Shown here one piece after another: positions 1 to 47,497 of a DNA stretch of 47,497 nucleotides. How positions within the stretch are numbered: position 1 is the stretch's first letter; every line of letters starts with the position of its first letter. The position numbers and the translations under genes were made by a program. A model generated the notes under the pieces. That model searched no databases and was not told the origin of the DNA. It saw only the letters and a program-made list of their open reading frames with translations. The stretch comes from Candidatus Erginobacter occultus. GTDB taxonomy: Bacteria; Auribacterota; Erginobacteria; Erginobacterales; Erginobacteraceae. The stretch lies in contig JAVCCZ010000211.1 of assembly GCA_030765265.1 (NCBI GenBank), forward strand, positions 1 through 47,497, written 5' to 3'.

Positions 1-153
1 AACGATCAGACCGTCCTGTTCAATCTCCGGGCGGTCGGCTACACCCCGCTCCTCCCCGACGGCTTGACCGTAACCCAGCAGTGGCGGGCGCTCCCCCGGG
101 TTCCTCTCTCTTCCCGCCCCCGGACCCGCCTCGGGGGAGGCAGCGGCGATTAA
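1..153 (+). CDS. C-terminal end of an unidentified protein (partial)
   Basis: Frame 1 is open from the window edge to a TAA at 151-153, giving the last 50 residues of a protein that starts upstream. The tail begins NDQTVLFNLRAVGYTPLLPD and ends in an Arg/Gly-rich stretch. I do not recognise the family. The stop codon overlaps the apparent ATT start of the phosphatase gene by one base, and a GGGGGAGG ribosome site lies inside this gene's 3' end. The two are therefore probably translationally coupled. With so little sequence no function can be given. Confidence 0.5.
   Translation, partial: NDQTVLFNLRAVGYTPLLPDGLTVTQQWRALPRVPLSSRPRTRLGGGSGD
133..140 (+). promoter_or_regulatory. Shine-Dalgarno site that decides the Ppx/GppA start
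   Basis: GGGGGAGG lies 8 bases before ATT 149. There is no other strong site before the first conventional start (TTG 290), so this supports initiation at ATT. Confidence 0.5.
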
Positions 154-1087
154 AACCGCTTTTATCGATATCGGGACCAACTCGGTCCGCTACCTGGCGG
201 CGGCGATCGCACCCGGAGGAGGCTATACCATTCTCGAACGGGGCCTGGAAACCCCCCGTCTCGGGGAAGGACTCAACGGCTCAGGGCGCTTGCAATCGGC
301 GGCGGCCGGTCGGACTCTGGCGGCCCTGGGTCGGATTAAAGACGACCTCTCCCGCCGGGGGATAACCCGTTTCCGGGCGGTGGGGACCGAGGCCCTCCGG
401 CTGGCCTCCAACCGCGGGGATTTTCTCGGCCGGGCTCAAGCCCTGGGGATTGAGGTCGAGGTGATCTCCGGGGTGGAGGAAGCCCGGCTGAGTCGCCGCG
501 GGGGTCTCTCCGGCCTCCGCCTCGCCGGGTCGGGAGCGGTCCTGGCCGACGTCGGCGGCGGTTCGTCGGAATTAATCGCCGCCGGCGGGGGGGCCGGAGA
601 GCGGGCGGTTAGTCTTCCGCTGGGCTGCGTCCGGCTGCGGGAACGGTTTTCCCCCGACCGGGAACCGGGCCTTGCCGATCTCTCCCGGATGAGGGAACAC
701 TGCCGAACTGTCCTGGAGAAATCCGCCGCCGGTTTTCCCCGGGCCTTTGCCCTGGTCGGCCTCGGCGGCACCTTCACCACCCTGGCGTCGATCGAGCTTC
801 GCCTGGCGGTTTACGACGGCCCCCGGGTCCACGGCCGGAAGTTGACCGGAGAGGAGATCGAAAAGATTTACCTTCGGCTTCGCGATCTTTCCCCGCCTCT
901 CCGTCGGCGGGTTCCGGGACTGGAGCCTTCCCGGGCGGATGTCATCGTCCCCGGGGTCGTGATTGTCCAATCGATTATGGCCCGGTTCGGTACCGTTCTG
1001 GTCACTATCAGCGACCGGGGGCTGCTTTTCGGAATGCTGGAGGAGCGGGCGGCGGCGGCCCGTGATCCGAGCCGGTCTCTCCCCTAG
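149..1087 (+). CDS. Ppx/GppA family exopolyphosphatase / guanosine pentaphosphate phosphohydrolase
   Basis: This is an actin-like-fold phosphatase that hydrolyses polyphosphate or pppGpp in the cytoplasm. The N-terminus carries the phosphate-binding motif AFIDIGTNSVRYL. It is followed by FRAVGTEALRLASN, a second nucleotide/phosphate loop LADVGGGSSELI, and GLGGTFTTLAS, all in family order. From 149 the protein is 312 residues, the usual length for the short family members. Between the in-frame stop at 71-73 and residue 48 (TTG at 290) there is no ATG, GTG or TTG. Starting at TTG 290 would delete the essential first motif. ATT at 149 sits about 8 bases after GGGGGAGG (133-140) and gives the expected start I/M-K-T-A-F-I-D. 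Which phosphate substrate it prefers cannot be decided here. Confidence 0.88.
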   Translation: MKTAFIDIGTNSVRYLAAAIAPGGGYTILERGLETPRLGEGLNGSGRLQSAAAGRTLAALGRIKDDLSRRGITRFRAVGTEALRLASNRGDFLGRAQALGIEVEVISGVEEARLSRRGGLSGLRLAGSGAVLADVGGGSSELIAAGGGAGERAVSLPLGCVRLRERFSPDREPGLADLSRMREHCRTVLEKSAAGFPRAFALVGLGGTFTTLASIELRLAVYDGPRVHGRKLTGEEIEKIYLRLRDLSPPLRRRVPGLEPSRADVIVPGVVIVQSIMARFGTVLVTISDRGLLFGMLEERAAAARDPSRSLP

Positions 1088-1180
1088 AGGTCGGTATGCT
1101 CGCGGGGCGGTTGATCTCCCCGATCCCATCTCCCGGGCTAAAATCCCGTCAAAAAAAAGACAAAATCCAAGATTTTTTTC

Positions 1181-1208
1181 TTGACTTCAGGGGCAGCCGG
1201 GGTCTAAA
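1181..1208 (+). promoter_or_regulatory. Predicted sigma-70 promoter of the LexA-like gene
   Basis: A -35 box TTGACT (1181-1186) is followed after 16 bases by TCTAAA (1203-1208, 4 of 6 matches to TATAAT). It lies in an A/T-rich pocket just after the end of ppx. Transcription would start near 1215, which places the ATG at 1096 of the longer reading frame upstream of the transcript and favours GTG 1243. Confidence 0.45.
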
Positions 1209-1242
1209 GTGCCAAAATCAAGTTAAGATATGGTTAAAAACC

Positions 1243-1560
1243 GTGATCGATCAGCCCCAGATCAAGCTACCCCTGACCGGCCCCCAGGCCGCCATCCTCT
1301 CCGTGATCGGGGAGTTTCTCCAGACCCGATACTACCCGCCGACCATCGCCGAGATCCAGGCCAAGCTGGATATCGCCAACCCGGGGACCATCCATAAGGC
1401 CCTCTCCTCCCTGGAGAAGAAAGAGTATATCCGGAAGGCGAAGAACGTTGCCCGGGGGATCCGTCTCACCCCCCTGGGTTCGGAGGTCTGCGCCGCCGAG
1501 CGGCAGCTTAACCTGGAATTACATACCCTGAAACAAATCCAAAACCCTCACCCCAAATAA
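1243..1560 (+). CDS. Stand-alone LexA-type winged-helix DNA-binding protein
   Basis: A 105-residue cytoplasmic protein that matches only the N-terminal DNA-binding domain of LexA. Recognisable features are LTGPQAAILSVIGEFL, the YYPPTIAEIQAKL recognition segment, GTIHKALSSLEKKEYIRK, and the wing sequence ARGIRLTPLG. There is no S24 peptidase domain, no Ala-Gly cleavage site and no Ser/Lys dyad, so it cannot self-cleave like LexA. I chose GTG 1243 because similarity begins at once after it and a promoter lies just upstream. The frame stays open back to ATG 1096, but that extension is basic, low-quality sequence. The next gene follows after 10 bases. Its targets are unknown, and regulation of the SOS response is not implied. 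Confidence 0.75.
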   Translation: MIDQPQIKLPLTGPQAAILSVIGEFLQTRYYPPTIAEIQAKLDIANPGTIHKALSSLEKKEYIRKAKNVARGIRLTPLGSEVCAAERQLNLELHTLKQIQNPHPK

Positions 1561-1570
1561 GGAGAGAGAG

Positions 1571-1753
1571 ATGCAGCTTGCCGAGGAAATTATGCACGAG
1601 AACTGCCGGGTCAACCATTCCTATCTGATCGAGATGGACGGGCACACCTATCAGGCCCGGTTCAAGGGCTATCCCGATCACAATCAGTACAACCCCTGCT
1701 TCGAGATTTCCGGCCAGGAAGACGCTCTCAAGGTTCTGCGGGAACTGGACTGA
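1571..1753 (+). CDS. Small conserved-looking hypothetical protein (60 aa)
   Basis: A 60-residue acidic protein without signal peptide or membrane segment, starting at ATG after a GGAGAGAGAG ribosome site. It has a compact alternating pattern (YLIEMDGHTYQARFKGYPDH, then a short C-terminal helix with EDALKVLREL), which suggests a small alpha/beta fold. I do not recognise the family. Its 10-base distance from the LexA-like gene implies co-transcription, so it may be a partner or co-effector of that regulator (inference). GC content and codon use match the surroundings. Confidence 0.6.
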   Translation: MQLAEEIMHENCRVNHSYLIEMDGHTYQARFKGYPDHNQYNPCFEISGQEDALKVLRELD

Positions 1754-1779
1754 GGCCGGGAAAATATTTTTACCGACTG

Positions 1780-1797
1780 CCCCGGTGTCAACCGGGG
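1780..1797 (+). terminator. GC-rich hairpin after the small gene
   Basis: CCCCGGT and ACCGGGG form a perfect 7-bp stem with a 4-base loop (gtca), 26 bases after the stop. It is followed by G-rich rather than T-rich sequence, so it is a weak intrinsic terminator or an RNA 3'-end stabiliser. Confidence 0.3.
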
Positions 1798-1859
1798 GGG
1801 GGAATTCCCGCGCCGGGTATTATTCTTCTTGAATAATTCCCCGGTTTGATTTAGAAAAT

Positions 1860-1885
1860 AGCCGCCGGCGGGCGGCTGTTTTCTT
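1860..1885 (+). terminator. Predicted intrinsic terminator upstream of the efflux operon
   Basis: AGCCGCC pairs with GGCGGCT around a 4-base loop and is followed directly by GTTTTCTT. This fits a Rho-independent terminator for the LexA-like transcript and isolates it from the efflux operon that begins at 1943. Confidence 0.6.
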
Positions 1886-1942
1886 GCGTTCCCCGTCCGC
1901 GCGAAAGTTTGTCGATTTGCTGGCGATCCGGAGGCTGACTTG

Positions 1943-4351
1943 ATGAGGTTTCCTCGGCTTCTTCTTCTAACTCTTCTTCTCCTCTCGCCGGTCTTTGCCG
2001 GCCGCGCGCCGGCCGAAGCCCGAGAGGTTCGAATCGCCCTGGTCGCCGACGGCCCCTACTATTACGCCGAGGAGTATTGGGAGCGGTTCCGCCGCGAACT
2101 GGCGGTTTTCGCCGAAGATGAATTTATCTTCTCCTATCCGGAAGAGTTCAACCTGATCGGAGACTATACCCGTGGGCGGGTGGAGAAAAACTGCCAAAAG
2201 GCCCTGGCGGCGGAAGAGATCGACCTGGTGGTCGGGATGGGGCTGGCGGCGGCGAATTATTTCGCTTCCGGGATTAAACTCCCCAAGCCGGTGATCCTCT
2301 TCGGCGACCTGAATATCGAGTTGTTGGGGCTGGAGACCGACCGGGGAAGTTCGCCGATCCCCAACCTGACCTTCCAGGTCGACCGGGGGAAGATCGCCCG
2401 GGACCTGGAGGTGATCAAGCGGCTGGCCCGGGGGGCGGAGGTGACGGTCCTGATCGACCGTGAGGCAGCGGAGGAGATCCCTGGCCTGGAGGAGCTCGGC
2501 CGGGCCCTGTCCGAGCGGGCCGGGGTGGCCATCCGCTACGCGTATTTCGCTCCCGCCGCCGAGGAGACCCTGGCCGGATTGGACCCGGACACCGCCTTCA
2601 TCTACCTCACCCCCTCTTATTACTTCCCTACCCGGGAAGCGATCGAATCCCTGCTGGAAGCCCTCAACCGCCGTCGGATCCCGACCTTCGCCCTGGAAGG
2701 GAAGCCGGTAGTGGAGATGGGCGCCCTGGCCGGTCTGGCCGCCTCCGGGATCGAGAAACTGGCCCGGCATAACGCCCTGAAGATCTACCGGATTCTCCGG
2801 GGCGAGCGGCCGGAGAACCTGGGCGTCGAGTTTTCCGGCCGGGAAGAGCTGATCCTCAACCTGGATACCGCCCGGCGGATCGGCTATTCCCCCGATTTCG
2901 AAGTGCTGCTTGAAGCCCGGCTCCTGGAGGAGACGGCGGAGGAGGGTGAACTGATCACCCTGCAACAAGCGGTGGAGACCGCCCTGGAGAACAACCTCTC
3001 CTACCAAATCGCCCGCCGGGAACTGGAAGAGGCCGAACACGCCTACCGGCAGGTCCTGGCCCGGGTCCTCCCCCAGTTGGAGGCGTTGGGCGACTACCAG
3101 CAAATCGACAGCGACCGGGCCCAAGCTTCGCTGGGCCTCCTCCCGCGCTGGCAGTCCCAGGTCGGGGTCCGGTTCGAACAGCTGATCTTCGATTATTCGG
3201 TCTGGAAATCGGTCAGCCTGGCCCGGATGCTGGTGGCCGCCGCCGGCCGAGACCTGGAGATCGCCGCTCTCGATACCGCCCGGGACGCTCTCCTGGCTTA
3301 CTTCGGGGTTCTCCAGTCCCGCGAACTTCTCCGGGTCCAGATGGAGAACCGGGAGGCCACCCGCAACCACCTCTCCACCGCCCGGATCCGGATGGAGGAA
3401 GAGGCCGGCAGCCGGGAACAGGTGCTCCGGCTGGAATCCGAGTTCAAGGCCGCCCAGGCGTCGGTGACTTCGGCTGCCTTCAGTCTTCGGAAGGCTTCGC
3501 TCTACTTCAACCAAACGCTCAACCGTCCCCAGGAAGCTCCCTTCCGGTTGGAGCAGCTCGATCCGGAAGGAGATCGGCCCGGCTCGGCGTTCTTCGCTCC
3601 CCGGCTCGATTCCCTGCTGGCCAACCAAGCCGACGCCGACCGCCTGAAAAGTTTCCTGGTCGAGGCCGGGGAACTCTTATCCCCGGAGATAGCCCTGGCC
3701 CGGCTCCAGGTCGAGATCGCCGACGAGGACCTGGTCCGGGCCCGAGCGGGGATCTGGTCCCCGACGGTCGGCCTCCAGGCCGGCTACAGCCGGCGGCTGG
3801 GCGAAGAGGTCTGGGATCCCGATCCCGCCGGGGGCGGCTGGACCGGTTCCGGGCCCTACCCTGACTCGGAGGAGTGGATGGTGGCCGGGGTTGTCAGCCT
3901 CCCTCTCTGGAAGGGGGGAGGGAATTGGGCCGAGGCGGCGGAGAAGCGGGTCTCGGTCCGCAAGGCCGGCCAGGCCCTCGAACTTCAACGAGAACTTACC
4001 GCCCTGGAAGTCCGCTCCGCTTTCTTCGATCTGGTCGCTTCATCCACCAACTGGGATCTGGAGCGTCAGCGCCGGGATCTGGCCCGGGAAACCCTGGGGA
4101 TCGTCGAGGAGAAGTACCGGCAGGGGGCGGCGCCGCTGCTCGATCTCCTTGACGCCCAGTCGGAATCGGTCTCCGCCCAGGGGGCAACCGTATCGGCTTT
4201 TTACACCTCGATCTCCGACCTGATCGCCCTCCAGCGGGCGATCGGGTTCATCGAGTATCTCCGGCCGGCCGAAGAGATCGAGGAGTTCATCCGGTCGATG
4301 GAACTCTTCCTGGGAGATAACCAAACCGCGGATCAAGCTGGGGAAGTATAA
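1943..4351 (+). CDS. Fusion: periplasmic ABC-type substrate-binding domain + TolC-family outer-membrane efflux protein
   Basis: An 802-residue exported protein. Residues 1 to about 27 are a signal peptide with a Leu-rich core (RLLLLTLLLLSPVFA). Residues about 28-310 look like the PF04392-type substrate-binding fold: VRIALVADGPYYYAEEYWERF, EIDLVVGMGLAA, KPVILFGD, then the C-terminal lobe with RIPTFALEGKPVVEMGALAG. From about residue 335 (LITLQQAVETALENNLSYQIARRELEEAE) to about 790 it is a TolC/OEP protein with two long coiled-coil repeats. The second repeat ends in the usual EKYRQGAAPLLDLLDAQ. TolC alone is about 450 residues; the extra 300 are the binding domain. Start ATG 1943 follows CCGGAGG by 8 bases. 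It is the first gene of an operon with an RND adaptor and pump, so it should be the pump's outer-membrane channel. The binding domain may sense or capture cargo (inference). Confidence 0.85.
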   Translation: MRFPRLLLLTLLLLSPVFAGRAPAEAREVRIALVADGPYYYAEEYWERFRRELAVFAEDEFIFSYPEEFNLIGDYTRGRVEKNCQKALAAEEIDLVVGMGLAAANYFASGIKLPKPVILFGDLNIELLGLETDRGSSPIPNLTFQVDRGKIARDLEVIKRLARGAEVTVLIDREAAEEIPGLEELGRALSERAGVAIRYAYFAPAAEETLAGLDPDTAFIYLTPSYYFPTREAIESLLEALNRRRIPTFALEGKPVVEMGALAGLAASGIEKLARHNALKIYRILRGERPENLGVEFSGREELILNLDTARRIGYSPDFEVLLEARLLEETAEEGELITLQQAVETALENNLSYQIARRELEEAEHAYRQVLARVLPQLEALGDYQQIDSDRAQASLGLLPRWQSQVGVRFEQLIFDYSVWKSVSLARMLVAAAGRDLEIAALDTARDALLAYFGVLQSRELLRVQMENREATRNHLSTARIRMEEEAGSREQVLRLESEFKAAQASVTSAAFSLRKASLYFNQTLNRPQEAPFRLEQLDPEGDRPGSAFFAPRLDSLLANQADADRLKSFLVEAGELLSPEIALARLQVEIADEDLVRARAGIWSPTVGLQAGYSRRLGEEVWDPDPAGGGWTGSGPYPDSEEWMVAGVVSLPLWKGGGNWAEAAEKRVSVRKAGQALELQRELTALEVRSAFFDLVASSTNWDLERQRRDLARETLGIVEEKYRQGAAPLLDLLDAQSESVSAQGATVSAFYTSISDLIALQRAIGFIEYLRPAEEIEEFIRSMELFLGDNQTADQAGEV

Positions 4352-4490
4352 ACCGCGGATTATGCGGATTAAGCGGATTTTCTGTTGTTTAACCCGGCAA
4401 TCCCAACTGTTCCATAGTCTTTCGGAACGATAAATGGATTTTGCATAAAACCTTTCGCTTGCGATATACACCATCAAATAATCCGCGGTT
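4351..4490. repeat. Intergenic element bounded by a 13-bp inverted repeat
   Basis: AACCGCGGATTAT at 4351-4363 and its exact reverse complement at 4478-4490 enclose a gap of about 114 bp with lower GC. Next to the left arm the unit CGGATTATG/CGGATTAAG/CGGATTTT repeats with a 9-base period. A degraded copy (ATTCGCGGTTA) lies near 4530 and another (GGATTAAGCGG) near 20973. No ORF lies inside. It separates the TolC fusion from its adaptor gene without an obvious terminator. Confidence 0.6.
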
Positions 4491-4557
4491 AGACAAAGGG
4501 GGCGAGGCGGGGGATGACGAATCTGACAATTCGCGGTTAAGAATAAGAGGTGGAAGA

Positions 4558-5649
4558 ATGAAATCTATACTGAGAATCGGCGGTCAATTGACCGCGGCAG
4601 CGCTGCTGGCCGGGCTGGCGGCCGGGTGCGGGAAGGAGGCGCCGGAGAAGGCACCGGAGGCGGTCCGCCCGGTAAGGGCGATAACGGTCGACGCATCGGC
4701 CGAAGGTCTCCGCCGGTCCTTCAGCGGGACCGTCCGTCCCGGCCGGGAGGCCGCTCTCGCCTTCCAGGTGGCGGGGAAGGTGGAGGAGATCGCGGCCGCG
4801 GTCGGCGACCGGGTGGAGAGCGGGCAGCTTCTGGCCCGCCTCGACCCCGATGATTACCGGCTGATGGTGAGCAGCCTGAAGAGCAACCTGGCCAGCGCGG
4901 AGGCGTCGGCGAAAAATTCTCAGGCCGCCTACCAGCGCAACACCCGGCTCTACGAGAACAATACCATCTCCAAGGCCGAACTCGATCTCTACGAAACCCA
5001 GCGGGACTCCGACCGGGCCCAGGCCCAGGCCCTCCGGTCCCAACTGGAGCAAGCGAACAACCAGCTCGACCATACCCGGCTCCGCGCTCCCTTTGCCGGC
5101 TTCATCGCCTCCCGGAACATCGAGGAGTACGAGACCGTCTCCGCCGGCCAGCCGGTTTTCAGCCTGGTCGATCCCCGGAGGCTCAAGGTCGAGCTGGGGA
5201 TGCCCGAGCGGCTGATCTCCCGGCTCCGGCCGGGGGATCCGGTCGAGGTTGTTGTGGATATCTTCCCCGGGGAGGAGATTGCCGGGACCGTCAGCGAGGT
5301 CGGGGTGGCCCTTGACGGCTCCACCGGCTCCTACCCGGTGAAGGTGGAGATCACTGACCCCCCGGAAGGGCTGCGACCGGGGATGGCGGCGGAAGCGGTC
5401 TTCACCTTTCCCTTTGCGGCCGGCTCGGGATATATCGTCCCCACCTCGGCCCTGCTCAGGGATATGGTGGGCGGGGAGAACTTCATCTGGATCGTCGAGG
5501 GCGGCCGGGCCGTCCGGCGGCGGGTAAAGATCGGGGAACTGGTTTCGGGCGGGGTGGAGATCGTCGCCGGGCTCTCCCCGGGAGAGATCGTGGTCACCGC
5601 CGGAGTTCACCAGTTGGAGGAGGGGCGCCAGGTGAGGTTGCTGGAGTAG
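4558..5649 (+). CDS. RND efflux periplasmic adaptor (HlyD/MFP family) lipoprotein
   Basis: A 363-residue membrane-fusion protein that links the inner-membrane pump to the outer-membrane channel. The N-terminus has a lipoprotein signal peptide with LAAGC (Cys24 would be acylated). The barrel-sandwich half motif follows (FQVAGKVEEIAAAVGDRVESGQLLARLDPDDY). Next come the alpha-hairpin (about residues 100-165) and the second lipoyl half LRAPFAGFIASRNIEEYETVSAGQPVF. The beta-barrel and membrane-proximal domains include VPTSALLRD and end in VVTAGVHQLEEGRQVRL. The frame is open from 4441, but ATG 4558 starts the lipoprotein signal and follows AAGAGGTGGAAGA. The pump gene begins 32 bases downstream. 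Confidence 0.9.
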   Translation: MKSILRIGGQLTAAALLAGLAAGCGKEAPEKAPEAVRPVRAITVDASAEGLRRSFSGTVRPGREAALAFQVAGKVEEIAAAVGDRVESGQLLARLDPDDYRLMVSSLKSNLASAEASAKNSQAAYQRNTRLYENNTISKAELDLYETQRDSDRAQAQALRSQLEQANNQLDHTRLRAPFAGFIASRNIEEYETVSAGQPVFSLVDPRRLKVELGMPERLISRLRPGDPVEVVVDIFPGEEIAGTVSEVGVALDGSTGSYPVKVEITDPPEGLRPGMAAEAVFTFPFAAGSGYIVPTSALLRDMVGGENFIWIVEGGRAVRRRVKIGELVSGGVEIVAGLSPGEIVVTAGVHQLEEGRQVRLLE

Positions 5650-5678
5650 GGAATGGGGAATAGGGAATAGGGAATGGA
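5648..5678. repeat. GGGAATA/GGGAATG microrepeat before the pump gene
   Basis: The adaptor-pump gap consists of about four 7-8 base units (GGGAATGG, GGAATAG, GGAATAG, GGAATGG). A similar run sits between gspC and gspD (29091-29110). The last unit supplies the purine-rich ribosome site for the pump. Confidence 0.6.
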
Positions 5679-5681
5679 GCA

Positions 5682-8600
5682 ATGAAGCTCACTGAAATTG
5701 CCCTGAAGCGGAGCCGGCTGACCGTTGTCTTCCTGATCGTGATCCTTTTCGGCGGGATCTCGGCCTACCTCGGGCTGCCCCGCTCGGAGGACCCCGAATT
5801 CATCATCCGGACCGCCCTGGTCGCCACCTATTTCCCGGGGGCTTCCCCGGAGCGGGTCGAGCAGCTGGTGACCGACAAGCTGGAGCAGAAGATCCAGGAA
5901 CTGCCCGAGCTCGATCACGTCTCCTCGGAGTCGCGGACCGGGGTCTCCCTGATCTTCGTCGAAGTCCAGGAGAGATACAGCGATATGCGCCCGATCTGGC
6001 GCAAGCTGAGGGACAAGGTGGAAGACGCCCGCCCTTCCCTCCCCGAGGGGATCTCCGGACCCTTTGTCGAGGACGACTTCGGCGACGTCTTCGGGATAAT
6101 GATCGCGATAACCGGCGACGGCTTCAGCCAACCGGAGCTCGATGGCTACGGCCGGGAAGTCCGCAAGGACCTGCTCCTGCTCGAGAACGTGGCCCGGGTC
6201 GAGATCGTCGGCAACCAGGAAGAACGGATCTACATCGAATTCTCCAACGCCCGGCTGGCCGAGCTGGGGCTGAGCCCGACCGAGCTGGCCGAGATCCTGG
6301 AGTCGGAGAATATCGTCCTCCCCGGCGGGTACGTCAATATCGGTCCCGACAAGGTCGTGGTCGAACCGACCGGGAACTACCTGGATATCGAGGATCTCCG
6401 CAACACCGTCCTCCGGCTCTCCCCCCTGGGCCGGGACCGGTTGATTTATTTAAAGGATATCGCCGCGGTGACCCGGGGGTCGGTTGAGCCGCCGGGGACG
6501 ATCGTCCGTTTCAACGGAAGCCCCGCCGTGCTGTTGGCGGTGAATATGGCCTCGGGGGGTAACATCATCAAGCTCGGGGAGCTGATCGACGGTTTTCTCC
6601 AGGACCGGGTTGAAGAACTCCCGGTCGGGATCGACTTCCACTACGCCGCCTTCCAGCCCCGCTATGTCCGGGAGGCCATCAACGACTTTATGGTCAACCT
6701 CCTCCAGGGGGTGGGGGCGGTCCTGCTGGTGATGCTGGTCTTTCTCGGGATCCGGACCGGGCTGGTGGTCGCCCCCCTGATCCCGATGACGATGCTGATG
6801 ACCTTTATGCTGATGAAGTATTTCGGGGTCAGTCTCCAGCAGGTTTCGATCGCCTCCCTGATCATCGCCCTGGGGATGCTGGTCGACAACGCGATCGTGA
6901 TGAGCGAGGATATTATGGTCCGGATCCAGCGGGGCGAGGAGCGTTTCGCCGCCGCCGTCGCCTCGGGCCGGGAACTGGCCGTTCCCCTGCTGACCTCGAC
7001 CCTGACCACCTCGGCCGCCTTCCTGGCCATCTTTCTCGCCCAGTCGGTGGTCGGGGAATACTGCGCTTCCCTTTTTATCGTGGTCACGATGGCCCTCATC
7101 TCTTCCTGGCTGCTCGCCCTGACGATGATCCCCCTCTTCTGTTTCTGGTTCATCAAGGTGAAGCGGAACCAGACGCCCCCCGATTACCGGGGGAGGTTTT
7201 ACCGGGGTTACCGCGGGTTTCTCCACTGGCTCCTCGTCCACCGGGCCTGGAGCCTGGCGGTCCTGGTCGTGGTCTTTCTGGCGGTTACCCGGCTGATGGC
7301 CTTTATCCCCCAGATCTTCTTCCCTCCGGCCACCCGGCCCCAGTTTATGATCGACTTCCGGCTCCCGGAGGGGACCCACCTGATGGAGACCTACCGGGAG
7401 ATGCTCCCGGTGGAGGAGTTCATCGCCGCCCGGGAAGAGGTCGATAACTTCTCCGTTTACGTCGGGGAGTCGAGCCCCCGATTCTATCTCTCCCTGGACC
7501 AGGAGCAGAGCAAGGAAAATTACGCCTTCTTCCTGGTCAACTGCCGGGAGCTGGAAGGGATGGACCGCCTGATGGAGGAGGTCTACCGCTTCATCACCGA
7601 ACGCTCTCCCAACGTCAACCCGGTGGTGAAGAAACTGGAGACCGGGGCCCCGGTCGGGGCCCCGATCCAGATCCGGGTCGCCGGGCGGGATATCAGCCCC
7701 CGGGGGGTCGAGACGATCTACCGCCTTTCCGAAGAGGTTAAGGAGCTGCTCAGGGAGACGGCGGGGACGCTCTCGGTCCGGGATTCCTGGGGATCGCCGA
7801 TCAAGAAACTCTACGTCCGGGTCGACCAGGCCCGGGCTCGCCGGGCCGGGCTGAGCAGCCGGGACATCGCCGTCTCCCTCCAGACCCAGCTGGCGGGGAT
7901 GGAGGTGACCGAGTTCCGCGAAGCCGACGAGATCATCCCGGTGGAGATGCGGTCAACCCTGGCCAACCGGACCGACCTGGGGAAGATCGAGGGGATGAAC
8001 GTCTACTCGCTGCTGACCGGGAAGGCGGTTCCCCTGCTCCAGATCGCCCGGCCCGAGTTCCGCTCCGAGGTGGCGACTATCGCCCGGCGCGACCGCAAGC
8101 GGGTGATGACCGTCCGGTGCGATCTTGTCCCCTCCCGGACCGCGAGCGAGGTCCTGGCCGAGATCCGACCGACCCTGGAAGAGTTGAGCCGGGCGTGGCC
8201 GGCCGGCTACGAGGTGGAGTTCGGGGGCGAGTTCGAGGAAGCCGAGAAGGCCAACCAGTCGATTATGGCCCAGCTGCCGATCTCGGCCTTTATTATCCTG
8301 ATGCTTCTGGTATGGCAGTTCAACTCTTTCCGCAAGACCCTGATTATCCTGATCACCGTCCCGATGGGGCTGATCGGGGCGATTCTCGGTCTCTTTGTCA
8401 CCGGGAGTTCCTTCGGCTTTATGCCGATGCTGGGGATGGTGGCCCTGGCCGGGATCGTGATCAACAACGCCATCGTCCTCATCGACCGGATCCAGCTGGA
8501 ACTGGAAGAGGGGAAGACCGGGCAGGAGGCGATCGTCCTCGCCGCCCAGAAGCGGTTCCGTCCGATCCTGCTCACCACCGTCACCACTCTCTGCGGGCTC

Positions 8601-8840
8601 CTCCCCCTCGCCCTCCAGGGGGGGCCGCTCTGGGAGGGAATGGCCTGGACGATCATCGGGGGACTGCTCTTCGCCACCGTTCTTACCCTCGGCTACGTCC
8701 CGGTCCTCTATTCCCTTTTCTACAGGGTGAAATTCGCCAAGCCGATGAAATCGCAATCGCTATCGGGATCGAAGGTTCCGCCCGGCCCGGAAAGCCCGCC
8801 CGATGCCGATGCGGAAACCAAGCGAGCGGGGGAGGAGTAA
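5682..8840 (+). CDS. RND efflux transporter permease (AcrB/HAE1-like)
   Basis: A 1052-residue inner-membrane proton-driven pump of normal family length. It shows the duplicated RND plan. TM1 is LTVVFLIVILFGGISAYLGL, followed by the porter motif ATYFPGASPERVEQLVTDKLE and a block of TM2-6. TM4 carries the proton-relay segment IALGMLVDNAIVMSEDI, with Asp-Asn in place of the Asp-Asp of AcrB, as in many paralogues. A cytoplasmic link leads to TM7, the second porter domain, and a second TM block with GMVALAGIVINNAIVLID and GLLPLALQGGPLW. The C-terminal tail is short and hydrophilic. It is the last gene of the efflux operon. The substrate cannot be read from sequence; drug, lipid or metal export are all possible. 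The gene converges on panD with a 1-base gap. Confidence 0.93.
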   Translation: MKLTEIALKRSRLTVVFLIVILFGGISAYLGLPRSEDPEFIIRTALVATYFPGASPERVEQLVTDKLEQKIQELPELDHVSSESRTGVSLIFVEVQERYSDMRPIWRKLRDKVEDARPSLPEGISGPFVEDDFGDVFGIMIAITGDGFSQPELDGYGREVRKDLLLLENVARVEIVGNQEERIYIEFSNARLAELGLSPTELAEILESENIVLPGGYVNIGPDKVVVEPTGNYLDIEDLRNTVLRLSPLGRDRLIYLKDIAAVTRGSVEPPGTIVRFNGSPAVLLAVNMASGGNIIKLGELIDGFLQDRVEELPVGIDFHYAAFQPRYVREAINDFMVNLLQGVGAVLLVMLVFLGIRTGLVVAPLIPMTMLMTFMLMKYFGVSLQQVSIASLIIALGMLVDNAIVMSEDIMVRIQRGEERFAAAVASGRELAVPLLTSTLTTSAAFLAIFLAQSVVGEYCASLFIVVTMALISSWLLALTMIPLFCFWFIKVKRNQTPPDYRGRFYRGYRGFLHWLLVHRAWSLAVLVVVFLAVTRLMAFIPQIFFPPATRPQFMIDFRLPEGTHLMETYREMLPVEEFIAAREEVDNFSVYVGESSPRFYLSLDQEQSKENYAFFLVNCRELEGMDRLMEEVYRFITERSPNVNPVVKKLETGAPVGAPIQIRVAGRDISPRGVETIYRLSEEVKELLRETAGTLSVRDSWGSPIKKLYVRVDQARARRAGLSSRDIAVSLQTQLAGMEVTEFREADEIIPVEMRSTLANRTDLGKIEGMNVYSLLTGKAVPLLQIARPEFRSEVATIARRDRKRVMTVRCDLVPSRTASEVLAEIRPTLEELSRAWPAGYEVEFGGEFEEAEKANQSIMAQLPISAFIILMLLVWQFNSFRKTLIILITVPMGLIGAILGLFVTGSSFGFMPMLGMVALAGIVINNAIVLIDRIQLELEEGKTGQEAIVLAAQKRFRPILLTTVTTLCGLLPLALQGGPLWEGMAWTIIGGLLFATVLTLGYVPVLYSLFYRVKFAKPMKSQSLSGSKVPPGPESPPDADAETKRAGEE

Positions 8841-8841
8841 G

Positions 8842-9189
8842 TCAGCGGGAGAGGAAGCGGACGAAGCGGTTTTTCTCGTCAACCAGGATGCTGCGGGGAG
8901 TGATCGGGGAGTCGGTCAACTCGAAACCCATAATGATCACCTGGTCGCCGGTCTTGATCAGGTGGGCGGCGGCCCCGTTCATACAGATCGTCCCCGAGCC
9001 CCGCTCGCCCCGGATTACGTAGGTCTCGACCCGGGCCCCGTTGGTGTTATCGACTACCAGCACCTTCTCCCCGATCATCAGGCCGACCATCTCGATCAGG
9101 TCTTCGTCGATGGTGACGCTGCCGATGTAGTCGAGGTTAGCCTCGGTGACCGTGGCCCGGTGAATCTTCGATCTTAACAGCCATCTCAT
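8842..9189 (-). CDS. panD: Aspartate 1-decarboxylase
   Basis: A 115-residue pyruvoyl enzyme that makes beta-alanine from aspartate for pantothenate and CoA synthesis. It begins [20 protein letters not shown], followed by [11 protein letters not shown]. Self-cleavage should occur between Gly23 and Ser24, leaving the pyruvoyl group. Other family motifs are [15 protein letters not shown] and [12 protein letters not shown]. Length is typical (about 115-130). The reading frame stays open far upstream to 10005, but family similarity starts exactly at this ATG. No other pantothenate genes are nearby. It points toward the RND gene, and their stops are adjacent. Confidence 0.95.
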
Positions 9190-9269
9190 TGAATTATCCC
9201 TTGGGGGAAAATAGTAGATGCTACTGGTTCCGTATCTATTTGAAGAGGGGCAAGGTATCAAATGAATTC

Positions 9270-9305
9270 CGGGGACACAATACTTAATTCCCATACTTAA
9301 TTCCC
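9270..9305. repeat. Short repeat with two adjacent 13-bp copies
   Basis: CGGGGACACA is followed by ATACTTAATTCCC at 9280-9292 and again, immediately adjacent, at 9293-9305. The segment lies in the divergent gap between panD and the DUF456 gene. Sequence of this kind is, in my recollection, often seen near REP/IS200-type transposases, but no transposase is present here. It may be the footprint of a lost element. Confidence 0.45.
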
Positions 9306-9333
9306 GGAAAATAGACAGAGAGGAGAAGCGGGA

Positions 9334-9828
9334 ATGAGTATTACGGTCTCGATTATGATCTGGGTGGTGACCGGGGTTTTCTTCTTCGCCGGGCTGGCGG
9401 GTTCGGTGGTGCCGGGGATGCCGGGGCCGCCCCTGGTCTTTCTCGGGGCGATCTTCTACGGTCTCTTGACCGGCTTCGCCGATTTCGGCTGGACTGTCGT
9501 GCTGGTCCTGGGGGGCTTGGCCGCCCTCTCCCAGGCCCTCGATTATCTCGCTTCCGCTTACGGGGCGAAGCGGTTCGGGGGGAGCAAGTGGGGGATAGGC
9601 GGCTCGATCTGCGGCGGGGTGCTCGGATTGGTCTTCTTCTCCCTTCCCGGGATGATCGTCGGCCTCTTCGCCGGGGCGGTGCTCCTGGAACTCTGGCCGG
9701 GACGTCAAGGCGGACTGGCCTCCCTCAAGGTTGGCGGGGGGAGCCTGCTTGGCTTCCTCGGCGGCACCCTGCTCAAGCTGGTCTTCGCCCTGGCGATGAT
9801 CGGGATCTTTGGCTACGCGGTCTGGTAA
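9334..9828 (+). CDS. DUF456 family membrane protein
   Basis: A 164-residue integral membrane protein, nearly all hydrophobic, with about four or five helices and many Gly pairs. The family pattern is clear: a first helix ending [23 protein letters not shown], a central helix followed by [20 protein letters not shown], then [20 protein letters not shown] and a last Gly-rich hairpin. The biochemical role of DUF456 is not established. Start ATG 9334 follows AGAGGAGAAG. It stands alone between panD and the carbamoyltransferase gene. Confidence 0.85.
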
Positions 9829-9931
9829 TTCCGAATTATTATTTTCCTTGACTTCCGCGTTTGGGTGGCTTAAGGTCTTCGGGCTGCGCCCAAAATAACC
9901 AAGGGTGAACACCAAATCAGGAGGATTTGAA

Positions 9932-11002
9932 ATGGGAAAGTTGTTAGGCAAGGATTTAATCTGTACCCAGGAATGGTCGAAGGAGGATCTGGACCGGATC
10001 TTCAAGCTGGCCTTTGAGATGAAGCAGGACCGCTTCGGGGAGAAATATCTGAATATCCTCTACCGGAAGCAGTTCTTTATGTTCTTCTTCAACCCCTCGG
10101 TCCGGACCCGGCAGTCTTTCGAAGCCGCTTCCACCGAACTCGGCGCCCACGCCCAGTTCCTGGAGCCGAAAGCGATGCGGCTGAAGACCGCCAAGTCGGC
10201 CGGGGAGACGATCGAGGACGCCGCCCAGGTGATGGACCGCTACGCCTACGGGCTGGGGATCCGGATGCTGGAGAACAAGGTTACCTATTACGGAGAAGGC
10301 GATTCGCTTATTCGGGAGTACGCCAAGTACACCAAGATGCCGATCATCTCGATGGCCCACGACAAGTTCCATCCCTGCCAGGGGGTGGCCGATATTATGG
10401 GCTGGATCGAGTGGCTGGCCGAGGCCGGCAAGCAGAAGACCGGTTCCCTGGCCACGGAGTTCGACTCCGACGGCCTGGTCGGAAAGAAGCTTTTGATCAC
10501 CTGGTCCCAGGGCGCGCTCTGCCGCTCGCTCTGTTCGGTCCAGGAAGCCGCCCTGCTCGCGGGGCGCTACGGGATGGACGTGACCATCGCCCACCCGGAG
10601 GGATACGAATTTGACCCCGACGTGATCAAGGCCACCCGGGAGAACTGCGAGGCCCGGGGCCAGGAGTTCACCGTCACCCAGGATCCGGAAGCCGGTTACG
10701 AGGGGGCCCACGTGGTCTACTCCCGGAACTGGATGAGCTCCGAGGCCTACCAGGACGGGGAACTGAAGAAGGAGGAGGAGATCGCCAAGGCCCAGAAGTA
10801 CACCGACTGGACCTGTACCGCCGCCCGGATGAAACGGACCGACAACGGGATCTTCACCCACCCGATGCCGATCGACCGGGGAGCCGAGGTCGAGGACGCG
10901 GTGGCCAGCGGCCCCAACTCCTGCATCTTCGACGTGGCCGAAAACCGCCTCCACGGCCAGAAAGCGATTATGGCCGCCACGATGGCCGGATTCCTGGATT
11001 AA
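9932..11002 (+). CDS. YgeW-like (knotted) carbamoyltransferase
   Basis: A 356-residue cytoplasmic enzyme of the aspartate/ornithine carbamoyltransferase superfamily. The carbamoyl-phosphate loop is [13 protein letters not shown] (Ser56, Arg58, Thr59, Arg60; Val57 where most members have Thr or Gly). HPCQ at 147-150 follows. The second half recalls E. coli YgeW closely: [18 protein letters not shown], then DWTCTAARM. The substrate-side motif is HPMPIDRG rather than the HCLPA type of YgeW and ornithine enzymes, so the amine substrate probably differs. ATG 9932 follows AGGAGG; a GTG nine codons upstream lacks such a site. Carbamate kinase and a PLP enzyme follow. The reaction may run in the catabolic, phosphorolytic direction (inference). 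Confidence 0.85.
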
Positions 11003-11023
11003 GCGTCAATTTTCGGGAGTCAA

Positions 11024-11055
11024 GGCGGCGCGGGGAACCAAAGCCCCGCGCCGCC
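11024..11055 (+). terminator. Perfect 12-bp GC hairpin between carbamoyltransferase and carbamate kinase genes
   Basis: GGCGGCGCGGGG (11024-11035) pairs perfectly with CCCCGCGCCGCC (11044-11055) around an 8-base A-rich loop. No U-tract follows, and the kinase ribosome site is 24 bases on. It is more likely an attenuator or an mRNA-stability element setting the expression ratio than a full terminator. Confidence 0.5.
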
Positions 11056-11092
11056 GGCCCTCCGGCAATTCAATACCAGAAGGAGTAATAAA

Positions 11093-12067
11093 ATGAGGAA
11101 ATCTATCGTTATCGCCCTCGGCGGGAACGCCATCAAGCAGGCGGATGAAAAAGGCACCGCCGAAGAACAGCGACACAATGTCGCCACCACCTGCCGCCAG
11201 CTGGTCAGTATGCTCAAATACGGCCACCGGCTGGTGATCACCCACGGTAACGGCCCCCAGGCCGGCAACCTTTTGATCCAGCAGGAAGCCGGGGTCGCCG
11301 AAGTGCCGGCCCAGCCGCTGGATATCGTCGGGGCGATGACCCAGGGCCAGGTCGGCTATATGTTCCAGCAGATCCTCCAGAATATGCTCTGGGAGGAGCG
11401 GCTCTCCCTCCCGGTGGTCTCGATCGTCAACCAGGTCCTGGTCAGCGAGGACGATCCCGACTACCAGGACCCATCGAAGCCGGTCGGGCCCTTCTACACC
11501 AAGGAAGAGGCCGCCACGCTCAAGATTGAGCGGCCGGATTACATCATCAAGGAAGTCAAACCCGAGAACGTCGAGCGGCGCTTCCGGAGGGTGGTTCCCT
11601 CGCCCGAGCCGCTGCGGAACATCGAGTACCTGGCGATCCGCCGGATGGTCGATGCCGGGATCGTGGTCGTCGCTTCCGGCGGCGGCGGGGTTCCGGTGAT
11701 CTTCGACAAGGACAAGAATCTCAAAGGGACCGCCGCCGTGATCGACAAGGACAAGGCGGGCGAGGTTCTGGCCACCGTGGTCGGGGCCGACGTCTTTATG
11801 GTCCTGACCGACGTCGATCACGCCAAGATCAACTTCGGCAAGCCCGACGAGAAGAACGTCGGCTGCGTCGGTTACTCGGAGATGCGGAAACTGGCCGCCG
11901 AAGGACACTTCAAGGCCGGTTCGATGGGCCCCAAGGTTGAGGCCTGTCTCCGCTTCATCGAGTGGGGCGGCCAGAAGGCGATCATCACCAGCCTCGACAA
12001 GGCGATCGCCGCCCTGATGGACCAGTCGGGAACGAGAATCGTCCCCGATGTGGGCTGCTCGGTATAA
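11093..12067 (+). CDS. arcC: Carbamate kinase
   Basis: A 324-residue cytoplasmic kinase of the amino-acid-kinase fold. It converts carbamoyl phosphate and ADP to ATP and carbamate, which breaks down to ammonia and CO2. Motifs in order are the N-terminal IVIALGGNAIKQ, ITHGNGPQAGNLL, SIVNQVLV, VVASGGGGVPVI, a lysine-rich IDKDKAGEVLATVVGADVFMVLTDVD, and GSMGPKVEACLRFIE. Length is normal. ATG 11093 follows AGAAGGAG. No arginine deiminase (arcA) is near. Its partner is therefore the YgeW-like carbamoyltransferase, forming an ATP-yielding module with a substrate other than citrulline-from-arginine (inference). Confidence 0.93.
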   Translation: MRKSIVIALGGNAIKQADEKGTAEEQRHNVATTCRQLVSMLKYGHRLVITHGNGPQAGNLLIQQEAGVAEVPAQPLDIVGAMTQGQVGYMFQQILQNMLWEERLSLPVVSIVNQVLVSEDDPDYQDPSKPVGPFYTKEEAATLKIERPDYIIKEVKPENVERRFRRVVPSPEPLRNIEYLAIRRMVDAGIVVVASGGGGVPVIFDKDKNLKGTAAVIDKDKAGEVLATVVGADVFMVLTDVDHAKINFGKPDEKNVGCVGYSEMRKLAAEGHFKAGSMGPKVEACLRFIEWGGQKAIITSLDKAIAALMDQSGTRIVPDVGCSV

Positions 12068-12113
12068 GGTCGTACTCTTTCGCAGCCTTGTTCAGTCACA
12101 ACAAGAAAAACTG

Positions 12114-12179
12114 ACGAGTACGTGAACGAGTACGAGAACGTGTACGTGTAAATATACGGGCACGTGAACGTGAACGTAA
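12114..12179. repeat. Eleven-unit hexamer array (ACGNNN)n
   Basis: Between arcC and the PLP-enzyme gene lie eleven consecutive hexamers in perfect register: ACGAGT, ACGTGA, ACGAGT, ACGAGA, ACGTGT, ACGTGT, AAATAT, ACGGGC, ACGTGA, ACGTGA, ACGTAA. Ten of the eleven begin ACG. It is followed within 3 bases by a strong hairpin. No ORF or start signal uses it. Confidence 0.8.
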
Positions 12180-12181
12180 TT

Positions 12182-12221
12182 GCTCGGGGCGGGGAGAAAT
12201 TTCCCCGCCCCGAGCTTGTTT
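12182..12221 (+). terminator. Strong hairpin with T-rich tail just before the PLP-enzyme gene
   Basis: GCTCGGGGCGGGGA pairs with TCCCCGCCCCGAGC (14-bp stem) and is followed by TTGTTT. This is a good intrinsic terminator for arcC, but it ends only 5 bases before the next start (ATG 12227). It may therefore act as an attenuator, or the ribosome may bind within its 3' arm. Confidence 0.65.
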
Positions 12222-12226
12222 AAGAG

Positions 12227-13462
12227 ATGATTATGAAAGAGAAGATCCGGGGAATGAAGTGCGTCCATTGCGGGACCGAGTATGCTTGCTCGGGGATGCA
12301 GTATATCTGCGACAGCTGCGGCTGTAATTTCGAGGTTCTCTACGATTACGGAGCGATCCGGAAAACCCTGACCCGGGAAAGCCTGGCCGGGGATAAGAAT
12401 TATTCCGTCTGGCGTTACTGGGATCTTCTTCCCCTCGCCGACCGCTCCCACATTATGCCCCTCCAGATCGGCTGGACCCCGCTCTATCGGGCCGACCGCC
12501 TGGAGAAGAAGTTGGGCCTGAAAGCCCTCTACTTAAAGGACGACGGGCGCAACCCCAGCGGATCGTTCAAGGACCGGGCCAGCTCGGTGGCGATCTGTAA
12601 GGCCCTTGAACTCGGTTTCCCGACCATCGCCGGCGCCTCCACCGGGAACGCCGCCTCTTCCAGCGCCTGCCTCGGGGCCAGCCTGGGGATCAGCCCGGTG
12701 ATCTTCGTCCCGGCGGCCGCCCCCGAGGCCAAGGTGGCCCAGTTGCTGGTCTTCGGGGCCACGGTTTACGCGGTTAACGGCACCTACGACGACGCCTTTG
12801 ACCTCTGCACCGAGGTCTGCCTGGAGTACGGCTGGTTCAACCGGAACACCGGTTACAACCCCTATACCCGGGAGGGGAAGAAGACCGTCTCCTTCGAGAT
12901 CTGCGAGCAGCTCGGCTGGGAAGTTCCCGATACTGTTCTGGTCCCGGTCGGGGACGGGAATATCATCACCGGGGTCTGGAAGGGGTTCAAGGACCTCCTC
13001 GGGGTCGGTCTGATCGACCGCCTCCCCCGGCTGATCGCCGTCCAGTCCGAGAAGAGTTCCTCGGTGGTGGACGCTATCCTCTCCGGGAAGCCGGTCTGCC
13101 CGGTCGCGGCCACCACGGTCGCCGACAGCATCTCGGTCGATCTTCCCCGCGACGGTGAGGCGGCGGTCAAGGCGGCCGGGGAATCGGAGGGAACCGGCAT
13201 ACTGGTCAGCGACGAGGCGATCCTGAATTCCATCCTGACCATCGCCCGGGGCGCCGGCGTCTTCGCCGAACCGGCCGGGGCCACCGCTTACGCCGGCCTG
13301 GAGAAGATGCGGTCGGAGGGGACGATCACCGACGACGAGACGGTGGTCTGCCTGGTGACCGGCAATGGGCTGAAAGACGTCAAGTCGGCGATCCGGGTCG
13401 CCGGTTCCCCAACCCCGCTCGAGCCCAGCCTCGACGCCTTCCGCGCCGCCCGCCGGCCATAA
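12227..13462 (+). CDS. thrC: Threonine synthase-like PLP enzyme with N-terminal zinc knuckle
   Basis: A 411-residue cytoplasmic beta-family PLP enzyme. Residues 12-31 hold two Cys-x2-Cys pairs (Cys12/15 and Cys28/31), the zinc-knuckle start common in one threonine synthase branch. Then come GWTPLYRADRLE, the PLP lysine in NPSGSFKDRA (Lys115), the phosphate loop ASTGNAASS, VGDGNIITGVWKGF and CLVTGNGLKD near the end. Threonine synthase converts O-phosphohomoserine to threonine. The family also includes diaminopropionate ammonia-lyase (YgeX), which neighbours ygeW in E. coli. Its place after a YgeW-like enzyme and arcC leaves a catabolic lyase role open. I favour threonine synthase from the overall motifs. 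A second ATG lies at 12233. Confidence 0.8.
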   Translation: MIMKEKIRGMKCVHCGTEYACSGMQYICDSCGCNFEVLYDYGAIRKTLTRESLAGDKNYSVWRYWDLLPLADRSHIMPLQIGWTPLYRADRLEKKLGLKALYLKDDGRNPSGSFKDRASSVAICKALELGFPTIAGASTGNAASSSACLGASLGISPVIFVPAAAPEAKVAQLLVFGATVYAVNGTYDDAFDLCTEVCLEYGWFNRNTGYNPYTREGKKTVSFEICEQLGWEVPDTVLVPVGDGNIITGVWKGFKDLLGVGLIDRLPRLIAVQSEKSSSVVDAILSGKPVCPVAATTVADSISVDLPRDGEAAVKAAGESEGTGILVSDEAILNSILTIARGAGVFAEPAGATAYAGLEKMRSEGTITDDETVVCLVTGNGLKDVKSAIRVAGSPTPLEPSLDAFRAARRP

Positions 13463-13463
13463 G

Positions 13464-13724
13464 CTATCGGCTCTCCCGGAGATATCTTTCCTGGATCCAT
13501 TCCCGGATCATCGGTTGGTAGCGCTGTTTTTTTCTGGCGGCCAGCTCTTTAATCCCGACTATCAGCTCGGGCTCCATCCGCAGCGTCACCATCTTTTTTC
13601 TGGGGATATCGATCTTTGTCTTTACCGGCTGGTCGAAGTCGAAATAATCTGTGGCGTCTTGCTCATCCCAGAATTCCGATTCCTCCGCCAACGACCGGGA
13701 ATTTGGCCGGGTTTCCTTTTTCAT
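13464..13724 (-). CDS. CopG/BrnA-type antitoxin
   Basis: An 86-residue antitoxin. The N-terminal half has the toxin-binding pattern of the CopG-antitoxin family (SLAEESEFWDEQDATDYFDF). The C-terminal half is a ribbon-helix-helix-like DNA-binding segment (KMVTLRMEPELIVGIKELAARK, then YQPMIREWIQERYL). Its ATG overlaps the stop of the BrnT-like gene by 4 bases (ATGA), so the two are translationally coupled, in the toxin-first order usual for brnTA. It would neutralise the toxin and repress the shared promoter at 14018-14045. The stop lies one base from the stop of the converging threonine-synthase-like gene. Confidence 0.85.
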   Translation of the reverse strand: MKKETRPNSRSLAEESEFWDEQDATDYFDFDQPVKTKIDIPRKKMVTLRMEPELIVGIKELAARKKQRYQPMIREWIQERYLRESR

Positions 13725-14011
13725 CGTCGGTACCTCTTCTTCTCGGCGTCGCTCATCGCCCGGGCGGTAATTACCCGGGCAATGGAATTTTGCTCCATAA
13801 CAAAAATTACCGTTATATATTTTCCGGAAAAAGTTCGACCCAGGGCGGCATACCGCCATCGTGACCGAATTTCCCGCCGGGAACGAACAATCAGCGGCCG
13901 ATCTTCCCGGTTGATGAATACCTCGGTTATCTCAGAAAACACCAGACCGTGTTTGGCGGCGATCTTTTCTTTGATCTCCCGGTTAGCCGGATAGACCGCT
14001 TCAATTCTCAT
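13721..14011 (-). CDS. brnT: BrnT-family (DUF497) toxin
   Basis: A 96-residue basic protein of the BrnT/RelE-like ribonuclease toxin family. Family features are the N-terminal AAKHGLVFSEITEVF, then RYAALGRTFSGKYITVIFV and the C-terminal signature RVITARAMSDAEKKRYRR. BrnT cleaves RNA and is neutralised by its cognate antitoxin, here the overlapping CopG-type gene. The start is ATG with no visible ribosome site. The predicted -10 box ends only 6 bases upstream, so the message may be leaderless. Local GC is lower than in neighbouring genes, as often seen in mobile toxin-antitoxin modules. Confidence 0.88.
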   Translation of the reverse strand: MRIEAVYPANREIKEKIAAKHGLVFSEITEVFINREDRPLIVRSRREIRSRWRYAALGRTFSGKYITVIFVMEQNSIARVITARAMSDAEKKRYRR

Positions 14012-14017
14012 AAAGAC

Positions 14018-14045
14018 AATATAACAGACAAATATATTATGTCAA
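14018..14045 (-). promoter_or_regulatory. Strong sigma-70 promoter and operator-like palindrome of the toxin-antitoxin pair
   Basis: On the minus strand TTGACA (14040-14045) is followed after 16 bases by TATATT (14018-14023). An imperfect inverted repeat (GACATAATATA near 14032-14042 and TATATTGTC near 14015-14023) spans it, as expected for autorepression. The start point would fall at about 14011-14012, that is, at the toxin ATG. Confidence 0.65.
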
Positions 14046-14112
14046 TACAAATGTATTTCCTGAATATTACATCTTCGGTGATACGGATGCCGGCTGTCGC
14101 GGCCTATCCTGG

Positions 14113-14422
14113 ATGAGACTGGCGTACCAGGCAAATGAGAATGGACGACGACTCGGTGTAAAAATTACCCAAAGGGAAAACCAGGTTTTCCCGGAGAGAT
14201 ACCATTCCGGATTATGATGTGGCACCCCGTTGGGGTGCAGGAGGGGGTGAGAGATAATTGCGGGTATCCCGGGGTTGTACCCCGGGCTATGATGTGGGAC
14301 GCCGTTGGCGTCCTTGCCGTTCACCCCAAAGGGGTGATACATCGTAACCCGGCGAGAATCGCCGGGATATCCTTTGAGCGAATGCGGAGTGAGTCTCATT
14401 TGGAATGGGATGCCAGTCTCAT
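14113..14422. repeat. 310-bp element: imperfect terminal inverted repeats enclosing six hairpins
   Basis: Most of the 629-bp gene-free stretch 14012-14640 is taken by this element. The ends share ATGAGACTGGC and AAATGAGA in inverted orientation (14113-14140 and 14394-14422). Inside are six perfect hairpins at 14174-14192, 14222-14238, 14268-14286, 14297-14313, 14321-14337 and 14348-14366. The last five have 3-base loops (gtt, tgt, gtt, aaa, gaa) and 7-8 bp stems such as GCACCCC/GGGGTGC. No ORF is credible. Between 14508 and 14640 I see no further structure apart from the end of the permease gene. Confidence 0.7.
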
Positions 14423-14449
14423 TGAAGTCGGGACGCGACACCGGCCAGA

Positions 14450-14507
14450 GTAGCACAGGAATTCTTGCCTGTGGCCAAGCTTCCACAGACAGGAATGTCC
14501 GTGCTAC
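14450..14507. repeat. 25-bp near-perfect palindrome (GTAGCACAGG...CCTGTG type)
   Basis: The arm at 14450-14474 (GTAGCACAGGAATTCTTGCC plus TGTGG) and the arm at 14483-14507 are inverted copies with three mismatches, separated by an 8-base loop. It could fold into a long hairpin in RNA or DNA. It resembles a REP/BIME-type repeat that I recall from several PVC-group and related genomes; only the palindrome itself is seen here. Confidence 0.7.
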
Positions 14508-14640
14508 CTTCTTCTCGTCCGGACTGGAATCAGTTCAAGGTGAAATATTCAGGTATTTATACTCGGTTCCGGAGCATAATAACCCAAAGTATGGAACGGA
14601 TGGGGGAAACCGGAACTTCCAATCCGGTAAGGGCGGCGGA

Positions 14641-15858
14641 TCAGTCGGTCTCGTATCCGGCCCGTCGGATGGCGCGGACGAGTTCGTCCCGGTCGAGGGA
14701 TTTTCCCCGGACCCGGACCTCTCCCGCCCGGAGATCGGGGGCGGCGCTTTCGACCCCGGGGAGGGACTCGAGGGCGGCCTTCACCGACTTGACGCAGTGC
14801 CCGCAGGTCATCCCCCGGATCGGGATAACTAACTCCCCGGGTTTTTCCGCCGCCCGCTCCACCGACGGTGAAATGATCCCCGCCACCCGCCGGCCCAACA
14901 AAAAGATCAGGAGAGCACAGACGGCGAGGGCGGAGGTGACCTGGAGGAGGCTGCCGCTGGTTCCGTGATGGTGGACCGTCCCGCCCGCGTCTCCCAGCAC
15001 CCAGTCAAAGGCCAGGCCGAACAGGATGCTCATCACCGCCACGGTTCCCAGGTAAATGGCCAGGACCCTCTTGCCCAATGAGCGGTAAACCGCGCCCAGG
15101 GTGGCGATGTTGGTGGCCGGCCCGGCCATCAGAAAGACCAGGGCCGCCCCGGTCGGCAGCCCGGCCGCGATCAGGGCCGCGGCGATCGGAACCGATCCGG
15201 TGGTGCAGACATAAAGGGGCAGGGCGATGACCAGCATCGTCAGCATCGCCACTATGCCCCCCGTCCAGTCGGCTTCGGCCAGGTAGCCAGCCGGTACCAG
15301 TATTGAGATCAGGGCCGAGAGCAGGATCCCGAAAACGATCCAGAGATCGATAGAGCCCAGCAGGTCGAAGATCGCGTAACGGAGTACTGCCTCAGCCGAG
15401 GGCCGGACCCGTTTGCCGGCGGTGAGCGGCGCGGCCGGTCCCTCGATTTCCTTCTTCCCGGTCAGGTTGACCAGGACCCCGCCGATCATCCCGGTGACGA
15501 AGGCGGCCAGAACCTTGAAGAGGGCGAACGGCCACCCGAGAAAGGAGGCCGAGACCAGGATCGAGTCGACCCCGGTCTGGGGGGTGGAGATCAAAAATCC
15601 GGTCGCCGCCCCCTTTGAGGCCCCCTCGTTCTTCAATCCGATCGCGGTCGGGATCACCCCGCAGGAGCAGAGCGGCATCGGGATTCCGAAGAGGACCGCC
15701 CGCATCACGTCCCGGTAGCTCTTGCCGCTCAGGTGTCGGGAGATCAGACCCGGGGGAAGCAGGACGTGGAGCAGCCCGGCGATCAGGAGCCCCAGCAAAA
15801 GTGCCGGTGAGAGCTCGAGCAGAACCCCCCAGACCTGGATGAAATATTCCGCGATCAT
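14641..15858 (-). CDS. SO_0444-type metal efflux permease with C-terminal HMA domain
   Basis: A 405-residue inner-membrane protein of the DUF318-like permease family, annotated elsewhere as Cu/Zn efflux (SO_0444). About eight to ten helices are visible. The signature GIPMPLCSCGVIPTAIGLKN is followed by GFLISTPQTGVDSI. The second half repeats the plan with YVCTTGSVPIAAALIAAG and FLMAGPATNIATL. A His-rich loop (VHHHG) and one more helix precede a heavy-metal-associated domain near residue 345 (IPIRGMTCGHCVKSVKAALE), whose two Cys would bind a soft metal ion. It is transcribed away from the nitroreductase gene, behind a CTGGCA/TATATT promoter-like pair near 15905-15930. Confidence 0.87.
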   Translation of the reverse strand: MIAEYFIQVWGVLLELSPALLLGLLIAGLLHVLLPPGLISRHLSGKSYRDVMRAVLFGIPMPLCSCGVIPTAIGLKNEGASKGAATGFLISTPQTGVDSILVSASFLGWPFALFKVLAAFVTGMIGGVLVNLTGKKEIEGPAAPLTAGKRVRPSAEAVLRYAIFDLLGSIDLWIVFGILLSALISILVPAGYLAEADWTGGIVAMLTMLVIALPLYVCTTGSVPIAAALIAAGLPTGAALVFLMAGPATNIATLGAVYRSLGKRVLAIYLGTVAVMSILFGLAFDWVLGDAGGTVHHHGTSGSLLQVTSALAVCALLIFLLGRRVAGIISPSVERAAEKPGELVIPIRGMTCGHCVKSVKAALESLPGVESAAPDLRAGEVRVRGKSLDRDELVRAIRRAGYETD

Positions 15859-15877
15859 AGTATTTTTCTCTGTGTTA

Positions 15878-15902
15878 GTTCGACCCGTCCGACTTGTCCG
15901 AC
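15878..15902. repeat. Period-9 microrepeat GTTCGACCC/GTCCGACTT/GTCCGAC
   Basis: Two complete units and one partial unit of a 9-base repeat lie in the 5' region of the permease gene (minus strand GTCGGACAA GTCGGACGG GTCGAAC). A run with the same period and related bases occurs at 40361-40382. Confidence 0.55.
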
Positions 15903-15981
15903 AATATACAATATCATTGCCAAAGTTGCCAGATCCGGCATAGAATCACGGTTCTGTAAACATCATCAGGGAGGAGAGATT

Positions 15982-16518
15982 ATGGACCTTTATGCCGCGA
16001 TCGAACGCCGCTACAGTTACCGGGGGCCGTTTACGGATGACCCGGTGCCGGACGAGGATCTGAAACGGATCGTCGAGGCGGGGTTGGCCGCCCCCTCGGG
16101 AAAGAATGCCCAGACCACTTCCTTCGTGATCGTAAATGACCCCGCTCTGGTGAAGACGATCGGGTCGATGCACCCCGAGAACCAGGCCCTTCGCCAGGCG
16201 AAAGCCCTGATCGCCGCCGTGATCGACCGCCGCCCGGAGGCGGTTTACGAGGGTTTCTCCTTCCAGGTCGAGGACTGCGCGGCGGCGGCGGAGAATATGC
16301 TGCTGGCGATCACCGCGCTCGGCTATTGCTCGGTCTGGGTCGACGGCTGGCTGAGACGGGAGGGGCGGGCGGAGAAGATCGGCGGCCTCCTCGGCCTGCC
16401 GGAGGAGAAGGTGGTTCGGATCCTCCTCCCGGTCGGGGTCCCTGCCGGCGAAGGTCCCCGGCCGGCCAAGAAACCTTTTTCCCGCCGGGCCTGGTTCAAT
16501 AGCTGGGGCGGGGAGTAG
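15982..16518 (+). CDS. Nitroreductase-family FMN-dependent oxidoreductase
   Basis: A 178-residue cytoplasmic flavoprotein that uses NAD(P)H to reduce nitro, quinone or related groups. The FMN phosphate-binding start (LYAAIERRYSYRGPF) and LKRIVEAGLAAPSGKNAQTTSFVIV are typical. GYCSVWVDGW and GLPEEKVVRILLPVGVPAG form the C-terminal FMN pocket. Length is that of the short family branch. ATG 15982 follows GGGAGGAG. The stop is 5 bases before yjbQ, so the two form an operon. The physiological substrate is unknown. Confidence 0.88.
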   Translation: MDLYAAIERRYSYRGPFTDDPVPDEDLKRIVEAGLAAPSGKNAQTTSFVIVNDPALVKTIGSMHPENQALRQAKALIAAVIDRRPEAVYEGFSFQVEDCAAAAENMLLAITALGYCSVWVDGWLRREGRAEKIGGLLGLPEEKVVRILLPVGVPAGEGPRPAKKPFSRRAWFNSWGGE

Positions 16519-16523
16519 CCGCT

Positions 16524-16937
16524 ATGCACCGGGAGGTCATCACCCTGGAGACCGGCCGGCGGGAGGAACTGGTCGATATCACCGAACGGGTGGCGACGGC
16601 GGTCGGGAAGAGCGGGATTGCCGAAGGCCTGGTCTCGGTTTACGCCCACGGAGCGACGGCGGCGGTGATGGTCCAGGAGAACTGGGACGCCAGCGTGCCG
16701 GAGGATATGGTCAACTTCCTCAAGGAAATCATCCCCCGGGGGGTATGGCTCCACGACCGCCAGGACGGCAACGGCGACGCCCACCTCAAGTCCGGGCTGG
16801 TCGGCCCCTCGGAGACGATCCCGGTGATCGAGGGCCAGCTCGGGCTTTCGACCTGGCAGGGGATCTTCTTCTGCGAGTTCGACGGCCCCCGCTCCCCCCG
16901 CCGGGTGATCTGCACCGTCCTCGGCGACACCACCTGA
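16524..16937 (+). CDS. yjbQ: YjbQ / UPF0047 family protein
   Basis: A 137-residue protein of the YjbQ family, which contains a small beta-barrel trimer with conserved His residues. Some databases call it secondary thiamine-phosphate synthase; the physiological role is not settled. Family motifs are VSVYAHGATAAVMVQENWD, NGDAHLKSGLVGPSETIPV and LGLSTWQGIFFCEFDGPR. Length is normal. It begins 5 bases after the nitroreductase stop, with GGCGGGGAG inside that gene serving as ribosome site. An inverted-repeat element begins 14 bases after its stop and may end the transcript. Confidence 0.9.
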   Translation: MHREVITLETGRREELVDITERVATAVGKSGIAEGLVSVYAHGATAAVMVQENWDASVPEDMVNFLKEIIPRGVWLHDRQDGNGDAHLKSGLVGPSETIPVIEGQLGLSTWQGIFFCEFDGPRSPRRVICTVLGDTT

Positions 16938-16950
16938 ATCACTTTTATTT

Positions 16951-17103
16951 GAACCGCAGAGAACGCAAAGAACGCAGAGAGTTTTAAGGCATTAATCCGA
17001 GGGTAATTACGTTGCTGGCTACTGTGAGTTTCAGAATGGGGTTTGGATTTCCGAGCTGAAACACTTAATCTTTTCTCTGCGTCCTCTGCGTTCTCTGCGG
17101 TTC
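16951..17103. repeat. 153-bp inverted-repeat element, CGCAGAGAACG type (copy A)
   Basis: The left arm 16951-16980 (GAACCGCAGAGAACGCAAAG plus AACGCAGAGA) and the right arm 17074-17103 are reverse complements in 28 of 30 positions. Each arm is itself a 9-10 base microrepeat. The 93-bp interior carries no ORF. A second element of the same design but different interior lies at 22124-22296. The right arm ends 17 bases before the oxidoreductase start. Confidence 0.8.
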
Positions 17104-17120
17104 ATTCTTTATTCTTTGCG

Positions 17121-18095
17121 GTGAATAATTCAAGACGGAAATTGAGGTGGGGGATTCTCTCCACCGCCCGGATCAACCGGCGGTTCATCCCCGCGCTGAG
17201 GAAGTCCTGCCGATCGGAACTGGTCGCCTGCGGCGGCCGGGACTCGGAGCGGACCCGCGCTTTCGCGGATTGCTGGGAAATCGGGGGAGCCGAGCCCTCC
17301 TGCGAATCCGTTCTCGCCCGTTCCGACATTGACGTCGTCTATATCCCGCTCCCCAACAGCCTCCACCGGGAGTGGGCGGTCCGGGCCGCCCGGGCCGGGA
17401 GACATATTCTCTGCGAGAAGCCGCTGGGGGTGAACCGGGTCGAGGCCGAAGTGATGGCGGCGGCGGCCGGGGAGAACGGGGTGGTTCTGATGGAGGCGAT
17501 GGCCTATCGCTGCCACCCCCAGTTTCTCCGGCTGAGGGAGCTGCTCCGGGCGGGGGCGGTCGGGAAAGTCCGCCTGATCCGGTCCTGGTTTCGATTCTCC
17601 CTTCCACCAGGGGATAACATCCGCTGGTTGCCCGAACTGGGAGGCGGGGTCCTCCTCGATGTCGGTTGCTACCCGGTTAACTTCGCCCTGGCGGTTGCGG
17701 GGGAGCTTCCGGAAGCGGTCTCATCTACCCGGCGGCGGGGTCCGACCGGGGTCGATATCTTGACCGCCGGCCGTCTGGAGTTCCCCTCCGGGACCGTCGC
17801 CCAGTTCGACTGCTCCTTCGTCCTCCCTTACGGGGCCGGGGCGGAAGTGATCGGGGAAGAGGGGGTTATCCGGATCGTCCATCCCTGGCAGCCGGATACC
17901 GACGGCAAGGGGAGCGGCTTGATCCGGGTCGCCCGGGACGACAGCGAGACCGCTATCCCGACCACCCCCGCCGATCCCTACCTCTGCGAGATTGAGGCGA
18001 TGGAAGCCGCGGTTCTCGACGGTATCCCTCTTCCTTACCCGGTCTCGGAGAGCCTGCTTAACGCCCGGGTCCTGGAATCCCTGGCTGCCGACTGA
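17121..18095 (+). CDS. Gfo/Idh/MocA-family NAD(P)-dependent oxidoreductase
   Basis: A cytoplasmic dehydrogenase of about 324 residues. The Rossmann start is LRWGILSTARINRRFIPAL. Then come DIDVVYIPLPNSLHREWAVRAARAGRHILCEKPLGVN with the catalytic-site EKP motif, AMAYRCHPQFLRLRELL and GGGVLLDVGCYPVNFAL. The C-terminal sheet contributes to the sugar or polyol site. The nearest well-known group is the trans-1,2-dihydrobenzene-1,2-diol/glucose-fructose oxidoreductase branch, but substrate is not predictable. The frame is open to 17043 through an inverted-repeat arm. I prefer GTG 17121; TTG 17142, one residue before RWGIL, is an alternative. No strong ribosome site is visible for any of them. Confidence 0.85.
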   Translation: MNNSRRKLRWGILSTARINRRFIPALRKSCRSELVACGGRDSERTRAFADCWEIGGAEPSCESVLARSDIDVVYIPLPNSLHREWAVRAARAGRHILCEKPLGVNRVEAEVMAAAAGENGVVLMEAMAYRCHPQFLRLRELLRAGAVGKVRLIRSWFRFSLPPGDNIRWLPELGGGVLLDVGCYPVNFALAVAGELPEAVSSTRRRGPTGVDILTAGRLEFPSGTVAQFDCSFVLPYGAGAEVIGEEGVIRIVHPWQPDTDGKGSGLIRVARDDSETAIPTTPADPYLCEIEAMEAAVLDGIPLPYPVSESLLNARVLESLAAD

Positions 18096-18152
18096 TTACC
18101 GATCAATGATTACTTTCCTGCCCGTCCCCGCATTTCGTCCCCGCATTTGTTC

Positions 18153-18182
18153 TTGACATAGTCCTGGCTTTCCCTCAATACT
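18153..18182 (+). promoter_or_regulatory. Predicted promoter of the kinase/TPR operon
   Basis: TTGACA (18153-18158) is followed after 18 bases by AATACT (18177-18182, 4 of 6). A 13-base direct repeat CGTCCCCGCATTT lies just upstream. Confidence 0.4.
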
Positions 18183-18191
18183 ACCACCCCT

Positions 18192-18210
18192 TCCGGACGA
18201 TCAGTCCGGA
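18192..18210 (+). promoter_or_regulatory. 5'-leader hairpin of the kinase gene
   Basis: TCCGGAC and GTCCGGA form a perfect 7-bp stem with loop GATCA, about 40 bases before ATG 18253 and just after the predicted start of transcription. It could protect the 5' end of the message or act as a regulatory site. Confidence 0.35.
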
Positions 18211-18252
18211 GCAACAATTTCGTTCAACCGAAAAATCAAGGAGTAAGCACCG

Positions 18253-19572
18253 ATGAAAAAGAAAACCAAGGCGCCGGCCAAAACCGGTACCCGGAAGACC
18301 GCCGGCAAGAAAGCCGCCGGGAAGCCGGTGGTCAAGAAGACGGGGGTGAAAAAAGCCGTTCCGAAGAAGAAGCCGGCCGTGAAGAAAGCCGTTCCGAAGA
18401 AGAAAGCGGCGGTGAAGAAGCCGGTGGTGAAGAAAGCCGTTCCGAAGAAGAAGGCGGCGGTGAAGAAAGCCCGCCCGGCCGGGAAAAAATCCGCCGTTAA
18501 GCGTCCGGCCCGGGCGAAGAAGGCCGTTCCGGCCGCGGCGGCGGCGGTGAACTGGGACGAGATCTACGAGATGGAGATCGTCACCCGGGCCCGGGGCTGG
18601 AACCGGGCCCGCGACGTGGGTACCATCGAGGGAATCAACCGCAGGATGGCCTTCGGGGGCTTTCTCGACGTAATCCGGGACGCCGACCGGGCCTACGAAT
18701 CGACGATCTGGAAGATCGCCGGGGAGATTCTCGGCCGCCGGGATACCGTCCGGATGGTGATCGTCGCCGGTCCCAGCTCTTCCGGGAAGACTACCACCAC
18801 CCTGAAGCTCCGCGACGCGCTGCGGGCGATGGGGGAGGATCCCCTGGTCCTGCCCCTGGATAACTACTTCTGGAACCTCAAGGATCAGCCCCGGGACGAG
18901 CACGGCGACTACAACTTCGAATCCCCCGAAGCCCTGGATATCAAGACCATCAACCGGAACCTGACCGAACTTCTCTCCGGCCGGGAGACCGTGGCCCCGA
19001 TATATAATTTCAAGACCGGGCGGCGGGAGCAGGAAGGGGTGAAGCTCAGCCTGGCCCCCGGCCAGCTGCTCCTGGTGGAAGGGCTCCACGGGCTGCACGA
19101 GCCGCTCTCCGAGGGGATCCCGGAAGAGACCCGCTACCGGGTCTACATCGAGGCCATCTGCCAGCTCCAGAACCGGGACTACAAATTCGTCCCCTGGACG
19201 GACATCCGGCTGCTTCGCCGGATGGTCCGGGACAACACCCACCGGAATTATACCCCGGAGAAGACCCTGGGCCACTGGCACTACGTCCGGAAAGAGGAGA
19301 AGGAGTATATCGTTCCCTTCATCGCCCGGGCCGAGGCGGTGGTCAACGGCTATCTGCCCTACGAGCTGCCGGTTTATAAGAAGTATCTTTACCGGGCGCT
19401 GAAGAAAGCGGTGGAGAATTACGCCGGGGTCGAGGGCCGGGAAGATGCCTATCTGCGGGGACTGCGTTGCCTCGACTGGCTGGAAGAGATCAATGAACTG
19501 GAAGACGATTCGGTAATCTCGCCCACCTCCCTGATCCGGGAATTCATCGGCGGCGGGATTTACGAATACTAG
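18253..19572 (+). CDS. Uridine-kinase-like P-loop kinase with N-terminal histone-H1-like Lys/Ala tail
   Basis: A 439-residue protein. Residues 1 to about 97 are a Lys-Ala-Pro-Val tail built from repeats of VKKAVPKKKAAVKK, also repeated at DNA level near 18343, 18379 and 18427. It resembles histone H1-like nucleoid proteins. Residues about 98-439 match the kinase half of bacterial nucleoside kinases, which usually carry N-terminal TGS/SAD domains. They hold Walker A IVAGPSSSGKTTTTLKL, then LPLDNYFWNLKDQPRDEHGD, YNFESPEALD, APIYNFKTGRRE and LLVEGLHGLHEPL. The kinase part should phosphorylate a uridine-like nucleoside. The tail should bind nucleic acid or polyphosphate (inference). ATG 18253 follows AAGGAG. 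A TPR gene follows after 17 bases. Confidence 0.85.
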   Translation: MKKKTKAPAKTGTRKTAGKKAAGKPVVKKTGVKKAVPKKKPAVKKAVPKKKAAVKKPVVKKAVPKKKAAVKKARPAGKKSAVKRPARAKKAVPAAAAAVNWDEIYEMEIVTRARGWNRARDVGTIEGINRRMAFGGFLDVIRDADRAYESTIWKIAGEILGRRDTVRMVIVAGPSSSGKTTTTLKLRDALRAMGEDPLVLPLDNYFWNLKDQPRDEHGDYNFESPEALDIKTINRNLTELLSGRETVAPIYNFKTGRREQEGVKLSLAPGQLLLVEGLHGLHEPLSEGIPEETRYRVYIEAICQLQNRDYKFVPWTDIRLLRRMVRDNTHRNYTPEKTLGHWHYVRKEEKEYIVPFIARAEAVVNGYLPYELPVYKKYLYRALKKAVENYAGVEGREDAYLRGLRCLDWLEEINELEDDSVISPTSLIREFIGGGIYEY

Positions 19573-19589
19573 AATGGAGGAATAACATC

Positions 19590-20957
19590 GTGAAAAATAT
19601 CAAAGATTTGAAACTGAAACTGACCACCCCCAAGCAGAAAGAGGTCTACGAGCGGATCAACCTCCAGCCCTCCCGGCTGGAGGGATACCGACACCTGGCC
19701 CGTCTCCTGGCCCGCGAGGATGCCCTGGCCGGGGCGGAGAAGGTGATCCGGTTCGCCCTGACCCTCTTCCCCAAGGACCGCCTGACCCGGGAACAGCTGG
19801 CCGGGATCTACGAAGATATGAAAAAGCCGGCCCGGGCGGCGGAGATCTACCGTTCCCTGATCAAGGACGGGGAGAGCTGGTCGGCCTATGTCCGCCTGGC
19901 GAGGATTTTAAGAAAGAAAGGGGATTTCGAGGGGGCGATCGCCGTCTTCAAGTCCATCCCCTACAAGCATCCTTTCCGGGAGCGGACCTATTCCCCGCTT
20001 TACGACCTCTATTTCCTGATGGGCGCCCACAAGCGGGGGATCAAGAACGCCGAGGAATGCATCCGGCGCTGCGGTCCCACCTTCCAGTGGTACAAGAAGC
20101 TGGGCCGGTTGTATATGAAGGACGGCAACAAGGCCAAGGGTATCGAGTGGCTGAAGAAGGCCCTCCGGCTCAACCCCGAAGATCTCGACACGGTCAAGCT
20201 GATCGGTCTGGCCAACCTCGATCTCGGCAACCACGGGGTCGCCCGGAACTGGTTCGCCAAAATGCTCAAGCAGGATCCGGAATCCTACCAGGCCCATATC
20301 GAGTTGGCCGAACTGGCGCTCCGGTTGGGGAAACTCGACGAGGCGAAGAAGTGGGTCGACGAGATCCGCCGGGTCCAGAAGAAGAAAGGCGAGCCCTGGG
20401 ACTCCCGTTCCAAGCTGGCGATGGCCGAGTATTATCTCCGGAAGGAAAATTACAAGAAGGCGGTCGAGCTGGCCGTCGACGGACTGGGCGAGACCCCCTT
20501 CTACTACCCGGGGGAACTGATCCACGCCCACGGAATCCTGGCCAAGGGTTACGAAAAGCTCGACGATGCCTTCAAGAGCGAGGTCCACTCCCGGATCGAG
20601 AAGGAACTGGCCGAAAACCCCGACGCCTTCAACGCCTTTATCGACCTGGCGAGGAAACTGGAGAAGGAGAAGAAGCTCGACGGGGCCAAGGAAGTCCTGG
20701 AGCAACTCCTGATCACCTTTCCCGGCAACGCCCTCACCCTGCTCAGCCTGGCCGAGGCCCAGTTCAAGCGGGGGATGACCGAGTCCGCGGTCAAGCTGGC
20801 CCGGGCCGCCTCCGCCGGCGACGCGGGAAGCTTTATCCAGGACCAGGTCAAGGCCCTGAAACTCCTGATCCGGATCAGCCAGGCGGCGGGGAAGAAAGGC
20901 GCCGCCCGCGATTACGAGCGGAGGTTGACCAAGCTGCAGTCCGGGGAGAGCGCTTAG
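19590..20957 (+). CDS. Tetratricopeptide-repeat protein
   Basis: A 455-residue protein made almost entirely of TPR helices, with no signal peptide or membrane segment. Repeats are easily seen, for example PARAAEIYRSLIKDGESWSA, GNKAKGIEWLKKALRLNPED and GKLDEAKKWVDEIRR; about ten can be counted. It starts at GTG after TGGAGG (19575-19580) and lies 17 bases downstream of the tailed kinase, so they are probably one operon. TPR proteins act as protein-interaction scaffolds, and a link to the kinase or its tail is possible but unproven. Apart from the repeats I see no catalytic domain. Confidence 0.88.
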   Translation: MKNIKDLKLKLTTPKQKEVYERINLQPSRLEGYRHLARLLAREDALAGAEKVIRFALTLFPKDRLTREQLAGIYEDMKKPARAAEIYRSLIKDGESWSAYVRLARILRKKGDFEGAIAVFKSIPYKHPFRERTYSPLYDLYFLMGAHKRGIKNAEECIRRCGPTFQWYKKLGRLYMKDGNKAKGIEWLKKALRLNPEDLDTVKLIGLANLDLGNHGVARNWFAKMLKQDPESYQAHIELAELALRLGKLDEAKKWVDEIRRVQKKKGEPWDSRSKLAMAEYYLRKENYKKAVELAVDGLGETPFYYPGELIHAHGILAKGYEKLDDAFKSEVHSRIEKELAENPDAFNAFIDLARKLEKEKKLDGAKEVLEQLLITFPGNALTLLSLAEAQFKRGMTESAVKLARAASAGDAGSFIQDQVKALKLLIRISQAAGKKGAARDYERRLTKLQSGESA

Positions 20958-20975
20958 TCCGATTCCCAAATCGGA
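20958..20975 (+). terminator. Hairpin directly after the TPR gene
   Basis: TCCGATT (20958-20964) pairs with AATCGGA (20969-20975) around a 4-base loop, starting one base after the stop codon. Only TT follows, so termination would be weak. Confidence 0.3.
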
Positions 20976-21117
20976 TTAAGCGGCAACCGGATTCCGCCCC
21001 CGCCGGCCGCGGCCCGGGCGTGGACGTTTTCGATCCCGATAGCGATTATTGGGAGGATTTTCGGGGATTCTTTCCCCGGAGAAACGAATCGGTATCTTTC
21101 CGCGGCGTTGGTGGAGT

Positions 21118-22110
21118 ATGATCACTTATCTCAAACAGCCCCGTTTGGAGCATCCCCAGCTGCTGGCGGCCTGGCCGGGTATGGGATACGTCGCTTCGAA
21201 GACGGTCTCCTACCTGGCCGACGGGCTGAAGGCGGAACGTTTCGCCTTTATCAACCCGGATAATTATTTTACCCCGACCGGGGTGTCGGTGGAAAACAGC
21301 CTGGCCCGGATCCCTCCGCTGCCTTCGAGCAGTTTTTATTTCTGGAAGAACCCGCGGACGGGAAGCGACCTGATCCTTTTTCTCGGCGATTCCCAGCCCC
21401 CGGCGGAACTGCAGATCCGGATGGCCCGGGAGGTGACAGGTCTGGCGGTGAAGATGGGGGTGTTCAGGGCTTGGACTTTCGCCGCCGCCCCGGCTCCGAT
21501 CCAGCACCAGGACCAACCCCGGATCTGGTCCGTGGCCGGGACGGTGGAATTAAAGAGGTATCTCGCCGGCGAGGGGGTTGCCCTCCTGGAATCCGGGCAT
21601 ATCACCGGCCTCAACGGGCTGCTTCTGGGGGCGGCCGCCGAGGTGAAGATCCCCGGGATCTGCCTGCTGGGAGAGATCCCCCACTATACCGTCAACTTCG
21701 AGAATCCCCGGGCGGCGGCGGAGATCCTCCGGCTGCTCCAGCGGCTCCTCTCTTTCCGGATCGACCTTCTCCAGCTCCAGGTGGATATCGAGGAGTACGA
21801 CCAGGAGATCACCCGGCTCGGCCGGAAAGCCCAGGAGACGATGGCCGGCTTGATCTATCCCGGCCAGGAGATGGATGATTTCGAGGAGATGATGGAAGAT
21901 GAGGAGGGAGAGGAAGAAGAGGAAGAAGAGAGCCAGCCCCTGACCGCCGAGGGCCGCCGGCGGATTGAAGAACTCTTCCGGCAGGTGAGAAAAGACCCCC
22001 GGCAGGCCCCCCGACTGAAGGAGGAGCTGGACCGCTGGGGGATTTACCACCAGTACGAAGACCGTTTCCTCGACCTCTTCCGGGGAGAGCAGGGCCCCCG
22101 CGACAACTGA
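21118..22110 (+). CDS. PAC2 family protein
   Basis: A 330-residue cytoplasmic protein of the PAC2 family (named for proteasome assembly chaperone 2; bacterial members have ATP-grasp-associated or unknown roles). Recognisable are LLAAWPGMGYVASKTVSYLADGL, the segment FLGDSQPPAELQIRMAREVTGLAV, VAGTVELKRYL and ITGLNGLLLGAAAEVKIPGICLLGEIPHYTVN. The last 80 residues hold a very acidic run (about residues 279-297, mostly Glu/Asp) and a short helical tail ending in a tyrosine-containing segment. ATG 21118 follows GGTGGAG; the open frame extends 23 codons upstream without a ribosome site. No proteasome genes are in the window. Confidence 0.82.
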   Translation: MITYLKQPRLEHPQLLAAWPGMGYVASKTVSYLADGLKAERFAFINPDNYFTPTGVSVENSLARIPPLPSSSFYFWKNPRTGSDLILFLGDSQPPAELQIRMAREVTGLAVKMGVFRAWTFAAAPAPIQHQDQPRIWSVAGTVELKRYLAGEGVALLESGHITGLNGLLLGAAAEVKIPGICLLGEIPHYTVNFENPRAAAEILRLLQRLLSFRIDLLQLQVDIEEYDQEITRLGRKAQETMAGLIYPGQEMDDFEEMMEDEEGEEEEEEESQPLTAEGRRRIEELFRQVRKDPRQAPRLKEELDRWGIYHQYEDRFLDLFRGEQGPRDN

Positions 22111-22123
22111 CCCCAGAAAAATA

Positions 22124-22296
22124 TTCACCGCGGAGGCGCGGAGAACGCGGAGAAAGCATAGAGGTTACAGTTCCAATTCCGGCTTAAAATAATCTCCTTG
22201 AGGAACGCGGCATCAGGGGATGCCGGAGTGACCGTTCCCGATGTCGAACTCCTTAAATTGACCAGATCTCTGCGTTCTCCGCGCCTCCGCGGTGAA
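22124..22296. repeat. 173-bp inverted-repeat element, CGCGGAGAACG type (copy B)
   Basis: The left arm 22124-22153 and the right arm 22267-22296 are reverse complements in 29 of 30 positions. The core reads CACCGCGGAGGCGCGGAGAA and CGCGGAGA. The interior (about 113 bp) has no credible ORF and no similarity by eye to the interior of copy A at 16951-17103. It fills the gap between the PAC2 gene and the next membrane-protein gene. Confidence 0.8.
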
Positions 22297-22320
22297 ATGC
22301 TTCAGGCCGGGTAAGCAAGG

Positions 22321-24114
22321 ATGTTTGGAAGCGGACAGAAAAGGTATGTCTGGGCCGGGGCGGGGATATTTCTCGGCGCGCTGCTGATCCGGGCGGCCGC
22401 CGATCTGATCTTCTTCGCCCGACACGGCTGGTTCTCTTCTCACCTGATCGAGGTCTGGTTTTATTACGGGGTGGCCCGGGGGGTTTTTTCTCTCTCCCCG
22501 CTTGACCCCACCTTTCTCCTTCTCCGGCTGCCGGGCCTGATTCTCCCGGAAGCCATCCTCTACCAGGCGACCGTCTTCGCCGCCGCCCTGGTCTCCGCCC
22601 TGACCGCTTACCTGATCTACGGCTGGCTCCGCCGGTGCCGGGGCGAGGCGGCAGGAATTTTCGGGGGGCTTGCTTTCGCCCTCCTCCCCGCCCCGATCAC
22701 CCTCTGCCTGGTCAACTTCTCCCACGACCTGGTCGCCATCCCGTTGATTGTCCTCTTCTTCCGGTCCGCGTCCGCGGCCGGCCCGGAAGGGGAGGGGAGG
22801 GGCCGGGCGCTGGCCGCGGCCTTGATAATTTTCTTGCTCGGTTTGATGGTCGGCCCCTTGATGGCGGGAGCCGGGCTGGCGGTTATCCTCTATTCTCTCT
22901 GGCCGTTTTTAAAACGTCTCCTCGGACGTCCGCCCTCGCCCTGGTGGTCGGTGGCTTTTCTCCTGGGTCTGATCGGTCTCTCCTCGGGACTTTACCTGCT
23001 AATCAAGCCCAACCTGCTGAACTGGATCGCGCCCCTGGCCCTCCGCTTCCGGGGGATCGACCTGAGCGCCCAGATGCTGATCCAGGTCGGGGACCTCCAG
23101 CCGCTACCCCCCGAGGCCTTCTGGAACCGCTATACCCTCTTTGTCTTCCTCCTCCCCTGGGGGTTCCGGACGGCTTTTCGGCGGCGGGACTTCTTCGCTC
23201 TCACCCTCTTTCTCGTCTCTCTCGCCCTGGCCCTGGTCGTCAACCGCGCCGCCCGTCTCCTCGATATCTCCGTGGTTCTCCTGGCCGCCCTCGCTCTGGC
23301 CGGATGGAAGAGGCCGGCCGGTTTGGTGACCGCGGCCTGGGCCCTCCTGCTCCTTTTGGGCAATCTCTTCCTCCCGGCCGCGGCGCGGGCGGTTTACGCC
23401 GGCATCCCCCTGGGCCTGAGAGGATTGATGGGGGAAGTATGGAGCGGTGTATTCTCTGCCGGACCCGGTCCCGACCCCGTCCGGCTGCGGATTGCCCTGA
23501 TCTTTATCGGATATTTCATCCTCGGTCTGGCCGCTCCGTTATTTCCCGGGGGCAAAAAGCTTCGGACGGCGGCGGTGATCCTATCCCTGGCCGCTTTCCT
23601 CCAGGCCGCCTGGGTGCTCGAGGTCGCCGGAACCAGCAGCGAGGAGATGGAATACCGGGCCTATCGGTGGCTGGACGAAAAAGCCCCGCCGGGGGAGAAG
23701 ATCTTTGCCGCCTGGAACCAGGGGTACTTCATCGGTTCGGTCACCGATTTAACCCCGATCACCAACCCGGAGCAAATCGACCTCTCCCTCTCCCGGCTCT
23801 ACTGGGAGGAGGAGGACTACGCCGTCCGGGAATTACTCCGACGGAAGGTGGCTTACGTCCACGTCAGCAGCCGTTACTTCGGGATTACGGGAGTCAACCA
23901 GGAAGCCGACACTTTCGGGATGCGCGGTTCCACCATTATCGGACCCCGCCCCGATCATATCCGCCGCTTCTCTCGGATGCGGCGGACCCTCCTCTTCCGG
24001 ATGCTCTACGAACCGGAAAGCCTGAACCGCCTGGAGCCAATCTACGAAAATATCGATCCCCGCACCCGGCTTCTGGTCCGGATATTTCAACTGGTCCCCC
24101 CCCGGGAACCGTGA
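22321..24114 (+). CDS. Multi-spanning membrane protein, possible GT-C/STT3-like glycosyltransferase
   Basis: A 597-residue protein with about 11-12 hydrophobic helices in the first 440 residues, followed by a soluble extracytoplasmic domain of about 150. The soluble start, YRAYRWLDEKAPPGEKIFAA then WNQGYFIG (Trp465), recalls the WWDYGYWI-type motif of STT3/AglB/PglB oligosaccharyltransferases. An early luminal loop (residues about 33-60, FFARHGWFSSHLIEVWFYYG) could carry the acidic catalytic site, but I see no clear DxD. No glycan genes lie next to it. The ATG is preceded closely by AAGG. Function is tentative: a GT-C-fold transferase is my best guess. Confidence 0.55.
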   Translation: MFGSGQKRYVWAGAGIFLGALLIRAAADLIFFARHGWFSSHLIEVWFYYGVARGVFSLSPLDPTFLLLRLPGLILPEAILYQATVFAAALVSALTAYLIYGWLRRCRGEAAGIFGGLAFALLPAPITLCLVNFSHDLVAIPLIVLFFRSASAAGPEGEGRGRALAAALIIFLLGLMVGPLMAGAGLAVILYSLWPFLKRLLGRPPSPWWSVAFLLGLIGLSSGLYLLIKPNLLNWIAPLALRFRGIDLSAQMLIQVGDLQPLPPEAFWNRYTLFVFLLPWGFRTAFRRRDFFALTLFLVSLALALVVNRAARLLDISVVLLAALALAGWKRPAGLVTAAWALLLLLGNLFLPAAARAVYAGIPLGLRGLMGEVWSGVFSAGPGPDPVRLRIALIFIGYFILGLAAPLFPGGKKLRTAAVILSLAAFLQAAWVLEVAGTSSEEMEYRAYRWLDEKAPPGEKIFAAWNQGYFIGSVTDLTPITNPEQIDLSLSRLYWEEEDYAVRELLRRKVAYVHVSSRYFGITGVNQEADTFGMRGSTIIGPRPDHIRRFSRMRRTLLFRMLYEPESLNRLEPIYENIDPRTRLLVRIFQLVPPREP

Positions 24115-24235
24115 TATTATAATGATCGACTTCCCGGATAAATCCTCCTCCCGATGGGGGGGATAAGAATATCCGGTTTGCTCCGTTATGTTTTCTATGA
24201 TCATCCGGTCAGCCCGGCAAAAAAGGATTACTGCT

Positions 24236-25078
24236 ATGAAAATCCGGCTGGGAGTTGTATTTTTTTGCTCCCTGATGGCTCTTTTACTCTTCTCCGCCCC
24301 GCTCCAGGCCCGGGATTACCGGGACGGGATCTATCCGGGGGTCTCTTCGGATGGCCCTTTCGGCCAGGTCAAGCTCTCGGTGGCGATCGAAGAGGGGAAG
24401 ATCGTAGATATTCAATACCAACAGGTCCCGGATTGGGATCCCGAAAAGGTAAAAGATGAAATGAAAGAAAAAATTATCGAAAAACAGTCGTCACGGGTTG
24501 ACGCGGTCACCGGAGCCACCGACAGTTCCCGGCTGGTCTCCGAGGCGGTGGAAGACGCCCTGGAGGAAGCCGCCGCACCCGCGCCGGCCCCTCCGGCCTC
24601 GCTTCCGGACCGGGTGGTCCTGGAGACCAACCGGGGGACGATCGAGCTGCTGCTCTACTCCGACCGGGCGCCCCGGACCGTGGAGAATTTCCTTGCCCTG
24701 GTTGAAAAGGGCTATTACGACGGAATCATCTTCCATCGGGTGATCCCCGGTTTTATGATTCAGGGCGGCGATCCGACCGGGACCGGCCGGGGCGGTTCCT
24801 CGATCTGGGGAAAGCCGTTTGCCGACGAGTTTCACCCCGGGCTGCGCTTTGACCGGCCGGGTTTGCTGGCGATGGCCAACTCCGGGCCGGACAGCAACGG
24901 TTCCCAGTTTTTTATCACCGTGGCCGCCACCCCCTGGCTCAACAACCGCCATACCATCTTCGGCGAGGTGACCGGGGGATACGAGGTGGTGGAGGCGATC
25001 GTTAACACACCGGCCGAAGCCGGGAACCGCCCCCGGGAAGAACAGAAGATCCTGAAAGCTTCCCGGTCCGGTGATTGA
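24236..25078 (+). CDS. Exported FMN-binding domain / cyclophilin (peptidyl-prolyl isomerase) fusion
   Basis: A 280-residue exported protein. Residues 1 to about 25 are a signal peptide ([19 protein letters not shown]). Residues about 28-105 are an FMN_bind domain: [20 protein letters not shown], then [10 protein letters not shown] (89-98). That fits the flavinylation motif D-x-x-[S/T]-G-A-[S/T], so FMN would be attached at Thr95 by ApbE. After an Ala/Pro linker, residues about 122-280 are a complete cyclophilin: [28 protein letters not shown] and [13 protein letters not shown], with the catalytic Arg and the conserved Trp. ATG 24236 follows AAAAGGA by 8 bases. The protein should work in the periplasm as a foldase carrying a redox cofactor; this pairing is unusual. 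Confidence 0.87.
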
Positions 25079-25118
25079 TCCGCTCCGGTCCCAACGAAAA
25101 TATGCTCCAACGAAGGTG

Positions 25119-26627
25119 ATGAAGAAAGTTTTCGCCATCTCTATCCTGATTTCCCTGGCGCTCCTGGCCGCCGGAAACCTGCAAGCCTTCACGGTGAGCA
25201 CCGGCGATGACGGTTCCTTTCTCTCCTGGGCGCCGGAGCGGACCGCTGTTTTTTACCGGATCGGGTCCTCCGGTACCCCGGTCCACCCGCGGTCGGTGGA
25301 AGAGACGGGCCGGGCTTTTTCCGAATGGGAGGAGAAATCCCGGGGCGAGATTGCCTTTATTTACGAGGGACCGTCGGAAGCGGGCCAGGCCGAACAGGAT
25401 GGGCATAACACGCTGGTCTGGGTCTCGCCGGTCTGGCCCTACGGCCCGGAGATCGCCGCCGTCTCCACCCTCTGGCCCGCCGCCGCCCCCGGCCGGATCG
25501 CGGAAGTCGATATCGAGTTCAACGCCCGGGATTATGACTGGACCCGCCCCGGTTCCTCCGATTTGCTGGAGACGACGCTGCACGAGATCGGGCATCTCCT
25601 CGGGATCGGCCATTCCTTCAACCCGGGGGCGGTTATGCACGATCTCCGTTACCCCGATCTCCCCACCCGGCAATTCTTGAGCCGGGACGATCTTGAGGCG
25701 CTGGCTTTTCTTTATCCTCCCCGGGAGCGGAAAATTTTTCAGTACGATCTCCCGGTACTCTTTTATCCCCGGTTTTTCCCGGGGGAAGATCCGGTATTTC
25801 CGCCCGGGGACGGATTCGATCCCGGACCCGAACGCTGGATTACCGCCCTGGGTTCAATTGACCTCTTCGGCGACGGTTATATCTCCGGGGTGATTACCGC
25901 GGGGCGGGATCGAACCGGCGGCAAGTTCCTCTCCGGCTGGGAATTGTCCCCCCCGGGCCCTGCCCTTGTCCGGGAGCTCGATCTAACCCGGGAGTTATCC
26001 CCCGATGGCAGGATTCTGGCCCTGGCCGGGGTTGATTACCGCCGGGATCAGGCCAGCACCGAGGCGGCGGTCCTGGCCCGGGATCACGGCCGGGAGAGTA
26101 TCTTCTTTTTCCGGTTTGACGGATCGGGCCCCGGCTTGGAAGCCGTCCTGCCCCTGGCGTCTCCCTCAGCCAATAACCTGGTCGGGATGGCCGTCCTGGA
26201 CGCCGACGGCTCCGGTTTTCGGGACAATATTCTCCTCCTGCGGGCTTACCCGGGACGGTACTCCCTCCTGCTCTACCGGGTTCCCCTCCCGGGGGAAACG
26301 ATTTCCGCCCCCGATCCCGGGCTGGAGATTCCCCTCCCCGGTCTCCAGAACGGCTCCCGGATTCTCGGCCTGGCGGTTATCGACCCCGAAGACTTGGGCC
26401 GGGAGAGCGACCTGGTCTTTCTGGAGCTGTCCGCGGCCGGAGATTACTGGCTCCATCTTTTTACCCTCCTCGGGCCCCCGGCGGCCGCGGCCTACGATGT
26501 CAGGTATCAAAGTTCCGTTCCTCTCCCTTCCCCCCCCTCCGCCGTCCATCCCGGCCGGGTTACCGGTCTCGACCTCAACCGGGACGGATTCCACAGCCAG
26601 CTGATTATCCACTCCCCGGCAAAGTAA
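25119..26627 (+). CDS. Secreted matrixin-like zinc metalloprotease with C-terminal repeat region
   Basis: A 502-residue exported protein. Residues 1-23 are a signal peptide (VFAISILISLALLAAGNLQA). The catalytic domain (to about residue 195) has LHEIGHLLGIGHSFNPGAVM: His155, His159 and His165 bind zinc, Glu156 is catalytic, and Met173 forms the Met-turn, the matrixin/metzincin plan. The remaining 300 residues are beta-rich. They carry repeats of the type LAVIDPEDLGRESDLVFLEL and LAVLDADGSG, which suggest a propeller or FG-GAP-like fold. ATG 25119 follows CGAAGG; the open frame reaches 25071 and overlaps the previous gene. It is a plausible T2SS client given the system encoded from 28.1 kb (inference). 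Confidence 0.82.
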   Translation: MKKVFAISILISLALLAAGNLQAFTVSTGDDGSFLSWAPERTAVFYRIGSSGTPVHPRSVEETGRAFSEWEEKSRGEIAFIYEGPSEAGQAEQDGHNTLVWVSPVWPYGPEIAAVSTLWPAAAPGRIAEVDIEFNARDYDWTRPGSSDLLETTLHEIGHLLGIGHSFNPGAVMHDLRYPDLPTRQFLSRDDLEALAFLYPPRERKIFQYDLPVLFYPRFFPGEDPVFPPGDGFDPGPERWITALGSIDLFGDGYISGVITAGRDRTGGKFLSGWELSPPGPALVRELDLTRELSPDGRILALAGVDYRRDQASTEAAVLARDHGRESIFFFRFDGSGPGLEAVLPLASPSANNLVGMAVLDADGSGFRDNILLLRAYPGRYSLLLYRVPLPGETISAPDPGLEIPLPGLQNGSRILGLAVIDPEDLGRESDLVFLELSAAGDYWLHLFTLLGPPAAAAYDVRYQSSVPLPSPPSAVHPGRVTGLDLNRDGFHSQLIIHSPAK

Positions 26628-26755
26628 CCCGCCCCGCCGGCGGACGCTTCTCCTTTTTCTTCTTTGAATTGTCTCTCCGGCGGTTTTCGTGGTAGGGTGG
26701 CGGAGGTTTTTCCGTGAACCTATCCGTCAACCTCAACGTATAAGAGAGAAAGGGA

Positions 26756-27352
26756 ATGGCCCCTTCCGACGAGCAGCTGATTCGCCTGTGCCGCCGGGGA
26801 GATTCGGAAGCCCTGGAAGAGCTTCTGACCCGTTACCGGAACCGCCTGATGGCTTTTATCTATTCCGTGGTCAGGGATTATCACCTGGCGGAAGATATCT
26901 TTCAGGAGACTTTTCTCCGGGTCTACCGGCAGGCGGGAAAATTCCGGGCCGGGGCGAGTTTCAAGACCTGGCTCTACGCCATCGCGGTCAACCTCTGCCG
27001 GGACGCGCTGAGGAAGGCGAAACGGCGTCCGGAAGTATCTCTGGAGACCGAGACGGCCGGCCGGGACGGCGCCAATCCCCGGCGGATGGCCGATCTTCTC
27101 GCCGGGAAGGCCCCCGGCCCCCGGGACGAAGCGGGGGGGAAGGAGATGGAGGCTATCCTGGAAGGCGAAATGGCGGGTCTTTCCCGGGAGCATCGCCAGG
27201 TGATTATTCTCAGCCGGCTGGAAGGCTTGAAATACCGGGAGATCGCCCGGGTTCTGGGGATACCCTCCGGAACCGTCCGCTCCCGGCTCCATTACGGGCT
27301 GGAACAGCTCCGGCGGGGTTTTTCCGCGCGGGGGATCGAGCGGCCGGGGTAA
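26756..27352 (+). CDS. ECF-type sigma-70 family RNA polymerase sigma factor
   Basis: A 198-residue sigma factor with only regions 2 and 4. Region 2 reads LIRLCRRGDSEALEELLTRY, DYHLAEDIFQETFLRVYRQA and FKTWLYAIAVNLCRDALR. A 45-residue Gly/Arg-rich linker follows. Region 4 reads LSREHRQVIILSRLEGLKYR, EIARVLGIPSGTVRSRLHYG. ATG 26756 follows AAAGGGA. The anti-sigma gene begins 20 bases after its stop, so this is a standard sigma/anti-sigma pair. The next gene after the pair is gspC, making the secretion operon the likeliest target or co-transcribed unit. Confidence 0.93.
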   Translation: MAPSDEQLIRLCRRGDSEALEELLTRYRNRLMAFIYSVVRDYHLAEDIFQETFLRVYRQAGKFRAGASFKTWLYAIAVNLCRDALRKAKRRPEVSLETETAGRDGANPRRMADLLAGKAPGPRDEAGGKEMEAILEGEMAGLSREHRQVIILSRLEGLKYREIARVLGIPSGTVRSRLHYGLEQLRRGFSARGIERPG

Positions 27353-27372
27353 AAGCGAGGTTCAACAGGTTT

Positions 27373-28086
27373 ATGGACTGCCGGGAATTACAGGAATATA
27401 TCTACGACCGAATCCTTGGAGAAGATTTGCCGGGTCCGGTCGAGGAAAAGTTGGAAGAGCATCTGGGATCTTGCCGGCGATGCCGCCGCCGGCTTCAGGA
27501 AGCGGAATCGGCCTGGAGTTCGCTGGAAGTCCTGGAAAAGGTCCGCTTCCCCGAGAGCCTATCCCGCCGGGTGCTGGCGGCGGTCGCAACCCGGCCGCTG
27601 AAGCTGCTGGACCGGGTTCTCTATCCTCCCTGGCCGGCCCTGGCGGCGGCCTCCCTGATTCTGGCGGCGGGGCTGCTGCTGATCTTTTCCCGGTCCCGCC
27701 CCCCCGGTCCCCAGCCTCTGCGCTCGGCCAGCACCTTTGCCCGGAGCCCGGTCCCCGGTCCCGATCTGGCCGCGACCCTGGACGGATACCTGGAAGAGTC
27801 GGAGACGATTCTGGCCGGCCTCGAGAGCGGGGATTATGCCACCTGGGGGGCGCTGCTCGCCGAGATCGTCTCCCGGGATATCCAGGGGCGGTCCAATTAC
27901 CTCCTGGAGAATGAGATGCTGGACCGCCGGGCCCGTTCGGTGGTCGAGTCCCTCCACCGGGCCTTCTGGTCCCTGCTCCAGACCGGCCGGGGCCGGGAAG
28001 ATGAGATGATCCGGATCCCCCCCGGGGTCAATCCGGCCCTGCTACGGAGCGAGATCGTGAGCTGCCGGACAACGGACCGACGATAA
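27373..28086 (+). CDS. Zinc-finger transmembrane anti-sigma factor
   Basis: A 237-residue single-pass membrane protein. The N-terminal anti-sigma domain has the ZAS pattern Cys3 ... His30-x3-Cys34-x2-Cys37 (MDCRELQEYI, EEHLGSCRRC). One membrane helix lies at about residues 87-106 (WPALAAASLILAAGLLLIFS). The periplasmic part (about 130 residues) has no family I recognise and would be the sensor. It should hold the ECF sigma factor at the membrane until a signal arrives. ATG 27373 starts exactly at the zinc-finger sequence. gspC starts 24 bases after its stop, so read-through into the T2SS operon is likely. Confidence 0.85.
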   Translation: MDCRELQEYIYDRILGEDLPGPVEEKLEEHLGSCRRCRRRLQEAESAWSSLEVLEKVRFPESLSRRVLAAVATRPLKLLDRVLYPPWPALAAASLILAAGLLLIFSRSRPPGPQPLRSASTFARSPVPGPDLAATLDGYLEESETILAGLESGDYATWGALLAEIVSRDIQGRSNYLLENEMLDRRARSVVESLHRAFWSLLQTGRGREDEMIRIPPGVNPALLRSEIVSCRTTDRR

Positions 28087-28110
28087 AATCTCCCCCGGAA
28101 AAATTTTACT

Positions 28111-29091
28111 ATGCTGACAAGAAGACAGGTCACCCTGATCAACCTGGTCCTGGCCCTGATCCTGGCGGGCGGGGGTGGGTATATGTTCTGGACTTATTAC
28201 CAGGTGGGTCCGCCGGAAGCAGTCACGGCTCTCCCGTCCGGCCCGCCGATTGTCCTGACCACCCCGACCCCTCTCGGGCCGGACTATTACGGCCTAATCG
28301 TCAGCCGGAATCTCTGGAGGGAAAAGTTCGCCGCCCCGGTCGAGGGCCCGCCGCCGACCCCGGTCCCGCCCCAGGTGCCGCCGCCGAACCTGAAATTGCT
28401 GGGGACGTCAATCCGCGAGGATCCGAAACGGAGTTCGGCGATTATCGAAGAGGTGGCCAGGAAGCAGCAGCACTATTCCCGGATCGGCGACGTGGTCGCC
28501 GGAGCGACGGTCCTGGAGATCCACCGCAACCAGGTTGTCCTCGATCACCGGGGAAATATCTTCACCATTTCGACCCAGTTGTTCAAGGACAGCATCCCGG
28601 TGGAGCGGCCCGCTGTCCCGCTTGCCCGGGTGATCCGTCCGCTGGGGAAGAACCAGTGGCTGATCAGCAAGCAGGGAATCTGGCAGCTGATCTCCAACAA
28701 TAAGTGGCTGGTCAGCAAGAAGGGTCTCTGGCAGCTGCTTAACGTTAACCGGGTCAAGGTCGAGGTCAAGGAAGTTCAGGCGGAGATAATGAAAGCGCTG
28801 TCTAATGTTGGCTGCCGGACCTATTACCCGCCGGGGCGGCCCCGCCGCGGCGAGGCCGAGGGCTACGAGATCCTGGTCCTCCCCGAACGGCACCTGGCGA
28901 CCTTTCTCGGGATCAAGCCGGGGGATATTATCCGGACGGTCAACGAAGAGCTGATTACCAGCAAGACCCGGGCCTTGGAACTCCTCCAGGAAGTTCAGGA
29001 CGAGGAGGTTGCCATCGTTGAGATCGAGCGGGAGAAAGAAACCATCCAGCTGGAATACCAGATCCAGTACGAACTGCTGGAATTGCAATAG
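28111..29091 (+). CDS. gspC: Type II secretion system protein GspC
   Basis: A 326-residue inner-membrane protein that connects the platform to the secretin. A short cytoplasmic start is followed by one helix (INLVLALILAGGGGYMF), then a Pro-rich stretch. The homology region (about residues 58-165) holds YYGLIVSRNLWREKF, KLLGTSI and YSRIGDVVAGATVLEIHRNQVVLD. The C-terminal PDZ domain holds LATFLGIKPGDIIRTVNEELI. Between them lies a 16-residue tandem duplication (residues 181-195 and 197-211), which I do not know from other GspC proteins. There is little ribosome-site signal before ATG 28111. First gene of the gspC-M operon. Confidence 0.88.
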   Translation: MLTRRQVTLINLVLALILAGGGGYMFWTYYQVGPPEAVTALPSGPPIVLTTPTPLGPDYYGLIVSRNLWREKFAAPVEGPPPTPVPPQVPPPNLKLLGTSIREDPKRSSAIIEEVARKQQHYSRIGDVVAGATVLEIHRNQVVLDHRGNIFTISTQLFKDSIPVERPAVPLARVIRPLGKNQWLISKQGIWQLISNNKWLVSKKGLWQLLNVNRVKVEVKEVQAEIMKALSNVGCRTYYPPGRPRRGEAEGYEILVLPERHLATFLGIKPGDIIRTVNEELITSKTRALELLQEVQDEEVAIVEIEREKETIQLEYQIQYELLELQ

Positions 29092-29180
29092 GGAATGGGG
29101 ATTGGGGAATAGATAAAAATTCGTCGGTGGTACCATCGAGGTCAGGTCACTTATAATTTAACTAACCGAGAGAGAGAATA

Positions 29181-31448
29181 ATGAAGATCCGAAAAGCCAG
29201 ATTTTGCCCGGCCCTCGCCGCGGGGATTGTCCTTGCCGTCTTCCTCCTGCCCGGCCCCGCCCGTTCGCAGGCCCTCTTTGAAGAGGAGGAGGGGATGGTC
29301 TCGATGGACTTCGAGAACGTAGATATCCGGGTGGTGGTCAAGTACATCAGCGACCTGACCGGGAAGAATTTCATCATCGACCAGAACGTCCGGGGCCCGG
29401 TCACCGTGATCTCCCCGACCAAGATCCCCCTGGAGGATGTCTATAAAGTATTTGAATCGATCCTGGAAGTCCGGGGATTCGTCACCGTCCCCTCCGGGAA
29501 AGTGACCAAGATCGCTTCCAAGGCTGACGCCCGCCAGCGGAATATCCCGATGGCGGTGGGCGACCGGCTGGAACAGATCGTCCCCGAGGATACCATCATC
29601 ACCCAGTTGATCCCGCTCCAGCACGCCAACGCCGAGCGGATCCGGTCCGCGCTCGGACAGCTCTTTTCCAAGGACGCCAGCGTGATCGCCTACCCGACCA
29701 CCAACACCCTGATCGTCACCGATATCTCCTCCAATATCCACCGGCTGGTCAAGATCGTCAAGGAGCTGGATATCCCCGGATACGAGACCAAGATCACGGT
29801 GATCCCGATCCGCTACGCCTCGGCCGATATGCTGGCCGCTTCCCTGGCTGAAGTGATCGAGGAGGCGGGAGAAGTCCCGGGCGCTCCGCCCACCCCCCGG
29901 CGCCGCCAGCCCCCCGGCCAGCTGGAAGCGGTGGACAAGACCTTGAAGATTATCGCCGACGAAAGGACCAATTCACTGATCATCCTGGCCAACGACGACG
30001 ATACCCGCCGGGTCCAGGACTTGATCAAGCGGCTGGACGTGGAGACCGAGCGCTCCCGGATTCACGTATATTTCCTCAAGAATACCAGCGCCGAGGAGAT
30101 GGCCAAGGTTTTGAATTCCATCGTCTCCAAGCGGCAGCCCAAGGGGGGGGAGGACCCGGTCCTGATCAGCGAGGATAAGGGGACCAACGCCTTGATCATC
30201 GATTCCCCCCAGGAAACCTACGCCGATATCATCAAGATCATCCAGAAACTGGACGTGGTCCGGGACCAGGTCCTGGTCGAGGTGTTGATCGCCGAGATCT
30301 CCTACGAAAAGACCTTCGAGCTGGGGGTGGAATGGCTCGATATGGATCAGAACGGGGTCGGTTTTCCCGATGTCGAGGGGATGTCGGCGGGGAGGAACAA
30401 CGCCGAGGGTTTCGCCCAGTCGGCCTTCAACCTTGGGCTGGGCAGTTGGGCCGCCGGAGGAGCGGAAGGAACGATAGGTTCTTCTCCCGGGACCCAGGGG
30501 ATGTCGGTCGGGTTTATCCAGAAGATGGCCGGGACCGGGACCAGTCTCCCTGACTTCGCGGTGATGCTCCACGCGCTGCAGACCAACCAGGATGTCAACA
30601 TCCTCGCCACCCCCCAGATCCTGACGATGGACAACGAGGAGGCGGAGATCAAGGTGGTCCGGAATATCCCCTACCTCTCCAAGATCGAGGATACCGGGAC
30701 CGACTCCAACCGGACCTTCCAGAATATCGAGTACAAGGACGTTGGGATCGAGCTGACCATCACCCCCAATATCTCCAAGTCGGAGATGGTCCGGATGGAG
30801 ATCCACCAGAAGATATCCAGCCTGCTCGAACGCGGCCAGGAATCGGGGATCCGCCTCACCCCCGAGACCTTCGACCGGGAGACCAAGACGATGGTCACGG
30901 TCAAGGACAACCACACGATCGTGATCGGCGGGCTGATCCGCGACGACTGGAACGAGTCGATCTCCAAGGTCCCGATCCTCGGCGATATCCCGCTCCTCGG
31001 GCTTCTCTTCCGGACCCGGTCGACCCGGAAGGTGAAGAACAACCTGTTGATCTTTATCACCCCCCGGGTGGTCCGGACCACCCAGCAGATCGCCGACCTG
31101 ACCAATCTCAAACGCCGCCACGCCCCGGAGATCAATGGAATGATGGAGGCCCAGGAAGCCGAACAGGCCGCCCGGGAAGAGGAACGGCGGAAAGATGAGC
31201 AACAGTCCTACCAGGACCTGAAATCCCGACACGCCGCCCAGCTGAGCCGGATGGGCGAGCGGGAGAACGCGCTGATCCCCGCCTCGCCTCCGGTCTCGGC
31301 CCCGGCGGCGGAGGGGGCGGCGGCACAGCCGGAGGAGGAGAGCGCGCCCCCCCGGCGCTCCCTCCTCGATAGTATCCCCCGGGTCTCGTTCGGCCGGGAC
31401 AAGGAGCCGGAGGAACCGGCCCGGGGCAGCGGGCGTTTCCATCAGTAA
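29181..31448 (+). CDS. gspD: Type II secretion system secretin GspD
   Basis: A 755-residue outer-membrane secretin. A signal peptide (about residues 1-30) is followed by the N0 domain (VSMDFENVDIRVVVKYISDL, TGKNFIIDQNVRGPVTVISP). The N1-N3 domains follow, with LIPLQHANAERIRSALGQLF and YFLKNTSAEEMAKVLNSIVS. The pore domain runs from DQVLVEVLIAEISYEK to the hallmark VPILGDIPLLGLLFRTRSTR. The last 110 residues are a charged, Pro-rich extension. They might bind a pilotin, but no pilotin gene is present. ATG 29181 follows GAGAGAGA. The gap to gspC holds a GGGAAT microrepeat (29091-29110). Confidence 0.95.
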   Translation: MKIRKARFCPALAAGIVLAVFLLPGPARSQALFEEEEGMVSMDFENVDIRVVVKYISDLTGKNFIIDQNVRGPVTVISPTKIPLEDVYKVFESILEVRGFVTVPSGKVTKIASKADARQRNIPMAVGDRLEQIVPEDTIITQLIPLQHANAERIRSALGQLFSKDASVIAYPTTNTLIVTDISSNIHRLVKIVKELDIPGYETKITVIPIRYASADMLAASLAEVIEEAGEVPGAPPTPRRRQPPGQLEAVDKTLKIIADERTNSLIILANDDDTRRVQDLIKRLDVETERSRIHVYFLKNTSAEEMAKVLNSIVSKRQPKGGEDPVLISEDKGTNALIIDSPQETYADIIKIIQKLDVVRDQVLVEVLIAEISYEKTFELGVEWLDMDQNGVGFPDVEGMSAGRNNAEGFAQSAFNLGLGSWAAGGAEGTIGSSPGTQGMSVGFIQKMAGTGTSLPDFAVMLHALQTNQDVNILATPQILTMDNEEAEIKVVRNIPYLSKIEDTGTDSNRTFQNIEYKDVGIELTITPNISKSEMVRMEIHQKISSLLERGQESGIRLTPETFDRETKTMVTVKDNHTIVIGGLIRDDWNESISKVPILGDIPLLGLLFRTRSTRKVKNNLLIFITPRVVRTTQQIADLTNLKRRHAPEINGMMEAQEAEQAAREEERRKDEQQSYQDLKSRHAAQLSRMGERENALIPASPPVSAPAAEGAAAQPEEESAPPRRSLLDSIPRVSFGRDKEPEEPARGSGRFHQ

Positions 31449-31465
31449 ACGGGGAAAATTTACCT

Positions 31466-33184
31466 ATGATCTCGAATCGGACAGTTGAAGAGATCCTTCT
31501 CGAAGAAGGAGCCATCGACGATGAAACCCTGGCCAAGGCCCGGGCCCGGCAATCCGGTCCCGCCCGGGGCCAGGCCATCGGTGATATTCTCCTCGAACTG
31601 GGGGCGATCAACCAGGAGCAGTACCGCCGGGCGCTCGGCCGCCAGCTCAACCTTCCCTACCTGGAATCCCTCTCCGAGGAGATGGTCGATAAGGAGATCA
31701 TCTCCCGGGTGCCGATTAACTTCCTCCTCGCCCACCAGCTGATTCCGCTCCAGGAGGAGAACGGGGTCGTCCGGGTGGCGATGGCCAACCCGCTCGAGGT
31801 CCAGCCCCTCGATGACCTCCGGCTGCTTTTGGAGAAAGAGGTCACCCCGGTGGTTAGTCCGCCCGACGAGATCGTCCGGATCGCCAACCGCTCCTACGGC
31901 CACGCCGAGGGTGCGGCCGAGGCGGTGATGGAGGGGATGGAGGAGGACGAAGCCGCCGAGCAGGTAACCGTGGCCGACCAGGCCGAGGATCTCCTCGACA
32001 TCGCCTCCAAGGCCCCGGTGATCAAGCTGGTCAACCTGATCCTCTTCGAGGCGGCCAAGGCCCGGGCCAGCGATATCCATATCGAGCCCTTTGAGAAGGA
32101 ACTCCGGGTCCGCTACCGGATCGACGGCGTCCTTTACGAAGCCCTGACCCCGCCCAAACAGTACCAGTCGGCGATCACCTCCCGGATCAAAATTATGGCC
32201 AACCTGAATATCGCCGAGAAGCGTCTCCCCCAGGACGGCCGGATCAAGATCCGGATCACCGACCGGGAGATCGATCTCCGGGTCTCCCTGATCCCGGTCT
32301 CTTTCGGGGAGCGGATCGTGCTCAGACTCCTCGACCGCTCAGCCCAGATTTACAGTCTTCACGACCTCGGGATGAGCGATGACCGGCTGGCCCTCTTCGC
32401 CCGGCTGCTCAAGCTTACTCACGGGATTATCCTGGTCACCGGGCCGACCGGGTCGGGGAAGACCACCACCCTCTACGCCGCCCTCTCGGCCGTCAACTCC
32501 CAGGAGCAGAATATCATCACCGTCGAGGACCCGGTCGAGTACCAGATGGCGGGGATCGGGCAGATCCAGGCCAACCCCAAGATCGGGCTGACCTTTGCCA
32601 GCGGTCTCCGCTCGATCCTCAGGCAGGACCCGGACGTGGTCTTGATCGGGGAGATGCGGGACCACGAGACCGCCGAGATCGCCATCCAGGCCAGCCTGAC
32701 CGGCCACCTGGTCTTCTCCACCCTCCACACCAACGACGCCTCCGGGGCGATCACCCGGCTGGTCGATATGGGGGTCGAGGCCTACCTGGTCTCCTCCTCG
32801 GTGGTCGGGATTATGGCCCAGCGGCTGGTGCGGACGATCTGCCCCCACTGCCGGGAGAGCTTCCGTCCTGAAGAAGAAGCCCTGAAGGAGATCGGCCTCA
32901 CCCTGGACGATATCCCGGAGAAAACTCTCTACCGGGGACGGGGCTGCGACAAGTGTTTTCAATCCGGGTATATGGGCCGGAGCGGGATCTTCGAGATTCT
33001 TTTAATCGACGACGAGATCCGCCGGATGGTCCTGGAGCGGACCAATACCGGGGTGATCAAGAAGGCGGCCCTGAGAAAGGGGATGCGGACCCTGCGGATG
33101 GACGGCGCCCGCCAGGTCAGGGAAGGGAATACCACCATCGAGGAAGTCGTCCGGGTCACCCAGGAAGACATTATCGAAGTCTAA
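31466..33184 (+). CDS. gspE: Type II secretion system ATPase GspE
   Basis: A 572-residue cytoplasmic hexameric ATPase that powers pseudopilus assembly. The N-terminal N1E domain (LGRQLNLPYL) is followed by the N2 domain with ASDIHIEPFEKELRVRYRID. Walker A is GPTGSGKT (326-333). The Asp box and Walker B (PDVVLIGEMRDHETAEIAIQ) and the His box (LVFSTLHTNDA) follow. The zinc motif is Cys459-x2-Cys462 and Cys494-x2-Cys497. Length is at the upper end of normal because the N1E region is complete. It starts 17 bases after gspD. Confidence 0.96.
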   Translation: MISNRTVEEILLEEGAIDDETLAKARARQSGPARGQAIGDILLELGAINQEQYRRALGRQLNLPYLESLSEEMVDKEIISRVPINFLLAHQLIPLQEENGVVRVAMANPLEVQPLDDLRLLLEKEVTPVVSPPDEIVRIANRSYGHAEGAAEAVMEGMEEDEAAEQVTVADQAEDLLDIASKAPVIKLVNLILFEAAKARASDIHIEPFEKELRVRYRIDGVLYEALTPPKQYQSAITSRIKIMANLNIAEKRLPQDGRIKIRITDREIDLRVSLIPVSFGERIVLRLLDRSAQIYSLHDLGMSDDRLALFARLLKLTHGIILVTGPTGSGKTTTLYAALSAVNSQEQNIITVEDPVEYQMAGIGQIQANPKIGLTFASGLRSILRQDPDVVLIGEMRDHETAEIAIQASLTGHLVFSTLHTNDASGAITRLVDMGVEAYLVSSSVVGIMAQRLVRTICPHCRESFRPEEEALKEIGLTLDDIPEKTLYRGRGCDKCFQSGYMGRSGIFEILLIDDEIRRMVLERTNTGVIKKAALRKGMRTLRMDGARQVREGNTTIEEVVRVTQEDIIEV

Positions 33185-33205
33185 AATTTTTCGGAGAAAA
33201 ATTTT

Positions 33206-34426
33206 ATGCCGGTATTTGATTACAAGGCGTTAAACGGGAAGGGCGAACAGGCGTCGGGGATTATCGACGCTGACAGCGCCGCCGCCGCCCGTTCCAAGCT
33301 CCGCCGCCAGGGGCTCTTCCCGACCGAGGTGACGGAGTCGGAGGAGAAGATCGACCTGAGGAGCGATCAGGCGATCTCCCGAATCTTTCACCGGGTCAAG
33401 GCCGGCGAGGTGGCGGTCTTCACCCGGCAGACCGCCACCCTGCTCGCTTCCGGTCTCCAGCTGGTCCAGGCCCTCAACGCCCTGATCGACCAGTTGGAGA
33501 AAAGCCCCCTGAAAAGGGTGATCATCAAGGTCCGGGACCAGGTCAACGCCGGCCAGAGTTTTGCCGAATCCCTCAAGGGTTTTCCCCGGATCTTTCCGCC
33601 GCTCTATACCAATATGATCGAGGCCGGGGAAGCCGCCGGCGCCCTCGACGTGGTCCTGGAGCGGCTGGCCGACCTGACCGAGAAGAACGTCAAGATGCGC
33701 AACCACATCCGCTCGGTGATGATCTACCCGCTCCTGGTCGGTTTTATCGGGGTGGCGGTGATCGTCTTCCTCCTGGTCAACGTCGTCCCCACCATCACCA
33801 GCATCTTCGCCGAGACCCAGCAGGCCCTGCCCCTCCCCACGGTGATCCTGTTGAGCGTCAGCGACTTTGTCCGCGGTTACTGGTGGGCCCTGATCCTGAT
33901 CGCGGCCGGTCTTTACTTTCTCTTCAATTTCTGGAAGAACGGCCGCCGGGGCCGGATGGTGATCGACCGGCTCAAGCTCCGGCTCCCCCTCCTCGGCCCC
34001 CTGGTCAGGAAGATCGCCGTGGTCCGCTTCAGCCGGACCCTGGCCACCCTGGTCTCCAGCGGGGCCCCCCTGATCGAATCTCTCCGGATTGTCGGCTCGA
34101 TCGTCAATAACACCGTAATCGCCTCCGCGATCGGTGACGCGATCGAGGCGATCCGGGCCGGGCAGTCGATCGCCGGCCCTTTCCGGAAGAGCCGGATCTT
34201 TCCCCCGATCGTGGTCCATATGATCGCGATCGGCGAGGCCAGCGGTTCCCTGGAACCGATGCTGGAGAAGATCGCCCAATCCTACGAGGACGAGGTCGAT
34301 ACCACGGTCAGCGCCCTGACCTCTCTCCTGGAGCCGATAATGATCGTGATTATGGGGGTGGTGGTCGGTTACATCGTCCTCTCGATTATGCTGCCGATCT
34401 TCCAGATGAGCCAGGTGATGGCGTAG
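33206..34426 (+). CDS. gspF: Type II secretion system inner-membrane platform protein GspF
   Basis: A 406-residue polytopic protein with the duplicated GspF domain. Features in order are the N-terminal FDYKALNGKGEQASGIIDAD and FTRQTATLLASGLQLVQALN. The first membrane pair includes YPLLVGFIGVAVIVFLLVNV. The second copy contains FSRTLATLVSSGAPLIESLR, and the last helix is PIMIVIMGVVVGYIVLSIML. It is the standard length. ATG 33206 follows TCGGAG. It contacts the ATPase and GspL at the base of the pseudopilus. Confidence 0.95.
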   Translation: MPVFDYKALNGKGEQASGIIDADSAAAARSKLRRQGLFPTEVTESEEKIDLRSDQAISRIFHRVKAGEVAVFTRQTATLLASGLQLVQALNALIDQLEKSPLKRVIIKVRDQVNAGQSFAESLKGFPRIFPPLYTNMIEAGEAAGALDVVLERLADLTEKNVKMRNHIRSVMIYPLLVGFIGVAVIVFLLVNVVPTITSIFAETQQALPLPTVILLSVSDFVRGYWWALILIAAGLYFLFNFWKNGRRGRMVIDRLKLRLPLLGPLVRKIAVVRFSRTLATLVSSGAPLIESLRIVGSIVNNTVIASAIGDAIEAIRAGQSIAGPFRKSRIFPPIVVHMIAIGEASGSLEPMLEKIAQSYEDEVDTTVSALTSLLEPIMIVIMGVVVGYIVLSIMLPIFQMSQVMA

Positions 34427-34431
34427 AAGGA

Positions 34432-34485
34432 GTTTAAAGTTCGAAGTTTAAAGTGCCTAAAGTAGGGTCAAGGCACGCCTTGACC
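34432..34485. repeat. AAGTTCGAAGTTTAA microrepeat followed by GGTCAAGGC palindrome
   Basis: The gspF-gspG gap starts with AAAGTTCGAAGTTTAAAGT, also found before gspL (38028-38055). It then holds GGTCAAGGC (34466-34474) and its exact inverse GCCTTGACC (34477-34485) around two bases. The latter resembles a widespread extragenic palindrome. Neither has a T-tract after it. Confidence 0.6.
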
Positions 34486-34508
34486 ACTTGCCTAAAAGGA
34501 GGCAGGAG

Positions 34509-34922
34509 ATGAGAAGAAAGGAAGCAAAGACTATGTCCAACCAGGGATTCACGCTGGTGGAACTGATGGTCGTGATCGCGATCATCGGTTTTCTGGCCGG
34601 GGTGATCGCTATCCAGGTGAGAAAGCCGATCGGGGACGCCCAGCGGGGGGCGGCCCAGATGCAGATTAAGAATATCGAGTCGGCGATCGGATTTTACTAC
34701 GCCCAGCACTATAAAAATCCCGATACCCTCGCCGTCCTGGTCCCGGACTATATGAAACAGGTTCCGGTTGATCCCTGGGGGAACCCCTATCATTACAGTG
34801 CGGTCAGCCAGCAAGGCCAGGATTTCGACATCGCCTCCTGGGGCGCGGACGGCGCCGCCGGGGGAGCCGGCGAGAACGCCGACGTTACCAACTGGGATAT
34901 CAGCGGATCGGGCGATCAGTAA
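34509..34922 (+). CDS. gspG: Type II secretion major pseudopilin GspG
   Basis: A 137-residue prepilin-like protein. Cleavage by a prepilin peptidase is expected at QG/FTLVELMVV, with Glu at +5. Methylation of the new N-terminal Phe and a single hydrophobic helix (to about residue 37) should follow. The C-terminal part has the GspG hallmark PVDPWGNPYHYS and a calcium-loop-like, Asp/Gly-rich end. The best ribosome site (AAAAGGAGG, 34494-34502) serves ATG 34509, giving a leader of 13 residues. ATG 34533 would give a 5-residue leader and has GAAAGGAA before it. The pseudopilin peptidase (gspO) is not in the window. Confidence 0.93.
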   Translation: MRRKEAKTMSNQGFTLVELMVVIAIIGFLAGVIAIQVRKPIGDAQRGAAQMQIKNIESAIGFYYAQHYKNPDTLAVLVPDYMKQVPVDPWGNPYHYSAVSQQGQDFDIASWGADGAAGGAGENADVTNWDISGSGDQ

Positions 34923-34934
34923 GCGGAGCGGGCG

Positions 34935-35441
34935 ATGGAGCGGCTTGATAACGAGCGGTCCACGGGGTTTACCCTGATCGAGCTAGCCGTGGTCTTGAGT
35001 CTGATCGGGATGATCTTCCTGGTCGTCTTTCCCAATCTTACCGGTCTTTTATCCGGTCGGCGGCTGATGGGGTTCAGCCGGGAGATGGCCGGGGCGCTCG
35101 ATTACGCCCGGGCCCGGGCGGTAATCGAGGGCCGGCCCCTTACCTTCCGGGTCGACCGGGAGGAGGGGGAATACTCGGTCTGGAGGAAGAAAGAGTCCGG
35201 CGACGATTACAGCCGGGCGGCCGAGGACGAGATCGTCAAGAAATGGCAGATCCCGGCCGAGATCAAGGTCGGCCAGGTGGAGCTGGAGACCAAGGTAACC
35301 GAAGGGTTCGAGCCGGTGATCAGGTTTTATCCCCGGGGAAATTCCAACGGGGCGGTGATCTCCCTGGAGACGGTCCGGGGGGACAAGGCCCGGATCCGGG
35401 TCAAGCCGTATACCGGCCGTTCGGAGATAATGGTTAATTGA
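34935..35441 (+). CDS. gspH: Type II secretion minor pseudopilin GspH
   Basis: A 168-residue minor pseudopilin. The leader MERLDNERSTG ends in the cleavage site G/FTLIELAVVLSL, with Glu at +5. A helix and the GspH-type region follow (RLMGFSREMAGALDYARARA, VIEGRPLTFRVD). A beta-rich globular part ends in RIRVKPYTGRSEI. It lies 12 bases after gspG. GspH sits in the pseudopilus near its tip and is thought to prime assembly with I, J and K. Confidence 0.88.
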   Translation: MERLDNERSTGFTLIELAVVLSLIGMIFLVVFPNLTGLLSGRRLMGFSREMAGALDYARARAVIEGRPLTFRVDREEGEYSVWRKKESGDDYSRAAEDEIVKKWQIPAEIKVGQVELETKVTEGFEPVIRFYPRGNSNGAVISLETVRGDKARIRVKPYTGRSEIMVN

Positions 35442-35454
35442 CACGCGGACTGAT

Positions 35455-35898
35455 ATGAAACCGGGGAGAAACGCCGGGTTTACCCTGCTCGAGGTTATGG
35501 TGGCCGTGGCCATCCTGGCGGTCGGGGTGGTGCCCCTGCTGGTTACCCACGCCACCACGGTCTCCAACATCCGCCGGAGCCGGGAGTTGACCGTGGCCGG
35601 GCTGATGGCCCGGGAGCGGCTGGCCGAGCTGGAGATCTATGGTTTTTTCGCTCTCGCCGACGAGGCGGGTCTCTTCGAGCCGCCGGGGAGTTCCGGCCCG
35701 GGCAGTGAGCCCCATCCGGCTTTAAAGCTCGAGGAGGGGGTGGAAGAGATCGAGCTGGCGGCCCTGCTGGAGGCGAAGGTGGAAGTCAACCGCCGGAACC
35801 GGCCCTCCGGCAAAGAGGATGATCCGTCCGAGATAACCCTGGCTACCTATATCGTGAACCTCTATTTCGAGCCGGAGGAGATGGATCCGGAGGAGTGA
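35455..35898 (+). CDS. gspI: Type II secretion minor pseudopilin GspI
   Basis: A 147-residue minor pseudopilin with short basic leader MKPGRNAG and cleavage site G/FTLLEVMVAVAILAVG, with Glu at +5. The segment VAGLMARERLAELEIYGFFA corresponds to the GspI core. The C-terminal part is acidic. It lies 13 bases after gspH and 4 bases before gspJ. With J and K it should form the tip complex. Confidence 0.88.
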   Translation: MKPGRNAGFTLLEVMVAVAILAVGVVPLLVTHATTVSNIRRSRELTVAGLMARERLAELEIYGFFALADEAGLFEPPGSSGPGSEPHPALKLEEGVEEIELAALLEAKVEVNRRNRPSGKEDDPSEITLATYIVNLYFEPEEMDPEE

Positions 35899-35902
35899 GA
35901 GA

Positions 35903-36628
35903 TTGCTGAAGCAGCGATTCAAGCAGCCGTTACCCCGCCGGGACGGCGGATTCACGGTGATGGAGATATTGATCGCCATCACTCTGGGCGCGGTTATCCT
36001 GGCTTCGGTTTACGGGTCTTACCATATGGTGGTGAAGACCACCGCCAATTACAACCAGGTCTCCGACATCTACCAGACCGGGCGGATCGTCCTCGACACG
36101 CTGGCCCGGGAGATCAGCGGCGCCTATCAGCCGCTGTTCGCCGAAAAGGGCGAGATGTTTTTCGGGGAAGATGAGTGGTCCGCTGGACGGGAGAGCGATA
36201 CCCTGCGGATGATTACCACCACCTCGCTCCAGAGGAGCGAAACCGAAGTCGGTTACGATTCTTATGAAATCAGTTACTACCTGGGGGCCGGGGAGAAGAA
36301 AGGTCTGCTCCTGATGCAGGCCGCCCCCTACTTCAGCCTCGAAGAACCGTTTGAAGAAGGAGAGGAGATAATATTGGCCGAGAACGTCCGGGCTCTGAAT
36401 TTCGAATACTATGACGGAATGGAGTGGGTCAAGAGCTGGAAATGGGAGGAGCCGGCCGGACAGGATGGTGGAGAGGAAGATGGGGAGGAGCCGCCGGTTC
36501 TCCCCTACGGGGTCCGGATTACCCTCGCCGTCGGCCTGCCGGAAGAGGAGCCGGTCCGCTTCCATACCACCGCTTTCCTCCCGATGACCCCCCGGCCGGA
36601 GGAAGAGGAAGAAGAAGAGGAGCTGTAA
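35903..36628 (+). CDS. gspJ: Type II secretion minor pseudopilin GspJ
   Basis: A 241-residue minor pseudopilin that starts at TTG 35903, behind GGAGG overlapping the end of gspI. The leader is MLKQRFKQPLPRRDGG and the cleavage site G/FTVMEILIAITLGAVI, with Glu at +5. GspJ-type features are YQTGRIVLDTLAREISGAYQ and NVRALNFEYYDGMEWVKSW. The C-terminus is a poly-Glu run (last eight residues), which would give a strongly acidic tip surface. No in-frame ATG before the cleavage site offers a better start. Confidence 0.88.
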   Translation: MLKQRFKQPLPRRDGGFTVMEILIAITLGAVILASVYGSYHMVVKTTANYNQVSDIYQTGRIVLDTLAREISGAYQPLFAEKGEMFFGEDEWSAGRESDTLRMITTTSLQRSETEVGYDSYEISYYLGAGEKKGLLLMQAAPYFSLEEPFEEGEEIILAENVRALNFEYYDGMEWVKSWKWEEPAGQDGGEEDGEEPPVLPYGVRITLAVGLPEEEPVRFHTTAFLPMTPRPEEEEEEEEL

Positions 36629-36670
36629 AGCGTCCGGCTTGGAATTAATAAGAATTTTGATTGAGTTAAA

Positions 36671-38023
36671 ATGAAGAATTTGCCTTTACTACGTCGACTC
36701 AAGTCCCCAGTTGGTTTCTCCGGGGGAGAATCCGGGGTGGTCCTGCTGACGGTGGTCTTGATGATCGCCCTCCTCGGGGTCCTGGTGATGCAGTACAATT
36801 ACTTAAGCGGATTGGACGCGATGATGGCGATCGGCGCCCGGGACAGCACCGAGGCGTTCTTCCTGGCCCAGGCCGGGCTCAACCAGGCTATCCGGGTCCT
36901 CCAGGAAGATAAACTGGCCGATAGTGAGGAGACCGGGGAAGAGGACGCGACCGGCGGCCGCCAAACGGCGGTCTCCGGTGAGGAGGACGATAGCGGTTAT
37001 GACGGGCTCGACGAAGACTGGGCCCTGCCGCAATCCTGGTCCGAACTCGGCCGGGGGGAGTTCATCTTCAAGATCGTCGACGAGGACCGGAAGTTCAACA
37101 TTAACCTGATTCTTGAAGACGGCGTCTCCGAAGTGGCGGCGGCCCGGACACTGGCCGCCGGTGGTTCCGGGGAGAGCGAAGAGGAGGAAGATCCGGAAAA
37201 GCGTCGGCCGAAAGAAGTGATCGAGAAGAGTCGCGAAGAGGCCCGGGCGCTGGAGCGGGCCGAGTCGAAGCTGGAGGATAAAGAGGAGAAGGAAGAGATC
37301 GAGATCGATGAAGAATCCCGGGAATATCTCGCGATCCAATTATTGCTGGGGAAGGTCCGGGATCTGGCCGACGCGGCCGACGGGATCGATCCCTTCGCCC
37401 GGAGACTCTTCGACACCCCGGCCGGGACCCTGGACGCCATCGTTGACTGGTTCGAGGACAAACCGCCTTCCGGCCCCGATGAGTTTGAACGCTCCGGTCC
37501 GATGGAGACGATCGGGGAGCTGGCCCAGCTCAAGGGGGTGCCCCGGGAGATGCTGGTCGGTTATCCCCGGAGGGAAGAGATCGAGGAGGAGTCGGAAGAG
37601 GAAGGTCTGGTGCTGATCGATCCCTGGGCGCCGAAACCTTTCCTCGGGCTGCGGGGCTACCTCACGGTTTACGGGGACGGGAAGGTGAATATCAACACCG
37701 CCCCCCGGGAGATCCTGGAAGTGATGCTCGAGGACGAAAACGACGACCAGTCCAGCCTGGCGGCCGATGTCATCGCTGCCCGAGAGGAACTGCCGTTCGA
37801 GAAAGTCTCGGATGTCAACGATGACGAGTACCTGCGGGAACAGATCCTGACCAAATTTATGGAAAAATTCAAGGTTACCAGCGAGTACTTCAACATCCTC
37901 TCCGAAGGCCGGGTCGGCCAGGTCGTTGATGATGAGTTCCGGGGAACCACGGTCCGGATCCGCGCCGTGGTCCAGCGGCAGGATAACCGGGTGGTGATCT
38001 GTTACTGGCGGGTGGAGGAGTAG
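36671..38023 (+). CDS. gspK: Type II secretion minor pseudopilin GspK
   Basis: A 450-residue protein, large for a pseudopilin as expected for GspK. The leader ends GGES/GVVLLTVVLMIALLGVLV and lacks the usual Glu at +5, also typical of GspK. The globular part contains GEFIFKIVDEDRKFNINLI, the helix-hairpin-helix-like segment YGDGKVNINTAPREILEVML, and a C-terminal domain ending RAVVQRQDNRVVICYWRV. Between about residues 165 and 220 lies a very acidic, Lys/Glu-rich insert (EEEEDPEKRRPKEVIEKSRE and beyond). It is probably disordered and is not usual in the family. It lies 42 bases after gspJ. Confidence 0.88.
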   Translation: MKNLPLLRRLKSPVGFSGGESGVVLLTVVLMIALLGVLVMQYNYLSGLDAMMAIGARDSTEAFFLAQAGLNQAIRVLQEDKLADSEETGEEDATGGRQTAVSGEEDDSGYDGLDEDWALPQSWSELGRGEFIFKIVDEDRKFNINLILEDGVSEVAAARTLAAGGSGESEEEEDPEKRRPKEVIEKSREEARALERAESKLEDKEEKEEIEIDEESREYLAIQLLLGKVRDLADAADGIDPFARRLFDTPAGTLDAIVDWFEDKPPSGPDEFERSGPMETIGELAQLKGVPREMLVGYPRREEIEEESEEEGLVLIDPWAPKPFLGLRGYLTVYGDGKVNINTAPREILEVMLEDENDDQSSLAADVIAAREELPFEKVSDVNDDEYLREQILTKFMEKFKVTSEYFNILSEGRVGQVVDDEFRGTTVRIRAVVQRQDNRVVICYWRVEE

Positions 38024-38027
38024 GAAG

Positions 38028-38055
38028 TTCGAAGTTAAAAGTTCGAAGTTTAAAA
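38028..38055. repeat. AAGTTCGAAGTT microrepeat before gspL
   Basis: AAGTTCGAAGTTAAAAGTTCGAAGTTTAAAAG consists of two 15-base units (first 20 bases AAGTTCGAAGTTAAAAGTTC). It is shared with the gspF-gspG gap (34432-34450). It lies directly upstream of gspL, which has no clear ribosome site. Confidence 0.6.
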
Positions 38056-38071
38056 GTTTACATTCGATATT

Positions 38072-39691
38072 ATGAAAATTCAGAAACTGTTTCAGAATGG
38101 ATCCGGGCCGGCGCCATCCTGCCGGGCGATCGAGATCGGGACCGGGGCGATACGGGTCGCCGCCCTGAAGAGAGGGGGCAAGACCCCCCGTCTGACCGAC
38201 TACCGGGAAGCCGTTATCCCCCGGCAGGGTCCGGGACCCGCCCCGGCCGAGCTGGTCCGGGAGGAACTCCGGACCCTGGTCAAGGGGATGCGGCTCAAGG
38301 AAGACGTGATCACCACCGCCCTGCCGCTCTCTTCGACCTTTATCCGCCTGCTCGAGGTGCCCTTCACCAGGGTCGCCCAGATCCGCCAGGTGATCGCCTC
38401 CGAGGCCGAACTCCACGTTCCTTTCCCCCTGGAGGAGGTGATCATCGACTTCTGGGTGGTGGAAGAACTCCCGAAGGGGAAGGCCCGGGTGATGATGGCG
38501 GCGGTAAAGAAATCGGTCCTGGAAGTTCGTCTCCGCCTGCTCGCCGAAGCCGGGATCACCCCGACCCGGGTCAACCTCGACATTCTGGGGAACTGCCGGG
38601 CGGCCGTCGCTTCACCGCTTATCGACCCCGCCGAGGTGACGATGCTCCTCGATATCGGGGCCGCCCATAGCGGGGCCGCCTTCCTCCTCGGCGGGAGGGT
38701 GGTCTTTGTCCGGTCGATCTCCTGGGGGGGCGATACCCTTACCGCCGCCCTGGCCGAAACTGCCGGCGGCGGTTTCATCGCGGCCGAGGCCCGAAAGCTC
38801 GCCGCCGAGCCGGGTACAGCCGCACCGGCCTTTGCCGCCGCCTACGATCTTCTCGGGGTCGAACTGCTCCGGACCGTGACCGCCGCCTCCGGTCCCTGCG
38901 GCGGCCGGGCTCCCGACCGTTTGGTCCTGACCGGGGGCGGGAGCCGCGCGCCGGGCCTGGGAAAGTACTTGGAAGAGAAAACGGGGTTGAAGATAGTCGA
39001 GATCAGCCCCTCTTCGATTATCCGTTCCCGGCGGACCCCGCCCGGCCCCGGTTCCGCCGCCGTGATCGGCCTCGCCCTGAGCGAGACCGAACCCACCCGG
39101 GACCGGGTCGATTTCCGGCGGGAGGAGTTTGCCTTCACCGGGGCCTGGAAGAAGATTCGCCGCCGGATCATCTTAACCGGCTTTTTGACCGCCGGGGTGC
39201 TGGCCCTGCTGGCGTTGGGATTTTTCTGGAAGATCGGGATGGAGAGGAGAGAGGTGGAAAAGATCGACCGGCGGATCCGGCAGATCGTCCGCCTGACCTT
39301 CCCCGAGGCCCCGGTCCCGGTTCCCGGCCAGGAATTGCGGGTGATGGAAGAGGAACTGGAGAAGGCCGTCCAGGAACTGAATTTTTACCGGGAACTGGTC
39401 TCGATTTCGGCTCTCGATATCCTCCGGGAGATCAGCCGCGTGGTGCCGGAGTCGATCAAGGTCCAGGTGGTGGTGATGGATATCGACGAAAACCGGGTTG
39501 TCTTCCGCGGCCGGACCAACAACTACCGGTCGGCGGAACTGATCAAGAACGCCCTGGCCCAGTCGGAGTACTTCGATGGGGACAAGATCCGGGAGACCCG
39601 GGATTCCAAGACCCTCCTGAAAGGGGGCGAGCTGGTGACCGTGGAATTCGAGTACCTGCTCCCCCTGGCCTCGCGGGAGGGAACGCAATAG
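38072..39691 (+). CDS. gspL: Type II secretion protein GspL (PilM-PilN fusion type)
   Basis: A 539-residue protein. Residues about 15-345 form the cytoplasmic actin-like PilM/GspL domain: CRAIEIGTGAIRVAALKRGG, FIRLLEVPFTRVAQIRQVIA, EVTMLLDIGAAHSGAAFL and RLVLTGGGSRAPGLGKYL. A membrane helix follows at about 370-388 (RIILTGFLTAGVLALLALGF). The periplasmic PilN-like part has a coiled coil and a ferredoxin-like end (LREISRVVPESIKVQVVVMD). In type IV pili these are separate PilM and PilN; here they are one chain, as in GspL. It should bind GspE inside the cell and GspM in the membrane. Confidence 0.88.
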   Translation: MKIQKLFQNGSGPAPSCRAIEIGTGAIRVAALKRGGKTPRLTDYREAVIPRQGPGPAPAELVREELRTLVKGMRLKEDVITTALPLSSTFIRLLEVPFTRVAQIRQVIASEAELHVPFPLEEVIIDFWVVEELPKGKARVMMAAVKKSVLEVRLRLLAEAGITPTRVNLDILGNCRAAVASPLIDPAEVTMLLDIGAAHSGAAFLLGGRVVFVRSISWGGDTLTAALAETAGGGFIAAEARKLAAEPGTAAPAFAAAYDLLGVELLRTVTAASGPCGGRAPDRLVLTGGGSRAPGLGKYLEEKTGLKIVEISPSSIIRSRRTPPGPGSAAVIGLALSETEPTRDRVDFRREEFAFTGAWKKIRRRIILTGFLTAGVLALLALGFFWKIGMERREVEKIDRRIRQIVRLTFPEAPVPVPGQELRVMEEELEKAVQELNFYRELVSISALDILREISRVVPESIKVQVVVMDIDENRVVFRGRTNNYRSAELIKNALAQSEYFDGDKIRETRDSKTLLKGGELVTVEFEYLLPLASREGTQ

Positions 39692-39807
39692 GGTAGAATC
39701 AGCCGGGTTCCGGCGGCTCCGTCGGATGCGTCAGAGTCATCCGGCGGGTCGAAATATCCCGGGCTTAAGAGTCGGGATGTCCGGAGAAAAACCGGGAGAG
39801 ATACGTT

Positions 39808-40341
39808 ATGGGCTTGCAACCAAGAGAAAAACGGACGGTGATAGTCGGCGGCTGCCTCTTGTTTCTGATGGCGGTGCTTTACCTATTTTTCGTCAGCGAG
39901 GATTCCCTTTACCAACGCTGGACCGAGCTGCAAAGCGACGTCGCCGGTCGCCAGGAGGTCCTCTCCAAAATGGTCCGGGCCCAGGTCGCTTACCGGAATC
40001 TGACCCGGGAGGTCGGCCGGGTAACCGTCCGGCTGGCCGGAGCCGGCCGGGAGGCCACCCTGAAGGGTTATCTGGAAAGGCTGATCCGGGAACAGGCTCC
40101 GTCCGCCCGGCTGAAGCGGATGCCCTCCCGCGATCAGACCGTGGCCGACCTCTACCGCCAGACCCTGGTCACGATCGACCTGGAAAATATCACCATCCCC
40201 GAACTGGTTGATATTATGTCGGCGATGGAAGCCTCCGACCAGGGGATCAAGGTCCAGGGTTTGAAAGTCACCCTCAGCCGGGGAAGCGAAGACCAGCTCG
40301 ACGCGATCATCACCGCCCTGGCCGCCCGGCCGATGAATTGA
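39808..40341 (+). CDS. gspM: Type II secretion protein GspM (PilO-like)
   Basis: A 177-residue bitopic inner-membrane protein. A short basic N-terminus (MGLQPREKRT) is followed by one helix (VIVGGCLLFLMAVLYLFFV), a periplasmic coiled coil (about residues 35-75) and a small alpha/beta domain. The domain contains LKGYLERLIREQAPSARLKR and LVTIDLENITIPELVDIM, characteristic of GspM/PilO. ATG 39808 follows CGGGAGAG. It is the last recognisable T2SS gene; gspN and gspO are absent. The giant propeller gene follows after 84 bases. Confidence 0.85.
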   Translation: MGLQPREKRTVIVGGCLLFLMAVLYLFFVSEDSLYQRWTELQSDVAGRQEVLSKMVRAQVAYRNLTREVGRVTVRLAGAGREATLKGYLERLIREQAPSARLKRMPSRDQTVADLYRQTLVTIDLENITIPELVDIMSAMEASDQGIKVQGLKVTLSRGSEDQLDAIITALAARPMN

Positions 40342-40363
40342 ATCGAAAAATCCGAAAATTTCC

Positions 40364-40389
40364 GACCGGTCAGACCGGTCCGATATATT
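40364..40389 (+). promoter_or_regulatory. Tandem GACCGGTC palindromes with a TATATT box upstream of the giant gene
   Basis: Two copies of the 8-bp palindrome GACCGGTC (40364-40371 and 40373-40380) lie 9 bases apart, just before TATATT (40384-40389). The -35 position (about 40360-40366) has only TTCCGA, so a repressor or activator site over a weak promoter is plausible. The copies also fit the period-9 microrepeat seen at 15878-15902, so they may be a repeat and not an operator. Confidence 0.35.
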
Positions 40390-40425
40390 GAAACAACAGC
40401 TAACTATCAGAACGGGGTATTGAAG

Positions 40426-43400
40426 ATGGAACAACCAGGCAAAAAGTTAATCTTTGCGGCCCTGGCGGCCGCGGTCCTGCTGGGAGGGATCTCCGGACCT
40501 CTCCCCGCCGAAGATGGCTCCATCTCCGCCCCGCCCCGTCCGGGCATCATCATCCCGGGAGGAGAGATCAATTTCTCCGCTCGCCGAGCGGAAGGCGGAC
40601 CGGCCTTCTCCAGTAGCCGCTTCCAGCCCACCTCGTCCCGGTTCGGAGCGACCACCGGCCGTGGAGCCGATGCCATCGCCAAAGATGATGGGAAAACCCC
40701 GTCTCCTTCTCCGACTCTCTCCCCGATCCCCACCCTGACTCCGGAAGATTTTAAGACTCCCATCCCGGCTCCCACCGCCATTCCCACCCCCAGCCCGGTG
40801 CCGCCTCCCTGGGTCTCCCCCGGAACTCTCTCCCGGGTCTACCTCCCGGATCTGGACTATCTCTTCAGCTACCCTTCCGGCAAGATCGAGGTAATAGTGA
40901 CCTCCCCCGATCGGACCCGGACCCGGCGGACGGTCCTGGAGCAGACGGACTACAGCCCCAAGAAAAAAACCCTGGCCTATCCGTTGCTCAGCAAAGCTTA
41001 TCGCCTGGTTTACTGGCAATTATTCGGAATCTCTCTCGCCACCCCCACACCCACCCCTCCCCCGTCTGCCACCCCCACTCCGACCCCGGAAGGTTTCAAG
41101 ACCCCACCGTCTACTCCGTCCCCTGTACCGACTCGTTCTCCCTCGCCTTCTCCAACCGCTACCCCCTCACCGGTTCCCAGCATCGCGGCTTTTGCTCTGA
41201 TGACAACGATTGAGGCCGGTGGATCAAATATCTGGTCGCTCTGGGCCGACGAAGCTAACCTCTGTGCCGGCACCGATGATGGGAGTATTTATATTTGGGA
41301 TCGGAATGAAAGCGGGGCTTTCAATCTCCAGACTGTCATCACCATAGATCTCCTGGAGGAAATATATGGTTTGAGCGGTTATACGGTTACCGATCCGCAA
41401 AGTCTTTACGGGGCAACTTCAGGGGGGGTAGTCCGGGAATGGCGGAAGAACGGTTCCTGGGAATACTACAATTACGAGCCCAAGACCACGCCTCCGCCGT
41501 CTATGAACGCGGTGGCGGCGGACGGGGACCTGATCTGCGCGGCCAATGCCGATGGCGGGGTCTATGTCTGGTCAGCCGGGGACTTTACCCTCCAGACCGT
41601 TATCGCCCCCGCGGTCGATCCAATGCATTCGGTCAGTCTTGACCCGTACTATTATATATTTGCCGGCGGGCAGGATGGATCAGTTTATGGCTGGAATCGG
41701 AGCGATTTTACTTTCTTGACCGAGTTTGCCGCCTTCAGTGAACCCATTTACGCTACCGAGATAGATGATGATTATCTTTACGCCGGGGGCAGCGCTCGCT
41801 TCCTCAGTCGATGGTCGCTCACCGACTTCACTGCTTCAACCTGGGGAAACCAGAGCGTCTCCGATCTCAGTTCCGACGGCCGGCAGTACATCGCCGCGGT
41901 CGGCGGGGGAGATGCTCTTTACGTCTGGACTACCGATGATTTCAGTCTCCAGACCGTCTGCACCGTTGCTTCCGAAACGTTCCATAGCGTTTTTGCTGAC
42001 CGGCACGAAGAGACGGCTGAAAATCCGCGCTACATTTTTACCGGCGGCGGAGATGCTCAGATTTATGTCTGGTGGGGAGACAACCCTTCGCTCTTGGGCT
42101 CTGCTCGCGGCAGCGGTTTGCCCAAGTCCGGGAAGCTATCCCCGTCCCCGATAGATTATCCGCCCGCCCCCCGGACTCCCGCCGGGACGGCAACCCCCAC
42201 CGCTTCTCCCACCCCGCTCCCTCCGGTTACGCCCGTTCCCGGACCGGGGGAGGGGACCTTTGACCTGGTGGGGACGATCGAGGTCGGGCCGCCGGTCTGG
42301 TCGGTCTGGGCCGACGACCGCTATCTCTACGGCGGGACCGGGGATGGCTCGGTCTATATCTGGGAGCGGGGTCCGGGGGGATTTTATTTCCAGGGGTCGG
42401 TCGGCGGTTATACCGAGGGGAATATCTACGGACTTGCCGGCCACCAGGGGCTGTTCCAGCGTCGTCTTTACGGGGCCAGCGAGGACGGGACGGTCTACGC
42501 TTGGGATTTTGATCTCCGTTCCGGCGGTTTGGCCTTGCTGGCCTCGCTCGACCAGGGCGGCAGTTTTATGTACTCGGTGGCGGCCGACCGGGAGCTGATC
42601 TGCGGAGGGAACAACGACGGCGGAGTTTACGTCTGGTCGGCCTCCGACTTCAGCCTCCAGACCGTTTTCAATCGCGGCGCCGGCCCGGTCCTCTCGGTCA
42701 GCCTCGATCGGGACTATATCTACGGCGGTTTCGCCGACGGGGCGGTCTTTCTCTGGGACCGGGAGACCCTGGCCCCGGCCAACGCCTTCTCCGCCTCAGC
42801 CGATATCGTCTGGGCGACGGCGGTTGACGGGGATAATTTCTACGGGGGAGGCTCCTCGCCGGCCCTGGCCGGATGGTCGAAAGCCGACTTCAGCCTTTCG
42901 ACCGGGGAAGGCGGCCCCCCCGGACCGGTCGCCGGTCTGGCTTCGGATTGGCGGAACTACTTAAGCGGGGCCGGCCCGGACGGCGCTCTCTATGTCTGGT
43001 CGCTCGCCGACTTTTCGCTCCAGACCGTATCCCGGGCTTCCTCCGCCCCCCTCTACAGCGTCTTTGCCGACCTTTACCGGACCGGCGATCGATTCCCCCA
43101 TTTCATCTACGGGGGCTCGGCCGACGGCAATATCTATGTCTGGCAGGGAGAACGGACCCTGACCCCGACCCCCACGCCAAGCCTCCCGCCCACCCCGCCC
43201 CCGCCCCCCTCGGCCACCCCGCCCGATTACCGGACCCCGCCTCCCACCGCCACCGCCACCGCCACTCCGCGCGGATTGAAGACGCCCACCCCGCCGCCCA
43301 CCCCGATGTTGCTTCCCACCCCGCCGGACCGGGCGACCCCGCCGCCGGTGCCCTCGCCGACTTTCGGGACCCGGATTATGCTCGACCCCACCGCGACCCC

Positions 43401-46400
43401 GCCCCCGGCCTCGACCCCGACCCCGGTCGCTTCGCCTTCCGCCACCCCGGCCGACTTTTCCCTCCTGGCCGTTCTTGACGGGGCCGAGGGCTGGATGCTG
43501 GGGGTCTATGCCGACCGGGACTTTATCTACGGCGCCGGGCAGGATAACCAGATTCATATCTGGGACCGGGAGACCTACAATAAGGTCACCGGCCTGACCG
43601 TCCCCGAATGCCGGTCGATGCTCGGGGTCTACGCCGATGAGGATTATGTTTACGGGGCCAACGACGACAGCCGGGTCTACGTCTGGGACCGGAAGAATTT
43701 CGGTCTCCGGCACGTCCTCGGCGACGGCCGTTACTACGTCGAGTCGGTCTTTGCCGATCCGGATTACCTTTACGGGGCTAACTACGACGGAGGTATCTAT
43801 CTCTGGGACCGGACCGACTTCAACCTCCAGACCCGTCTCTCCGGTCCCCGGGGCTGGCTGGACACGGTCTTTGCCGACGGGGGCCGGATCTACGCTGGGT
43901 CCGGCGGCATCTCGCACTCGGTTTCGATCTGGGACCGGGCCGATCTCTCCTTTCTCCGGAGCCTGACCGGCCCGGGGGACGACCTGAATTCGGTCTTTGC
44001 CGACCCGGACTACATCTACGGAGCCTCCGCCGACGGGAATCTCTATCTCTGGGACGCCGGGAGCTTCCGGCTGGAAAAAATCCTTTCCCAGCCGGTCAAC
44101 CAGGTGACTTCGGTGGTCGCCCGGGATCCGTTTATCTATGCCGCCAGTCTCGACCACGGCCTCTACGTCTGGGACAAGGCCAGCCTGCTGCTCTACCGGG
44201 TGATCGATGAGATGGAGCAGCCGCTCCAGGGGGTCTGTGTCGAGGGAGAGCAGATCTTCGCCGCCGGGCGGGACGGAAAGATTTACGTCTGGCAGGCCCC
44301 CTCGGCGGCCAAGGCCGCCGCCACCCCGGCCTCCGGGTACCCTTACCCGCCGGTTCCGCCTTCCCAACCGGATGCCGCGATGGTGGTCGGGGAATTGCTC
44401 TCGATGGCCGGCGGGAACGATTACTACGGGGGGATCGCCTGGAAAGACGGCTATCTCTACGAAAACGTGGCGAAGGATAACATTATCTATCAGCTGAATC
44501 CGGATGACGGAAAGCTCGTGGACCGGGTCAGCGGCCTCCAGACCAGTAAGGACATCGGGATCGCCTGGAATCCGGATAATGACTGTTGGTACATCGCCGA
44601 CCCCTGGGAGACCGGGATCAGCCTCTTTCGGGAATCAAGTCCCGAGGAGTACGAACTCTCCGTCCGTTCCTACGGCAACGTCACCGGACTTTTCTATGAT
44701 CCGGAGCGGCAGGAGCTGCTCTCGGCCAATAATGTCCAGGATTATATCAACATCTGGTCCACTGATCCCCGGGAACCGCTCCGCCTGGTGGACCGGATCG
44801 AGGTCGGTTTCCCCCAGGGGGGGGTGGCCGCGGTCGGCGACCGTCTCTGGGCGGGGCTTTACACCGAGGAATCTTACGGACCGGTCTATGAACTGGACCG
44901 GGAGGGGGTCAAGACCGGCCGCCGGTTCGTCCTCCCCGAGGGACGGCACGCCTGGGATATGGCCTGGGACGGCGCTTATCTCTGGATCCGGTCGGATTAC
45001 CGCCACGGTAATATCAAGATTTACCAGGTCGATATCGGCGCCCCCGCCGGCGGCGGCAGCGGATTGGAAGACGCCCCTGTGAAGAATGCGGCTTTGCCGG
45101 TTCAAACCCCGGTCCCGGAAGAGAAGAGAACTTTTACCGCCCCCCGGCCGACCCCGGCCGTCTTCGAGTGGGTCCCCCCGGCCGAACCTTACGACCCGCG
45201 CAAGAAGTCGCTGGGATACTCGCTCCTCCAGGATACCTACAAGCAGACCTACCTCGAACTCTTCGGTATCCTCCTCACCACCCCGACCCCGCCGCCGACC
45301 CCGGTGCCGACACTGACCCCGGTGCCGACCGTGATACCGATCCCGACTGTTAAGCCGACCCTGACCCCGGAAGACTACAAGTCCCCGACTCCTTTCGACA
45401 ATACCTTCGGCAACGGCTCGGGAGGTTCGCTCCGGGGGGCGGCACCGATTACGAATATCTCCCTCTGGGAGTACGCTGATTGGATCGACTTCGCCACCGG
45501 GCGCTACTTCAAGATTTACGAGGGGGACCGGGCGGAAGCGGAGGATCAGGCCATCCTCTACGACTACCTCCCCAACGCCGCCTTTATCTACCTGGTCACC
45601 GGGTACCGGCCGACGGGGCTCTACTTCAAGCAGAACCTCCTCGACCTGGTCCGGGATCAGAGCTTTGACTGGGGTGGGAAAGAACACAGCCGTTATATCG
45701 CCGACCTCGCCGAATCCTATCTTGCTGTTCTCTCCAGCGGGCTTTTCAACGAGGAGGAAAGGCTGGAGATCCGGGAGAAGTTTTACCAGCTGGCCCTCGA
45801 GCGCCGGAAGTTTGGCGGGGAGGGGCATTCCGAACAGGGGATTATCTGCGGGCTCAACGCCGTGGCCGGTTACCTGGTTGGCGGCGAGCGGGGAGGGGAG
45901 ATGATCGAGTGGGCCAACCGGCTCCTCAGTTACGACGATACCTGGACCCTTCCCGAGAACTCCCGCCATTACCAGGGGATCTTCCTTCAGGAGATGCTTC
46001 GGGTCGCCCTTTACTCCAACCGGATGACGATCCCTGAGGCCGACCGAGAGGGCCGAAACTGGAAGCGGAACTTTGCCCGCCAGGTCCAGTGGATCATCGA
46101 GTCCTCCCCCCACAACGGGTACAGCCCGGCCCAGGGCGAGGAGTTCCATCCCAACCACCTCGGCCACTTTATGGCTCCGCTGGCGGTGGCGACCACGGTT
46201 CTTGACGACGGCGATCCCGAACATCTCCGGCTGGCCTCGGAGGCGAAATGGCTGCTCCAGGCGATGTACAACTACGCCGATACCCACCGGGTCGGCGGTT
46301 ACGGCCAGAACCTCTACGGCTACGGCTCCTCGCAGTGGGGACCATTCGCTATCCTCCTGAACCCGGTCTATCTTTACTGGTTTCTCAACGAAGGCCTGGC

Positions 46401-47127
46401 CGCTGTCCCTCCCGCCGCCGGATCGTCGGTCGTCTATCGACCGATGCTGGCCAAAGATTCGCCGGATGGGGTTTACGATGAGAGTTTTCCGGAACTGGTT
46501 ACCCAGCCCGACCGGATAGTCCACCGTTCCGGCTGGGGAGAAAACGCTCTCTTTTTAGCCCTCGACCCGGCCTATCCGGCGGCCAAGTCGGGAGAGGCGA
46601 AATACAGTTTCGCCAACAATATCCTCAGTCTCTCCTATGGGCCGGAGGAGTTCCTGACCGGTCTGACCGCCAACGAAAAATCCGGGGAGAAGACTCGGGC
46701 CAACCTGGCCGATATCCTCTCCGATTACTCGGGGGCGGAGCTGGTCAGCTGGGTTGACGATTCCGAAATTTCCCGTTCGGTCACCCGCCTCCGGGAAAGG
46801 GGGAACAGTTGGACCCGGGAAGTGACCCTGTACAAGACCGAGGACCGGAGAATCGAGGTTCGCGATACCCTATCCCATCGGGGGAGCGTTTACTGGCATT
46901 TCTCCGGACAGCCGTTGCGTGAGGAGAATGGGGTGATTCTGGATGTCAACGGAACCCGGCTCTCGGTCGATTGGGAGGGAGCGGAACAGGTCTCCCGCCG
47001 CAATCGAACGACCTGGTCCGACCCCGACCCGGAAAAGCGCTGGACCTACTCCGGGCCCTCCGACCACGAGATCAAGCTCTACCGCTCGACCCCGGGGACG
47101 ATCGTCACCGTTTTCCGGGGGCTGTGA
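40426..47127 (+). CDS. Giant exported multi-propeller protein with C-terminal lyase-like domain
   Basis: About 2233 residues. A signal peptide (LIFAALAAAVLLGGISGPLPA) comes first, then a Thr/Pro/Ser linker and a 31-residue cassette (40951-41043). Three WD40-like propellers of seven blades each follow, at about 41180-42100, 42258-43160 and 43455-44300. A typical blade reads SVFADPDYLYGANYDGGIYL, then WDRTDFNLQT. Propellers 1 and 2 match blade for blade, so one arose by duplication. A fourth propeller-like segment (about 44370-45060) and a second copy of the cassette (45190-45282) precede the C-terminal domain (about 45430-47127). That domain is an alpha-helical toroid with EGHSEQG, ENSRHYQG and EEFHPNHLGH, followed by a beta-sandwich. 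This resembles heparinase II/III or alginate-lyase folds; catalysis is inferred. It follows gspM by 84 bases and is the leading T2SS cargo candidate. ATG 40426 is chosen; TTG 40420 is in frame. Confidence 0.85.
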   Translation: MEQPGKKLIFAALAAAVLLGGISGPLPAEDGSISAPPRPGIIIPGGEINFSARRAEGGPAFSSSRFQPTSSRFGATTGRGADAIAKDDGKTPSPSPTLSPIPTLTPEDFKTPIPAPTAIPTPSPVPPPWVSPGTLSRVYLPDLDYLFSYPSGKIEVIVTSPDRTRTRRTVLEQTDYSPKKKTLAYPLLSKAYRLVYWQLFGISLATPTPTPPPSATPTPTPEGFKTPPSTPSPVPTRSPSPSPTATPSPVPSIAAFALMTTIEAGGSNIWSLWADEANLCAGTDDGSIYIWDRNESGAFNLQTVITIDLLEEIYGLSGYTVTDPQSLYGATSGGVVREWRKNGSWEYYNYEPKTTPPPSMNAVAADGDLICAANADGGVYVWSAGDFTLQTVIAPAVDPMHSVSLDPYYYIFAGGQDGSVYGWNRSDFTFLTEFAAFSEPIYATEIDDDYLYAGGSARFLSRWSLTDFTASTWGNQSVSDLSSDGRQYIAAVGGGDALYVWTTDDFSLQTVCTVASETFHSVFADRHEETAENPRYIFTGGGDAQIYVWWGDNPSLLGSARGSGLPKSGKLSPSPIDYPPAPRTPAGTATPTASPTPLPPVTPVPGPGEGTFDLVGTIEVGPPVWSVWADDRYLYGGTGDGSVYIWERGPGGFYFQGSVGGYTEGNIYGLAGHQGLFQRRLYGASEDGTVYAWDFDLRSGGLALLASLDQGGSFMYSVAADRELICGGNNDGGVYVWSASDFSLQTVFNRGAGPVLSVSLDRDYIYGGFADGAVFLWDRETLAPANAFSASADIVWATAVDGDNFYGGGSSPALAGWSKADFSLSTGEGGPPGPVAGLASDWRNYLSGAGPDGALYVWSLADFSLQTVSRASSAPLYSVFADLYRTGDRFPHFIYGGSADGNIYVWQGERTLTPTPTPSLPPTPPPPPSATPPDYRTPPPTATATATPRGLKTPTPPPTPMLLPTPPDRATPPPVPSPTFGTRIMLDPTATPPPASTPTPVASPSATPADFSLLAVLDGAEGWMLGVYADRDFIYGAGQDNQIHIWDRETYNKVTGLTVPECRSMLGVYADEDYVYGANDDSRVYVWDRKNFGLRHVLGDGRYYVESVFADPDYLYGANYDGGIYLWDRTDFNLQTRLSGPRGWLDTVFADGGRIYAGSGGISHSVSIWDRADLSFLRSLTGPGDDLNSVFADPDYIYGASADGNLYLWDAGSFRLEKILSQPVNQVTSVVARDPFIYAASLDHGLYVWDKASLLLYRVIDEMEQPLQGVCVEGEQIFAAGRDGKIYVWQAPSAAKAAATPASGYPYPPVPPSQPDAAMVVGELLSMAGGNDYYGGIAWKDGYLYENVAKDNIIYQLNPDDGKLVDRVSGLQTSKDIGIAWNPDNDCWYIADPWETGISLFRESSPEEYELSVRSYGNVTGLFYDPERQELLSANNVQDYINIWSTDPREPLRLVDRIEVGFPQGGVAAVGDRLWAGLYTEESYGPVYELDREGVKTGRRFVLPEGRHAWDMAWDGAYLWIRSDYRHGNIKIYQVDIGAPAGGGSGLEDAPVKNAALPVQTPVPEEKRTFTAPRPTPAVFEWVPPAEPYDPRKKSLGYSLLQDTYKQTYLELFGILLTTPTPPPTPVPTLTPVPTVIPIPTVKPTLTPEDYKSPTPFDNTFGNGSGGSLRGAAPITNISLWEYADWIDFATGRYFKIYEGDRAEAEDQAILYDYLPNAAFIYLVTGYRPTGLYFKQNLLDLVRDQSFDWGGKEHSRYIADLAESYLAVLSSGLFNEEERLEIREKFYQLALERRKFGGEGHSEQGIICGLNAVAGYLVGGERGGEMIEWANRLLSYDDTWTLPENSRHYQGIFLQEMLRVALYSNRMTIPEADREGRNWKRNFARQVQWIIESSPHNGYSPAQGEEFHPNHLGHFMAPLAVATTVLDDGDPEHLRLASEAKWLLQAMYNYADTHRVGGYGQNLYGYGSSQWGPFAILLNPVYLYWFLNEGLAAVPPAAGSSVVYRPMLAKDSPDGVYDESFPELVTQPDRIVHRSGWGENALFLALDPAYPAAKSGEAKYSFANNILSLSYGPEEFLTGLTANEKSGEKTRANLADILSDYSGAELVSWVDDSEISRSVTRLRERGNSWTREVTLYKTEDRRIEVRDTLSHRGSVYWHFSGQPLREENGVILDVNGTRLSVDWEGAEQVSRRNRTTWSDPDPEKRWTYSGPSDHEIKLYRSTPGTIVTVFRGL

Positions 47128-47132
47128 ACCCG

Positions 47133-47150
47133 CCCCGGCCGCCGCCGGGG
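47133..47150 (+). terminator. Hairpin after the giant gene
   Basis: CCCCGGC (47133-47139) pairs with GCCGGGG (47144-47150) around loop CGCC, 5 bases after the stop. The sequence after it is GGATAATAATTAT rather than a T-tract, so the terminator is weak. Confidence 0.4.
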
Positions 47151-47162
47151 GGATAATAATTA

Positions 47163-47190
47163 TGGACAAGTCAAGGTGATCTGTTATCAT
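47163..47190 (+). promoter_or_regulatory. Predicted promoter of the last gene
   Basis: TGGACA (47163-47168) is followed after 16 bases by TATCAT (47185-47190, 5 of 6). It lies in an A/T-rich pocket, with the ATG about 40 bases downstream. Confidence 0.45.
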
Positions 47191-47231
47191 ATTCTCAGCA
47201 GAGTAAAATACGATAAGCAGAGGGAATTACT

Positions 47232-47497
47232 ATGGTTGCAAGCGGAACCTCGGGGGGGTTGTCACAGGATATGAATTTGGTTAAATTAAGGTTGAAGACC
47301 CTGATCCGGACCGACGAGGCCTACCTGGTCGATCTCGGGCAGGCCAAGGTCTGGATCCCGAAGAACGCGATCAAGTCTTCCCGGCGGATCGACCAGGGGG
47401 TGCTGGAGGTCGAGGTCCTGGAGAAGGTGATCCGGGAGAAACGCCAGGAGATGCGGAAGCTCAAGGAGCAGCTGACCGGGCTGAAAGGGTCGATCCT
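47232..47497 (+). CDS. Unidentified protein, N-terminal part (runs off the window)
   Basis: ATG 47232 follows GAGGGAATT and opens a frame that continues to the window edge (88 codons). The sequence has a basic strand-rich start (NLVKLRLKTLIRTDEAYLVD), then AKVWIPKNAIKSSRRIDQGV. A Lys/Glu coiled-coil-like helix follows (EVLEKVIREKRQEMRKLKEQ). There is no signal peptide or membrane helix. I do not recognise a family; a cytoplasmic protein with a small beta domain and a coiled coil is all that can be seen. ATG 47272 is an alternative start. Confidence 0.65.
   Translation, partial: MVASGTSGGLSQDMNLVKLRLKTLIRTDEAYLVDLGQAKVWIPKNAIKSSRRIDQGVLEVEVLEKVIREKRQEMRKLKEQLTGLKGSI

Follow-up and report, generated by a model that had tools for sequence, protein, structure and literature searches.

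A propeller-bearing exported protein encoded at the end of a type II secretion operon in Candidatus Erginobacter occultus, a candidate cargo with a predicted lyase-type domain

Beta-propellers of the WD40 type, tandem bacterial ones among them (PDB 2ymu, our best Foldseek match), are built from four-stranded blades of ~40 residues, with seven blades per ring and a WD signature. In the toroid-type lyases, a helical toroid is followed by a beta-sandwich, and catalysis combines a toroid Tyr and Asn with a sandwich His (PMC12088678 Table 4; PMC11848413). The sandwich His is catalytic in PL12/15/17/21/33/35/39, and in PL8 and PL23 both His and Tyr are located in the toroid (PMC12088678). Among cargos of type II secretion systems (T2SS), SslE of Escherichia coli is a surface-exposed one encoded with its operon (PMC3707838). 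Propellers are also found in a secretion machine: PorE/PG1058 is a periplasmic, propeller-bearing component of the type IX system (PMC5053529, PMC7192894).

The window is the whole stretch of DNA that was analysed, 47,497 nucleotides of contig C39 in the Candidatus Erginobacter occultus genome, which has 249 contigs and is 87% complete. Named PVC-group relatives of this genome include the soda-lake sediment genomes B1Sed10_207 and CSSed11_89, and the sample series of such genomes has been described (PMC6146748). The window encodes a large exported protein with the following features, for which residues are numbered throughout from an in-frame TTG at 40420 (aa 1).

40426-47127, + strand: whole gene of the multidomain exported protein, 2,233 aa (ORF; kept in three further species)
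40426-40512, + strand: Sec-type signal peptide (MEQPGKKLIFAALAAAVLLGGISGPLPA-ED), aa 3-31 (read from sequence)
40951-41034, + strand: box 1 (YSPKKKTLAYPLLSKAYRLVYWQLFGI), aa 178-205 (sequence motif)
41185-42087, + strand: propeller 1, seven WD40-type blades, aa 256-556 (Pfam, signature count, homology to propeller 2)
42247-43149, + strand: propeller 2, seven WD40-type blades, aa 610-910 (Pfam, predicted strands, signature count)
43112-43482, + strand: long Pro/Thr-rich linker, aa 898-1021 (by composition, so that its edges overlap the propellers; pLDDT <50)
43447-44298, + strand: propeller 3, seven WD40-type blades, aa 1010-1293 (Pfam, predicted strands, signature count)
44371-45042, + strand: propeller 4, most likely five-bladed and non-WD40, aa 1318-1541 (predicted strands, weak sequence similarity)
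45190-45279, + strand: box 2 (YDPRKKSLGYSLLQDTYKQTYLELFGILL), aa 1591-1620 (sequence motif; predicted helix, low confidence)
45472-46419, + strand: helical part of the probable lyase-fold domain, ~aa 1685-2000 (predicted helices, Foldseek, alignment)
46432-47124, + strand: beta-sandwich part, ~aa 2005-2235, with the RSGW strand at aa 2036-2039 (predicted strands, Foldseek, alignment); the canonical catalytic His is absent
aa 85-148, 192-267, 565-628, 1558-1594 and 1601-1667: other Pro/Thr-rich linkers (by composition)

The gene starts with ATG at 40426 and its stop codon is at 47125-47127. From the N terminus, the protein consists of the signal peptide, Pro/Thr linkers, box 1, propellers 1 and 2, a Pro/Thr linker of ~100 residues, propellers 3 and 4, box 2, another linker, and the C-terminal domain (~1685-2235). 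In the sequence, the signal peptide has a positive n-region, a hydrophobic core and an A-x-A-like site. The N-termini of homologues are similar, and a signal peptide is found at the start of every readable homologue. Beyond it, we saw neither a transmembrane segment nor a lipobox, nor any domain known to bind peptidoglycan or the outer membrane. The short motif TP-x-G-[YF]-K-T-P recurs in the Pro/Thr-rich linkers of ~8 large ORFs of the source genome (window 40681-40776 and 41047-41178; L074, L075, L079, L080, L082, L083, L092) and in the homologues of relatives. Its candidate roles are glycosylation, cleavage, sorting, or mere repeat drift.

Propellers 1 to 3 are of the WD40 type, with a Pfam WD40 (PF00400) score of 69.3 bits against a curated cut-off of 27, and sequence matches in the PDB also support them. 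Each of the three blocks contains exactly seven blade signatures, starting at aa 281, 329, 372, 413, 453, 490 and 540 in propeller 1, at aa 636, 683, 727, 767, 807, 848 and 896 in propeller 2, and at aa 1036, 1077, 1117, 1157, 1199, 1239 and 1279 in propeller 3. When each block was shuffled 2,000 times, the mean was 0.4-0.9 signatures and the maximum was 4. In an AlphaFold2 model of aa 610-1543 (4-sequence alignment, mean pLDDT 73), propellers 2 and 3 contain 28 strands each, or 7x4. The seven-blade ring of propeller 1 is assigned by its signatures and by homology to propeller 2 (42% identity over its length). Propeller 3 is more distant, being 27-32% identical to propellers 1 and 2.

In the same model, aa 1318-1541 contain 20 strands (5x4) and no WD signature, so that this segment most likely forms a ring of five blades that lacks WD motifs. 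It is conserved in two relatives (G001 and G002). Its sequence has weak similarity to glutamine cyclotransferase/SMP-30-like propellers (PF05096, PF08450, DUF6923), the leads being DUF6923 (E=3e-4) and glutamine cyclotransferase (E=0.03). All of these matches are below curated cut-offs, and we do not claim such an activity for propeller 4. Compared with 2ymu and other WD40 propellers, the three WD40-type rings are alike in blade length, strands per blade, blades per ring, WD signature, and a PF00400 score above cut-off. Unlike those propellers, the window protein is exported, carries its three rings separately on Pro/Thr linkers, and adds the five-bladed non-WD ring and the predicted lyase-fold domain.

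The original prediction placed a secreted protein with three closed seven-bladed WD40 propellers at 40426-47127. The ORF agrees with these coordinates, and secretion is supported by the signal peptide here and in homologues. The closed rings and the 7+7+7 WD40-type blades are borne out by the evidence above, with propeller 1 by homology. The total of three propellers and 21 blades does not stand, since the fourth, five-bladed propeller makes 26 blades. The prediction also overlooked the paired box and the secretion operon upstream. The rarity attributed to secreted WD40 propellers carries little weight here, as the source genome encodes another apparently exported WD40 protein. This second propeller protein (L002:577-2547, G000:C158) has an apparent signal sequence, a Pro/Thr linker and a C-terminal 'YFGxxGDxPVPxxY' repeat array, which resembles a VCBS/FG-GAP-type propeller.

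The window gene closes a complete gspC-gspM operon on one strand, and its ATG lies 84 bases after the end of gspM. The operon comprises the following genes, identified by Pfam unless indicated.

28111-29091, + strand: gspC (T2SSC, PDZ)
29181-31448, + strand: gspD, secretin
31466-33184, + strand: gspE, ATPase
33206-34426, + strand: gspF
34488-34922, + strand: gspG, major pseudopilin
34935-35441, + strand: gspH, minor pseudopilin
35455-35898, + strand: gspI, minor pseudopilin (N-methylation motif and position only)
35903-36628, + strand: gspJ, minor pseudopilin
36671-38023, + strand: gspK
38072-39691, + strand: gspL (PilM-like)
39808-40341, + strand: gspM (24.4 bits, under the curated 27.8; adjoins the window gene in all four species)

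Upstream of gspC (window 24188-28086) are genes for a cyclophilin-FMN-binding fusion, a matrixin-like protease and a zf-HC2 protein, and a zf-HC2 homologue also precedes gspC in the relative G004 (L041). Elsewhere, at window 1940-4351, an ORF fuses ABC_sub_bind (PF04392) to an outer membrane efflux domain (PF02321, TolC-like), an odd fusion of substrate-binding protein and efflux channel that is followed by HlyD- and AcrB-type genes.

We searched the whole genomes of 44 phylum members and the GTDB contigs, and found the family of the window protein in four species only. In the other three (G001, G002 and G004), the homologue also lies directly after gspK-L-M, gspD is 57-78% identical to the window copy, and the gspH-I-J order is kept in G004. 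G003, a 94% complete genome of the same taxonomic family, has no homologue, no gspL match, and no T2SS-type gspD, with a 35% partial match to a distant secretin only. Other families of the phylum have gspL-gspM with no copy of the window gene next to them. The linkage in four of four species, the co-absence in G003 and gspL-gspM without the gene elsewhere make a dedicated T2SS cargo the most economical interpretation, with numbers that are small (four linked species and one relative with co-absence). The domain orders of the four proteins are given below, where WD7 is a seven-bladed WD40 propeller, P5 the predicted five-bladed one, and LTD the Lamin Tail Domain.

Window: box 1, WD7, WD7, WD7, P5, box 2, C-domain
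G001: box 1, contig break, WD7, WD7, P5, box 2, LTD, C-domain (cut)
G002: box 1, two extra domains, WD7, WD7, P5, contig break, LTD end, C-domain
G004: box 1, one extra domain, WD7, box 2, LTD, C-domain

The four proteins share the signal peptide, one or more WD7 propellers and the C-domain, as well as the boxes wherever these were sequenced. They differ in how many WD40 propellers they have (1 to 3), in their extra N-terminal domains, and in the LTD (PF00932). The LTD is matched in two scanned relatives (best E=1.2e-13), G002 shows the last part of a similar domain, and the window protein has none. At window 45364-45420, where relatives carry the LTD, there is only 'PFDNTFGNGS', and the words PFDGT and AGNGS occur near both LTD ends in G001 (L018:3110-3600), perhaps a trace of LTD deletion. 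In G002, two contigs end inside the gene with Illumina adapter-like sequence (L011:3605-3680 at the C406 end and L035:7545-7603 at the C298 end; GAGCACACGTCTGAACTCCAGTCAC, ATCTCGTATGCCGTCTTCTGCTT). The apparent truncation is thus an assembly artefact, and gene decay in G002 was rejected.

The box is a paired element of ~30 residues. Box 1 is present in all four species, and box 2 wherever the region is sequenced. The source genome has two clear copies, both inside the window gene, and by its sequence motif the paired box is limited to the family of the window protein. As no other protein of the source genome carries it, the box as a general T2SS signal was rejected.

The C-terminal domain probably has an (alpha/alpha)-toroid plus beta-sandwich fold of the lyase type. 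Its model, built from four sequences, contains ~11 helices followed by ~11 strands, with low confidence (mean pLDDT 45, pTM 0.39). A Foldseek search with this model returned 22 PDB chains at E<=0.001, all from the toroid-type lyase/epimerase superfamily, namely PL12/15/17/33/39 lyases or human dermatan sulfate epimerase 1. The best match is 3a0o, a PL15 alginate lyase (E=3.9e-8). With TM-scores of just 0.20-0.29, the model does not reproduce the global packing, and the assignment is one of local structure. Pfam, NCBIfam and PDB sequence searches gave no significant match, and two hits, a sialidase (E=0.16) and Pfam 'Luciferase' (E=0.4), were rejected as chance. There is also no match to Hepar_II_III (PF07940), though true members exist in the source genome. 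One protein encoded there (L047, G000:C200:618-1271) has a Hepar_II_III_C domain (PF07940) and an HGHGD loop, so the lineage has standard lyase-type relatives. Profile-profile alignment with the longer of the 27 Hepar_II_III proteins of the phylum was not significant (best E=0.025, probability 2%), and the residue mapping below is therefore anchored on RSGW and on plain absence of His. Across the family the domain is 62% and 44% identical. In comparisons that cover three full-length copies, 200 alignment columns are invariant in the three species, including the toroid motifs LSYDxTWxxPENS and EMLRVALYxNRMTIP.

In its predicted helices-then-strands order and its local structural match, both from the low-confidence model, the domain is like the PL12/15/17/21/33/39 lyases and dermatan sulfate epimerase. 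It differs from them in the lack of a sequence-family match, of the canonical sandwich His, and of a Tyr at the aligned place (in a weak alignment). The homologue of G004, the most divergent, has no His downstream of RSGW, and the family thus has no conserved sandwich His; 19 of the 27 PF07940 proteins of the phylum match a simple H-x-H-x-D-type loop pattern. Only two His are invariant among the three full-length copies: H1916, which lies in the toroid, and H2035, immediately ahead of RSGW. The aligned position of the catalytic Tyr is Leu, Ile and Ile in these copies, in an alignment (E=0.025) whose register is insecure; the same alignment places the invariant N1912 and H1916 on the helix of the catalytic Tyr. 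As a mark of toroid lyases we looked in the toroid for a catalytic Tyr separated by 52-57 residues from a catalytic Asn; N1847 could be that Asn.

These observations bear on whether the domain may be an active lyase or epimerase on uronic-acid polymers, with the propellers as carbohydrate-binding or targeting modules. An active enzyme would be consistent with a fold whose matches are all lyases plus dermatan sulfate epimerase, and with the invariant columns, toroid motifs included. The overall conservation would also suit an enzyme that works through atypical residues, the helix weakly aligned to that of the catalytic Tyr carries N1912 and H1916, and PL8 and PL23 provide a precedent for His and Tyr both in the toroid (PMC12088678). 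Against it are the missing sandwich His, the Leu/Ile/Ile in place of Tyr, and the lack of a PF07940 match in a genome with true members, and we regard this reading as doubtful. More probably, the domain either has no catalytic role or relies on residues other than the canonical ones; with the canonical His absent, sugar binding is likelier than cleavage. Of the original prediction for this domain, the order of helices then strands stands, and the lyase-like fold is supported by the Foldseek check, with the low model confidence and TM-scores given above and a profile-profile comparison that was not significant. Its catalytic reading is not supported, as the sandwich His has no counterpart, and its 'Asn/His/Tyr-rich' motifs do not amount to a catalytic signature with only two invariant His.

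We propose that the gene product is a dedicated cargo of the T2SS encoded directly upstream. Sec would export the protein, which would fold in the periplasm; the T2SS would then carry it out, to be released or held at the cell surface. The three WD40-type propellers and the five-bladed one, on their Pro/Thr-rich linkers, would form an extended, multivalent binding array outside the cell, and we assume that the propellers bind glycans. The C-terminal toroid and sandwich would most likely add a cleft that binds acidic polysaccharide, and standard Tyr/His/Asn cutting is improbable given the sandwich His missing across the family. We give this statement as a whole a probability of about one half. 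SslE is alike in being large, exported, and encoded together with its own T2SS (PMC3707838). This likeness is limited to operon linkage and surface exposure of the cargo; SslE serves as a precedent only, and no common domain is claimed.

The fact that the gene closes the gsp operon in each of the four species could instead mean that the protein is an accessory to the secretion machine in the outer membrane or periplasm, with propellers and boxes as a scaffold, like PorE, and the paired boxes found nowhere else in the source genome would also suit such a role. We consider an accessory unlikely, because no membrane, lipid or envelope-binding element was seen beyond the signal peptide, the T2SS loci of the phylum's other families do without the protein, and the long Pro/Thr linkers and variable propeller number suit an extracellular protein. 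The contrast between the constant box 1, box 2 and C-domain and the varying propellers, N-terminal domains and LTD could also indicate that the two boxes, together with the C-terminal module, serve for export or anchoring, and that the propellers are interchangeable passengers. Known T2SS signals are conformational, and the box, found in no other source-genome protein, is no general one; we therefore find this distinctly unlikely. The dedicated-cargo reading might extend to a cargo class in which a triad-less toroid-lyase fold serves as a non-catalytic module for glycan binding, anchoring or export recognition, together with a family-unique paired box and interchangeable propeller passengers, a generalization that we put forward tentatively and as rather improbable.

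Every component fold is already known, and we class the protein as a variant of established kinds, not as a category of its own. It is a new family by virtue of how the parts are combined, its link to the operon, the pairing of the box, and the toroid-lyase fold without its His. The protein is an operon-linked candidate cargo for the otherwise uncharacterised T2SS of an uncultured PVC-group lineage, and a testable case of a uronate-lyase fold without the canonical histidine. If the domain cuts, it would do so by a superfamily mechanism absent from PMC12088678 and PMC11848413. If it binds without cutting, the fold would have been turned into a binding or anchoring module.
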